A model generated the notes under the pieces. It was not told the origin of the DNA and did not search any database. It saw only the letters and a program-made list of their open reading frames with translations. Source: Tribonema minus (Eukaryota; Sar; Xanthophyceae; Tribonematales; Tribonemataceae). From it: a stretch of 64,000 bases of DNA. The stretch covers positions 1,240,001 to 1,304,000 of the forward strand of contig JAFCMP010000002.1 of assembly GCA_017506865.1 (NCBI GenBank), in the 5' to 3' direction. The first letter of the stretch is position 1. Each line of letters starts with the position of its first letter. The position numbers were made by a program, and so were the translations under genes. Of the stretch, positions 1-64,000 are shown piece after piece.

Positions 1-601
1 CAAAGGCAGCTGCGCATCTGTGGGCTTGAGGGGTTGTTGACTGCATCATGTCAGCGCAGGTATATCTTTGTCATATTCTTGTTTATGCGTTGTCCAGCTT
101 TGCACTTGCTACAGCAGTGCTGTGCACTTCCAGGCTGTGCAGTCCCAGACTCCAATCACACAGATTTGTCAAAGTTTGCCCAGCTCAGGCTTGTGTTTTA
201 AAAAATAGCACCAACAGGTAGGTATATATATTTGGCTATGGCCCGAATCGGGCCCGAGCGGGACTCACAGCGATCAAACAAAGCAGCGAGCGAAAGAGGA
301 CACAGGAGAGCAGCGCAAAGGGTGAGTGTGTGGAGCTGGCTGAGGCCGCGAAGTACATGCTGCCTCGTCCTGGTGTTTGTCCGTGGCCGTCAGCGCTTGT
401 GGTTTGCCCTTGATCAGCGCTACAAAAGTGTATGGGTTTGCACAAGGCAAAGCTTCGGCCGCCGTTTGCGATGGCGTGCGAGTAATAGCAACGGTGTACT
501 AGCGCTGCAAAGATGAACATACTTTGATTGCTGGCGATGTCCTCTGTGAGCTCATTGTGCCCACATCTTTCCCTCTGTCCACGCCAGGAATAGCCTCACT
601 C
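1..601. other. Upstream region of eIF2-beta gene
   Basis: I see no convincing protein gene here. Short open frames exist on both strands but have no recognisable domain. The stretch should hold the promoter and 5' leader of the eIF2-beta gene that begins at 602. An A-rich block near 200-206 and a TATATATA run at about 223-230 are the only promoter-like signals. Confidence 0.6.
221..236 (+). promoter_or_regulatory. TATA-like element upstream of eIF2-beta
   Basis: A GGTATATATATTTGG stretch in otherwise GC-balanced DNA lies about 370 nt before the start codon at 602. It is the most TATA-like sequence upstream of the gene. The long distance implies a long leader or an unseen 5' UTR intron, so its role is inferred. 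Confidence 0.3.
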
Positions 602-3600
602 ATGGCGGACGAGGAACCAGATACTGCCGCCTCAGCCGCTGGCGGTGAGGATGCAGCAGCAGCTGCAGAGGGTGGCGATGCCGCCGTCGATATGAATGCC
701 ATGTTCGATCTTAGCGTAAAGAAAAAGAAAAAGAAGAAGCCCAAGAAGGCAGAAGGAGAGGACGGAGAACCAGCAGAGGGCGGCAAGGCCGCCGAAGGCA
801 TCTGCAGCTACCCCTACGAAACACTGCTTGAAAGAATACAGGCAAGTTGCGGCTCTCTGAGTACCTAGTATTGTTGACACATTCAGTTTCAGTTTAGTTT
901 GTATGCTTGTGCGCGCGCCGTGCCCAGGTCTATGATCGACAAGATGAGCGCTGAATGGTTACCGACTACTGGTGTTGACCATATTATGCCATACCACACA
1001 CCCATAAGCTGAGACCACGGCACCGCAGCGCGCGCACACACTCTTCATCACTCACCTGCATTTGCAAGTACTACCCTCTGTGATGATTTAATTTGACATG
1101 AGTTGCAGTACTTTGGAGTCAGTGCACTTGCCAAGCTCGCATTACATGCGTAGGCATCGCCAAGACAGGCACTGCGATTTGGCTGAGGCGGATGAGTGGA
1201 ACGCACCCGTTGCCAATGTCAGCAAGACGTAACTTTGTAGAGCTTGCACCTTAGTCAAAGTCTGACCTCATTGAGGCGGAATGCTTTTGTAGACGGCAGA
1301 GCTAGTTGCGCTTTCGCAGTTGCAAGCGCTGTACCTATTGCATTAACGATGTCACCGCGGTCTATGATCGACAAGATGAGCGCTGAATGGTTACCGACTA
1401 CTGGTGTTGACCATACTATGCCATACCACACACCCATAAGCTGAGACCAGAGTGACGTCGTTTTTATGTTAGTGCTGTACTACCATTTGTACCTCGAGTA
1501 GAACTTTCAACTGTATTGCAGCTGAAGTCACTGCGGTCTATGATCGACAAGATGAGCGCTGAATGGTTACCGACTACTGGTGTTGACCATATTATGCCAT
1601 ACCACACACCCATAAGCTGAGACCACAGTGACGACAGCATCAGCCAACTATACACAAGTGTTGGATTACGGAAGTTTTGGTATTGTTTGGTTGATGGCGG
1701 AGCAGAAGCCACGAGTTCTTGCCAGTATTCAACATATCACCCTTTGCTACCTAGTACTCAACATCAAGAGGCGCAGTCACACTGCATGCATGGCATCATA
1801 TGGAACTGACCGACGCCTGTGAAGTATCGTCGGATCACAAACTTTGATGTGAAGAAGCAGCTGTCTACACAATCCTGCCAAAACACAATTCACTACGGTC
1901 TGTGATAGACAACGTGAGCACTGAATGGTCCATCGACTTCTGGTCGTGACCTTGACGTTTACCAAATCACCCATAGAATCTGAGACCAGCGTGATTTCTG
2001 TTTCATCAGCAACACCCGTGATTTCATGTTTGTGAAGGCAGCCAGGTGTACAGTGCACCGCCATTGCCTAGAGTGCCAAAAGAGCATTCACTCGCACTCG
2101 CACGGACGAATCCTCGTCCCTATGACTTTATCCTGTTTGGCGCACTTTTGTGCCTGTTGCCTCCAAAGCCCGCTCGAAGATGCTCTTCGCACAGTCATTC
2201 AGCTGATGCCCCCCCCCCCCCCCCCTTATCTGGGCCTCAACCCCCCCCCCCCCCCCCTGCTGGGCCTCCAACCCCCCCCCCGCAGACCCTGCTCCACGTG
2301 AACAACCCCGAGCTGTCAGAGCGGTCGCGCATCACCCTCAAGCCGCCGCAGCTCATGCGCATGGGCACGCGCAAGACCGTGTGGGCCAACTTCCAGGAGA
2401 TCTGCAAGCTCATGAAGCGCTCGCCCGAGCACGTGTTCTCGTTCGTCGTGGCGGAGCTCGGCACGGAGGGCAGCGTGGACGGCAACCAGCGGCTGGTGAG
2501 TCACTCACCCACTCACTCACTCATTGACTTGCATACTTGTGTTCAGCTGGTGGTACCGGTGCTCGACATGGATGGCAATGTCGATGGCAAACTTGTGTCT
2601 GTGAGTCTTTCATTGACTCACCTGTGACTCAATTACTCGTGTGTTATGTTGGTGGAGCCCGGCAAAACGGAGGGCAGCGTGGGCGTATCAGCAGCATGTG
2701 ACGTGCCTGATGTGATGCGTGACCTAGGAGAGACCTGTTGCCTGAGCATCTGACGCCAGCACCGCTTGCGCGCGTCTTGAGCACCGTCATCATCATGTGT
2801 GCGGATTCATGGGGGCTGTTGCATGTGGCGACGCGCTTTTGCGTGCTCGACGCCTCTCTTCCACCCTCATCGCTGCTGTGCCAGCCCTGTCGCACGAGCA
2901 TGTGATGTGCCAAATCACGGACTTCACTCACTGAACCGCAACTTCATGCGGTGACGCTCCTGCTGCCGCAGGTCCTCCGCGGCAAGTACGTGCCCAAGTA
3001 CATTGAGTCGCTGCTGCGCAAGTACATTGTGGAGTACGTGACGTGCCAGATGTGCCGCAGCCCCAACACCACTCTCACCAGGGACCCTGTGAGTCGCCTG
3101 CACTTTGTGCACTGCCAGGACTGCGGCTCCTCCAGGTGCGTTTTCTTTTGCTTTCTTGCAATCTGCTGTTGCTGGTGTGTGATTTTCACATACTGCTTAC
3201 TTAGATGCATAGGTTAGGGTTTGGGTTAGTATTGTGTGTTGCAGCGCTCACCAGGGACCCCGTGAGCCACCTAATCTTGGTGCACTGCCAGGACTGCGGC
3301 ACCTCCAGGTGCGCTTTCTTTCCTTGTTTGTGTTCGATTCACGCAGTGCATGTTCACCCAGGTGTGTAGGTTAGGATTTGGGTTGGGGTTGGGGGTAGTC
3401 TTTGTGTGTTGCAGTGCTCGACAGCGACCCCGTGAGCGCCTGCACTTTGTGCACTGCCAGGACTGCGGTCGCTCCACAGGTTTGCAATCATCGTTCTCCC
3501 TTGCGATTTACTGTTGCTGTTGTTTGTTTCAGGTATATGCTGTGTGGTCAGAAGTGTTGAGTTTTTTTGTGTTGCAGCGCCCAGCTTTGAGCTTGTCGGC

Positions 3601-4068
3601 CGCCGGCAATGTGTGTATGCAGTTCTCCTATTCTTGCGCAGCCAATTCTCTTGCAGTGTGTTGTAGTGTGGTTTGCACATTCACTGAATGTGGGCGCAGG
3701 GGCTCGTGCGTTTCCTGTCAGGGACGCCGTCAGTTGTCTGCACCGTGTGCGTCGTTAAGACTACTTGCGCCCCCTGGTGCAGGTGCAACTCCCACACTCG
3801 AAGTATGCGCACATCCTACGTACAGGGATAACGTGGCCTGCAAAGTGTACTTGGAGTTAATTGGCAGGGCGCAACGAACCCCTGCGTGTGTACTCTCTCT
3901 GCACTCCGTGTACTCTCTGTGATGTATCTTGCCGCTGGCACTGACACTGCCGCCTTTCATGTATGCTCGCCGCCTGTTGCAACGCTCAGGTCCGTCGCGC
4001 CCGTGCGCTCCGGTTTCCACGCACAGACGCGCGCCGACCGCCGTGCCATCCGCAACGCCGTCAAGTAA
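602..4068 (+). CDS. EIF2B (eIF2-beta): Translation initiation factor eIF2 subunit beta
   Basis: Beta subunit of eIF2, the GTPase complex that brings initiator Met-tRNA to the 40S ribosome; acts in the cytoplasm. Four exons chain in phase: 602-841, 2286-2495, 2972-3135 and 3990-4068, giving about 230 residues (human is 333, plants about 270). The order is an acidic start (MADEEPDT), one lysine block (KKKKKKKPKK, residues ~40-50; many relatives have three), the core with LKPPQLMRMGTRKT and NFQEICKLMKRSPEH, then a C-terminal zinc ribbon with CQMC and CQDC pairs. The last exon gives SVAPVRSGF, matching the conserved family tail. Intron 1 starts with GC (CAG|GCAAGT), has a C-rich 3' end and carries four snoRNA-like elements. 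An in-frame upstream ATG at 524 is possible, but 602 matches the family. Exon 3 has two decayed tandem copies downstream. Confidence 0.93.
927..1016 (+). ncRNA. Box C/D snoRNA-like element, copy 1
   Basis: About 90 nt inside intron 1 of the eIF2-beta gene. GGTCT at the 5' end pairs with AGACC at the 3' end. Just inside are a box C-like ATGATCGA and box D CTGA; internal CTGA (D') and GTGTTGA (C'-like) are also present. An outer stem GTGCC (920-924)/GGCAC (1019-1023) extends the hairpin. Intronic snoRNAs in genes of the translation machinery are common. Box C has one extra base compared with RUGAUGA, so the class assignment is inferred. Confidence 0.6.
1359..1448 (+). ncRNA. Box C/D snoRNA-like element, copy 2
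   Basis: Nearly identical to copy 1 over the 90-nt core, with the same GGTCT/AGACC closing stem, boxes and guide-like segments. Its outer stem is different but still complementary: GTCAC at 1351-1355 with GTGAC at 1452-1456, across a symmetric 3/3 internal loop. Confidence 0.6.
1535..1624 (+). ncRNA. Box C/D snoRNA-like element, copy 3
   Basis: Same 90-nt core as copy 1. The outer stem is again different and complementary: TCACTG at 1528-1533 with CAGTGA at 1626-1631, giving the longest closing helix of the four copies. Confidence 0.6.
1897..1987 (+). ncRNA. Box C/D snoRNA-like element, diverged copy 4
   Basis: Diverged copy that keeps GGTCT...AGACC, the internal and terminal CTGA boxes and a box C-like GTGATAGA. 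Its segments upstream of D' and D have changed, so it may guide another target or be decaying. The outer stem TCAC (1890-1893)/GTGA (1991-1994) is kept. Confidence 0.5.
3071..3482 (+). repeat. Three tandem copies of an eIF2-beta exon 3 segment
   Basis: The end of exon 3 (CTCACCAGGGACC to CTCCAG|GTGCG, about 65 nt, encoding the second half of the zinc ribbon) recurs at ~3247-3315 and ~3417-3482, with a unit of about 172 bp. Copy 2 is in frame, is preceded by GTTGCAG and keeps a donor site, so it could act as an alternative exon. Copy 3 has a frame-changing deletion. Only the first copy gives the expected protein. Confidence 0.8.
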
Positions 4069-4383
4069 TCGCGCTCCTGCGCTGCCTTGCGCGCTGCTCC
4101 GCTGCGCCATCACCGCAGCGCTGCCGCTGCGTGTGCGGTCTCGACGAGTGTGCCCGTGTACATAATGCCAATCACATGGAAGGAAAGGATGTGAATGCCG
4201 CTCGCTCTTGTGCTCTGTTTTTGAGAATTGGATTGTGCTGTGTGTGTGTTGTATTGGTGTAACAGCTGTGGTCTTGTCGAATGAAGGGTGACAGGTGTTT
4301 TGTGTGAGCGGGCATCAGTGTCAACAGTGCCTTGGGTGTTTATGGGATCAGTAGCAGATCGTTGACGTGTTGTACTAGCAATT
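4069..4383. other. 3' flank of eIF2-beta
   Basis: Probable 3' UTR and intergenic spacer between the eIF2-beta stop and a weak - strand open frame. It contains the TGTAA motif; I see no gene. Confidence 0.6.
4258..4262 (+). terminator. TGTAA polyadenylation-type signal
   Basis: TGTAA lies 190 nt after the eIF2-beta stop codon, in a GT-rich context. In chlorophyte green algae this pentamer is the standard polyadenylation signal, so it probably ends the eIF2-beta transcript. Confidence 0.5.
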
Positions 4384-4785
4384 TCAACACACGCCGGCGC
4401 ACTCAAAGCCTGCAGCTGTCAGCTTGAGTAATCGTGAAGAAGCTGAGCGCTCATAAAACTTGATGCTGAGCATCCTCGCCTGAAGATTGAACCAAGTCGG
4501 CAATGCCCACTGCACCAGCTCGCCAATTTGTCTCTGAGCATATGCAAGCGGTCCAGAGTGCGTCTGCACCTGCTGCACGGAAGCGACAGGCGAATTGTGG
4601 CGAAGGAAGGCGTCCCACATTGTCAAGAACGGCAAACGGCACACATTAGAGTGATTGCGCAACCCTTTTGACGGCTCACATAAAGCACGTGAACTGCGAT
4701 TTCTATTGTGCAGCAGGAGTTCTACCTTGCCGTTCAAATGAACGAAGCAAGTAATCTGCAATTTGTTGTTGATGGGCCACTGCAT
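4384..4785 (-). CDS. Hypothetical open frame (uncertain)
   Basis: An open frame of about 133 residues. Its second half (from TMWDAFLRHN to the stop at 4384) has a mixed, protein-like composition, unlike the alanine-rich frames nearby. It has no recognisable domain or motif. It could be a small gene, a remnant, or a last exon of the giant gene upstream if the last exon of that gene is spliced at CTC|GTGAGG instead of stopping at 5606. A second frame through the same DNA is also open for about 60 codons, which lowers confidence. Confidence 0.25.
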   Translation of the reverse strand: MQWPINNKLQITCFVHLNGKVELLLHNRNRSSRALCEPSKGLRNHSNVCRLPFLTMWDAFLRHNSPVASVQQVQTHSGPLAYAQRQIGELVQWALPTWFNLQARMLSIKFYERSASSRLLKLTAAGFECAGVC

Positions 4786-5605
4786 GAGGATACTGCAGAA
4801 GTGGGACTTTCTGCGCAGCTTGCAACTACTGTAGCATTCAACAAACTACAGCAGATTTTTCATTTGCTCAGCAGCTTTCATTTGGTTTGTATACAATCAG
4901 TCCACCACACACCGAAGGTCACGTCGTCATTTTTGGGCGATGTAAGTGCAGCAGCCGTGATGTCAAGCGCCAACAAGAAGGAGACACACTTGGCCTGAAA
5001 TGTGTGATGTGCTGCTGTGTATTGATTGCAATGGGACACAATTTAGTTGGCTAACGCATGACAGGCACCTTGATTGACACCTCCTGCATGCCTCGCATAC
5101 GTTAAAGGCATGGCGCGCACGCAAGGTGTCGCAAACAAGCAGATGTGAACCCCCCTTCATGACACACTTCCCTAGTGGCTAGCCCCCCACCCCCCTTCTC
5201 CCGTGCCCCCCCCCCCCCCCCCCTCAACTTAACTTTGCGTTGTGTGTTCACCCTGCCGACGTGCAACTGCTGCGGCAGATGGCCATCATTCACGGGGCAT
5301 TGCGCCCTCGTTTCCGCAAAGTTGCTCCCGCAGTCTTCCTTGCAGAAAGTGTCAACGGCACTTTAGCGTGCGCACCGGCGTATTGCCGCTGCCATTCCAT
5401 TTCAAACAAACATCACTCAGGCGGGCGGCGCCTAGGCGCAGTGCAGCTTGCTCACGCTGTCAGCCCCTGCCACCCGAAACTGCATAGCACTGGCCACTTG
5501 CAGCACGCGCAGCCCCCCCCCCCCCCCCCCCCCTGCAAAACCCCCATTGCTATCGCCATGCCTGCACGACACGCTGCCGCCGCCAGCCGCAGCGCTCGGG
5601 CAGCC
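4786..5605. other. Spacer with C20 and C21-class tracts
   Basis: No gene supported. It contains two C homopolymers (about 5204-5223 and 5513-5533). On the + strand an open frame runs through 5240-6097, but its 3' half is the antisense shadow of the last exon of the giant gene. Confidence 0.5.
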
Positions 5606-8600
5606 TCACGAGCTCTGCACCGCGGCCGCGGTAGATTCGTACGCGATAGCCAGCGCGCCGAACGCCGCGCCGCACAGCACGCTCTCCGTGAAGCGCGCGC
5701 GCCAGAACCGCGCGTTGCCGCCGCCACCGCCGCCGCCGCCGCTGCCGTCGCCGCCGTCGCCCGCCGCCGCCGCTGCCGCCGCCGCCGCGGCGCTGCTGCG
5801 GCCGGCGCGCGCGGCCATCGACGCCTGCGACGAGGGGCTAGACGCACCGCCGCCGCCGCCGCCGCTGCCGCCGTGATCGCCCCCCGGATGTCCCCCTGTC
5901 CTCAGGGACCCCAGCTCGGAGGCGAGGGCTTCGACTTCGTCCTGCAGCGCGCGGCGCTCGTCCTGGAGCTGCGCGGCGGTGTCGCGCGCGGCGTCGCGGT
6001 CGTTGAGCGCGCGCGCCAGGCGCTCCTGCAGCGCCGCCAGCGCCGCCGCGTCGCCTGCGGAATAAACACCGCGCATATGCGCATCGGCACCAGATAAGGG
6101 TCAATAACATGGCATCCACAATTGATGATAACGACGTCGATGGCGCAAAGTACATTGCGGAAAGTGCATGTGGCTCCATGCTTAGTCTTGACGCCCTGTT
6201 TTTTAGCGCGCGCGCCAGGCGAACCTGCAGCGCCGCCGCGTCGCCTGCGGCCGCCGCGTCGCCTGCGGAAGAAACGCCATGCGTATGCGCATTAGCACTG
6301 GAAAAGCGCCAGCGACATGGCGTTTTTGTGATGGCAATCATGACGGTGTTAACGCAAAGCTGCATTGCGGGAACTGTATGTGGCTCCGCGCTCAGTCACG
6401 ACGCCCTAGAGAAGTGTGCGCCCAGGTCTTGTCGATGCAGCGTCGTACAGGTGTACCGAGATGCGCCGTATCGACAACACCTGGGCGCACACAAGCACCT
6501 CGGTGACACATGGCATCCAAGAATGATGGCGGTCATGACATTGATGGCGCAGAGCTGCGTTGCGCAGGGGTTTGTATGTGGCTTCACGCTCAGTCATGAT
6601 GCCCTGTCCAGTACCGGTAGTGTTCAGAGCCGAAGTCGGCGTACGGCGCACGACGCCACCGACACACTCACAAGTGAAGTAGTGCACAGTGCTTGCTCTG
6701 GAACTGGCGCGGACGCATCACGCACGCACACGCAGTCATCGAAATGACCCATGCGTAAAGCAGCACTGGCAGCGGCAGCAGCGAGTGCATGAGGACGTAG
6801 AGCGCTGCCGCAGCTGCAACAGACACCCACAAACAATGCACCCGAACCCACCATGCAACAGCATGCACATGCGGGTAATGTCACTGCGGGCAGTGAAACG
6901 CTCACCTCCTGCACCGCCGGCGGCGGCCGAGCTGCTGCGGCGGCTCAGCGGCGGCGGCGGCAGCGCGGCAGCGGCGGCGGCGCCGGCGCCGGACGCCTGC
7001 GCTATCATCGCCAGCTCCTCTGCCGTGGTAAGATTGGCGCGCGCAGCGGCGACGCGCGCCGTGAGAGCATCCCACGACGCCGCTGCCTCCGCCGCCGCCG
7101 CTGCCGCCGAGGGCGAGCCCGCCAGCAGCGCAGCAGTGGCAGCGGCAGAAGCGGCGGCGGCATCAACTGCGGCCTGCCGCGCCGCCGATAGCGGCGCGGG
7201 TGGCGGCGGCGGTGGCGGCTGCTGCTGCTGCTGCGCCTGGCGCAGCGGGCGCGATGGTGCTGGGTGTCAGTTTCTTCAAGCACACGGAGGATGCCGTACC
7301 AGCTAAAATATGACATCCGTCAAAATAAGTGAATGCCTGCGGTGCTCGCACCACGCAGCACAAGCGTCTGGAAGATCACAGCGATGGATCTAGGATGGTG
7401 GTGGTTGAACGCGACGATCAAACACGCATGCATAGCGGTGGCTGACACCAACCAAGTACGCGTCTGTTGTGAGTTTCGGCTGCTCTGCCAAGAATCGATT
7501 GCATCACGCACCTGCTGCAGGCGCCGCTCGAACGAGGCGCGCATGCGGCGCTGGCTCAGCAGCAGGAAGTAGCGGCCCCAGCGGTGGAGGACGCAGAACA
7601 TGCGCTGCGTGCGCGCGTGCGCGGCGCGCGCTGCCGCCAGCTCCGCACTGAGCCGTGCAACGTCGTCCGCTTGCGGAGCGCTGCTGCTCGCTGCTGCGCC
7701 CGCCGCCTGTCCATCAGAGGATGCACCATGGAGGAATAAGTTGAAGTTTGGTAAAGCTGGCCGTCTTTGTCAGGGAGCAGATGCATGCCATATGTACGTA
7801 CCATATATACATACCACGCACAGAGCAGTGGGGGTGAAATGCATATTGTTCGGGCACACAACTCATAGCGAGGATGTCTTACGGTGTACGCAATGTTGAG
7901 CGCATGATCCTCTGCCAGGTACTTGACTCAATGGTACTACATTATCGGCACATGTTCATGTGCCATTCATGTGTTGGTCACCTGAGAGATGGTCATGAGC
8001 ACGGCGACCATGAACCGTGTAGCTAACACAACTGGCACGGCCTGTATCATGCACAAGAAATAGGCACCCACTGTACACTGCGGGGCAAGCTTTTGTGCAT
8101 TGAGCTGCCATTTGAGTCAGGATTAGGGTTAGAAGTAGGGTTAGAGACACACCATGGAACAATGAGTTGAAGTTTGATAGCGTGCACCATGCTAAGGTTG
8201 ACGTTCAGTGATGTCACCTCCGGGTACCTGAAAATGAGTCTACGCATGTTCGGGGTACGTAGTATGCTTGTCGCTGAAGCGAGACAATTAGAGTTGGGGC
8301 GAGGCTATAGGTATAGGGTTAGGGACGCACCCTCTGAGTGCTGATGCTCGTGACGAGCTGGCCAATCACTTCAGCCAACGCGGACAGCGCCTCGCGCGCA
8401 GACCAATCGGACGTTTCTGGTGCGCTGAGCAGCTGACGCGCGTCCGCCACCTGAGGCGTGGAGGCGGCGCCACGCAGGAATCACATGGAAAGTGAGCATC
8501 AGATGCGATGACCTGTTGGAGGATCCGACGGTACCAAGTAAGGAAGGTGCGCATGAAGAAGGGCGCAAACGTGTGCAGGGACACGCCCGTGTGCACACCG

Positions 8601-11600
8601 CGCCACTGGCAGTGATGACTCAGAGTCATGACGGCGCTGGAAGCAAGCAGCGGTACCAAGGTGATAAAGATCAATAGGTTCCTGTGCAGGTACAGTCGTG
8701 TGTTTGTGACCTGTACTGTGCACGAATGCGGCGGTGGTGTCCGCTGTGGTGACGTTGGAGGCACACTATTTACAACGCCTTGACTGCTGAGCATGGCTGC
8801 TGCTTGCGCCCGCAGCGCCGCCAATGCTGTCGAGCGCATCGCAGAGCGCTGCTTTACCCCAACGCTCATCCTACTTTCATCCCTAACCCCAACCCAAATG
8901 ATGTGTCAAATGCCTTACCTGCTGAGCGTGGCTGCCGCTTACGCCAGCAGCACTGCCGATGCTGTCGAGCGCATCGCAGAGCGCTGCCGCGGCCTCTGCG
9001 GCTCTGTGCGTCAGCGCCTCTGCCCTGGCCTTGAGCGCTGTCACAGCTGCCTCTGCATCTGCCGCCGTAGTGACGCCTGCGTGCGCAACAAGGGTTAGGG
9101 TTAGGGTGCACAGGTGAGGAGTTATGTGGCGTGAGCATCACAGTACGCAGCGCCACGCTGCCATTGCATCTGCCGCCGCGGCAACGCGCAAGTGGCAAGG
9201 ATTGACAATAAAGAGCACACGGTGAGGATTCATTCATGGCTCATCAGCATTACAGTACTCAGCGACACGGCTGCCTCTGCATCTGCCGCCGTGGCGACGC
9301 CTGCGTGCCGAACAAGGGTAAGTGTTAAGAGGCGCATGGTGGGAATTAAAGGCCTGTCAGCATCACCATATGCGTTGTGCGCATGAATCGCTGCATTGAT
9401 CAGGCGCTGTTGGTTGGCACTGGTCCTGACCGCTGCTGCCTCACCGTCCAATGACATCACAGCGCCAGCGGAGAAAGCAGGCACGGCAGCAAGATGCGAT
9501 AACGCAGCAGAGCACCACGCTGTACACAATGTCACACACAGTGCATAAGGCGCAAGTGCCTGCATCAGAGAGCGCCTGATTTTTTTCGCTGCGCGCTGAG
9601 AATACCAGCAAGCACCTTGGAGCACCCGCTCTCTTCATCAGCGCCAGAGCTTGAAGTGATGCGGGTTCCGCCACATGGTCAAAACTTCACGCGAAAACAT
9701 CGGTGCTAGGGCTTGAGAGAGCTGACCTCACCACGAAAAAACTCCAAGGGCGCAAGTACGCATGGCAGCAGGCAGCAGCAGCAGCAGTGCTCACCCAGAA
9801 CCGCCATGATGCTCTGCAGGCTCGCCGCCGCCGCGTTGAACGCCGCAGACGTCGCCGAGCCGCTGTCATTGTCGTCACACCAACTGAGCGCTGCCGCTCT
9901 CGCCGCTGCGTGAACACGGGCAAGGCGGCAGAGAGGACATGTGTCAGTGGCGCGGGGGGGGGGGGTTGCTGACAGGCGGCGTTTGAGCGCGCGAGTGATA
10001 CACAAGCAGTTTGCTGAAGCGCTTTGTGTATGCGCGGGCCTGCCCTGAGCACTGGCGCTAACCGGAACCCCTAACTTTAACCCTAATCATACTAATCCTA
10101 AGGCGTGCGCGTGCTTCACAGCAGACACCTGTGCATCGCAGTGTGTGCGTGCTTGTACATGCGCCGCCGATGTGTGTGCGGGTATGCTGGGGAGCGTGCA
10201 GGTAGTGCAGTCGTGTGCGCACGATGTCACGTGATGCTGCGGAAACGCCCGTCCATTGAAGAGAAGCAAGCATGAGCTGCGCGCTGCGCTGTTGGTCATT
10301 TTGTTGCTGTCACTTCAGCTGAGCGATGCTGCTCTTGCAGCTGCCAGGGCGTGGCGGCGCTCAAAACTGATGCGCAGCCAAGTTGCAAGCATGCACCTCA
10401 AGGGACGTGCAATGGTGAATGCGCAACTAAGCGTACACGAGCACGGGTCGCAAAGTGCTCTCATCCTGTTTGACTCGCATACTTTGAGACCCGCAGGCTA
10501 AGGGTTTGAGTTAGTGTTAGGGTTAGGGTTTGAGGAAGGTGCTGTCATCTCCGCTTAGGTTCCAGCCCTCGCAGCATGGAGGCACGGCAGCAGCAGACAC
10601 CAGCACCGTCAGCGGGTGCTAGAGGACTGCCTGAATACTTCGAAGTATGAAATCGTTCATGACATCATACAATGACATCAGGTCAGCTTCAAAGACCTCA
10701 AGGCGCACTTTGAACAAGAAAAGTGCACGGCGCTCAGACACCACACAAACACACCGCCCGAACTCACCGTGATTCGAGCCGCCGGTGATGCTGGAGGCGA
10801 ACGACTGTATGCGGGAGCGGGGGGAGCCCCTGGCAGCCTCGCAGCACGGCAGCAGCAGTCGGCAGCAGCGCCTGAGGACTGCATAGATGTGACTTTATTG
10901 ATACTTCTATGATCATAAATGACATCGGGTCACTCTTATAGATGTCAAGGCGCACTTTGAACAAGAAAATTGCACAGCGCTCAGACACCAAACACACACA
11001 CCGCCCGAACTCACCGTGACCCGAGCCGCCAGTGATGCTGGAGGCGAACGACTGTATGCGGGAGCGGGGGGAGCCCCTTGCAGGGCTTGCAGGAGCCCCC
11101 GTGCCAAAGGAGTTGGAGCGCGGCGGCGGCGCCGTTATTATCTGACGCATCGTGCCAATCTGAATGCGCACGGGGGTGGAACAAGTGCAAAGGGCGGAAT
11201 GAGAGGCGTTTTGCGGAGATAGGGCGGCGCGGGGGGCGGGGCGGCGGGGGGGGGGAGTCTTGCAGCCCGTCTTGGGAGTCAATGCGGAGCACTAATTGTA
11301 GTTCATGGGAGGAAACGACACACACTGAGAAACGTCGTGGCGGCGCAATGATCCCACGGGGCTCAGTGCGGACGCGGAATGCTTGAGCCAGTATATTGCA
11401 GCTGAAAGTGGCGTGCGCAGTCCTTCAGGGACATGTCCGCATAATGTAATGGTTGCCTGTTCGTTCTTTGAGTTCTTTGAGCGGTTACGGCCAAGTTGCG
11501 CTGCGCACCGCATGTCAACAAACACCCCGCAAGGAACTGGGCATTGGCACATAGCAAAGAATGCAGGTCAGGCACGCCCGGTGGGCATTGATCACAGGCA

Positions 11601-14600
11601 ATGGCCAGTAGATTTTCAGTGCAGGAGTGGGGTCACGATTAGGGCTAGAATTAGTTGATGGCGGTGCCATCATCTGCCATGTAGCGTAAGGGCAACACTG
11701 GGTTGGGGTTGGCGCTAGCATTACGGTTGGCAGGGCATGCATCAGAAGCGAATGCGCGTTTCGTGCATGTCCTGTCCTCAAACTCCGCCGCATGGAGCTG
11801 ACCTCAAAGGCGTCTGCGATGACTTCCCGGTCAGTGCAGTCGCAAGAACGGCATCGACACCGACGCACGCCCCATGACCAAGGGGGTCCCGCGCATCGCT
11901 GGGGGGGGGGATGTGATCGTGGTGCGGGGGAGATCTAAATTTGGATTAAGACCTTGCCCTATCCACCAATGCCGACGGCACTTCCGTCAGCCGCAGTTAT
12001 GTGTGTGTTGCAGTCAGACGCTTGCGCACGCCACCGCAAGGGTACCGTCGCAGCAGTCCATGACGATGGCTATAGGCAAAGCGCATGGCCTTCTTTTAGG
12101 ACTGCATGCCACCTTCGCTAGCAGACGGTGTTTACGATGATCTTTGCTAGCAGGCGGTGTTTACAATGACCTGCAAACAACACGCAATTGTCGTGCCATC
12201 CGCGTCACATCAAGCTCGTAGCTCTTTCGATCCTGACTCTACTCCTATTTCTGAGCATCCACCCGTGCATCTGTGACAGGAGTGAGCCAACCCTTGCCAT
12301 AATTCTAGGTAGCCCTACATCCTACCCCAACCCTCAGGCTACCCCTATGTATGTAACTCTACTCCTACCCTTACTTACTTATAATTCAGAGCTCGCCCTC
12401 CTCTTTTGCCTGCCCTCATATTTTTCAAACCTGGCCTGACCCTCATGCTAACCCTGATCCAAGCTTGATGCCGCGCCCTACCTTATCGAGCGCTTGCCCT
12501 CCTAAGATCAGCCCTGATGCTAACCCTAGCCCTAACTTTCTTGCGATACTCGCCCTGACGCTAGCCCTAACCCTAGCAGGAACCAGCAGTACGCAATGAC
12601 TGAAACAGCTGTGCTCGGACTGGCGATGCACCCTGTCAGCCCCTAACCCTGCCTTGTCGGAGAGCTTGCCCTCCTCTCTTGCGATTCTCACCCCGATGCT
12701 AACCCTTACCCTAACGCTAACCAAAGGTCTAAACCCTACCTTATCGGAGAGCTTGCCCTCCTCTCGTGCGTGCCGCTGGCGCTCCTCCTGCAGGCTCTCG
12801 CGCGCGTCCACGAGGTGCGCCTTGAGCGCTGACACCTCCGCCTGAAGCGTCGCCACATCCTGCAAAGGTGAGTGAACGAGTAAATGAGTCATTCAGTAAA
12901 TGAGTAGATGGGTCATTGAAGCAGCCCTGGAGGGTCAGCTCTGGCGAGTCGCCACATCCTGCGAGAGGAGTAAACGAGTAAACAAGTCATTGAAGCAGAG
13001 GGGTAGTCTTGGAGCATGTGTCGCCACATCTGCAAAAGTGAGTAAACGAGTATATGTGTCATTGCAACAGACCCAGAGTCAGTCTTGGAGCGTCGCCACA
13101 TCCTGCAAGAGGGTCAACGAGTAAACTGAGTCATGAAGCAGACTACGGTCAGTCTAGGAGCATCGCCACATCATGCAAAGTGAGTAAACGAGTCATTGAA
13201 GCAGATCACGGTCAGCCTTGGAGCATCGTGCAACATGAGTAAACAAGTAAATGAGTCATTGAAGCAGACCAGGGTCAGCCTTGGAGTGTCGCCACATCCT
13301 GCCAGATGAGTCAATGAGTACATGAGTCATCGAAGCAGAACACGGTCAGTCGGAGCGTGCGTGGAGCACATCCTGCAAGAGGAATAAACGAGTATATCTC
13401 CACACATAAACTCACACTCAAGCCCCGCTGTAGCAAGACAGCACTTTGATACCTATTTGTTCTGCCGCACTTCGTCACCGGCCTGCGCCTAGAACATACC
13501 GTGCGTTCTGAGCAATGTTGACGAAGGGTTTTGTTGGAGCATATGGCAGTTACGTGCTCTTTGCCGTTTGCGCTCTGGACGGTTACGGCAGTTACACTTG
13601 CCGGCAGACAGACTACCACACATTCACTTCTAGCAGCACACGACCGGCGTCGGTCTTCTGTCGCATTTGTCACCTTAATGATGTCTAGCTCTGCCCGTGT
13701 GGCGCAACATTGCAGTGGGCAACAGCTCTCTGCATCGCAACAGGTTTGATAGGACGCCACCTCACGCACCTCGCGCAGGGACGCTTCCGCGTCCTCCTTG
13801 GGGAACAGTCCGCCGGCGCCGTTCTGCGGACCGCGCGTGAAGCTAGGGATCCTGCTGTGCCGCGTGGAACCGGGCCGGCTGCCGGACCTCCCCTGCTCAC
13901 ACATCGCGCAAAGAGCAAGAGGTTGCACCGTTGCACAATGTGAGGGGCACTGTTTGTCACGATGCTGGCATGCGTACTTTCGATTAGGCGTTGGTGTCAA
14001 AGGCTATGCGCCCTTGACGGGGTGCAATGAATGATTCAGCCTTCAGTGATGCTAGCAGAAACCGCAGGCCTGCAGCAATGTCAAACGACTTCAATGCGAA
14101 AAAGGCAATACCCCGGTGTGTGTCGATTCTGATTAGGGTTGGGTTCCAGTTGGGGATAGAATTAGGGTTCCACATGCGCCTCCTGACAGCTGGGCACACC
14201 GCAGTGCACTCGTCTTCACGGCATGCGCGAGGGCAAAATCCTAACGACGTGCGCCATTGACCTTAGGGTTATCTGCGATAGCACATGCATAGGGTTGCAA
14301 AAAAACGTATTTGGTCACACAAATACGGCGTATTTGGGGCGTATTTGGCAACCAGGAATATGTCGTGAGCAAATTTCAACATGTTAGTATGCTGCGTGAA
14401 GGGCGTATTTGTGGGGCATGCGGTGAGTCTGCTCAGTTAGAAGCGTACAGTCTGCCACAAAAGGGGCACTTGAACTCCGAAATAAACTTCAAAATACGCT
14501 TTTTTGCAACCCTACACATGCAGGCTACCTACCTCATGAGGTGCCTGCAGCTGGGCTTCGTTGGCCGCACAATGTCACGTGTGTCAATAACAACATCACA

Positions 14601-17600
14601 ATCTGGACACGTATGTGTGACAGCCTTTGTAGGGATACATACCTCAAGGGCGGTCTGCAGCTGGGCCTCCTTGCCCGCATGCAGTGTCAAATACAAACAT
14701 TACAGCATGTTGGGGTACATGTATAGACTCTGTAGGGATACATACCTCAAGGGCGGCCTGCAGCTGGGCCTCCTTGGCCGCATGCGGTGTCAAACACGCA
14801 CATCACATTGGGGTTTGTATGTACGACAGCCTCTGTAAGGATACATACCTCAAGGGCGGCCTGCAACTGAGCCTCCTTAGCTGCGTGCGTGTCGCGCGCT
14901 TCAAACAGGTCCGTGTTGATCCTCTTCAGGTCGCGAATCTGCGCACGGGAGGCGGTCAGGGGGGGGGGAGCGGAGGGGTCAGTGCTCCGCGGAGCATACC
15001 TGAGAAGCCAATAAGCGTGGCATTAGACGGTGTGCAACGGGTGTTGATGCTCCTCAGGTCGCGGACCTGCGCGCAGGGAGGTGGTGGGGGGGGGGGAGGG
15101 GGGTCATCAGTGCCTAGCGGAGCATGCCAAGACACTAACAATCGCGGCAGCAGACAATGTGCAGGCGATGAGGCCTGGCAGTCCCTACATCAGCACAAAG
15201 CCCAACTGCAGGTAACGCCCGCGCAGCTTCATGTCCGCAGCGACCCCCAGCACCGCTCTCGCAGTGCCTAACCCTAACCTTAACCCTAGCTCGTGCGTGT
15301 CCAGCGCGCTCGACTACCCTAACCCTGACCCTAATTCCTTGCCTACATCCATCAGGTGATGAGGCCCGATCGCCCCTGCATCCGCAAACCTAACGCTAAC
15401 CCTAGCATCGTACCGTACGGCAGCGCTCACGCACGTTCATCATCATGCCCTAATATTATACAAACCCAAAACTCTAACATTGTACCGTATGGCTGCCATA
15501 CCCCTATATTGTACCGTATGGCAGCGCTCCCGCACCTTGCTCTCCACGGCGCCGAGCTCACCGCGGCGACGCCCTCGAGCTTAAGATTAGGGTTAGGGCC
15601 CAGCGCCACATCCCTCGCCCGCATCTATCAGGTGATGAGGCCCAGTCAGACCATCATCGTCATACCCCAGTATCGTACCGCACAGCAGCGCTCGCGCACC
15701 TTGCTCTCCACGGCGCCAAGCTCGCACCCCAGCACCGCCGCGACGCCCTCCAACTGCGCCAGCGCAGACCCCTCCAAGGCCAGCCGCGCCTTCAGCTCCG
15801 CAACTTCAAACTCCGCAACCTCGCAGCGCGCGCGCAGCCCACGCGCCAGCGCTGCCAGGTCCTCCGCGCCGCCGATGCCCTCCTCCGCCGCTGCCGCGGC
15901 GCCGGCGCCGCCGCCGAGGCCGCCGGCGAGCTCCGCACCCAGCGCCGCCAGCACGCCGCGCAGCGCCGCCACTGCCGCTGCCGCCGCGCGCGGCTCGCAG
16001 CCGAGCTCCGCCGCGACGCCGCGCAGCGCCGCCGCCGCTGCTGCCGCGTCGGTGGCGGCGGCGGCGGTGCTCGTGCGGCGCGAAGGGGAGCCCTGCGCGG
16101 GCGACAACGGCGCGCCGCCGCGGCGCGGCGACGCCAGCGGCGGCGAGCCCGCGCGCGCTGCCGGGCCGGAGCGCTGCTGCTGCTGCTGTGTCGGCGACGG
16201 CGGCGCGGAGCTGCGCGGCGACGAGCGGTGGCTCGACTGGTCCTCCTCGTCCCAGTCCCAGCCTTCCACCGCCGCCGCCGCTGCCGCCGGCGGCGCCGCC
16301 GAGGGCGCGCGCGAACGCGTGACGCTCGCCTCTGCTGCTGCTGCCGCGGAACCAGCAGGCGGCGCTGCGGCCGCGGCGGCGCGCGCAGCCTCGAGCTCGC
16401 GCTGCAGCTGCGCATGGTCGTGCAGCAGCGCGTCGTGCGCGCTCTGCAGCTCGGCGCGTGCCGCCGCTGCCTCCGCGGCGGCGCGCCGCAGCGCCGCGCC
16501 CTCCGCTGCGGCGGCGGCGGCGGCATCCGCACCGTCGCAGTCGGCGGCAGCGGCAGTCGCCTCGAGCTGTCGCTGCGCAAGGAGTCGCTCCTCCTCGGCG
16601 TCATTGTACCTGCAGCAGCGCCCAGCAGGGGTAGGGGTAGGTATGAGGGTGGCATAGTCAGCACCTAAGCTGTCTTATGCCGCCGGTGTACCAGATTTTG
16701 TGGCCGTGCTATGTGTGCTTGTGATGGTGTGCATGACAGGCGGGCTGTGCAAGGCACTGCATGCGTGGAATTCAAGGCTTCTTCACAGCAGCAGCGGCAG
16801 CAACGCCACCAGTAAACACACAATCATGCTGGAAGCAAGTCCTCACACAAGAGCAGTGGTACCATCAGCATGCAACTGCATGACGACATAACTCCTGTTC
16901 TCGAGACACTGCCGCCAGCGCGGCTAGATCCCCTAACCCTAACTCATCGCCCTTATTTCAGTCTAACCCTAACCCAAAGCCTAACCCAGAAGATCCCAGC
17001 GGGCCACGCCCTGAGCTGAGCAAGCATCTGCTGCTCACAGTCAGGCAAGCTCCACGTGCACCAATCAGGGGCCGTAGCGGCAGGAGCGTGGTCCTATGCA
17101 GCAGCCGCCGCATTCCCATACATACATACCTGGCCACCAGGTCGCGGTGCGCCGTCTCCAGCTCGTCCAGGCGCCGCTGCAGCTGCGCAGCCGCCGCGCG
17201 CGCCTCCGCCACATCCGCCGCCGCCTCCGCCTCCGCCGCCGCCGCTGCCGCCGCGACCTCCTCGCGCAGCGCCGCTGCGTCCGTCCGCGCCGTTGCAGCA
17301 GCGCTCACCGCCGCCGCCACATCCGCCTCGCTCAACGCGCCGCCGCCGCCGACGCCGCCGCTTTCCGAGTCGTCATCGAAGTCGTCCCAGCCGCCGCTGC
17401 CGCCGCCGCCGCCGCTGCCGCCGCTGCCGCCGCCGCCGCTGACGGCGGCAGCGAGCGCGCGCAGCCCGTCGACGCAGCGCTGCGCCGCCGACGCGACGGC
17501 CGGCGGCGCGCAGCCGAGGACCTCCGCGGCGGCGTCGGCGAGAGCTTCCGCGCGGCGCGCGCGGTCCGTGAGCGCGGCGGCGGCGGCGGCAGCGGCGGCG

Positions 17601-17680
17601 GCGTCCGTCGCGCCGAGCGCCGCCGCGAGCTGCGCCTGCGCGGCGGCGACAGCGTCGAGCTGCTCCTGCAGCGCCGCCAC
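5606..17680 (-). CDS. Giant coiled-coil gene, exons 22-33
   Basis: Exons 17680-17130, 16609-15700, 14938-14849, 13892-13770, 12859-12740, 11159-11015, 9905-9795, 9076-8919, 8450-8331, 7706-7512, 7236-6906 and 6054-5606. Non-zero phases match at every split codon (22/23, 27/28, 28/29, 32/33), strong evidence for the model. Exon 22 carries GGWDDFDDDSE, exon 23 EGWDWDEED and a Ser/Pro-rich linker. Exons 25 and 27 are basic Ser/Pro segments (SRIPSFTRG, SRIQSFASS) that are not coil. Exon 31 has an unusual aromatic/basic stretch (RWGRYFLLLSQRRM). Exon 33 ends with the hydrophobic tail anchor; the stop overlaps a possible donor site. Confidence 0.72.
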
Positions 17681-20600
17681 CTGGGGCGTGTGCGCGGTGG
17701 TGTGGCGGCGCAGATCGCATGTTGTTATCTCAGGGCTTGAGCGCCGTGTTTTTCATGGGCGCAGCTGGGTTGAGATACACTCATTGTGTGAAAATCGCAT
17801 GTGGGTGATAGATGCTCAGCTGAGGACATGAGCGCAGAAATCCTGCCAGCCGCGCACGATGATGACGATACTGCCGTGCAGTTAGCCCCGGCCATTACAG
17901 TACCCCTAAACCCTGACTACATAGCGTCAGCCCTGCCCTACCGTAGCGGGTGCAGCGGCGGTATGGGTCTGACGAACTACCAGTTGTTCTATCTTGCCGT
18001 ATTTTATTAATTGTTGCAATGATACGCCTACAATGACCGTCATTGAATGTTTATATGGTATTTATAGGTTTTACTATTAGCCTTTGTTTTTATCTTTAAA
18101 AAAAATCGAATTATAGACGTCAAACAATATTTAAACAAGGCTACATAGGAATTTAAAAAAAAACAGGGGTATGAAGGCATTTAAGACTTGCAAACTTAAA
18201 AATTACATTATTTAAGAATTTCAGCCCTTGCAAACAAACTAATTACGAAGTTGAAGTTTGTTTAGTCACTCCGTCCTGTCAGTTGCGGTGTGCGCCACCA
18301 TCAGCTGTTGCTAGGTTGCGCCGGCGGCACAATGAACCGCCCTTGCATATGCCGCTACGTACCTGTTGGCAGTGGCATGGGAAGGGCTGTGCAATAGGTA
18401 CTGTGTCAAGCTACATGTCTGAAACTGTCAATTACTCCAACTGACCACCTACCGTAAATGGCAGCTTCTACGCTCCACCGGCAGCGCATGCGCACCGCGA
18501 CTGACTCTTTAAAGCAGCAAATCCCAACCTGAGTCCGTGGCGCCAGTGCTCAGCTGACGCACGAGCATCACAATTGCGCAAGCTTGTGCTGCCGTCGCTC
18601 CTGCTCGTCAGGTGTCAATTGAACAAGCAGCCATCCGCCAATGCACTGTAATGCTGACTACAGATATGTCCTCGGCTGAACAGCAGCGCCCGCTGCAAAC
18701 TGCACCGCTGAAGCTGCCGGCAGCACCGCCGCTGCTGCACCCCCCCCCCCCCCCCCGTGACTCTTGCCATGCATGCACACCGACGCACCACATAGGGTTG
18801 AGGCAGAAGCGCTCACCACGCCGCCGCCCTCGCTTGCCACCGATACAGCACACACGCGGAACTGACGCAGTTCTGTAGACAGAGCTAGGGCCAGCCAGGC
18901 AGCAGCGCTCACCTCGCACTGCTTCGCCTCCGCAGCCAGCAGCAGCGCGGCGGCGTCGCCGCCGCCGCACGACATAGGGTTAGGGTAAGGCACACTGATG
19001 CACTGCTGTGCGTAGGGCTAGGGCCAGGCAGTAGCGCTCACCTCAAACTGCTTCGCCTCCACCGCCAGCAGCAGCGCGGCGGCGTCGCCGCCGCTGCCCT
19101 CCGCGCCGAGCGCCGCGGCGACATCTGACAGCACGCGCTGCGCTGCCGCCGCCGCCGCTGCCGCCGCCGCTGCCGCGTCGTGCAGCTGCTGCTGCTCTTC
19201 CGCCGCCGCGCGCAGCTGCGCCTCCGCCTGTGAACGCAGTCGGCACGGGCGTGTCCCCGGTTGTATGTTAGCTACATAAGGTGCAGTTTTGGTGCAGCAC
19301 TGAACCGAGTTAGTGCTCAGAGGGGGTGAGGACGAGCCTGCGCACCCGCGACTGAGTGCGCGTTACGCGGCGCATAACAGCCTTGAAGCGGCGCTGCACT
19401 GAAACTGCGCGAGCTGCGCATATACAGGTGGTGTTTTATGACTGACCAGCTGGTGTACCAGAGGCACATCGCCACGGCGCACGTGCGATGCAGCTGGTAG
19501 GCCAGAAGTGCTTAACAACTTCATGTTCAACTCAACTGACCTGTTCCGCGCGCGCGTCCGCCACTCGTGCATCCTCGTACGCGGCGTCCCTCTCCGCGGC
19601 GCGCTGCGCGCACTCACGACGCAGCGCGTCAGCGCCCGCCGCTGCCTCCTCCAGCCGCTCGCGCGCGTCGTTGCAGGTTGAGCACTGCTGCTGCGCCTCC
19701 GCGCTCGCGGCGGCGCTCAGCGCCTCGGCGTTGGCGGCGCGCGCGCGCAGCGCGTCGCCCTGGACGTTGAGCGACTGCACCTGCGGGGGGGGCGCCGGGG
19801 GGGGGGGGCAGTGTTACTCAGCAGCAGCAGCAGCCGTATGTAGCGCTCCGCGAAAACGGTGCATCAGCAGCAGTGCTCAGCGGCCGTGGCAGCGGCTGCT
19901 TCGTGCGGTATAACTGTAGCTGGAAGTGCAGGTGGGAGGAGCAGGGCATGGCGGCTGCAGTATTCAGCAGTTACTGCGATGGCGCTTGGCAGATGTGAAT
20001 TAGCAACGCTGGGCGGCCACTGCGGCAGCAGCTGCGTGCAGACACTGAGCCAATGGCGTTGCAGCTGTCATGCTGGAAGCAAAGCGCCTCGGCAGTGGAC
20101 ACCGCGCGCCGGAATTGCCATTGTTGCTGTAACAACAGTGATGTAACTGTCATGCCGGGCCTACTTTACTCCGCCTGTGGCAAAAGCTGCCGCAGCTAAG
20201 GGTGCTTTGCGGTGAGATTCTGTAGTTTGCGCCTTTGCGTTGCCAAGGGGCGACACAGTTCCTCAAAGCATAACTACGTATACGCCTATATCTGCAACTG
20301 TGAACTGCAGAGTACCAAGGGGCGGCGCGCGGCGGCCTCCGACACCACCTTCGCCAACTGCCGTGACTGCCAGCGCAAACTGTACCTGGCAATTGTAATC
20401 ACCATGCCAGGCCTACCTAGCAGCGGAGCTGCAGCCTCTCACACCTCTCACACCACCTGCTGCAACTGCCAGTGCACCTGTGACTGGCTTCTTACTCACT
20501 AACAATCATGGTGGGCCTACAGTACCTGGGAGCGAAGCGCTCGGCCTCGCGCACCACCTGCAGTAACTGCCGTAACTGCCAGCACAACCTGTGCCTGGCA

Positions 20601-23600
20601 TCGTGATCAGCATGCCGGGCCTACCTGGGAGCAGAGCGGGCCTCAAACACAAGTGCCGCAACAGCCAGCGCAACCTGTGGTTGGCATTGTACTTGAGATT
20701 TTCAAATGAGCATGGCCTACCTGGGAGCGGAGCGCTGCGGCCTCGCGCGCCATGCTCTCCAGCTGCTCGTTGTAGCACTCGTGCAGCATCTCCGCCTCCA
20801 TGCGCGCAATCTGCAGCGCGGTCAGATGAAGCCCAGGTGTTATGATTGGGAGAACGCGCAGCAGGCACACGCGCTCACGAGCCGCCTAGTCTGGCATCGG
20901 CGGCGCTGAGGCGTAGCATGGCACAGGGCTATTTCAGATATACTCCAACAGTAAATAAAAGCGGCAGGCGCATGCGTGTTTTAAACTTTTGCAAGTTTGA
21001 GAGTGAGCGTCGTGAGGCGCATGGTGCGCGGAGGGGCGGCACGGGGCATCGCAGCAGTGTGGTTAATCCCGTGCCCCCGGGGGGGGAAGGGAGTTACCGG
21101 GAGTAAGGGAGCGACCAGGATCTGAATGCTCCCGGCACTCCTGGCTAACGCTAGTTGAAGTTGGACAAGGCCTAGTTGAAGTTCAGCTACATTTGTGGCA
21201 CACGGCACTCTCTCCTCATCGATAAGCATGCTGCCACACCGCCTCACCGCCTCACACTGTCTGACAACACTCAGGCTGTCTCACAACACACGCATGGCAC
21301 CTGTGAAGTTCAACGGTGAAGTGAGACAACTGCTTTCAAAACGTAAAAAAATAGCAGAGCAGCGCAGCAGGCAGAGGCCACGCCAGCGCAGAACTTCAAT
21401 TACTTCATAACCAACTTCAAGATCCCTGAGCCGGGAGTGCCGGGAGCGAGCCAGATCCTGGCTACTCCCGCGGGAGCACGGGCGCGAGTGCCTCAAAGTA
21501 CCGGAAATGACAACGCTGCTTCGCAGGGCACTGGCACGTGGATTGCAATACATACCTACCTACATACAGTAAACATCCCCGTGAGGGGGGGGGAGCTGAG
21601 CGACGTGCGCCAGTATGCGCCGCGCGCGTGCGTGCGTGCTCTCGGCGTGCTATTGCGCCGCAGGGGCGGAATGCCGCTGTCGTTGAGCCGTGCCGCACCG
21701 CATGCTGCCGCACCAGCGCTCAGCGGCGCCCGCACGTCCGTACACTACAAGAGACTATGCACACCGTGGATTTATAAGAGACAGCAGAGCGTGTGCCCGT
21801 GAGGTCCCGTGTACATGCCAGATCCCCTCTCCCCCCAAAAAAAGCCCGTACCCCGAGCGCTGCCCCCCCAGCAACGCCCGTCGTGCGCTCTCGACCGCGC
21901 CTGATATGCGCGTACATACATGCCCTACGCGCTGCCCCCCCACAGCCCCTCGAGCGCGTGATGCGGGAACGCGCGGCGCCTATGGAGTGAGGGCGCTGCG
22001 CTGGCGGCATGCACTCAGCGCCAGCTGACCTGTGAGTGCGCAGACCGCAAAGGAGGGAGAAAGTGATGCGCCCATGCAGGGGACGCGGGCGGGCGCCCCA
22101 CTCTCAACTTCAAACGCCCCAACTGAAATTGTCCCCCACTCACCTCCAGCTGCTGCGTAAGCTCAGCAACACCCGGCGCCTGCGCCCCATAGAACGACGC
22201 CCCCCCCGCCGGGGGCAGCCTGTAGCCGCCGCCCGCGCCCCCTTCGCCTTCGTCCAAGCTCGTGTCTGCTGCCGCAGCAGCGGCAGCGGCGCCGCCAGGT
22301 GACCGCGGTGGCGGCGCTGCGCCGGACAGCTGCCGCAGCAGCGCGCGCGGGTCCGCCGCTGCCGCCTCCTGGCAATGATGATCGACGCGAGGCGCCGCAG
22401 CGGCAGCAGCAGCAGAAGCAGAATGGTGGTGGTGTGAGGCACAAGGGGCTGACAGTGTCGGTGGGGACGCAGGCGGCAGCGCTCAGTGTGAAATGGCTGT
22501 GGCGCGTGGTTGATTGCAGTGGCGGCCGGGCAGCCGCGGCGGCGGCGCGGTGGCGGAGGAGCGCGGCGGCAGCAGCAGCAGCAGCAACAGGTCTGCGCCA
22601 CGCCACAGCATGAGTACATGCATGATCAATGATGCAAGCACGGCGATACGCATGACGCCAGGCTCGTCGACACGCATGACGCCGTGCACGACATACGGTG
22701 GCATGTGCCCTGGGTGCGCCGCGACGGTGGGCTGCACGCCCCCAACACTAGATGCGTACATCTTGAAAGAGCGCTTTCTTCCCAGGAAACGTGTTTCGAA
22801 ACCCACCTGAGCATCATCGTCATCGCCTTCGCCGTCACTCTCGAGCCCCGACCCCCACCCGTCCCCCGCACCGCCGCCGCTGCCGCCCCCGTGACCAGAG
22901 CCCCCTTCCATCGCCAGCAGTGCGGACACGCTGTCCCTGTGCTGCTGCTGCTGCTGCTGCTGCGGCAGCTGCGCGTTCGCACTCTGCGCCGCCGCTGCCA
23001 CCGCCGCTGCTGCCGCCTGCGCCGCCTCCAGCTCCGCGCCGAGCCGCGCAACCTCCTCCTCCAGACCGGCGACGCGCGGCAGCAGCGCGGCTGCGTCGAC
23101 GCGCGCTGCCGCTGCCGCCGCGGCGCTCGTCGCGCCCTCCGCCGCCGTTGCCGCCGCCTCGCCCTGCGCGGCGGCGAGCTCGCGCTCTAGCTCCTCGACG
23201 CGCGTCGCGACGGCGTCGGCGTCGGACTGCGAGCGCACGGCGGCGGCGCCGAGCGCGGTGAGCTGCGCGGTGGCGGCGCTCAGCGCGCCCTGCAGCTGGC
23301 CGCAGCGCTGCCGCAGCGCGCGGCGGTCCTCGAGAGCGTGCTGCGGCGGCGCGGCACGGCCGGGGGGGGGGGGGGGGGCTGAGGGCATGTTTCAGGTCAT
23401 GCTTGTCGCTCTCGTGTGCAAGTGTATGAGCAGCAAGTTGCAACATCGAAGTACGTGTGTGCAGTGTGGAGGTCTCCACTTGGCGCTGCTGAGCTGCGGC
23501 GGCGGCGCGCGCTGCGGTGGAGTGCGGCGGCGCGCATCGAGTCGCATGCGGGCTGAGCTGGCGGCGCTGGGGGGGGGGGGAGGGGCGGCTGGAGCTTGAT

Positions 23601-24096
23601 GGCGGTGCTGCTGCGACGCCGGGACAAAGGAGGTGGGCACGTGCTAAACCTAACATCATGCTAACCCTAGCCCATGTACACAACGCAGTCTGACACGGCA
23701 ACGATGAGAAGAGGTTTATGCTGGTTATGCAACAGCCAGTGCGCCGCCGTTGCCAGCGCTGTCAGCAACCAAGCCCCAGCGGCATACAGCACCACTCAGC
23801 ACAAGCAGCATCATTGAAATGTTAGTGATGTATCGATGCCCAGACTGCACCGCCAAGTCACATAATGCGCTGTACCCTGGGTCTGTCATTCTTGTCATTT
23901 ACCCACACAGAGTCCACTGCGCACGCAATCTCACATACACCCCAAGCAACTTCCGCCGCAATCTCAAGGAGAACTTGCCATCGCCGCCGCGGCAGCACCG
24001 CCGCCGCCGTCGCTGTCCGAGTCCCACGCATCCGCGGCAGCCATAGCACCGCCGCCACCGCCGCCGCCGCCGTCGCTGTCTGAGTCCCACCCATCC

Positions 24097-24129
<33 letters not shown>

Positions 24130-27100
24130 CTCCTCACGCGGCCCGTGCGCGGCGTCGCCGCCTCCATCGCCAGCACCTCGGACGCGCTGTCGCGGTGCTG
24201 CTCTGCTGCGCTCGCGCGCGCTGCCGCCGCCGCCGCAGCCGCTGCCGCCGCCGCAGCACGCTCTTCCGCCAGCTGCGCCTCCAGCGCCGCGCAGCGCTGG
24301 TGCAGGCGCTTCGCCTCCGTCTGCGCCTGGCGCGAGCGGCAGCATTGTCGGGACTTCAGTGGAGATGAAACTGAATGAAGCGGCAAGTAGGGGCTGCTAG
24401 CGCTGTTTTGCACAGTGGTCAGCTGCTCGCTGCTGCTTGGTGGCCATCGCGAATGCAGTGCGCTGAAATGTATGTGGTGCGGCGCCACATGTGGTCAGGC
24501 GCCCTTGCAGTGACACTTCCATACTTGAGTACAATGGCGCTTATGCTGCGATGACGTTGGACGTCTGCGTGTTGCGGCATGTCATACCCCTAACCCTCAT
24601 ACCAACAACCGCTTTCGCTTCGTCCTAATCTCATCAGCCAGGCTTTTGAAAGCTTCAAGCGAGTAGCTAAAAACTACTCAAGCACCTGCGCTGATGATAT
24701 CAGTAGTAATGGCCGTACCTGCGCTGCGATGGTCTCCGCATTCTCCGCCGCCACCGCCGCCGCGCCGCGCGCATCAATCAGCTCGCCGGTCGCCGTGGCC
24801 AGTGCGGACTCTAGCTCCTGGTACCTCAACTCCAGCAGCTTGTAGTCGCGCTGGTGCTGTTGCAGTTGCTGTTGAAGTTGCTCAACATGCTGTTGAAGTT
24901 GCTGATCGCTGGAGACGAGAGCGGGGGCCTGCGCCGCCTGGCACGGCGGCGGCGGCGACGGCATCGCGGTTTTGAGTCAGGGGTGTGCACTTTTTGCTCG
25001 TAGCAGCGCACGCATGTCGTGAATGGCAACCTCTACTTTGGTGTTTGCCGCCATACGCACCGCGTACGCATGTACGCAATCGGTTACGGAATCAGTGCGG
25101 CGTTCGCACGCGGCCGCTCGCTGCCCTGATCCTCTGCTCATGTATTGCTGCTCAACGCCCTCAACATCACCACAGCGTTTCGCCAGGTCGCCATCAGCCG
25201 TTGTCGATAACTGCGCTTTGGGCCTGCCAAGTTGATATCCACCAGAACAACTACTGAGCGCTGCCATCGGCACACGTGAAAACCGCCCTGCTGCTCTGTG
25301 GGCGCGGCCTCCGAGCCCCGTTCGCTGTCCATCTCTAGCTCTACGACCGGACGTGACATCAACCTCACCTCCAACTAAGTCGAACCTGACAGCTGCGAAC
25401 CAGATTTCGCATCAGTGCTCAGCACGCAGCCAGCTGGCTCGAGACACATTGTGCGCAAGCCACTAGTCAGCACTTCGATAATATGCCGTCAACAACGCTG
25501 GAGCCACACGCACTACTAACTCTAACCCTAACGCGCTGCGTCCCGCACCCCTCGCCAGCGCCGCGCACGAGCCCTCAGCCAGCACTTCAACTGTGCGCTG
25601 CCATCAACACTGCAGCTCTGTGCCCTGAGCACAAGTCAGCGCTGCGCCCAAGTCTCTAGTCAGAACTTCAACTGCACGCTGCTGCCGCCGCCGCCGCTGC
25701 GCGCTGCTGCCGCCGGCGTTGCGCGCACCTGCTGCGTGGGGCCCGCGCCGTCCTCCGAGTCAGGCTCGCTGCCCAGCTCCGACCCCCACCCCTCGCCCGC
25801 CCCCCCGTCTCCCTGCTGCTGCTGCTGCAGGCGCGACGCCTCCCGCGGCGACGCGGCCTCCATGGCGAGCACCGCCGCGGCGCTGTCCTCGCGCAGCACG
25901 TCCGGCCGCATCCACGCGTCGCCGGCCGCTGCCGCTGCTGCTGCGGCTGGCGCTGCGGCAGCAGCGGCGGCGGCGGTCGCGGCGGCCAGCGCAGCCTCTG
26001 ACACTGCCAGCTGCAGAAAGCAAGAGGTCCGTTGGCGTCAGGGAATGAGGCGGCGACAGCGGCGGCGGCAACGGCAGCTGCAGCGGCGGCGGCGGCAGCG
26101 GCGCGGCGGGCAGCAGCAGCGGCGAAGGCTGCAGCGGCCGCGGAGCGAGGTGCGCCCAACTGTCCCCCCAAAAGCAGCGCGGCGGTACTAGCCTCCTCAG
26201 AATGTTGAATGCCGGCCCGCAGCAACAGCTGCAGCAGGAGTGGCCAGTACATTTGGCCCTAACCCAGACCCCAGCCCTAGGGTGCATTAACTGCGCCACA
26301 GCAGCCGGTATATGCTCTCACACGCCCTCACGCACGTCGACAAGCACACATTCAAGGAAAGTCCACAACCAATACATACATACCTGCTCCTCGAGCTCCA
26401 CGACGCGCAGCAGCAGCCCTAACCCCAACCCTAACCCTAAGCCCTAACCCCTACCCCAAGGAAAGACAACAGATACCTACGTACCTGCTCCTCAAGCTCC
26501 ACGACGCGCAGCAGCAGCGCCTCCGCCTCCAGGCGCGCATCCGCGGCAGCGGCCTCCGCGGCGGCGCGCTGTGCATCCGCCGCCTCTGCTGCTGAGCGCT
26601 GCTCATCCGCTGCCGCCGCTGCGGCGCGCTGCGCGTCGGCCAGCTGCGCCGCTGCCGCCGCGAGCGCTGCCTCCAGGTCGCGACAGCGCTGCTGCTGCAC
26701 GCGTTGGGTGGGAGGGCAGAGAGTTTCGGAGTGAGACTCTGGGCTCTCTGGGTCTGGTGCTGACGCGGCAGCGGGGCGGGCGCCGAGGATCGGGCGACAT
26801 GCGCTACGTTGGGGGCAGACTTGCGGGAGGTACAGCGGCGGGACGGCGGCGTTGCACATTGGCGGCAGCTGCTGCAGGGAATCCGTCGTAAAGTGCATTA
26901 TACATACTCATGGTCTGGTCTTCCTCCGTGCTGCGCGATAGATCAGCGCCGCGTCACAACCATAAGCTCGAATCTCTTCGCACGCTTTCGGCATGCGCGC
27001 CCACGACGCGGGCGCGAGCTCAACACCGCAGTCAGCCCCACCGCCATCGCGTTAGCGCCTCTGACGCCGCTGTTTAGGTCAGAGCTGCGCACTCGAGCTC

Positions 27101-30100
27101 AAGCGCGGCCACAGCCTCCGCCAGATCAGGTTTTATTGATCATGTGAATAAGGCCCAGAGGCCACAATGAGCGAACCGCCCCGTCGCAGACGGCCCGCCA
27201 GGGCCCGCCAGCGTCGAATATTTCCACAAGTGCATGACCTAAAAGCATATGTTGACCGCGTGCATCGTTTGCATATGACACCCCTAGGATCGAGCTCCGC
27301 ATTGTTTGCACCCCCACATGACACCGCGGCGGCCACGACACACAGCATCGCAACCCAACCCACCAGCAGCACCGCGTCACCGCCGCCGTCAGCGCCGCCG
27401 GCATCAATGTCGAGGTCAGAGCCCCACCCATCGCCCTCGCCCTTGAGCGCTGCCGCAGCCTCCTCCATGGCCACCACGCGCGACGCGCTGTCCCGGTGGC
27501 TGCTGCCGCGCATGAGCGCAGCATCGCCGCCGCCACCGCCGCCGGGCGCAGCCGCCGCCGCTTCCGCCGCCGCCGCCGCCAGCGCCGCGCGCGCCTCAGA
27601 CTGCTGCGCGGCCATCTGCGCCGCCTCTGCCGCTGCTGCCGCCGGCGCTGCCGCTGCCGCCTCCGATAGCGCTGTGCGCGCCTGCGACAGCTGCGCGGTC
27701 AGCGCGTGAGCGTCCGCATCGAGCACTGCCACGCGCTGCTGCAGCGCGTCCTCGGCAGCGCTCGCGGCGGCGGCGGCACCGCGCGCGTCCAGCAGCTCCT
27801 CCGTGGCGGCGCTCAGCGCGGACTCGAGGTCTGCGGCGCGCTGCTGCAGCACCCGCAGCTGCTGCTGCGCGCGCTGCTGCTCTTCCGCCGCGGCGCTCAG
27901 CTCGGCCTCGAGGTCTGCGGCGCGCTGCTGCTGTGCCTGCAGCTGCTGCTCGGCGCGCTGGCGCTCTTCCGCGGCGGCGCTCAGCTCGGCCTCCAGCTCA
28001 ACCGAGCGCTGCTGCAGCTGGCGCGCCTCCTGTTCAGAGCGCTGCTGCTGCTCCTGCGCTGCGCCCAGGGCAGCGTCGAGCTCCGCGCAGCGCTGCTGCA
28101 GCCGCCGCTCCGCGTCGGCGGCAGCGCTCAGCGCCGCTGTCAGCTCGTCAGTCACCTGCTGCGCCGCGCTCTTGGAGCGCTGCTGCTCCTCTGCAGCGCG
28201 GCTCAGTGCGGCCTCCAGCTCCGCGCGGCGCTGCTGCAGCTCGACGTGCTGCTGCTGCTGCTGCTGCTGCGGCGGCGGCGCGGCAGACTCCATCGTCAGC
28301 ACCTCCGCCGCGCTGTCCTGGTATGCATGACTGCCGCCGCCGTCGCCGCCGCTGCTGCCAGTCATCCACGCATCATCGCCGGCGGGGGTCGTCGCGGCGG
28401 CAGCGGCGGAAGCGAAGGCATCGCTGGCGGCAGCTGCGGCGGCCGCCGAGGCGCTGGTCAGCGCCGCGTTGGCTTCGGACAGCTGCGCCGCGAGCTCATG
28501 AGCCTGCGCCGCCACGCAGTTGAAGTTGAAGTAATGCATCAGCGCTCCGCAACGTAAGTGCTTCAGCGGGGGGGGGGGCTGCGGAATCGTGGACGCGAAC
28601 GAGGCGTACCGGCTGCTGATGCGCGTGCGCATCGCAGCCACGCACTACCGCAGACCTTACTGTGTGCTCGACACACCTGCTGCTCCAGCTCCACAACGCG
28701 CCGCCGCAGCGCCTTGCGCTCGCCCTCGTTAACCTCTGACCCTAACGCTGACCCTGACCTCATGCTAACTCTGACTCAAGCCCTGACCCTAACCCTAACC
28801 CTGACCCTCATTGGCTCCGCCTTGCCTCGCCCTTGCTCAACTTCTCACCAAACTATACCCCTGATGCTGACCCCAACCCTACTTCCGACGCAAGTGCCCC
28901 CGCCACCGCCGTCGCTTCTGTTAGGCCATGATACGGCAACACCAGCTCTGACAACCACTTCACAAGGGAAGCGAACCGCGCCTGCAACCGCGACTAGCAT
29001 CTCGCCACGCAACATGCACACTGCACGCCGACATGCAAACCTCATCCCGCGTTCGCCGCACCTGCTGCTCCAGCTCTGCAACGCGCCGCCGCAGCGCCTC
29101 CGCCTCCTCCCGTGCCTCCGCCGCCGCCGCCTCCGCTGCCGCCGCCGCCGCTGCGGCGCCGCGCGAGCGCTCCGCCTCCGCCGCGATCGCCGCCGCGTCC
29201 GACGCCAGCGCGGCGGCTGCGGCGCCCTCTGCCTGCGCTGCGGCGCTGAGCGCTGACTCGAGCTCCGCGCAGCGCTGCCGCGCGTGCGCGAGCTGCACGC
29301 CCTGCGCGCGCAGCTCCTCCGACTGGTGCTGCGCGTGCTGGAGGTGCTGCAGCTGCTGCTGCTGCTGCTGCGCCGGCGGCAGAGCCTGCGGGGCGCGGCC
29401 GCGGCGGCAATGTCGATGAGCGTCGCTGCGGAGGAAGGGTTTTGCCTGCTGCGGAGCGCCGCTGGCGATCAATGCATGAATGTGAAGGAAAGAACCAGCC
29501 ATGGCTGCAGCGCTGCACGCATCAAGGCTTGCCCCCAACCCCAAAACCCATCCTTGCAGACACTCGATCGCAATCAGCACAAGCAACCGCGCACCTGAGA
29601 TGCAGGCTCCGCGCCGCTGTCGATCTCGACATCCGAATCCCAACCATCAGCTGAGCGTTGCTGCTGCTGCAGCACCGCGGCCTCCACCGCGACCACTGCC
29701 GATGCGCTCTCGCCGCGCATCCACGAGTTGTCCGCACCCGAGTCCGCCGCTGCTGTTGCTGCTGCTGCTGCCGCCGCGGCGGCGGAGGATGCGCCCGCCA
29801 GCGCCGCGTTCGCGTCGGACAGCTGCGGAGCGATCGCGCAGTGTGCGTGCGAGTGCGTGAGTGTGTCTGCAGTGTATGCGTGTCTGTGTGGGTGGGTGTA
29901 ATGTAGCATGTGGTTTGTGTGTGCGTGTGTGTGCGCAACATGTGTATGTGTGTGTGTGTGTGTGTGTGTTGTGTGTGTGTGTTTGAGACAAGCACGGCGT
30001 GCCTGTACGCGCGCGACTATACATACATACATGTTGAGGTGATGTAGATGCTTCTTCGCAGTTGACGGTGGCGTGCCCAGACCAGCACGATATCTACAAG

Positions 30101-33100
30101 CTGCTGGCACTGCTGGCGCCGCAGTCACAGCGCATGCATTGGACTAACCCAGACCCTAACTTGACCCAAGCCAAACCCTAAGGTCGCACTTGCGCCCACA
30201 GCGCCCATGCGCGTTCACACTGCAAGAGCGCGTACACATGCTCAGACACATCATGCGAGCGCCTACGGTCCACGAGCAGGGTTTGAATTAGGGCAAGGCT
30301 TAACGTACCCTAGGCGCTCGCGTATTTGTGCCGTCTGCGCAGCGACACAAGCCATCTGCGCATGAGTAGCGCGCAGGTGCCTCCACCGCTGCAGCGCGCG
30401 CGCCGCTGCGCAACTGAACGCATTTATGAACACACACAGACACGCACCACAAGTGAGTGAGCGCATGCGCCCCGCCACGTGCCGCAACAACGCGCTGGCA
30501 ACACACTCCCAGACATCATCTGCAGCGCTTGCGCAAGGGATGCCAGCTGCACTGCTTCGATGAAGTTCCACAAACTTCAACATGTGCGCCGCTGCTGCCT
30601 GACCCTAGCCCTGACCCTGAACCTCAATTGTGCTGTCGCCATGCGCGCAAGCACATCACAAGCTGACGCACACTGCATCGCATCCGCCGCACCTGCTGCT
30701 GCAGCTCCGCGACGCGCTGCTGCAGCGCCTCATTATCCGCCTTCGCCGCCGCCGCCGCCGCTTCCGACGCCGCCGCCGCCTCCGCCGCTGCTGCCGCGCG
30801 CGCGCCCTCCGCCGCCAGCGCCTCCTCGTCCGACGCCAGCGCGGCAGCGGCGGCGGTGCTTGCTTGCGCTGCCGCCACCATGACGCCTTCGAAGTCGGCC
30901 TGCGCGCGGGCCTGGGCAGAGTCAGAGTCAGAGTCAGGGTCAGAGTCAGCACTGACGCCTTCGACGTCGGCCTGGGCGCGGGCCTGGTCAGAGTCAGAGT
31001 CGGGGTCAGAGTCAGCACAGCCGCCATGACGCCTTCGACGTCGGCTTTTGCGCGGGCCTGGACAGAGTCGGAGTCAGAGTCGTGGTCAGTGTCCCGCGAG
31101 CTCCGCCTCCAGCGCCGCCGCGTGCTGCGCAAGCAACGATGAATAACTCGCAAACCTCGCAAACACTAGGCAAAAATCCACGCAAACTAGCGCATACTCT
31201 CAAAGTAGTAGTGACTGCTGTAACCGAGTACGGCGCGGTTGTGCGTCTCACCGTCGCTGCCTCCGCGCGCTGCGCCGCCGCCGCGAGCTCCGCCTCCAGC
31301 GCCGCCGCGCACTGTGCGAGTAGGTCGCGCTCCGTACACAACAGCAAATGACTCGTGAACCTCGCAAACACCAGACGAAAATCCATGCAAACCAGAGCAT
31401 GCTTCCAACTAAAAGTGACCGCTGTAACCGCCGCACCCGGCTACGACGTCTCACCGTCGCCGCCTCCGCACGCTGCGCCGCCGCCGCGAGCTCCGCCTCC
31501 AGCGCCGCGACGCGCTGCGCGAGCGCGTCGCGCTCCGCCTCCGTCGCCTCCGCCAGGCACTGCGTGCGCGCCAGCTCATCGGCCACCGCGCTGAGCTCGA
31601 GCTCGAGCTGCGCGATCCTGGCGTCCGCAGCGGGCGGTGGCGGCAGCAGCAGCGGTGGCGGCGGCAGCGGCGGCGCGTCCGCAGGAGGCTGTGGGGTTGC
31701 AGGAGCAAGGGCCGGGCGGCGAGAGCGTCGATGCTGAGCGCTGGTGGTGACGAGGGTGCCATGCGGCGAGGGTTTCGTGCAGTTTTATCAAAATGGTTAG
31801 CGGACGGCGGCGGCGGCGGCGCCAGCGGCAGCGGCAGCGGCGGCGGCAGAGGCGGCGTATTTGCAGGAGGCTGTGGCGGTGCAGGAGCAATGGTGGGCGG
31901 CGAGAGCGGCGATGCTAAGCGCTGCTGCCGGCGAGGGTGCCATGCAGTGAGGGTTTCGTGGTTTTTATGCAGTATCATTGAAAGGTCAACCGGAAGGACT
32001 TGAGGGCTGCAGCGCCGCTGATACTGGGAGCAGCATGTCAATCGCTCAACACACAACAACATGAAATCAATAATACATATCCGCAAATTTAGGGGCCCTT
32101 GTCGCCGCCTTCTGAAACTGTGCTTCGCCGCAAACGCAAAGAGTCGCTGAGTCGCTGGACATGAGCGGGCCATGTCTCGCACTCTTGCCGTGCCTTCACT
32201 CCTGCATGCAATACGCGCATTGCAACCGACTTGGTTGCTCCTTCAAGAAACGCAACCTGCTGCTCCCATGTGCGCTGTCAGGCTCCTGGTGTGTGCAGAA
32301 CAGCACAGAGTACAGTGCGTGCGCTACATGTGTGCTCATCGCAAGCAACCGCCCCCAACGCTGCTGCTAAATCAAGCACTGAGCACTGCCACACCTGCTC
32401 GCCGACGGAGAACGCGTCCCCCTCGCTCCCCCCCGAGAAGTCCCAGCCATCGCGCGCGGCGCCGCTGCCGCGCGCTGCTGCTCCCGCCGGCGCCGCTGGT
32501 GCCGCTGCACCTTCCGCCGCCTGCTGCCCGCCGCCCATCCAGTCGTCGTCGCCGCCGCCGCTGCCGCCGCCAGCAAACAGCGCCGCAGCCGCCTGCGGAG
32601 CGTTGTCGCCAAACAGCGCCGCAGCGGCAGCGGCAGCCTGCGGCGGCGCAATGGCAGCAGCATCACCCGCTCCCGCCGTTGGTTCGCTGGTGCCCGATGG
32701 GCGCTGCTGCTGCTGCTGCGCAAGCTGCTGCTCCAGCTCTGCCACACGCTGCCGCAGCGCCGCCACCGCCTCCGCAGTATCGGCCGAGGCTGCTGCGGCG
32801 GCGGCGGCGGGCGCGGCGGGGGCGGCGGCAGCGGCGAGCTCGGCGCGCATCGCGGCGGCGTCAGCGTCGGCGCTGCGCGCTGCGGCCAGCGCGCGCTCGA
32901 GGTCGTCGAGAAGCTGCTGCTCCAGGTTGTATGCGTCGTCCCGCGCCTCGGCAGCCTCCGCCTCCACCTGCGGCGCGATAACAGCATTGACAGAAATCAA
33001 GCTGTTTCACCAAAATCATCATCTGTGGGCCGCTCACGCAAGTCGCACCGCGCTCGCAGCCGCATCAGCCGACACATTCAAAAACACACTTTCAAACCCC

Positions 33101-36100
33101 AATAGTGGTGCTGCTGAGCCATGCACACCAACCACTATTGCTTGCCTGCGCCAGGGCGTCGCGCGCCGCCGCCAGTTGCGCCCCAAGCGCCGCCGCATGC
33201 GCAGCGCCCGCCGCTGCAGCCTGCTGCGCCGCCTCGAGCTCCGCACGCAGCGCCTCCGCGGCGCCGCGCGCTTCAGCAGCATCGGCCTGCGCCGCGTTGA
33301 GCGCTGCCCCTAACTCCACGCAGCGCTGCTCAGCATCGCCTGCAGCGGCAGCGTCGCCGGCGCCGGCATCACGCGCAGCAGCACCAGCGAGCTCGGCGCG
33401 CAGCTCGTCGACCTGCGCCGCCGCCGCCGCGTGCCCGGCCCGTGCCTGCTCGCACTGCTGCTGCCACTCGGCGGCGGTCGCCTCACCGGCAGCGGCGGCG
33501 GCGGCAGCGGCGACGCGAGTAGTATCCAGCTCCGTGCGCAGGGCGCTGGCATCCGCAACCGCCACGGCCTGCGCCGCCTCCAGCTGCTGGCACTGCTGCT
33601 GCCACTGCCGTGCAGCGTCCGCCGCCTCGCCGCTGCCGCTGCGCGCGGCGTCGAGCTCGGAGCGCAGCCGCGCGGCGGCGGCGTCGGCGGCGTCTGCGCG
33701 TTGCGCCGCCGCCGCCGCCGCCGCGCGTGCCGTCTCCGCCTCCTCCCGCAGCGCGCCGGCCGCCGCGCTGGCCTGCTGAGCGTCGCTGCGCGCGCACTCG
33801 AGCGCGGCGCCGAGCTCCGCGCGCACAGCATCGAGCTCGTCGCGCGCCTGCTGCAGCTGTGCGCGCAGCGCGTCCGCGTCGCCGCGCGCGGCCTCGGCGG
33901 CAGCGGCGGCAGCAGCGGCAGCGGCGTTGTTCACCTGCGCCACTTCCGCGCGCGCCGCCTCCGCCTCGCGACGCGCGTCCGCCAGCTGCGCCGCCATCGC
34001 CGCCGCCGCCGCGGCGCGCGCCTCGTCGGCGGCCGCCGCCGCCGCGGCGCGCGCCTCGTCGGCGGCCGCCGCCGCCGCGGCTGCCGCAGCGTCGCGCTCC
34101 GCCAGCGCGCGCTGCGCCTCCTCGCGCGCCTGCGCCACAAGCGCCTCCGCCTCTCTGCGCGCCGACGCCGCCGCGGCCTCTGCGTCTGCGCGCACCGTCA
34201 CCGCCGCCGCCTCCGCCGCCGCCGCCGCAGCGCGCGCTGCGGCGTCCGCCTGCGCCTGCGCGGCGCGCAGCGCGGCGTCGCTCTCGCGCAGCGACTCGAG
34301 GTCCGCGGCGGCGGCGGCGGCGATGGCGCGTGCGCCGCCGCCGCTGGCCTCCTCGTCGACCAGCGCGCGGAGCATCGCGAGCGCCGCCTCCTGCTCCACC
34401 GCCTGCATACCATGACGCACCGAGCAGCAATGCTGTTACCGCGTACATGTGGTGACCGTGGCCGCACATGTTGAGTGTGCTGCCGGGAGGAAGCACCGCA
34501 GTCGTGGAATGCGCCAGCTTGATCGGTGCTTGACGCAAGCGGCGGCGCTGCGGCAGATGCTGCTGTGTCTTGCGAACGGCAGCAGGCCTAGCAGTGACCT
34601 TGCTGCACCGCGCCTGACTGATGGGGGGTCTGCTTGCTCGTGACGGCATGCCTAAAGCTTATCCTAGCCCTAACCCTAACTCCACGGTGCAAGCTGGGTG
34701 AGTGTGAGCATGCTAACTGCAAGTGGGATGTCATGCAGCACCAAGGCCGCAGTGCGCGCCCGCATCAGCACCTCCAGGGGGTAGGTATGTTGGCTGCAAC
34801 TCTCATCACACGTACCTTATAGCCACACACTTTCAATGGCAAATGCTGACATGTATGCAATGTGCAGATGCGATAATCCCATGGTGCCAGAGTGCTCAGC
34901 CCCCCCCCCCTCTTCTGTGTGGTGCATTGCCACGTTGACGAGTCACTCGCAGGGCTGGTGCAGTTCAACTGCGTCTGAATCAAAAACATGCCAGGAGACG
35001 CCTAGACCGTACCTACATGCAGCTCTGTTTTACGAGCTACAATTTTACGACATTGGCAGCGTGGCTCTCGCACCTGGGCAGACAGCAGCGCCACGTGCGC
35101 CTCCACGGCGTCAATCGCCTCGCCGCCGCCGCCGGCCACATCCGCGCCCGTCGCCGCCGCCAGCGCCGCGACCCTCTCCCGCAGCGCCGCCGCCTCCGCA
35201 GCAGCGGCAGCAGCGGCGCCGCCGCCGCCGTCGCGCGCGCGCGCCGCCAGCTCGCGCACCGCCGCCGCCAGGTCCCGCTGCGGCGCCGCTGCCGCCGCCG
35301 CGCCGCCAGAGGCCGGCGGGCTCTCCTGCCAGCCCCAGCCGGCATCGGGGTCGCTCGCTGTTTCAGCGGCAGCATCGACGGCGGCGGCGACGGCGGCGAG
35401 CGCGGCGTGCAGCGCGTCGGCGCCCGCCTGCGCGCGCTCGCGCTCGCCGCGCAGCGCGAGGATGAGCGCGTCGCTCTCGCGCTGCTGCTCCGCGAAGTGC
35501 GCGTATGCGGCGTCGCCGGACTCGAGCGCGGCGACGCGCGCGCGCAGTTCCTGCGCCGACCACGCGAGCGCGTTGTTCTGCGCCTGCATCTGCGCCACCT
35601 GCGCACAGTTGCGGACGGCGCGGCAGCGGCGGCGGCGGCGGCGGCGGTCAGGGTGCGCACGGCAGTGTTATCATCGCCGTCGAGCCGCGTGTGACCTGTG
35701 AGCGCGATTGTTGGGATTGTTGGCGCGGCGGCGGCGGCGGCAGCGGCAGCGGCAGCGGCGGCGGCAGCGGCGGCGGCAGCGGCGGTCAAGGCGCGCGCGC
35801 GGCGGTCTCAGCGGTTCCGTTGCGCGGGGTCGCGGATGCGCGGCAGGCGGCCGCAGCGGCAGCAGTGGCGTGCGGCGGCGGCGGGAAATGCGTGTCCATG
35901 GGGAGGTGCGCGAGTCGGCGACGTGCGACGTGCAGGCCGCAGCGCTGAGCGCTGACAGCGGTACCTACATACATACCCTGGCCGCTTCAGGTGCCGCACG
36001 CCGCGGTTGTTGGGCACTGACAGCGATGCCTGCATACGCTCTGGCAGCTTGACACGACGTTGCCGCCGTGCTGACGATTGACGGCGGACATGTGCACCTT

Positions 36101-38224
36101 CCACTTGAACAACATTGTACTTCAAGAATGCCTTGCTTGGCGCAGGGCAGACTTGGGTTGCCGCTGAAGATGGACACTTGCTCTAACCCTAACCCTAGAA
36201 GCACACCGGACGCCCAGCCTCCCTTGGGGCCTTCACAAGTACAAGTCCATAAAAAGAGAGAGAACAGGATAAGCATGAGGGCTTCAAAAGTTGGTTTCTA
36301 ACCCTTACCCTAACCCAAAACCTAGCCCAAGCCCTAGCCCAGCACCCCGCGACTGTGCAGCTGGACTGCAGCAGAACTTGCTCTACTAACCCTCACAAGG
36401 TCAGAGCTCCCTTGAAGTTTAGACGCAAAACGCGCGTCGCTAACTTGAGCTTAGTTTGCGTCAATGCCGCAGCTGCAGTACTAGCGCTCAAGGGCATTTA
36501 CTAGATTCTCATATACACACAATACTTCCCTCTACCTGACTACAAATTGGCCAGTTTCATCATAAATCAGACAACAGAGCCAAGCTCGCGCCGCTGACCT
36601 GAGCTTGCTGAGCATCAATGTTGCTGCGGCAGCGCTCAGCTTTAGCACACGCCCTTCCGCGTCCACCGTTTCTATCAACCACACACATAATATCCCCGCC
36701 CTATCACACATGGGAAACAATTCAGCAAATATAGTTCCGCAGACCTGTGCGCCTCGATGTCGCGGCGGCAGCGCTCGCGCTCAACGGCGAGGTCCGCCGC
36801 CGCTAATACCGTTCTTGATGATCATCAACACCAAATTTTAAATATATCTTCCGTCCACCACAAAGTGAGGTCAGGCAACCATCCATCACAAAGTGAAGTC
36901 AGGCAAAGATATGTCCGCCGACCTGAGCGTTCTGCGCCTCGATGTCGCGGCGGCAGCGCTCGCGCTCGTCGGCGAGCTCCGCCGCCGCGCGCGCGCGCGC
37001 CGCCGCCAGCTCCGCCTCCAGCTTCTCGTCCTGCTGCTGCACCTCGCTGCGCAGCAGCTTGACCTGCGGACGCATGGGGGGCGCGACACGCAACAGTGCT
37101 CAGCAAACGATCGCTGATGCTGTCATGGTGACCCTAACCGTGTGACCTAGCCCTTATGGAAACGGAGAAAAAGATTGTGGAGCTGCAGGTGACAAGGAGT
37201 GGCTAGCCGCAAGTACCTACCACCGATGACCGTGGTCGCCGCTGCTGCAGCATCTGGCCACGAGTCAACCAGTACCACCATACTTCAAAAAAAGGTATAA
37301 AGAAGTATATATGGCACGCCGGGCGATCATGCCTCGCCGTGCATTGATCAAGCAGCGACATTCGTCGCCGCATGTGATTGATGTGCTGTTGCGCTGCACG
37401 GTTCACATCAGGTGTGCGGCGATGCCCAGTGTTGTTCACGTCAGATCCGCGCCTCATGTTGCGCTGGTGCTGCCAGTCACGTCTGGCATGGCAGCGGCAG
37501 GGTAATGCTTGAAGCAGTCGAAAGCCGCCCCGAGATTGCCGCATGCCATGCCATTAATTGGACTTCAGCGTAATGTCCTCCGTCAAGATTGCAGCGTCAA
37601 CGACCTCTTCGCATCTGACCATTACTGCAGAAAATGGTGTCACCAGCCTCATGTCACGCTGCTTGGATAGATATGCCGACACCGACGTCATCGGGCGCAG
37701 CCATCAGAATGTCTCTTCATTGACAGAACGACTGTTGTACAATGAATGGTGCTCGAAGCCAGAGACAGAAGCAACTTCATGGCACCATGTGCTGCTCTCG
37801 CCGCAGAGTGCCGATGTGGAGTAACGTTTCATGTGCACTGTATTGCGGGTTGTGCAGGATCCATGTGCTCACCACGAGCGTCAGAGCAACACTCAACATA
37901 CTGATTCTTCACCAGTACTTTGAGCGTCATGCTGTTGTTGGCTGCGCAACTGAAAGTAACGCAGGCGCGCGCACGCAGCCACGCACTACAGCGAAACGAC
38001 TTGCACAGGCATACCTGCTCCCTGTACTGGCTAACAAGCTGCTGCTCCTCCACCAGCTGCAGCTTGGCCTTAGAAACCTCCTCGCTTAGCACCTCCAGCA
38101 GCACGTCCTTGTCGTCGTCACCGCCTCCAGGTTGCCCGTTGTCAAGGCTGCCATTCAGCGGAGGCGGCTCGGCCTCAGGTTGCTCGGCTGCATAGCCGAA
38201 CATGCCAAATACAGAGCCAGACAT
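5606..38224 (-). CDS. Giant tail-anchored coiled-coil protein (golgin/tether-like), 33 or more exons
   Basis: One gene spanning 32.6 kb and about 3,500 codons. The start at 38224 (MSGSVFGMFGYA) is followed by an acidic linker and then almost continuous Ala/Glu/Gln/Arg coiled coil, with repeats such as QQRAADLEAELSAAAEE. Glycine/acidic linkers carry GW-acidic motifs. The last exon ends in a basic stretch, a 15-17-residue hydrophobic segment (SVLCGAAFGALAIAY) and a short tail, as in C-tail-anchored proteins. All exons but one chain in phase, which supports a single gene. Long coiled coil plus tail anchor suggests a Golgi or trans-Golgi tether (giantin or TNO1 type), but no family-specific domain is visible and function is inferred. 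At least two introns start with GC. Many junctions are duplicated into the introns. Exon lists follow in the block entries. Long + strand open frames over these exons are antisense shadows. Confidence 0.75.
6100..6606. repeat. Three-copy ~210-bp tandem repeat and exon 33 acceptor copy
   Basis: Intronic repeat with related segments at about 6110-6195, 6330-6412 and 6515-6606 (shared TGTATGTGGCT and CTCAGTCA...GACGCCCT motifs). At 6196-6269 on the - strand there is also a partial copy of the start of the last exon (GDAAALQ.RLARAL) with its TTCCGCAG acceptor. Confidence 0.6.
8780..9310 (-). repeat. Partial copies of exon 29 around the real exon
   Basis: The real exon is 9076-8919 (- strand). 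A copy of its 3' part lies at about 8790-8855 with a destroyed donor. Copies of its 5' part, GGCGGCAGATGCAGAGGCAG, lie at about 9165-9185 and 9268-9300. A short TTAGGG tract (9094-9107) separates real and copied acceptors. Confidence 0.65.
10560..10860 (-). repeat. Tandem copies of exon 27 3' end
   Basis: The 3' half of exon 27 (RIQSFASSITGGS) with its GTGAGTTCGGGCGG donor and following intron sequence recurs at about 10769-10850, one unit (~245 bp) from the real exon end at 11015. A third, poorer copy is at about 10560-10620. A GGTTAGGG tract lies at about 10510-10530. Confidence 0.65.
12470..12680 (-). repeat. Copies of exon 26 donor junction with CCCTAA tracts
   Basis: The end of exon 26 (GAGGGCAAGCTCTCCGATAAG|GTAGGG on the transcript) recurs at about 12645-12680 and, shortened, at about 12475-12510. 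The intervening DNA is rich in CCCTAA-like hexamers. Confidence 0.65.
12890..13390. repeat. Minisatellite of about seven 60-75-bp units
   Basis: Units share GTCGCCACATCCTGCAA, GAGTAAACGAGT, CATTGAAGCAG and GGTCAGYCTTGGAGC. The GTCGCCACATCCTGCAA part is the antisense of the exon 26 acceptor junction at 12859, so the array grew from duplication of that splice site. It is intronic. Confidence 0.8.
14525..14800 (-). repeat. Three extra copies of exon 24 3' end and donor
   Basis: The end of exon 24 plus its GTATGTATCC donor (real exon 14938-14849) recurs at about 14525-14575, 14637-14690 and 14738-14795, period about 100-105 bp. The copies keep the AAKEAQLQAALE-like frame in part and could be mistaken for extra exons. 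Confidence 0.75.
14990..15150 (-). repeat. Copy of exon 24 5' end
   Basis: The acceptor and first codons of exon 24 (encoding IRDL.RIN) recur at about 15036-15075 as VRDLRSIN, beside G-rich tracts. This is the mirror case of the donor copies on the other side of the exon. Confidence 0.6.
15400..15580 (-). repeat. Copies of exon 23 donor junction
   Basis: GGCGCCGTGGAGAGCAAG|GTGCGNGAGCGC from the end of exon 23 (15700) recurs at about 15525-15580 with an internal deletion. A fainter copy at about 15415-15440 shares the CCATACGGTACAATATAGGG intron sequence. TTAGGG and CCCTAA pieces lie between. Confidence 0.6.
18000..18260. other. AT-rich island in intron 21
   Basis: About 260 bp of markedly AT-rich sequence with A and T runs (for example TTTAAAAAAAATCG near 18095-18110) inside a GC-rich gene. 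No open frame. It might be an organelle-derived fragment, an old AT-rich transposon or a matrix-attachment-like region. Confidence 0.6.
18800..18985 (-). repeat. Copies of exon 21 donor junction
   Basis: The end of exon 21 (GGDAAALLLAVEAKQFE|GTGAGCGCTACTGCC) recurs at about 18912-18970 (GGDAAALLLAAEAKQCE) and again, shortened, at about 18795-18830. Each is followed by an ACCCTAACCCTATG-type tract and the same intron sequence. Confidence 0.7.
19042..26010 (-). CDS. Giant coiled-coil gene, exons 14-21
   Basis: Exons 26010-25729, 24937-24719, 24326-23979, 23378-22807, 22368-22144, 20810-20721, 19780-19541 and 19227-19042. Exons 14, 16 and 17 each pair a DSAxxVLAMEAA-type module with a GW-acidic motif (EGWGSELGSEPDSED; DGWDSDSD and DAWDSDSD; DGWGSGLESDGEG). 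Exon 15 is Gln-rich coil. The intron after exon 16 appears to start GC (ATG|GCAAGT). Exon 17 starts in a run of 17 C; its length is 1 nt short of keeping frame, so the tract length or the acceptor is uncertain. Exon 18 (75 codons) is a Gly/Pro-rich, non-coil linker. Confidence 0.7.
20150..20740 (-). repeat. Five-copy ~110-bp repeat from exon 19 donor
   Basis: The donor region of exon 19 (20810-20721; + strand CATGGCCTACCTGGGAGCGG) recurs with decay at about 20150, 20403, 20508 and 20611. Units also share AACTGCCAGYGCAACCTG. Confidence 0.7.
24098..24130 (+). repeat. (CAG)n / (CTG)n triplet run in exon 16
   Basis: About ten uninterrupted GCA/CAG triplets; on the - strand they encode an alanine run within exon 16. 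A likely length-polymorphic site. Confidence 0.8.
26380..26460 (-). repeat. Copy of exon 13 end fused to CCCTAA tract
   Basis: The last ~33 nt of exon 13 with its GTATGTATG-like donor (real end 26485) recurs at about 26383-26415 and abuts a CCCTAACCCCAACCCTAA tract at 26416-26458. It is the clearest direct join of a copied splice junction to telomere-like sequence. Confidence 0.7.
26485..31688 (-). CDS. Giant coiled-coil gene, exons 6-13
   Basis: Exons 31688-31455, 31311-31252, 30911-30693, 29822-29595, 29385-29062, 28733-28677, 28503-27364 (or 27373) and 26694-26485, all phase 0. Exon 6 starts with a proline-rich linker (PPADAPPLPPPPP) followed by coil. Exon 7 (20 codons) is a shortened duplicate of the end of exon 6. 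Exon 11 (19 codons) repeats the end of exon 10 (ELEQQ). Exon 12 (about 380 codons) contains several 33-37-residue coil repeats, a poly-Gln run from CAG triplets and two DSA-type modules, and ends with GWGSDLDIDAGG; two donor sites there are both in phase. Exons 9 and 12 carry GW-acidic motifs. Confidence 0.72.
28245..28272 (+). repeat. CTG triplet run encoding poly-Gln in exon 12
   Basis: A CTG/CAG run that encodes seven or more glutamines on the - strand within exon 12. Confidence 0.8.
29882..29992 (+). repeat. GT microsatellite
   Basis: A GT-rich simple repeat, interrupted by GC and AT steps, with its longest pure run near 29949-29969. It lies in the intron upstream of exon 9. Confidence 0.9.
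30905..31140 (-). repeat. Copies of exon 8 acceptor and of exon 6/7 coil
   Basis: CCAG|GCCCGCGCGCAGGCCGAC from exon 8 (start 30911) recurs at about 30967-30995 and 31025-31062, separated by TCTGAC repeats. At about 31085-31125 a third, decayed copy of the AAALEAELA coil of exons 6 and 7 ends in a stop. Confidence 0.7.
32395..38224 (-). CDS. Giant coiled-coil gene, exons 1-5
   Basis: Exons 38224-38015, 37063-36923, 35598-35074, 34402-33146 and 32967-32395, all phase 0. Exon 1 encodes MSGSVFGMFGYA, an acidic GGGDDDKD linker and the first helix. Exon 2 (47 codons) is charged coil ending IEAQNAQ. Exon 3 (175 codons) includes a Gly/Trp linker with GWGWQESP. Exon 4 (419 codons) is the longest uninterrupted coil, very rich in alanine. 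Exon 5 holds a poly-Gln stretch, the linker GGGDDDWMGGGQ and a GWDFSGGSEGD motif. The intron after exon 4 begins GC (CAG|GCAAGC). Partial copies of exon 2 lie at 36.6-36.8 kb; an extra exon there is possible. Confidence 0.75.
36600..36800 (-). repeat. Partial copies of exon 2
   Basis: Two segments resemble the end of exon 2 (ERERCRRDIEAQNAQ|GT): about 36750-36795 (VERERCRRDIEAHR) and about 36605-36665 (AKAERCRSNIDAQQAQ). Both are followed by GTC donors. They could be cassette exons or relics. Confidence 0.6.
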
Positions 38225-38568
38225 GGCAGCCGCCGCGCCAGCACGTGATATTCTGCTAGCGAGGAAAGGGAGAGAGAACAAGTCGCAAAAATGGGGATCC
38301 AAGAAAAGACCAGACACCCTTTTTTGTCAGCGCAAGAGGCAAAGTGCCATTCGTGAGGACCATAGCAAAAGTTCTTCATTAAGGGACGCATGATTGTATG
38401 CAGTACTCACCTCAACGAGCACCTCTCAGTGCCCTGTTACACAAGTGCCTTCAGAAGTTCAGCGCGCGCAGAAGCCGCGCGCGCTAAACTTCATGTTGAC
38501 GCGCCGTACGGCGCGTCAACATGAAGTGAACTGTAAAACAGCACTTGAATACTGCAAAAGGAGGGCAG
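38225..38568. promoter_or_regulatory. Divergent promoter between the giant gene and the three-exon gene
   Basis: 344 bp separate the start codon of the giant gene (- strand, 38224) from the first recognised codon of the three-exon gene (+ strand, 38569). Much of it recurs in the second copy (42006-42132 and 59294 onward), though that copy lacks the palindrome. I see no clear TATA box. Confidence 0.5.
38488..38527. repeat. Perfect 40-bp palindrome
   Basis: Two 20-bp arms (ACTTCATGTTGACGCGCCGT and its complement) meet at 38507/38508 without spacer. Just upstream, AGCGCGCG...CGCGCGCT (about 38460-38484) forms a second inverted repeat. The second copy of this promoter at 59.3-59.4 kb lacks both. 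Confidence 0.9.
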
Positions 38569-40185
38569 ATGGCACAGCAAGAGGAGGTGTCGAGGTTTAC
38601 TTGCGACGCGGCAAGCGAGGTGGCTATGCGAGTCTATTTCCGCCGCTTTGCCCAGAAGCAGCCCAACGCTTTGAAGACAGCAATGCAGCAATTAAACGAG
38701 GCTAAAGCGACCATATGGCACACGCCATGGCATCTCAATGCCTTGCGAGAAGAGATAGAATGCCGCAGTCAGCTCATAGAAGCCTTACGCCCTTTTGAGG
38801 CGCCTACGCAGGAGGAGCTGGAGTGCCGGCGAGCAGGTACACTATGCTGCCATGAGCGCGCTCTACAGTAGGTCATGTACACTCACGCTTCAACGATGAC
38901 GGCGGAGACAAGTGTCAAGCGCGCTCGGCTGGCTTGCCGTCCTGATACAGGACATACTTCAGGTCATCTGCCCATGACATTACGTGACATGTTCACAACG
39001 TGCTCCATCACTTGATTATGCGTGCGTGAGTCAAGTCGGATACTGACGGCCTGCATTTGTCGTGGATGACACAATGCCATATGCAGGCTGGTGCGGCATG
39101 ATGGCACTCAGGCTTACTCAGTTTTAGGAACAATTCAGGTAGAAATGAGCACAGGGTGGACTGCACCGTGTGACAGAACGGCGACTGCCGCAACTGCCAG
39201 CAAACTTGTGCTGTGCTCTTCCGTCCACCCAATTACATCAACAATCGCGCTGTGTTTCCTCAAAGTTTGCCTTGCCGTTTCACAACAATATTGCTGCATT
39301 ATTTGCCGCCATTCTTGCCACCATGCTGGCAGAAGCCTTGCAGGTGAGTTAATGAATGACTTCGAGTCGTCTCAACCTTTGTTTTCGACTGTTTTTCTCT
39401 GAATTTTGCTTTTCATGCACATGCTTGCTGTTCTCTCTTCCTGTCTGCGCGCAGGCATTCCTGTTCAAGAGCTCCTGTACCGCAAGGTTCCATGTGTGGA
39501 CTGTAGGAAGTTGCACCTTGGCATTGTTGACAGCCCCCTGCTGCCAGTGTTTGAGGCACAATAGTTCATTGTCACGCTACTCGCGGCCCGAGGCGCCAAG
39601 ACATGGGCACAGGCCGTTAATCTGACCGTGCATTCACCCGCTTTTCAAGGCGTACCGGACTGGCTGACGACTCGTACGCTCAGGACCATCGAGCTCATCA
39701 AGGCTGAGGATGCGAGATGTGAGTTGGAATCGAATTTTGTCGCCAGATTGAATTTACTGTCATGCCGTAGCACCTTGTGGCAAACCATGGGGGTGACAAC
39801 GGTTGTAGAGTTGCTGATGCATCTATTGTTTATCATTGTCAAGTAGCCCCCCACCTGTTGAGTCAGATGACACACCAATCCAGTGAGTAGGGGTCAGACT
39901 TCACCTTTACATTTTACAGCTGCGCATCCGCGATCAGCGCAGATTGCTGTCTTGTCTTGCTGTACTTTCCGCCTTGGTATGCTCTCATCATGCTGTGGCT
40001 GTTAACTATGATTACTTTTTGCTGTCGCTCCTTTTGCTGTCATCCTTGCAGCGGCGCTATCGTGGCCAGACAGGGTTGCGGACCGCGCCGAGGAGTGGGC
40101 AAAAAGCATCACTGGACTCCTCTCTGCTCCTGTACAATTAGTCAACGACACTCGGCCATCAGAAGCACGCCGCAAAGTTGCGTAA
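38569..40185 (+). pseudogene. Three-exon gene of unknown function, copy 1 (nonsense in exon 2)
   Basis: Exons 38569-38836, 39455-39718 and 40052-40185 have exactly the same lengths (268, 264, 134 nt) and phases as the intact copy at 59.4-61.9 kb. Exon 2 contains TAG at 39562-39564 where copy 2 has CAG (after PLLPVFEAQ), so the protein would stop about halfway. All else is well kept: MAQQEEVSRF start, VPCVDCRKLHLGIVDSP, WLTTRTLRTIEL and the SEARRKVA end. It is either a recent pseudogene or a site of readthrough or stop reassignment. I do not recognise the family. A TGTAA motif lies at 40245-40249. Confidence 0.6.
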
Positions 40186-41197
40186 CCCCAGAGGCTTATT
40201 GTAGCACTACAGTGGGAAAGCACCGCGGGCTCACTGCCAATGTATGTAATGTACATGAGGGTTGAAGTTAGTATGCCGCTCACGCTCAGATCCGATCACG
40301 CATCAGCGACAGAGGGATGCGATTATAGCTTGAGAGCACGCTACAAGGCCAACATGCAGCCAGTTGAGTCTGCCCACACAATGTGTTGCGTTGCCCCCAC
40401 TCTGTACAATTTGGTGTGCCTCCCAGTCTCATAAACAATTCACACATCAGTGACAAAAGGTAGCAGCAGTTGACCGCTCCTGTTTGTGGAATGCCAATGC
40501 AGCCTCCACCTTCTTAATGCCCTTAGGTTCTTGGTGTGCGTCTGTGCGCTGTCGCACGGGAAGTGCATGCACTTAGGTGCATGCATTGCTGACACCACTT
40601 TATGCCTTCTCTGTATGGGCTTGCATGCACTGGCGGCTGAATTCTGTCAAGTAGCATATCAGGTGGCTCAGAGTGGGTACAGTTGTGTCTGACCTTTATT
40701 AGTCTAGTACATGTTGCAAGCCTCGGCAATGCCACATATCCCTACTTGTAATTTTAATTTTTGGGGGCCAACGTACGACATTTGTGCCAAATGTCAGCAA
40801 CAACCGTGCTTTGGCGAGCAAATGACCTGTCAACCAGGGGTCCCACGCAGTGTAACATGGTCCGGAGGCGTAAGCTAGGTGCAGCATTAGCCAACAAGAT
40901 GCTAAGCAATGCAATACTGCAATGGCTTTCACAGCTGCTGTCCTGCATCACACAAGTCTGTGACGCACAAGCAAGCACACTGCAATCACCCATGCGTGCG
41001 TGCGCCTGTAAATGTGTGCATGCGCGGTTTTGCAGTGCGCATAAGAAGAACAAGCGCCAGGGAATTCAGCGTCAGGTAATGATTGTAATCAGTGTCATGT
41101 CAGGAGAACTGTGGCAAATATAGGGTGCGATGACAGTCACCCAATCCCGCACCTCATCAGTGCCTGCATACATTGCACACCTGTCTGGATTCCAAGG
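40186..41197. other. Tail of duplicated segment and spacer
   Basis: Similarity to the second copy continues past the stop codon to about 40550 (compare 61943-62310). Beyond that I see only unsupported short frames. Confidence 0.5.
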
Positions 41198-41900
41198 TCA
41201 CTTGTGCACCAGCAACCACTGCAGTGACTCTAGATGACCGCCCTCACGCGCATGCTGGGTGACAAGAGGGTGCCAAGGGCAATTGGTGGCATAAGCGACC
41301 TCAAGCACATTTAAGTAACCCCTGCCAGTGCGAGCGGCTTCCATGGAAGCCATCATACCGCAAGGACAATTATGCTGACGAGTCCATTCTAGCACTCGTG
41401 CATGACCGTTGATGCACACAAACAGATATCTCAGTCTAGGGACGACCATTGGTATGAAGCCATTGCAGGGTGTGCAAGTGCCCACTCTTGGCCGCAAATC
41501 CCCACAACCTTCATGTCCCACTCGCAGTGGTGAAAATGAGCCCACATGAGAACCTCGGCGTGGTTGCCTGTAGCGGCGCAGCAGAGCAGACTCTCCTGTC
41601 CCATGGACACCCGTTGGCCCGGGCCCATTGAAGGATCATGATGAGCAGATGGCCCTTTGCAGCTGCACATGTGGATGTGTAACTGTCCCACGTGCACCCG
41701 TTAGCGCATGCCCGCTGCAACATCTCGAGGTCACCGCGTGCTGCAGCGCTGCTGCAAGTAGCGCCGTTGCCTGGCATGGAGCCACTGCAGCACTTGTAGA
41801 TGACCGTTGGCGGCGGCCTGATTGCACGCACCGGGGGCCCATGGGCACTCATGAGCAAGGGCTAGTTGTAGCGCCTGTAGATGGCCACCTTGTCAAACTC
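41198..41900 (-). pseudogene. Decayed ankyrin-type repeat gene
   Basis: Several frames carry pieces of the repeat GHLxxLQWxxAxxCPWDxxxCxxAA: for example ECPWAPGACNQAAANGHLQ, ANGCTWDSYTSTCAAAKGH, WARANGCPWD, TNCPWHPLV and EGGHLESLQWL before the stop at 41198. This CPWD-type ankyrin-like repeat is common in large algal and giant-virus families. At least three frameshifts or stops separate the pieces, so it is not functional as one protein. It lies just downstream of a duplicated copy of the giant gene's promoter and first codons. Confidence 0.7.
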
Positions 41901-41965
41901 CTGTGCTTAGGGCAGCCATTGGTGAATGTATTGCCCTCCGAGGCTCGCCTTCTCGTGCAGGCTCT

Positions 41966-42132
41966 CGAGTGCGTGGCCGAACATGCCAAACATGGAGCCA
42001 GACATGGCCGCCGCCGCGCCAGCACCTGGTGTTCTCGCGAGGCAGGGAGGGAACAGTCACAATGGGATCCAAGAAGGGACTTGACACCCGTATACGTTCA
42101 GCGCAAGAGGCAAGTGCCATTCGTGAGGACCA
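41966..42132 (-). repeat. Second copy of giant-gene promoter and first 12 codons
   Basis: Homologous to 38190-38358. The - strand start at 42005 reads MSGSMFGMFGHA (original MSGSVFGMFGYA), then diverges and stops after 32 codons. The shared upstream sequence (GCCGCCGCGCCAGCAC, GGGATCCAAGAA, CAGCGCAAGAGGCAA, GTGCCATTCGTGAGGACCAT) ends at 42132, where the large insertion begins. Confidence 0.8.
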
Positions 42133-42148
42133 TGGATACACAGGTGGA
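42133..42148 (+). repeat. Left terminal inverted repeat
   Basis: GGATACACAGGTGGAC, the inverted counterpart of 59278-59293 with one base inserted. Confidence 0.65.
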
Positions 42149-42159
42149 CAGCCGGGGAC

Positions 42160-42760
42160 GTCAGTGGAGAAAGCCTGTGATGTCCTGGCATCATGTGATG
42201 TTCCTGGAGAGTCATATGTGCTGCGTGGGGGTATGTTGTGAGACATCTTGAAAAAGCAACATGTAGGAATGAGAGCGCTGACCAAAGCGTAGCAATCGGC
42301 CGGCAATGCTAATACTGACTGGCCAATCAATATTGTCAAAGGTGTCTGTCCCGGCTGCCGAGATGTGACTGTGCCTGTTCTGCGTTGTTCATCATGGGAA
42401 CATGGGCTTCACACGATGTTACTATGATCTGGATGCTGGTACCATGACCTCATCACGAGATGCTCTGCCGACTCATCGTGAGCGCGGCAGCGCTGTTACA
42501 TCACAAGACCTGCCCATGCCCAATGCAACATCATCATGGCACGTCATGAGATGCTGGTAGGCACTGTAACCACATGCGACGCATGCCGTGTCCATGATCT
42601 GCACGCAAATGATGTGCATGCCAGTACTTGACATCACATGTCTTGCAGCGCACCCCTTGAACCCCATCATGCGATGCCTGGCGCCCATTGCCACATGATA
42701 AGATGCCCTCAATGTCAAGACGTCAGTGTCAATGATGTGTCAGCATGTGCTTGACGGCAT
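42160..42760. repeat. Left subterminal CATGATGT-rich region
   Basis: Many copies in both orientations of an ATGATGT/ACATCAT motif, in CATG-rich context (for example GGCATCATGTGATG, AACATCATCATGGCACG, CCCCATCATGCGATGCC). No gene. The same motif class fills the inner side of the right end. Confidence 0.6.
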
Positions 42761-43172
42761 ACGACAGGCAAAACGTGCCCCACACGATGATCAACGATGC
42801 TTTGTATTGCAGTGCATGCACCATCTTGAGATATACACCCAGCAGACGGGGGCAGCAGCACTCTGCGGTGGGAACCTGGCACTTGGAGCACCGGTGTACG
42901 TGAATGGCATATGCCTGTGCACATGTGCAGTATATAAATAGTATACTCCTGACAACCAACGTTGGTGCGAACATTAAATGGCTACGTGTCATGGTGCATC
43001 ATGATTTGCAGTGTACATCGTGCAGGGTCTTTCAGTGATCACGTGTATATACAAAGGCAGGGCGCCTGCTGTGACGAGCATGCTGATGCACATGCCATTG
43101 TGCAGACGCACATTACCAAATGTGCGAAATCGTGTATATGCCCAGTGGCCATGGGCACTTGAAGCATGTCTA

Positions 43173-44814
43173 TCAGCCAAAGCCATCAATGCAGATCTGC
43201 AGGTCCACCCTGTGCGACAGGTCGGGCCATGCGCTGCTGTCGGGGGAAAGGAGGTACCACAGCTGCTTCTGAGAGAGGGACACGCTGCCGCTCCTGTAGA
43301 TCTGCCTTAGGCGCCACTTGACAGTGTCAGGCGCTCGCAAGCTCAGATACGAAAACTGCAGAGCCGGGCGACAAGAACATGCAGGCGAAGTCAGAGCTGC
43401 TAGGAAGTAAGGTCAGGGTTCAAGAACTTGAGACTGTGATGAGACCGCAATAGGAATTTGCAAGTTTGCACATCAGAAAATAACCAAGTCAAAATGCTGC
43501 AGCGTGCTTGAGTGAACTTCAAGCTCCATGTGTGGCCATTAGTATATGGATGTGCATGAGCGTGAGGGTACAGCATTCTGCATCACACGCAGCAGCGTCA
43601 GCAGTTGCAGAGTGCAGACCCTTGCAGGCCCCTAGGATGGGGCGCCTGAGGCAATACCAGCCTACGCCGCTGAAGCACTGCAAAATACAGGTACCATGAT
43701 CCCGCAAACTGCATGTGCAGCATCGTATAAGAACTGCTGCTCAAAAAGTGGCCATCAAAGGTTTACTTGTCATTCATGACTGGGTGAGCATGCGCGGCAA
43801 ATTAGCTGTCAATTGCGCTCGACAAGTCAACACAACGGTAGCACATAAAATGTCAGAACATGAGGCGTCATTGCGCACGCACTCACCGCCTCTGTACTCT
43901 AAGTGACTTTCCAATAGATGTTTGCCAAGGAACTTCGACGAAAATGCATTCTTTGACAAAGTATGAAGCAAGTGCATACGAAGTACATGCGCTTCAAGCA
44001 TGTGGCCCTCTCACCTTCAGCATGTACACGCTTTTCCAGCCCAGCTTGCACCAGTCGAGGGGGGTCATCATGTCTGAGCGCAAGCCAAACTGCGGCAACG
44101 CGTGCAAGGCACCAGTGAGCATGACCGGTGAGGCTGCAAGCTGTGGGGATGTAGGTGGTGGGTCGGCCATAGTAGGTATGGCGAAATGCCGCATGCTGAG
44201 CGGCAAGTAGGTAGTGCGTCAGGTATGGCTGACACGGTAGGTTTCGGAACTCCGCAAGCTATGAGCATGTAGGTAGTGGGGCTAGGACAGTAAATGTACA
44301 TAAGGTGCTCGCGCGCTGGTGCGCCTGGCAGTGCCGCAGCAGGGGCATGCCATTAAAACAACACCAAACATGCATTTGACGTACCTAACGCGCTCGTATG
44401 CACATGGTATTTGTTAGAATTACAAAAAAAAAAACCTTCTCAAGAGCTCTAGATGGGGGCTAAAGAGCTCTAGATGGGGGCTGTTTATTAGAATTACAAG
44501 AAAAGCACCCCTCAGAGCGAGCGACCCGGAAAGACGCAGCCTTTTTTGTAAGTTGCGCTTAAAGCGGAGACATCCGCCATAACTGAACAAAGCGTGATCA
44601 CGCACCTCAACTTGCCTTCATCTGAACATGTACGTGCTGTTGACGTTAAATGCATGCTGCAGAAATTAAATTTCATGCTGTGAAAGTACATCTGCCCTTC
44701 ACCACTACACTTTGCTGTCACCCTGCCAAATACATTATCAACACCACGCTCAGCGATGTGAGCACCGAGACCCAACTTTTGCCGCAATTTTAAAGCCGTT
44801 ACGCACAACTTCAC
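43173..44814 (-). CDS. Unrecognised gene inside the insertion (3 exons seen)
   Basis: Three protein-like segments join in phase: 44814-44616 (VKLCVTALKLRQKLGLGAH..., ending at a GC donor GAAG|GCAAGT), 44133-44015 (...DMMTPLDWCKLGWKSVYMLK) and 43355-43173 (FSYLSLRAPDTVKWRLRQI... to a TGA). Splice sites are CAGCAG|G, GCTTGCAG|CC and TCTGCAG|TT. Composition is ordinary and mixed, unlike the alanine-rich giant gene. Upstream exons are missing from this model; a hydrophobic open segment just upstream (44.82-44.88 kb) may belong. I do not recognise a family. It may be an element-encoded or captured host gene. Confidence 0.4.
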
Positions 44815-45076
44815 CTGCTGAGTACAAGAAATAATTGACTATAGCTATGAGAGCGCCGCAGGCCACAAAGCGTGTCTGCAGGCTTAAGATTGTAGTATAA
44901 TACTGCGACGTGGGTGCTCGTGGTGTGCGTGCGCCACACCGTGCGACAGCAGGCGCGTGCTTTTTTGGACTTTGAAGTACGTGTCTTGATGCAAATAATA
45001 GACGTCCTACTTTGCAGCACGCAAAAAAAAAATCACGCATATTTACGGTCAAAGTTGATGTCAGCAGGGTACTCAC

Positions 45077-45201
45077 GTCAAGGCCGCGTTGCGCTTGGTC
45101 GCCTCGCCGCGCGCATGCAACGCACCACACAAGGCCCTGGCTGATGATGGTGATGTTGAACTTGACGGTAAGTTGGCCAGGGGGTCGCCAACGCCATCAT
45201 C
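45077..45201 (-). CDS. Isolated exon-like segment
   Basis: A 125-nt open stretch (DDGVGDPLANLPSSSTSP... ending ATKRNAALT) between a strong acceptor (CCCCCCTCGCAG) and a GTGAGT donor. It ends in phase 2, so it does not join directly to the exon at 44814. It may be an upstream exon of that gene with one exon missing, or a separate remnant. Confidence 0.3.
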
Positions 45202-45588
45202 CTGCGAGGGGGGCCGGGGGGGTGGGGCATTGGCACCAAAGCTGAAGTATTGCAAAAAACACATCTGACTGGCACGTGATGTTTGCATTACTCCAACCAA
45301 GAATTGATATTGCAACCACCTTCCCTGCAGCATGCTGAAATAATGCCTCATCAAATACCTCTACTTAGTGAGCACATGCCTCTTCTGGCAACCATGTTTT
45401 GAATGATTAAAAACTATAAGTGCGGCATTTTATATAAATAAGACACATTTAGGTCATTATGATTCTGGAATACACAGCCTCAGTTGTATTGACTTTGATG
45501 TAAACAGTACGTATGGACTTGTATTTGTAAAGGCCCAAGGGAGGCCGGGTTGCCTATGCAATCGAAAAGCTTGCGTCAACGCAGCAGC

Positions 45589-48500
45589 CTAGTCTGCGCT
45601 GTGCCCTAGGAGTTTGGATACCGGCGCCGCAACGCAGCCCAGCATTCGCGCTCCACGTGTGTATGCCATGACGCGCTCCGCCAACTCCCGCGCCAGCGAT
45701 ATGCTCAGCTCAATGTGGATCTGACGCTTAGCTAACCCGGCCTTGCGTAACACATCTGCCTTCCTCCCCCCTGAGCACAGTGCTGAGTGCATTGCCAACT
45801 CCTTAACAAAAAGGCTTGTCTGCTTGCCCAGCTGTCCGTACGACTCCTGCACGAATGGCACAAAAGCCCAAGATGACGTCAAGGTGCCGGTGTGGTGCTT
45901 GACCTTCGCGTCCTCCCCCACCCCAGCAGCATAGCCGTCCGTGTTCGAGGCATTTGTTTTGCCTGTCAGGTACGAGCTCGCTGTGGGCGCGCGCACACTT
46001 GTGTCTAGCACTATTCCCTTGTTACGGTATGCACTGCTAAAGTGCAGACACCCTGGGTCAATGACTGTGTCCGCCCGATACCCCGGTACCTTGAAGACGC
46101 TAGCGTCCTCATTGCGGACAATAGAGACATGGTGCTGTCTCAAGATGCGCTGTAGGCACCGCTTTTGGGCAGTGTGTGTCGCGTTGTGCCCCCGTATGTG
46201 CTGGCTGGGGCAGCTGATCGCATGCGTGGAGGTGGGGCTCACGTCACTGCACCGCCATGGGCACACCTCGCCCCACCCGTCTAGAAAGATCGCAACCAAA
46301 ATCATCGTGGCTGCTGCCATACTGGACATGGGCGCCGCACCCGGGCGGTCATTGGCAGCGGGCGGCACGCTCATCCACGCCATTGCCCCGGACGCACGCT
46401 GGCTGCGCAGCTGCGCCAGGACCCGCGCGCTAGCCTGTTGGCGGCGGCGGCTGGTGTCACGCGAGTCACCAATAAGTGTAGCCTGCGTCGGCTTGCCCAC
46501 GGCACCAGCCGAGGCAGCCTCTAGGTCCTCCACCAGGCAGTCCTCGTATTGACGTCGAAGAACATTTGAAAGGCCGGCTTGTAGTCCGTGCGTGAAGTGA
46601 CCGCGCCGGCGGCGGGGCACTACCTTCCTGCAGATCTCGTCAGCATAGGCCTCCCAGTCGTCGTCGTCATCCTCCTGCCCGCCGCTGCAGCTGCTTTCTT
46701 CCGCGCTAGTTTGTGTTTTAGCGGGCGTGGAAGAGGCAGCCGCGGCAGCGGCTTGAGGGCCAGGTACGGTCGCCGCCGCAGCGGCCGCCTTGGCGCCAGG
46801 CACAATGCCGTGGGTGTGTGGGGCTGGCTCAGTGGTCCCCGTCTCCGTGACGGCAGTTGCGGCGTAGATTGCTTGCACCGCAGTGGGGAGCGTCGACGCT
46901 GCGGCCGTCGTATCTGCTGCCCACCGTAGCAACGATGCTGGGAGCTGCTCGGCCACAGCTGTGCGTGATTTTTCGCCGCCATCAGCTGTCAGCGCTCGCG
47001 TAGAGCGTCGCACGGCCTCGATGATTGGCGGCAGTCCCTGGTCCTCGCGTATTGCGCATGAGTGCTGCGCGAACCAGGTGACTGCGCCGTGTTCGTCAGT
47101 GCCGAGCCTCAGGGCCGCTGCTGCCACAGTGGCATGTTTTATTGCAGGCCGCAGTGTTGTGCGTGCCTGGGCCGTGTATGCGGCTGGTGCCAGTAGCCCC
47201 AAAAGCGGCATGCCCAGACCGCCTCGTCGCTCCGGCAACCGTGACGCCCGCAGTGGCACTGCGATGTCCGTGAGTTCTGGCGGGCCCAAGCGCGGCAATA
47301 CCAGCACGCTGCCACTGCTGGCTTCCTCATTGTCACCAGCAGTGCAGGCGGCCAGCAGGTGTGACTTCATGACTGCCGCGGTAGCGCAGCCGTGCAGGTG
47401 CAGCATGCGTTCAAGCGTCCATGCACAGAACCCATCAAATGCGTGCAGCCATGTCTCACTCAAAGCCGTGTCAACGACCCGAGCTAAGAAGCCCATGCGC
47501 TTCGTCAGTGACCTGCGCAGAATGAACTGTGCTGCCTGTAGGTGATGCCGCGCCATTCCAGCTAGCTGCCACGACAATCGCCATGTCCCTGCGTCAACAA
47601 GATGCTTGCTCATGGCAGCATGCACATAGGCTGGGTGCCCTACCGGTACCCCGACCGACGTAAAGCCCTGACTGGATTCTGGCATGGTGGCGTCCACAAA
47701 CGGTATGTCAAGGGCGCGCAGGCGTGCTCTGGCCGCTTCATCAAACACTGTGCCGCGCATGGCGATGGCCAGCGACTTGTCTGGTCGAACGCGTAGGCCC
47801 CCTGCCGCAAGCCGACGGATCACCTCTGCCACCCCAGCGGCCGCTGCATCGTCGAAGTAGGCAGCTTGCAGCACGTTGAGGTCATCCAGGAAAGCGCAGT
47901 GCGGGGCTGGTGGTTCCGCTGTGCTGTGGCCGTAGGCCGGCATACTGCCGGGCGTCGCATTCACTCCATCAGGGTAGAAGAGTAGGAAGGCCGCTGCCAC
48001 TGCAAAGTACAGCGGCCCTAGAGGGTCCCCTTGCTGGCACCCTAGGTGGGAGCAGATAATGCGAGCTTCACCGTTCACCTCCACTCGCATCTCTGGCGCA
48101 GTGTCACCACAGTATACGGACTCAAAGTGCGGGAGCAGCTCCGGACAGAAGAGCATAAGTCCCCGCACAATGGCGGCGCGATCCACACTGTTAAATGCGT
48201 TCTCACAGTCCAGCTGGATTGTGGTGCCATACAGCTCGTGCCACACGCGCGCGCGCGCTGCCACATGCTCGACGCCAGACCGGTATCCTACGCCAAACTG
48301 CGACATGGAGGCCAGCAGCCCCGATATTTTGCCCTTGACACTCCGTGCCGCTGTGGACCCGAGGAGTCTGCGCCAGACACTGGAGCAGGCGATCGGACGC
48401 CGCTTCTGTCCTATGCCTGAGAGGGCCGCGGCGCGGAGAAGCCGTTGCGATTGCTCCGGCAGCAGTTCGGGCTCAACAAGCAGCGTCGTGAACACCTTGG

Positions 48501-50799
48501 CCAGGTGATGGGCGAATGCCGGTTCCATCACATCTGATTCTGAATCACCAGCTAGTCCTGGCGAGGCACTGCTCACGGGGCGGGTGGCTGCTTTCACTGG
48601 TGCACCAGGCCCAGCGGCCATCAAGAGGTGTTCATAGCGTAGGCCGTCCAGCCCTCCTGCCTTCCCCGCCCCTGCTGCGGACAAGGTCGACAGTATGTCT
48701 GCCGCCTCGAGGCGCCGTCCGGCTGCGCTGGCAGCATCCTCAGGCCTATCGCTGTGATCATGTGCCTGACCCGATTCGAAGACAGGACTGTCGCTGCCAG
48801 CTGGCCCGGTGGTCGTTGCCACCCCTGCGCTGTGTAAGCAGTGCCGCCGGGCGTCGCGTACCAGGCCGCGCACTTGCTCCATTGGCGTATCGACTACCCC
48901 CGGCCGGGTGCCAGTTTCAGGGTGCTTTGCTGCCAGCACCTGTGCCGTGACCTCGTCTGCTGGGGCGCATGCTTCACGCGCCTCTAGTCGTGCGGCAGCC
49001 AAGCCTACCCCCCGTCGCTTGCCTGAGAGGGCAGCGCATGCTGTTTGCTGCCTGGAGTCAGCCTCCGTCCAGTCGGCATCGAAGTTCGTTTGTGCCGACG
49101 CCATAGCTGCGTTGTTTGGTTTGGGGGCCCGCAGCGCCGCTGCTGCTGACAGCGTCTTTCTCAGTAGCTCCGCGAAGTCGCCAGACAGCAACGCTGCCAG
49201 CCGGGCCGCAGGCGGCATACCGGTTCCCTCCGGTTGCCTACCAAAGGCCATCGCTGCTAGCAGGTGCAGCAGCCTGTAGCCGCGCTGCACTAGAGTCTGA
49301 GAAACCTGATGAGCAAACGCCCCGGCACCATGGTGGAGGCGCACCCGTGCCGCCTCACGTGCACTGTCTGTGGCGTCCGCCAGTAGTCGTGTGGCGTGCT
49401 CCACTAGCCGTGCCCACTGGGTGCACTGCAGCTGAGTGCGGAAGGGGTTGGCAATGGTGGTGAACCGTAGCAGCAGTAGATCCGCCTCATTGGTCTGGTC
49501 AAGTGCGTAGACCGAGGGCGTCGAGAGGTCCCAAGCCAGGGATGCTCGTGCCTGGGGCTTTGAGGGCCTGCCACTGGTGGTGGTGGTCGGGGGGGGCGGT
49601 GACGCGGCATCGTCCGGCGGGTCCAAGTCCATGTCCGCCCATCCCACGGCCGTCCCGTGGGTGGGGCTGCTGTCCTGCAGCCTTAGGCTGTTAGACTGAG
49701 TGCGGCTGCCGGCGCTGCCAGGCGGTGCCGCAGCAGCTGCCGTTCGGCGCCGGCGTTGCGCGCCGGCTGCCGTGGCCGCCGGGCGTTTCTTGCTGGACTT
49801 TGAGTTGGCAGCGCCACTAGCCGGCACCGCCGGTGGCTTTGGAGGTACCGCTGCGGCAGCCCCCGCCGCCGCGGCCGCGCCGTCGCTACCCGCACCCCCG
49901 CCCTCGGACTGGCCCGGGGGTACTGCCGGGCGTGCGCGCGTGGGGGCGCTTCCATTCCGTCGACACGTGTGGCATGGCGAGGTCAGCGCGCATTGCCTCT
50001 GCCCCGCGCTGGCTGACATATGGACCAGACCGCAGGCACCTGTGCATGCACTCAGCTTCCTTACCGCCCGTAGGAAGTCTTCTGCCGTGCAACCATACAT
50101 GGTGCTCATCTCCTGCACACGCTTGGCATGGTGTGCCCCAGTGTTGCAGGTACTGCTGCCTGAAGGGGCACGGTCACCGGATGGGTCGTGATCAACCTGC
50201 TGCCGGATGCCCTTGGCGTATGCTGCCGCGGGATTTTGCTGACAGTGTGATGTGCTCGCCTCAGGGTTCAGCATCGACCTCGTGCAGCTACCACCGTTGA
50301 AGTGGGCCACTACCGGTGCCATGCGGCTCGCAGCTGACACTTTGCCTCGCTGTTTGCTGTCCTCTTTCTGACCAAGCTGCCAAAATGCCAGTGTGCATAG
50401 TGGACACCTCAGTGGCTCAGGCTGCTGTGGCAACTGCAGCGCAGTACGGGGCTGTGTCCGACTCGGAGCCGTGATGTGGGTGCTGTCAGCTTGAGTGGTC
50501 GCCGACGCTGTCACAGTGGTTGGCAAGGGCGGAGCTGCCGCAGGGGCGACAAGCAGTTTAAAGTGTCCCACATTTGTATATAGCCCAGGCGGCGTCCACA
50601 GCACATCCAGATGGCAGTCAGGCTGAGCTGGAGTTGCCGGTGCGAATACCGCTGGCAGCCCCATCAGTTGTGCCAGCACCAGCCCTGTTGATTTTTGCGT
50701 GCTGCCAGTGGCCTGAGGCTCGGCCTGCCACACCGTCACCGAGACCGCGAGACCGCTGCAACAATGGCCCACACAGACAAACCGAGGGGCCGTCCCCAC
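45589..50799 (-). CDS. Intact R2-like non-LTR retrotransposon ORF (RT plus restriction-like endonuclease)
   Basis: A 1,736-residue open frame. N-terminal part: a CPLC...H...C cluster (residues ~132-172), a further Cys/His-rich stretch (CTGACGLVH, CHTC), then Ala/Pro/Gly-rich sequence with a basic KSSKKRPAAT. Reverse transcriptase (~690-1060): KRRPIACSSVWRR, motif A with QLDCENAFNSVDR, QQGDPLGPLYFA, and catalytic FLDDLN. C-terminal part: a CCHC-type zinc knuckle (CPWRC...H...C, ~1515), HIRGHN, then a PD-(D/E)xK-like core (YRADTVIDPG, KGIVLDTSVRAP, ~1575-1605). This order is that of restriction-like-endonuclease elements (R2/NeSL/HERO group), which insert by target-primed reverse transcription. 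No APE endonuclease or RNase H is seen. All key motifs are present, so it may be active. The true start may lie downstream of 50799. Confidence 0.9.
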   Translation of the reverse strand: MGTAPRFVCVGHCCSGLAVSVTVWQAEPQATGSTQKSTGLVLAQLMGLPAVFAPATPAQPDCHLDVLWTPPGLYTNVGHFKLLVAPAAAPPLPTTVTASATTQADSTHITAPSRTQPRTALQLPQQPEPLRCPLCTLAFWQLGQKEDSKQRGKVSAASRMAPVVAHFNGGSCTRSMLNPEASTSHCQQNPAAAYAKGIRQQVDHDPSGDRAPSGSSTCNTGAHHAKRVQEMSTMYGCTAEDFLRAVRKLSACTGACGLVHMSASAGQRQCALTSPCHTCRRNGSAPTRARPAVPPGQSEGGGAGSDGAAAAAGAAAAVPPKPPAVPASGAANSKSSKKRPAATAAGAQRRRRTAAAAAPPGSAGSRTQSNSLRLQDSSPTHGTAVGWADMDLDPPDDAASPPPPTTTTSGRPSKPQARASLAWDLSTPSVYALDQTNEADLLLLRFTTIANPFRTQLQCTQWARLVEHATRLLADATDSAREAARVRLHHGAGAFAHQVSQTLVQRGYRLLHLLAAMAFGRQPEGTGMPPAARLAALLSGDFAELLRKTLSAAAALRAPKPNNAAMASAQTNFDADWTEADSRQQTACAALSGKRRGVGLAAARLEAREACAPADEVTAQVLAAKHPETGTRPGVVDTPMEQVRGLVRDARRHCLHSAGVATTTGPAGSDSPVFESGQAHDHSDRPEDAASAAGRRLEAADILSTLSAAGAGKAGGLDGLRYEHLLMAAGPGAPVKAATRPVSSASPGLAGDSESDVMEPAFAHHLAKVFTTLLVEPELLPEQSQRLLRAAALSGIGQKRRPIACSSVWRRLLGSTAARSVKGKISGLLASMSQFGVGYRSGVEHVAARARVWHELYGTTIQLDCENAFNSVDRAAIVRGLMLFCPELLPHFESVYCGDTAPEMRVEVNGEARIICSHLGCQQGDPLGPLYFAVAAAFLLFYPDGVNATPGSMPAYGHSTAEPPAPHCAFLDDLNVLQAAYFDDAAAAGVAEVIRRLAAGGLRVRPDKSLAIAMRGTVFDEAARARLRALDIPFVDATMPESSQGFTSVGVPVGHPAYVHAAMSKHLVDAGTWRLSWQLAGMARHHLQAAQFILRRSLTKRMGFLARVVDTALSETWLHAFDGFCAWTLERMLHLHGCATAAVMKSHLLAACTAGDNEEASSGSVLVLPRLGPPELTDIAVPLRASRLPERRGGLGMPLLGLLAPAAYTAQARTTLRPAIKHATVAAAALRLGTDEHGAVTWFAQHSCAIREDQGLPPIIEAVRRSTRALTADGGEKSRTAVAEQLPASLLRWAADTTAAASTLPTAVQAIYAATAVTETGTTEPAPHTHGIVPGAKAAAAAATVPGPQAAAAAASSTPAKTQTSAEESSCSGGQEDDDDDWEAYADEICRKVVPRRRRGHFTHGLQAGLSNVLRRQYEDCLVEDLEAASAGAVGKPTQATLIGDSRDTSRRRQQASARVLAQLRSQRASGAMAWMSVPPAANDRPGAAPMSSMAAATMILVAIFLDGWGEVCPWRCSDVSPTSTHAISCPSQHIRGHNATHTAQKRCLQRILRQHHVSIVRNEDASVFKVPGYRADTVIDPGCLHFSSAYRNKGIVLDTSVRAPTASSYLTGKTNASNTDGYAAGVGEDAKVKHHTGTLTSSWAFVPFVQESYGQLGKQTSLFVKELAMHSALCSGGRKADVLRKAGLAKRQIHIELSISLARELAERVMAYTRGARMLGCVAAPVSKLLGHSAD

Positions 50800-50879
50800 A
50801 CGCCCTCTTCCTGTAAACAGTACCCCCCCTTTTTTGGACCACCTTTTGAAAATATTTCAAGAACCGTCCGTTTGGATTA

Positions 50880-51130
50880 CCTTTCGAACGGCAGTTTGAC
50901 TATATTATAATTGATGACAAAGTCGGTTGTAATGCTCAGTGCCTTGAATATTCAAAATTGTTTTATTATTAATTTCAGTTTTGAAAATTACATGTTTTTG
51001 GTACTTTTTTGATATGAGTTTTTTCCACGGGTTTGCAAAAATAAAAACCAAATTGGCAAATATTTCCAAGTCTATAATTAATAAAAGCATAATAAAGAGA
51101 AATATATATAACTTACTTTGAAGGAAATCA
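50880..51130. other. AT-rich block upstream of the retrotransposon ORF
   Basis: About 250 bp of A/T-rich DNA (poly-T runs, ATATATATAAC) immediately 5' of the retrotransposon frame. It could be the element's 5' UTR/promoter or the flank into which it inserted. No gene. Confidence 0.5.
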
Positions 51131-53799
51131 ATTGAACATTGAAGACGTCTTCACAACTACACACCAATCTCACACGTGCACCAACATCAACCCTAACACG
51201 TGCACCAACCTCAACCCTTTTGTCTGCTTGAAGAATAAGAGTTAGGCATGTAAATGCGACCTTCATGACTCCTCCAAAATGCTCGCTCCTCGCATACAGT
51301 TTTCACCCAGTGCCAAGGTTAACTGCCTAGAAGTGTGGCTGCTTCTGCAACGGATGTGGACGTGCTCAGTCTCCACTGTGACGCGATTGTGTCCCATCTC
51401 AGGCATTGCGCGTGCCATCTAATTACTGCGCACAGATACACAACTTCTCCTCAACTTGAAGGTCTGGGGGATCACCGGTATACAACCACACCGTAACAGT
51501 ATCTGAAGTGGTTGGCACCAGCGTTTTGCGCACCTTGAGCCTCTGCTGCGTCTGCACAAGCACACTTTTCCCACTAGCAGCTCATGACGCCGGGCGCCGG
51601 CTCAAACGTACATAATGGTCCTCTGCACACAGGGGCATACAGGTAACAGTAGCAGCGGAGCAATGCCGTGGTTGGGCTCATGGGCACAGACGATCGCACA
51701 GCGGTCAGGAGGCAACGTCGCTCTCAGATGCACCATTATTCTTGTGCTTTCTTTCAATGTTTTAACTTAAAAGCTGCAAGTATTCATAAAGCATACCACT
51801 ATGTCTTGAGCTACGACTTTACGGCGTGTCGTGCAGGCTCAGGCTGTTGTGCGAAACAATAGGTCCATCAGCACGTACAGTACGCTGCAGTTGCACACAA
51901 CAGCATTCGTGTACACCATGCAGGCACGTTGTGCATAGAAAACCATACTTCCAAGTATGTCGGAAGTATGCACTTCGTGTACAAGGTAGCCCTCAGCAAA
52001 GTCGCGTACACTAGCAGCTTGCGCCATGCAAACCGAAGCGCACCATCTTCTCAGGCATATACACCATTACCACACAGTGTGAAATTGCAAGACGCAGTTG
52101 GTGTACAAACTGAAGCGCACCATCTCTGCAGACATGTATCCATCTTGTATACACAGCTTGTGACTGCAAGAGGAAGTTGGTCACATCAAGTCCCAGCCAA
52201 TGCACACAAACTTCACGATCACCTGCAAGATATTGGGTAGGCAGTAGTGGCGGGCGTTGCCGACGAGCACTGCCGTTGCCCCTATCAAGAGCAGCCCGGT
52301 ATCTGCGCGCAACGTTGCCCGCCTGCACGATGCAGCAATGCGCACTTGAGTCAGCGCTCCGCGTTAACTAAAGGCACGTGCATGCACCTCACGATCTGCT
52401 GGCAATTGTGCATTATGAAGTAGCAGTGCAAACTTGGTACAAACGCGCTTGCACACAATTGAGGTGGGCAGAAACGCTGTTGCGACTGGTGATGCTACAA
52501 CACTATTTGCAGGCATATTGCATTGCAAACATCGCTATTGTGTGGCTCAGAATTGCGCCTGGCAAGCACGATGCGGCGGTTGGCACGTTACAATGAGCAG
52601 AACGGAGGCAGATCAGCGTAAGTCAAATATGTGACAATACTGCACCGAGAGCCAAGGTGTGTGAAAAGTTCAACGCCTCACAACTCGAGGTACATACATA
52701 CATACCTTCGGGCTGTGCCGCTGTGAGCCCTCTGCACGGCGGGCCTTCACGCGCGACGTGCCATGTTTTCGCAACAGCGTAGGCAGTGCTTGTCGCGTAC
52801 TCACTTGTCCAGCAGTATGTATGCATCACAGCGACGGCTTCATGGTGATGACCTCTGCGCCGCGCACCTCACAAACTTAATGTGTCCGCACTGTGCCGTG
52901 CACCTCTAAAAATTCAACTGCGACTTGCCATACGCACCAGCGTGCCATGGCTGTGAATTTGCGCGCTGCGTCACGCGCATCACGTACAACACTTCAAGTG
53001 TGACGCGCCGCTCAGCTGCAGCAGCGCTCCGAGGCAGTGACACCTCCCCTGCCCTGCGTCACGCGCACGCACGTATCTTACAGTTGCAATGCACCCGTGA
53101 CGCGCGTGCGCAGCCTCAGCGGCGCAGCAGCTCTCCGCGGTCGTGGCGCTGCCCGCGCCGGCGTCCCGTGGTTCTTAGGATTAGCCCCTGCGTCCTCAGC
53201 GCGAGCAATGGCGAGGACTACAACAGGGGGGTGTGGGGGGGCTGCGGGGAGGGGGGGGGGAGGAGGGGGGCCCCGGCGGCGGAGGAGGCGAAGTACGGCG
53301 GCGGCGAGGGGTTAGAGCGCGCAGTTTAGGTGCGCGCGCTGCGGGGTGAGTGTCCCGCCCCGCCTCTTTTTTCTTGCGAGTTTGCGGTTACGGAAGCGGG
53401 GGGGGGGGGGGGTTGCTCAATGCAGGGGGGGTGCTTTTCCAAGGCGTGCAGGTTGCGGCGGGGGAGGGGTTGAGGGGCACAAGGTTGAGCGGTGCGGCCG
53501 CTCGCACAGAGCAAGTGCTAGGGCTGGTCATTATGCATCGTGAACCATCGCGCGGCGGTGATTCCGTGAGGTGTACAGAACGGACTCAGGCGTTTCCTGG
53601 AGCCTAGGGTCAGGGGGCTGGCAGACTTTGACAGATACCACGCACGCAGCCCAGCTTCAACTTCGCTACAGTGGCGTCTGGCTCACCTTAGTGCCACAGT
53701 GCTCATTCTCATATTGCGACGCCCCCCCGCGCAGACTTGTCTTATGTGCCCCCCCCCCCACACACACACACCGTGCCCCTGACATTGTACTGGCACCAG
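51131..53799. other. Middle of the insertion without a supported gene
   Basis: Only short frames. A two-copy tandem repeat of about 82 bp lies at 52024-52180 (GAAGCGCACCATCT and TTGTATACA/TTGGTGTAC motifs). An acceptor-like CTTACAG at about 53088 is followed by an open GC-rich stretch to 53328 that could be a 5' exon of the + strand gene downstream, but two frames are open and I cannot choose. G-runs occur at 53.24-53.27 and 53.40 kb. Confidence 0.4.
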
Positions 53800-55881
53800 G
53801 TGTGGAGCCATGCTGCGTGCGTGTACGGGCGAACGGTGTCGTTGCCCGCGCCGGTGCTGTGTCCTGCGCGTTCCGGGGTGAGTCAACACTTGAAGTAGGG
53901 TTCACTGCTTGAAGTTGAGCCCGTGTCGCAGCTGGTGATCATGTGTGTAAAGTATCTGTGAACACTCGCAGGTGAGCGTTGATACATGACCAGTTGCCAG
54001 GAAGGTGAGCAGTGGCCTGCAGCTTGCGCAGATGGAGGTAACTGCAAATTACAGCGCGCATGCATAGACCTCACATGGACAATTGGAACTTGGTCAGTGA
54101 CTTCAATCCACCACTTGAACTTGGGTACAGGACGAGCGCGCGCACATGCACCATGAGCCCGGCCACTTCTCAATTTGCAACCTGACATTACATGTACAGC
54201 TGAACTTGGTAAACAACCATCAGCTCAACAATTGAACTTGCACCAGGGCGACGCGGCGAGCGTTCGCGCACTCGCAGCCCGCGCGCATGGGCCTGGCCAT
54301 TGGTTCACAATGGTATCTTTCATTCGAAAACCTCGACTTCTTTTTGAGAAAATCAGTAACTTCAACTCAACACTTTTGCAGGTGCATCGGACTGTGGCAG
54401 CGTCGACCACCAACTTCAACGCAACTGCCGAACTCGCCCATGACTTCAACTCACCGCTTGAACTTGCATCAGGACGGCGCGGCGAGCGACGCCTTGCCGT
54501 CGCAAGGAGGTGTGCAGGTGGTGGGCGGGCCCCACACAGTGCTCACTGCGGTGATCATGCAGGTGAGGGGGTTTTCCAGGAATTGGTACCGTAGTTTCGC
54601 ATTTACAATTGGCCATACCACGCTCAATATCTGGCATACTTTGCCACTGAAGGCAAGAAACAGCCGGGCTGCAAGGCTGGGGCTTCATCATTCAGTGCAA
54701 TTGATGGGCGCGCTCTATGCGGCGCTCGTGGCTTAGCAGGCTTACGCGTGCGCGTGCAGTAGTGGGAGTGATTCGCACCACGCCTGTTGAGGCGTAATGT
54801 GCATGTTGAGCCGTGTTGCACATGACGAGCCGCGCTGCGCATGTTGAGACGTGCTATGCATGTTGAGTGCCGCAAGTATACAGATCTGACACCGGAAATA
54901 GCAGAATACGGAGGTTCGGGCCACGTGTTGTCCGGCCGGTCCCCTGGTTCTTCTTTGGGGACTTCTTGTGCTGCCCTAGCCACCTACCTGAATGCACAAC
55001 TCATTGCCTACCCTTTCTTCGTTTTCCAACGCTCTCCGTGCACTGCAGATAGAGGAGAGATTTGTGCTGCTGCACCACCGCGGTGGCAGGCGGTGCAGGG
55101 AGAATGAGGTATGTGTGTGTCACCAGGGTTAGGCTTAGGGTTATGTGTCCGTACGGTAGGATAGGCATTGCTAGCGTCTGCCGCCCACGTTCATGCTAGT
55201 TTCTCGCTCTACAGCTACTGGCTGTGTTGCCCTCAGTTGGCTTCCTTGCCGCCAGAGATATGTAACGGCTGGCCACACCTGCTTACAGTCTTGCTGAGCA
55301 CTGGTGCCCAAAAAAGGGCGTCTCTCCGTCACTTGTCTAGAAACGCCAACCTTCGCCGTTGTTAATTCCCTCACCACTGCACGTGCATAAGCTACAGCTG
55401 TCATGGTATTGCCGTCAGTGTGAGTACTGTGTATACTTCCACATGAATCAACCCGCCTGCAGTGCCACTGCCACACTGCAAGAGGAAGGGTGGCAGGTGA
55501 GGTGCACTGCTGAGGCGTGCTGCTGAGCAGTGCTGGTGTGCTTCAAAATCTCCTGCTCTTTCACTGGTGGCGAGCATCGGCAGCTGGTGTGGTAGGCAAA
55601 TTCTGGGTTGGTTCTCGAAGCAGATTACGCAAGGGTGCATGATGTTGCCAAGGCTGTAACGAGAAACGAGGCAACGTTCAAATTCTTTGGTCGGGGTTGT
55701 TAGTTGGTTGGTAGATGTAGGGATAGGATTAGGGTTAGGGACGGGATTAGGGTTAGGGTTAGGGTTACAGGTAGCCCCAGGGTTAGCAGTGGTTATTGTA
55801 TGGCCCCACAACCTGACCGTCGCCGTTTTCTGCACCTACTCGTCCTGCTCCCAACAATTTTGGGTGCCCCGTGAAGTGTGA
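53800..55881 (+). CDS. Unrecognised multi-exon gene inside the insertion
   Basis: Five exons, all phase 0: 53800-53877 (VWSHAACVYGRTVSLP...), 54473-54562 (DGAASDALPSQGG...VIMQ), 55049-55108 (IEERFVLLHHRGGRRC...), 55419-55496 (CEYCVYFHMNQPACS...) and 55771-55881 (VAPGLAVVIVWPHN... to TGA). All have AG acceptors and GT donors (GTGAGT, GTGAGG, GTATGT, GTGAGG). The 138 codons seen are the 3' part; earlier exons are unclear. A CEYC...C cluster might bind metal. The start of exon 2 has a tandem copy at about 54225-54300, the same kind of junction duplication as in the giant gene. Family unknown; it could be element cargo. Confidence 0.45.
55720..55768 (+). repeat. Interstitial TTAGGG tract
   Basis: GGATTAGGGTTAGGG-type repeats run straight into the TTACAG acceptor of the last exon of the + strand gene. 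It is the longest telomere-like run on this strand. Confidence 0.8.
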
Positions 55882-56264
55882 TCCGTTTCCTATCACAAAT
55901 AAGTTTGCACTATTTTATTTTGTCCAAACATCAAGTAGCATGTAGCACCGGTTGTACATGCATGCATGCTTGCAAATAATGCCTGTGGTCAGTATTTATG
56001 GATGCTCCTGTGTCAAGAACTACGTTGTTCATTGTGTGGTACCTGGTCTCGTTCTCATTGTGGTGTTCACTTGCACGCAAAAAACAAGGACGGACACATG
56101 CACTGGTGCGTGTTGGACCTGGACAGATGCATTGGCGCGCCTCAGACTACGATGGACAAAGAGAGCAGCGCGTCCCAGACAGCATGTGCAGAACATGCTT
56201 GCAGGCAAGTGGCCGCTGCGGTTCATATGCAGGGTACATGATGGCACAACTGTTGTTGATATGT

Positions 56265-57060
56265 CATCACGTCTGTCACTCTACGGCTGCAAGCCACAGC
56301 TATGCCCATTTTCAAGCGCCATTACGTTTAACTTCAACATCAAGTTGACTTCAAATGAACCAAGCCTCACGCAGCGCCCTGCCGCTGTGATAACGTTGGT
56401 CACTTTACAGCTGTAAGCCACAGGGCATAATGGCCGTCTTCCAACGCAGTTATGTTCAACTTCGTCATCAACTCGACTTCAATGTTTTCTTACCTCACAT
56501 TACATGTTGAATGTGGGTATGAGTGTGGTGAATGAGGTTGGCGTCGCGCTCAGCGCTCTCTCGGTGTGATCACGTCGGTCACTCTACAGCTGCAAGCCAC
56601 GGCTATGGCCATGTTCAAGCGCGGTTACATTTAACTTCAAAACTAAATCGCTTTCAAATGACTTTTAAGCTCACATTACACTTTTAACGCAGTATGAGCG
56701 TGGTGAATGAGGTTAGCAGTCGTACTTAGCGCCTCGCGCTGTAACCAAGGTCATCGTTGTACCGCTAGTACGTCACACGGCATAATGGTTGTCTTCCAAC
56801 GCAGTCGAGTTTAACTTCAACACCAAGTCGACCTAATTGTTCCTTACCTCGCATTACATGTTGAATGAGGGTGTGAGTGTGGTGAACGAAGTTAGCAGCC
56901 GCACTCAGCGCCCTCGCGCTGTAATCACGTCTGTCGCTGTACCGATAGTAAGCAACACGGCATGATGCCCGTCTTCAAACACAGTCGCGTTCAACTTCAA
57001 CGCCAAGTTGACTTCAAATGTTTCCCGACTTTCATGTTGAACGCGGCATGAGTGTGGTTA
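56265..57060 (+). repeat. ~175-bp tandem repeat, about five units
   Basis: Units start near 56265, 56391, 56570, 56743 and 56923. They share TCACGTCNGTCACTCTACAG, GCAAGCCAC, GTTTAACTTCAAC, ATCAAGTTGACTTCAA and GAGTGTGGTGAATGAGGTT. The first unit overlaps weak open frames at 55.95-56.4 kb. Confidence 0.8.
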
Positions 57061-58292
57061 GACATCACACGCTACGGCAGCTTCTCTGCCGATAGCAGTT
57101 CAAGCAGTCTGTGAACAAGGATGTACACCGAGCACATGTTGATGTTGAGGTAGTTCAAAGCGCAACTGGATGTCTGGTGTCATTTTGTACTGCAGAGCAG
57201 GAATAACCGGGCAATTACGTACCTGCTTTCTTTGACGTGGTTCGGTATCATTACTTCATTCACATTGCTGGCTTAATGTGCTAATTTTGCCGAGCACTGC
57301 CTGCAGGTAGCACACGCCCCCATTCTATCGGTTTGTTCATTTGAAGGATATGCGCACACTATTGAGTGCATATGATGCCGTCTAATGCTAAAGTTGTACA
57401 TTTGTGCGCAGCTCAACTCTGAAATCGAAAGCTCTCCTACTCGCGTTTTTGTCAAACTGCAACTGAGCAAGAGTCAGACTGCAACTGAGCACTGAGGCCA
57501 ACAGCAGAAGCATAATTACCCTACTTTGTGGGGAAACACATGCAGTGTAGTGTGACTGCTAATAACTCATGCACAGGCATCAGATGCAGCCAGTGCGAAA
57601 CTCCCATCAGTTAAATAATTGGAGGATAACATATGACAGCCGCAGCTCTTTGCTTTTCTTGCACTTCTGGTAGCCTTTCGCTTTCTTCGAAGCTGGCCTC
57701 TTGAGAAGTTGTTTTGGACCAACAGTGTGCGTGCTGCCATCTCACATGTACAGGGTCAGGTGCACAGCGTCTCAGTGCATTGCATCATCACAGGCAGCAA
57801 GTGGTAGAGTGTTTGGTACACCATCTGACCACCCCCCTGCCCCCCTTGCCCACCCAATCGTATCTGCAATGCTTCCTGCAGAACAGCAGCCGTAGTTCAA
57901 CAACAGCGCGAGCCCCGGCAATTGAAGCTGCTACCTACATGTGAAGCTGCTGCCTACATGTGAATCGCTGATCGCTGACAAGAGTGCTGATAGCACACAT
58001 CAAGGTGAAGGGCAATGAAACACAGGCGTGATAAAATATGATGCTTGATGTACATACATTCGTAGGCATGCGTACGCGCCCATGCACGCACGTACATGTC
58101 TGGGCAAGGGGGGGGGGGGGGGGGGGGGGGGCTTCCGCTTTGTGTTTTGGCAGCCTCACCAGATATTAGCAGTGTGGCCATCGGTGCCGTTGCGAACTCT
58201 GCACCCAGGACCATGGCAAAGCCAACAGCAGTTGCATTGCCACGCCGCGCACTCGACGCGACACGCACCATGTGTGTTTTCACCTGATGCTG
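57061..58292. other. Spacer in the insertion, with a G24 tract
   Basis: No supported gene. It contains a run of 24 G at 58108-58131. Confidence 0.5.
58108..58131 (+). repeat. G24 homopolymer
   Basis: The longest homopolymer in the window: 24 consecutive G. It could form G-quadruplexes and is a likely assembly-length artefact site. Confidence 0.9.
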
Positions 58293-58494
58293 CTACATGC
58301 TCAACAAGTCAGTTGCGTAGACGCATGATTCAAGCAAGGCATCACTAGGAGCATGTATTGAGGAGTGACCTTGTCTGTGCTTCCGCTTGGCCTTGCCACA
58401 TGCATGCGCATGCCACAGCACCAGTTTAGTCCTCGCTGTCTGCTCATCATAATAGCGTGCGCACTGCCACTCTGCTGATTCCTTGTTGTCCAGG
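58293..58494 (-). CDS. Possible terminal exon (weak)
   Basis: From an ATATGCAG acceptor an open stretch reads LDNKESAEWQCARYYDEQ... to a stop at 58293, about 66 codons of mixed composition. No partner exon was found and no family recognised. Confidence 0.2.
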
Positions 58495-58974
58495 CTGCAT
58501 ATGGTCGGGTCGTGCATGTCACAAGGAGAGAGGCCAGCCGTGTGCATGCATGGGGGCAAGGACGATCGTGGCACGCGGCGCGTTGGGGTTGGGGTCCAAG
58601 GCGAGGACGGGCGTACGATCATGGCAATGGGAGGGAAATTTGGTGGTCCGGGGGGTTGCGGGGGAGTGGGGGGGGGTGGCATGAGCAGGCAGGCAGAGAA
58701 CGCAGCGGCTGTTGAGAGCAGCAAGTGTGGTACATGGCTGGCGACAATGCATATGTTGATCATGCAAGCCCTATGTGTGGTGTGTCGTGTTGCATTACAT
58801 GGTGAACGCACATGCATCTCATACACTCGTATGATGTTGTCATGCTGCCTTAAGCTGTATGGTGTGGCCTGCAAAGGCACATCATACGGTCTCGCTCTTG
58901 CCCGCTTCGTGTGTTGGCTGCCACCACCTGGACAATCATGTGATTTTGTTTCATAACGCTTGCGCGATGTTGCT

Positions 58975-59277
58975 TGCTTGAGGCACCTCATGTGACTTTA
59001 AGTTAGGGGCCACCGCATGATGTCTGCTAGCAAAGGAGATCACATGACCACTATCAGCAGCACATCAGTGATTTTGTGCTGTGGTGCAGTGGCACATCTT
59101 GTGATGTGAGCTGAGGATGACTTGGCACAACACACGATGTCAGTATGATGCGTTACATCTATGATGCCTCAAGATCGAAAGTCGCGATGTTCCTGTTTCA
59201 CGATATGACTCTAAGGCCATGATGTCCAAGACGTTCCATGCACCTGACATCTTGTGGTATCATATGGGGCCCCAACA
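58975..59277. repeat. Right subterminal CATGATGT-rich region
   Basis: Repeated GCATGATGTC, ACATCTTGTGATG, ACACGATGTCAGTATGATG and GGCCATGATGTCC motifs, matching the class at the left end. Confidence 0.6.
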
Positions 59278-59293
59278 GGTCCACCTGTGTACC
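59278..59293 (-). repeat. Right terminal inverted repeat
   Basis: GGTCCACCTGTGTACC, complement of the left terminus apart from one indel. Duplicated host sequence resumes at AAAAGTTCC (59294). Confidence 0.65.
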
Positions 59294-59436
59294 AAAAGTT
59301 CCACCAGTAAGAGACGCATGATTGCATTGCTCACCTCTCAACGAGAACACAAGCTCACCGCGAAGTTCAACAGTTGACTCGGCCGATCGAATAAACGTTG
59401 CACGGACTAAAACACACACCTCTATCAGGAAGGCAG

Positions 59437-61942
59437 ATGGTGCAGCAAGAGGAGGTGTCGCGCTTCGCTTGCGACGCTGCAAACGAAGTGGCGATGCGAG
59501 TCTCCTTCCGCCAATTCGCACAGCGGCAGCCCAATAAATTGAAGGCAGCAATGGAGCAACTACGCGAGGCTAAAGCGACTATATGGCACACGCCATGGCA
59601 CCTCGACGCCTTGCGAGAAGAGATAGAATGCCGCACTCAGCTAATGGACGCCTTGCGCCCTTATGAGGCGCCTACGCAGGAGGAGCTGGAGTGCCTGCGA
59701 ACAGGTACCTATTTCCTAGGCTTTGAAAAGCCTAGGTCTTAGCCGCTGGGGCGTCAAACAGCAGATGTATGACTTTCGCAACTACCCCTGATGGGACGAA
59801 CCAGGCAGCGATAGGCGGCGCCCTCTTCAGACTAAGCCTATACGAGGGGAAAACTAAGATCCGCGACTGGCGAGCTCGCGCCATCGCCTGTGGCCAGAGC
59901 GACACTAGGGATTATCGGCTTTTTATCGGTCGAAAGCTGTGGAAGGCCATTTATGACCCGATAACCGACGCTCTGCCGCTTCGGCCGCCGCGAGATAGAT
60001 CTAGATAGCACTGCAAGGCTGGCCGGCTTCGTCCAGGCCCGACGATCAACCAGTCACGCTTTGCTTAACCTATCTGAAACCTTGCCCCTCCTGTTTGCGC
60101 AAGTTTGCCGACCACCACCGTCGCCTTGCAGTACACCTGAAAAGTAAAGTCAGTCTATCACCGCGCGCCATAGCGATAAGGCATCGTTGTTCTCGATGCA
60201 TGACAGGTAAAGCTTCGTCAGACTGACTGTGGCAGATCAGGCTTCGTCCTCTTTCTAAGCCGCGGCAGGCGAAATAAGCTTAAGCTTCGTCAGGTCGACG
60301 CTTTGTTGCAGAAGGCTTCGGTCCAGTCAACAGCGCGCATGGCAAAGAAGGCTTCGTCAGGATAAAACAGCATGGCAGGATAAGGCTTCGTCCGGCTTCG
60401 TCAGGACAACAGCGCAGCAGAAGAAGGCTTCGTCCAGCCGCAGCGGCGCACACGAACGAGTGTGATCGCAGCTGCTATAGCGTAATCGAGCGCGCTCTTC
60501 AGTAGGTGATGTCCGGTACACTCATGCCGCAACGACGTCGGAGGCAGTTTGCAAGCGCGCTCGGCTGCCTTGCTTTTTTGCTACACTACATTTCTTGAGT
60601 CATTCGATGACGCGACATGCTCACAATTATTGTGCTTCATCACTGGATTACAGTGATTCATCAAAGTCTCATAGAGACTGCCTGCAGTTGTCGTGGATGA
60701 CCCAATGCGATATGCAGGCTGGTGCGGGATGATGGCACCCACGTTAGCCTACTTGATTTCAGTTACGAACGAGCGCAGGGTGGACTGCTTAGAACGGCGA
60801 TCACCAAGCCAAACTGCCGAAACTGGCAGCGAACTTGTGCTGTGCTCTGCCGTTCACCCTGGTTGCTTCACAGGAATATGACAATCTCGCGCTTTCTTCT
60901 CAAAATTTTCCCTTCTGTTCCACAGCAATGGCGCGAGTGCCTCACAATCGCTGCTGTTCTTGCCACCATGCTGGCAGAAGCCTTGCAGTTTATCTAGGTG
61001 ATGAACCATAATGACTTCGAATCAATTAATTCAAAAAAGCATTGTTGCCAAGATTTCTGAAACCTGTCTTTGTATGCACATGCTTGCTGCCCTGTTTGCA
61101 CGCAGACGTTCCTATACAGACCCTCATGTACAAGAAAGTTCCATGTGTGGACTGCAGGAAGTTGCACCTTGGCATTGTTGATAGCCCCCTGCTGCCAGTG
61201 TTTGAGGCACAACAGTTCATTGTCACGCTACTCGCGGCCCGAGGCGTCAAGACGTGGGCACAGGCTGTAAATCTGACCGAGCATTCACTCGCTTTTCAAG
61301 GCGTACCGGACTGGCTGACGACTCGTACGCTCAGGACCATCGAGCTCATCATGGCTGAGGATGCGAGAGGTGAGTACAAAGCTTGCACACAGACGTCTTC
61401 TGACTGCTGTGGATATAATGGCACTGTTTGACTTGTGGCCAATGAACTCTCTGATCTTGTGATTCGTTTCCATGAACCTTGTCGCCAGAGTAAATGTGCT
61501 GTCATGCGGCAGCATCATGGAGCAAACTATGGTAACAACGGCACGGTTGTAGAGTCGCTATGGTTTGTCAGTGTGACATTGTCACTTTTCGCCGCACACT
61601 GCAAGTAGAAGTCAGATGGCACACCAATGCAGTGAGCGTAGGAGTCAATCTTCACCTTCAGATCACAGCTGCCCATCGGATGTGCGCAGATTTCTGTCTT
61701 GTCTTGCCGTACTTTCCGTCCTGGCATGCTCTCATTACGCTGTGGCCATTTTTCAATCACACACTGCAAGCTACTAACTATGATCCCCCTTTGCTGTCAT
61801 CCTTGCAGCGTCGCTGTCATGGCCAGGCAGGGTTGCAGACCGTGCTGGGGAGTGGGCAAAAAGCGTCACCGAACTCCTATCTGCTCCTGTACCATTTGCC
61901 AACGACACTCCGACATCAGAAGCACGCCGCAAAGTTGCGTAA
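59437..61942 (+). CDS. Three-exon gene of unknown function, copy 2 (intact)
   Basis: Exons 59437-59704, 61106-61369 and 61809-61942 (268, 264 and 134 nt) join at phases 1 and 1 into 221 residues: MVQQEEVSRFACDAANE..., IWHTPWHLDALREEIEC, VPCVDCRKLHLGIVDSP, FIVTLLAARGVKTWAQAVN, DWLTTRTLRTIELIMAEDAR, ending SEARRKVA. Donors are CAG|GTACCT and AGAG|GTGAGT; acceptors GCACGCAG and CCTTGCAG. The ATG directly follows an AG, so an upstream exon is possible. A conserved segment between exons 1 and 2 (AAVLATMLAEALQ, ~60940-60990; also in copy 1 at ~39300-39348) may be an extra exon. CVDC is the only motif-like feature; I do not recognise the family. Exact preservation of exon lengths between copies argues strongly for a real protein. 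Confidence 0.65.
59705..60480. mobile_element. ~0.77-kb insertion in intron 1 of copy 2
   Basis: Absent from copy 1, where CAGGTACACT runs directly into GAGCGCGCTCTACAGTAGG. It begins near a hairpin CCTAGGCTTT-GA-AAAGCCTAGG (about 59717-59738) and has an open frame (59769-60008, TPDGTNQAAIGGALFR...) of unknown identity. About eight scattered GGCTTCGTC repeats lie at 60205-60445. Hairpins plus short GC repeats resemble organelle-genome repeats of volvocine-type algae, or a small transposon; neither is shown. Confidence 0.5.
60205..60445 (+). repeat. GGCTTCGTC short repeats
   Basis: Seven to eight copies of RGCTTCGTC, several in a longer unit GGCTTCGTCAGGAYAACAGC. Confidence 0.75.
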
Positions 61943-62384
61943 CCCCCAGAGGCTTGTTGTAGCACCAGAACAGCACCGCTGTCTCATCGCCAATGTATAT
62001 ACTCTAAACATACACGTGAGGATTCCGATGCCGCTGACGATCCGATCCGGTCGCGCACAAGAGACAGAGGCGCGCCATGATAGCTCGAACACACACTACA
62101 AGGCCGCCATGCAGTCACTTGCGTCTGCCCAACATGCTGTGGCTGCCCCCCCTCTGTACAAATCAATTTTACTGATGTCTGTTGAACAATCCACGTACAT
62201 GAGTGACCAAAGGTGGCAGCGATTGACCGCTGCAGTTTGCGGAATATTAATGCAGCCTTCATCTGCTCATTGCCCTTAAACTCTGGACGTGTGTCTGGAG
62301 CTGTCCCAGATGGTGATGATGTTGCCCCTCATCTATGAATATATCAAGTCTTGATGCATCATCACGCTGTCGCGCACTAGTGCC
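61943..62384. other. Downstream flank of copy 2
   Basis: Similar to 40186-40550 up to about 62310, then unique. An open + frame across 61560-62279 overlaps exon 3 in another frame and is probably chance. Confidence 0.5.
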
Positions 62385-62696
62385 ATGACTGATCGCAGGG
62401 GGGCAGATGGCTCTCTCATGGTGTTGCATGTATCAGTATGGGAAGGTGTTCAACATGAAGTTCTCGTTGTGCTTGTCAGGTGCATGCAGAAGTGTTTTGC
62501 AACTCGCTGTGTGGACGGCAAGCAAGTACGTCTGATTCATCTTGAAGCAGCATCTCGCCCCAGACACTCACCCGCCATGTTGCCTTTCTTGCAGAAGCTT
62601 TGTCTGTCACAACATCATCGGAAAATCACAGCTGAGCCGCGTCCGTCCCCTCCAGGGGGTTGTGGTGATGTGTACTTCATCAAGGTCTGCCCATGA
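62385..62696 (+). CDS. Hypothetical open frame (weak)
   Basis: About 103 codons, including VLHVSVWEGVQHEVLVVLVR, bounded by GATCGCAG on the left and containing possible donor (TCAG|GTGCAT) and acceptor (CTTGCAG) sites. It may be one or two exons of an unknown gene. No domain recognised. Confidence 0.25.
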   Translation: MTDRRGADGSLMVLHVSVWEGVQHEVLVVLVRCMQKCFATRCVDGKQVRLIHLEAASRPRHSPAMLPFLQKLCLSQHHRKITAEPRPSPPGGCGDVYFIKVCP

Positions 62697-64000
62697 TAGG
62701 GCGCCAGTTTTAAAACACACATGAAGTATGTACATGAGAACCATGTGTTTCCACTGTGTCTCGTGCACATCACCACCTCCTCATCACCACCCCAACAGCC
62801 GTCATCTCTGCCGCTGCCACTGCCGCCGCTGCTATCCTGTCCTTCCTCTCGTGTCTGTGGCTGCTGTTGCGGCCGCCGCGCCTGCCGCCGCTGCCGCCCT
62901 CGCCCTCGCCCTGTGGCCGCCTGTCAGGACCATTGCTCTGGTGGTGGGGTTGCGCTTCAAGCAACAACTGATGCTTCTGCTACAGCGCTGAGTGCTGCGC
63001 TGGTCTCTCTCTCGCTCTCATGTCGCCGCCGCTGGCGGTGCCCATGCGCTTGGCGCATTTTGCCGCCGCCGCCGCTGCTGCGCTCCCTGCGAACGCACGC
63101 TTTTTGTGAACTTGCGCTGCCCTCACTGCTGCCACCGAGCTTGGGCTCTGCGTGCAGCCTGCTGCGGCCCTCGCCGTGCGACTGCCCGGGCAGCAGCGTC
63201 ATCGCGCTGCTGCCGCTGCTGCCCGTGCGCCTGGCGCCACGGCGCTCGTCGCGCGGTGGCGCTGTTGCAGCTGGTGCTGCGCTCGTCCTCATCTGCTCAA
63301 TTGCACGCACTGCCGGCGCGCTGCTCCCGCCACCGCTGCAGCAGAGGCGGGCTGGCGCTGCGCTCTGCTGCTCGGCTGCGCTGGTATCGCGCGCGCCGCC
63401 GCCCGCCACACGGCAGAAACGGGCCCTCGGCGCGCTGCGCGCCGCGCTGTAATAGCGGGCTGCTGCCGCTGCTGTCCTCATTGCAGTGCGTGGAGCATGG
63501 CCCGACGGCGGGGTAGGCGCTGCTGCCGGTGCCGCAGCGGCTGTGTCAGCAGCAGGCTTGACCCGGAGCTGCTGTATGCATGCTCCTGCTCCTCTTAAGC
63601 ACGACAGCGCCTGCAACGGCGGGCTCATTCTGAGTTCCTAATGCTCTTGATGCCTGCATGTCCGCCTGAAACTCCGGTGGAGCCCGCACTTGGCATCAGC
63701 ACCGCGACCGCCTCTGGGCAGCTCCACGCGCTGCCGCCACCATCGTGGCGCACGCGCTACTGCCGCGGCTGTGGCGGCGGATTCACACTGTGCTCATGCC
63801 TTGCCGAGCGCCGCGCCGCAGTCGGCTGCAGCGTGCCTCAATTCAAACGGGTACACGGCGTGTGCTGCGTAGAGCAGACGCTGATGCCTCTCTCCTGCCC
63901 GCCGCCGCCACCGCCGCCGCCCGTGCTGCTGGCGCACCAGGGCTGCTGTGGACTCGCGCTGCGCATCCCGCGCGGCCCGTGCTCGCACGGCTTCACGGCG
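62697..64000. other. GC-rich low-complexity region, possible coding on - strand
   Basis: Long overlapping open frames on both strands, which GC-rich low-complexity DNA produces by chance. On the - strand, 62957-63628 (Ala/Arg/Ser-rich) and 63794-63988 (EAVRARAARDAQREST...) look faintly like the coiled-coil style of the giant gene and could be exons of another such gene cut by the window edge. I cannot support exon borders. Confidence 0.3.

Follow-up and report, generated by a model that had tools for sequence, protein, structure and literature searches.

Classic plant CACTA transposons generate target duplications of 3 bp, MULE target duplications are about 9 bp, and mariner elements duplicate TA. 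The described systems closest to the present locus are the Pack-CACTA and other Pack-TYPE transposons of Arabidopsis, rice, and maize, as presented in the available portions of PMC8903248 and of the review PMC13317346; the former gives 5-nt target duplications for rice and maize CACTA elements. According to the accessible part of PMC12730594, CMCT elements have CA..TG ends and 2- to 5-bp duplications, and some fungal DNA transposons carry TET/JBP genes beside the transposase gene, as cargo thought to be helpful to the element. Subterminal repeats are described for plant CACTA elements in the text at hand from PMC8978399. The element described here resembles Pack-CACTA and Pack-TYPE transposons in its terminal inverted repeats, its target duplications, its internal host gene fragment, and the failure to find a transposase, and it too was probably mobilized in trans. 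It differs from them in its 2-bp duplications and CACAG ends, in carrying a multi-exon fragment together with introns, and in its host, which is taken to lie outside the land plants, including the flowering plants that the Pack-TYPE work, as far as the cited portions go, dealt with. The element is a large example of an already known type of gene-carrying transposon, and we presume that its size is large for a Pack-TYPE transposon.

We consider positions 42139-59289 of the window (the whole 64,000-nucleotide stretch analyzed) to be one insertion of a non-autonomous family with CACTA/EnSpm-like ends that carries glycosyltransferase-like host cargo and was later hit by a LINE-like retrotransposon, a reading to which we give a probability of roughly 0.75. 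The breakpoints of homology with other copies, together with the inverted ends, delimit an element of 17,151 bp. The left flank up to 42138 was joined to the right flank from 59290 and compared with window positions 37001-41400. The joined flanks aligned to an uninterrupted copy of the same region (38183-38422, with the empty site near 38.36 kb) at 76% identity over 250 columns spanning the junction, with a 6-bp indel adjoining it; further right, identity was 86% over 287 columns and 71% over 226 columns. This alignment bears out the description in the first-pass annotation of one host region present in two copies, the first uninterrupted and the second split. The uninterrupted copy is a paralogous empty site rather than an allelic one. 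The split had been placed at 42132 and 59294, which was right to within 6 bp.

The 11-bp sequence CACAGGTGGAC stands at both ends as a terminal inverted repeat (42139-42149, plus strand; 59279-59289, minus strand), flanked by a TA target duplication (42137-42138 and 59290-59291). The split ends had already been recognized as inverted repeats, but the additional GGATA and GGTA assigned to them belong to the TA duplication and the DNA outside it, since other copies are homologous only from CACAGG onward. These are the only two exact occurrences of CACAGGTGGAC in the window. When one mismatch is allowed there are three matches against 1.57 expected, a number reached by 23 of 100 shuffles. The count alone is unremarkable; what is remarkable is the placement of the repeat, in inverted order, at both homology breakpoints. 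As had been noted for the inner ends, both subterminal regions are motif rich: the left 500 bp (42139-42638) contain 9 GATGT/ACATC motifs (1 of 1,000 shuffles as high) and the right 500 bp (58790-59289) contain 12 (0 of 1,000), compared with about 1.05 per 500 bp in the element interior.

Further loci with the same paired ends, expected if the insertion is a transposon, were found on C212, C223, and C525, in addition to the window copy on C2, and the flanks differ at the other loci with the element ends. The flanking dinucleotides are equal in three of the four pairs (TA in the window, TA/TA at C212, GC/GC at C525); C223, whose left end is mutated, has CT/TG and no matching duplication. Most of the other ends examined show the subterminal motif excess as well; the right end of C525 does not. 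The insertion as such is thus confirmed, and the earlier interpretation of it is partly supported.

That interpretation had called the insertion a very large DNA transposon. It is a transposon insertion, but the 17-kb length is partly secondary because a 5.3-kb LINE-like retrotransposon has inserted within it (45511-50814, minus strand). The LINE is bordered by a 9-bp target duplication, AAACAGTAC, at 45502-45510 and 50815-50823, and it is missing at the corresponding place in C162, C525, and C12. An 834-bp stretch of its family has copies of 97 to 98% identity at 37 places among the matches listed. Subtracting the LINE and one 9-bp duplication leaves, by arithmetic, about 11.8 kb. The longest open frame in the element, 1,736 aa at 45589-50799 with Pfam RVT_1, belongs to the LINE; its reverse transcriptase was therefore rejected as the transposon's own gene, and a search of solved structures with this frame gave nothing useful. 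The longest open frame of such elements may, as here, come from a later nested retrotransposon. The window copy also differs from C223, C525, C12, C142, and C162 in that these hold extra core DNA at a junction corresponding to 52715-52720, for which the simplest reading would be loss of a core segment from the window copy.

No transposase of the element's own was found in the window copy, which is without the family core and in whose right half (52745-57300) no feature could be assigned, nor did any tested frame of a relative encode one, in agreement with the first-pass annotation, which had recognized none. The long frame in C525 carries a hAT domain, but it was rejected as the family's transposase because it belongs to a nested hAT element that is flanked by a separate 8-bp duplication (CTCCTCTG) and has TAGGGTTGGCAA ends; the long frame in C223 is a Copia-type polyprotein. 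A genome-wide search with Pfam Transposase_21 gave 0 matches, as it did in all 14 control genomes, which makes this negative uninformative. The KDZ search gave one match, below the cut-off, and Plavaka transposase matched five places in the genome above it. The one Plavaka-type (CMCT) family that was read, C124/C13/C233, is not an evident helper because its terminus starts with CATCGGGAAA rather than CACAGG.

The superfamily is unproven because a transposase was not found in the element or in the tested frames of relatives. Judged by its ends, the element fits the CACTA/EnSpm-like (CMCT) clade: CACAGGTGGAC gives CAC..GTG termini within the CA(C)..(G)TG pattern, the 2-bp duplications fall within the 2 to 5 bp of the clade, and subterminal repeats of the kind known from plant CACTA elements lie near the ends. 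As in Pack-TYPE elements, host gene sequence lies between the ends, in the form of five exon blocks that are colinear with those of C113. Unlike CMCT elements, this one yielded no transposase, and its termini are not those read for the Plavaka-type element in the same genome. An element of another superfamily, whether MULE-like, mariner-like, or undescribed, that resembles CACTA only at its ends is unlikely but is the alternative that survives best. The missing transposase would permit it, as would ends that read CACAG instead of CACTA and duplications that match neither the 3 bp of classic plant CACTA elements nor the 5 nt given for rice and maize. However, 2 bp is far from the 9 bp or so of Mutator-like elements, the GC/GC at C525 is at odds with the TA of Tc1/mariner elements, and both CA..TG ends and duplications as short as 2 bp are described for CMCT elements. 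Of the CACTA-like and MULE-like affinities raised previously, the 2-bp duplications and CAC..GTG ends favor the former, provisionally as long as no transposase is found.

The cargo derives from a host gene. Five exon blocks of a gene on C113 match the element in the same order on the minus strand, from 52391 to 43207: exon A at 52198-52391 (AGNLNAAI...DARHYLLPNFLQ in C113), exon B at 51528-51705 (VQTPQRF), exon C at 45136-45204, exon D at 44019-44216 (ED...GWKS.Y), and exon E at 43207-43363 (APDT...Q..RW). The C113 exon borders, read by eye, are GT-AG. C113 and C73, both apparent host loci, have only the five exon blocks in common, at 80 to 89% identity. The C113 gene was matched in all six loci with a left end (at most two mismatches) and therefore was carried through several transpositions; it had no match in 5 of the 10 loci with a right end at no more than one mismatch (C53, C516, C207, C290, and the second on C223). 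In a search of the whole genome with the left portion of the element, the terminal kilobase on that side (42139-43206) had no match to C113. Therefore, the carried gene appears to end after exon E, the point up to which C113 was read.

Family-2 glycosyltransferases contain, in order, the motifs K-A-G-N-L-N, V-Q-T-P-Q-x-F, E-D, and Q-x-x-R-W. The C113 exons present these motifs in this order, and the conserved minus-strand gene, tried as a transposase candidate, was rejected because its motifs are glycosyltransferase-like. A genome-wide search for glycosyltransferase loci gave 15 matches, from which C113 and C73 were absent. Five of these loci were taken for comparison, and two, L047 and L049, were usable; a profile of four was discarded since, for L048 and L050, the longest frame is apparently not the right one. 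Exons B, D, and E align colinearly to the intact frames of L047/L049, with 1, 7, and 20 of 1,000 shuffles, respectively, scoring as high against L049; for exon D against L047 the figure was 284. Exon A scored better in L047 (4 of 1,000, but off its motif) than in L049 (108 of 1,000); it has KAGNL in common with both, but not significantly. Exon C was indistinguishable from shuffles (572 and 351 of 1,000 as high against L047 and L049). Another relative of exon C, at C346:325751-325822, is found 1.5 kb away from a Glyco_trans_2_3 match that falls below the threshold (C346:324088-324237, E of 1.79) and has the same gene orientation. The best Pfam result for exon D was Glyco_trans_2_3 at an E of 0.2, under the curated cut-off, the exons being short when searched singly. 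PDB searches with exon A, exon E, and a four-row exon A alignment returned no glycosyltransferase. On the basis of the colinear motifs, and with no family match over the cut-off, the captured gene looks like a family-2 glycosyltransferase, an enzyme that would build a sugar polymer.

The cargo proposed in the first-pass annotation is present, but it is a decayed, intron-containing copy of this host gene and no set of intact passenger genes. Exons of the element copies show stops, frame shifts, and indels. For exons A to C pooled, dN/dS between C113 and C73 was 0.11, whereas the six listed pairs of element copies gave 0.51 to 0.80. The sets behind these dN/dS values are of limited size, and a few of their alignments are weak (E of 0.04 to 0.75). 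Element copies now evolve under little constraint. In codon-periodicity scans of the window element and of C223, the signals were for the most part weak or inconsistent, and they were not counted as coding evidence.

It is rather improbable that the transposon once benefited from the glycosyltransferase-like gene as a standing part of its cargo, as fungal DNA transposons may do from their TET/JBP dioxygenase genes. The presence of the gene at every locus with a recognizable left end would accord with such a role, and so would the dN/dS values obtained for C113 and C73 against the element copies (0.40 to 0.74 and 0.28 to 0.36, respectively), which may be due in part to constraint acting on the host gene alone. 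The decay of the exons, the values of 0.51 to 0.80 between element copies, and the apparent end of the gene after exon E speak against it. Like the fungal elements, this one is a DNA transposon whose cargo comes from an enzyme gene of the host; the fungal cargo accompanies a transposase gene, whereas the present one has decayed to a fragment. Our reading is instead that the cargo is a fragment of a host gene, transduplicated long ago, and that the family carrying it is non-autonomous, CACTA-like, and Pack-TYPE-like.

A transposase supplied from elsewhere would recognize the 11-bp terminal repeats and the subterminal GATGT/ACATC motifs, and the element would be excised and reinserted at a 2-bp target, which is TA at this locus. 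A family ancestor probably took up a multi-exon host gene fragment with its introns at the DNA level, and this presumably glycosyltransferase-derived fragment has been carried as minus-strand cargo; the LINE-like retrotransposon entered the window copy later. A large CACTA-like transposon can thus keep a host gene fragment, introns included, as cargo over several rounds of transposition, as comparison with the available host relatives shows.

The two ends on C212 are 59.4 kb apart, with TA on each side, and C212:241201-290999 (49.8 kb) separates the two stretches that were read. C212 could represent a giant member loaded with cargo and not one that harbors nested transposons, a large-composite reading that arises because the family core of about 4 to 5 kb covers only a small part of the 59.4 kb. 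That the family is an undescribed CMCT-related lineage building very large composite elements is, however, quite improbable. It is very unlikely that the arrangement stems from misassembly or from a segmental duplication that involved no transposition: the flanking host region is indeed duplicated within 4 kb, but the inverted ends are exact, three of the four pairs have duplications, and the other loci are flanked differently.

Divergent left ends were also noted on C544 and C513. Within the window element, a second host-like segment at 53019-55260 is matched by C127, and a degenerate tandem array with a period of 180 occupies 56363-57024.

Homology between the element and other loci of the genome (158 Mb searched, 554 contigs) stops at window positions 42139 (left) and 59289 (right). 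The sequence CACAGGTGGAC is read inward at each element end, with exact copies nowhere else in the window, and the dinucleotide TA borders the element on both sides. An empty related site, which the first-pass annotation had placed at 38.19 to 38.4 kb, was recovered: the flanks minus the element and one TA align with an uninterrupted copy near 38.36 kb apart from a 6-bp indel. That copy is only 71 to 86% similar and is therefore an old paralogous duplicate. A near-perfect palindrome (cttcatgttgacgcgccgtacggcgcgtcaacatgaag) was noticed by eye in this first copy of the flanking region (about 38489 to 38527); none was seen by eye in the second copy.

The right-end 20-mer was found at 10 places in the genome with at most 1 mismatch, the window included. 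Allowing up to 3 mismatches gave 35 places versus 15 for a reversed control pattern, and thus the weak right-end matches are largely due to chance. The left-end pattern was found at 6 places with at most 2 mismatches; when 3 were allowed, the number rose to 11, against 2 for its control. The transposon reading proposed earlier called for a second locus with the same paired ends, and correctly oriented pairs are present on four contigs: C2 (the contig of the window, which spans C2:1240001-1304000; 17.2 kb, flanking dinucleotides TA/TA), C223 (14.1 kb, CT/TG), C525 (16.7 kb, GC/GC), and C212 (positions 236741 to 296131, with ends in stretches L018 and L003, and partly covered by L043 and L044; 59.4 kb, TA/TA). 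The left and right dinucleotides agree in three of these four copies, and chance agreement for a given pair is about 1 in 16. The copies on C162 (left end 95 to 96% identical) and C12 (97% in the last 500 bp, 87% in the last 2 kb) are near relatives of the window copy; the remaining family loci have a single recognisable end each. The cargo gene was matched at 5 of the 10 right-end loci (C2, C12, C212, the 276-kb copy of C223, and C525) and not at C53, C516, C207, C290, or the second C223 locus, indicating that the right end occurs with other interiors too. At C290, an open frame upstream of a right element end (L032:1-987; C290:797000-797986) weakly matched, below the cut-off, the telomere resolvase ResT/TelK catalytic domain (E 3.6e-4), and may belong to a tyrosine-recombinase transposon.

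In its CAC..GTG termini, 2-bp duplications, and subterminal repeats, the family fits the CMCT clade described in PMC12730594 and the general CACTA layout in PMC8978399. For rice and maize CACTA elements, PMC8903248 gives 5-nt duplications, which do not match the 2 bp of the window family. The element yielded no transposase of its own. A Plavaka-type family with a transposase frame is represented in the same genome by copies at C124:895740 onwards (L053), C13:800321-806081, and C233:10466-16229 that are 99 to 100% identical over at least 5.76 kb; this family has probably been active recently. Its left terminus, CATCGGGAAA, is unlike the terminal letters of the window family. Among the entries listed in searches of open-licence PubMed Central papers, no description of the window family was found under CACTA/EnSpm in Chlamydomonas or green algae, Pack-TYPE elements, or gene capture, and nothing was found on Pack-TYPE elements in chlorophyta.

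The cargo has counterparts at two apparent host gene loci, C113 (a minus-strand gene) and C73, which share five short blocks at 80 to 89% identity with nothing reported in between. GT-AG borders read by eye in C113 are consistent with the blocks being exons and mark the genome as that of a eukaryote, perhaps a green alga. All five blocks recur, with their order kept, on the minus strand of the element, as remnants of exons A (C2:1292198-1292391), B (C2:1291528-1291705), C (C2:1285136-1285204), D (C2:1284019-1284216), and E (C2:1283207-1283363). The C113 exons read, in order, AGNLNAAI..VNDARHYLLPNFLQ; ..VCFVQTPQRFK; a glycine-rich exon; ..IEDMVTSLELFKLGWKSAYVLEPDE; and ..APDTVQWRLRQIYRW.., which is the motif order of processive family-2 glycosyltransferases. 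Exons were aligned one by one, with 1000 shuffles each, to L047 and L049, a pair of frames from this genome with Glyco_trans_2_3 matches. The alignments of exons B, D, and E kept their order in both frames, their scores being reached by 1, 7, and 20 shuffles for L049 and by 5, 284, and 6 for L047. For exon A, 4 shuffles reached the score in L047, but the alignment was placed away from the exon A motif, and 108 did so in L049; for exon C the counts were 572 (L047) and 351 (L049). Pfam matched exon D no better than at E 0.2. Contig C346 carries a relative of exon C (C346:325751-325822) and, 1.5 kb away and in like gene orientation, a Glyco_trans_2_3 match that stays below threshold (E 1.79).

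The dN/dS ratio between C113 and C73 was 0.11 (116 matching codons, exons A to C), compared with 0.51, 0.56, 0.70, 0.71, 0.77, and 0.80 for six pairs of element copies and 0.28 to 0.74 for ten host-element pairs. These sets are small (63 to 123 codons; pairs with at least 60 shared codons, codons with stops excluded), and the best alignment per exon was accepted up to E 1, so that a few weak ones (E 0.04 to 0.75) may raise dN. The ratios fit a constrained host gene and element copies under weak or no constraint. The element has intron as well as exon regions, so the cargo gene was probably captured at the DNA level. For Pack-CACTA elements, capture via neighbouring insertions and aberrant excision has been proposed, as reviewed in PMC13317346.

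Several copies carry later events. Positions 45511 to 50814, with AAACAGTAC on either side in the window, are missing at the corresponding place from C162, C525, and C12, and contain a 1736-aa minus-strand frame in which Pfam RVT_1 was matched (E 5.1e-7). An 834-bp stretch of the LINE-like family to which this insertion belongs, adjoining the C124 locus (L053:1-834), is 96% identical to window positions 48899 to 49738 and has 97 to 98% matches at at least 37 places (40 of 450 candidates scored); the protein of this family ends in a part resembling a restriction-like endonuclease domain. At 52715 to 52720 the window copy is without core DNA that C223, C525, C12, C142, and C162 have in common, and C212, in the stretches read (outside C212:241201-290999), enters this core DNA from both sides. 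The C525 copy contains a nested hAT (C525:28402-31217; L025) with a Dimer_Tnp_hAT domain, an 8-bp duplication (CTCCTCTG), and ends TAGGGTTGGCAA, and a Copia-type polyprotein is present in C223.

Window positions 53019 to 55260 resemble C127:174126-177351 (L042) in short conserved pieces and are possibly another captured host segment. A short degenerate TAGGGT array inside the element (55718 to 55767), possibly telomere-like, matches repeat sequence at the beginning of contig C423 (C423:46-601).
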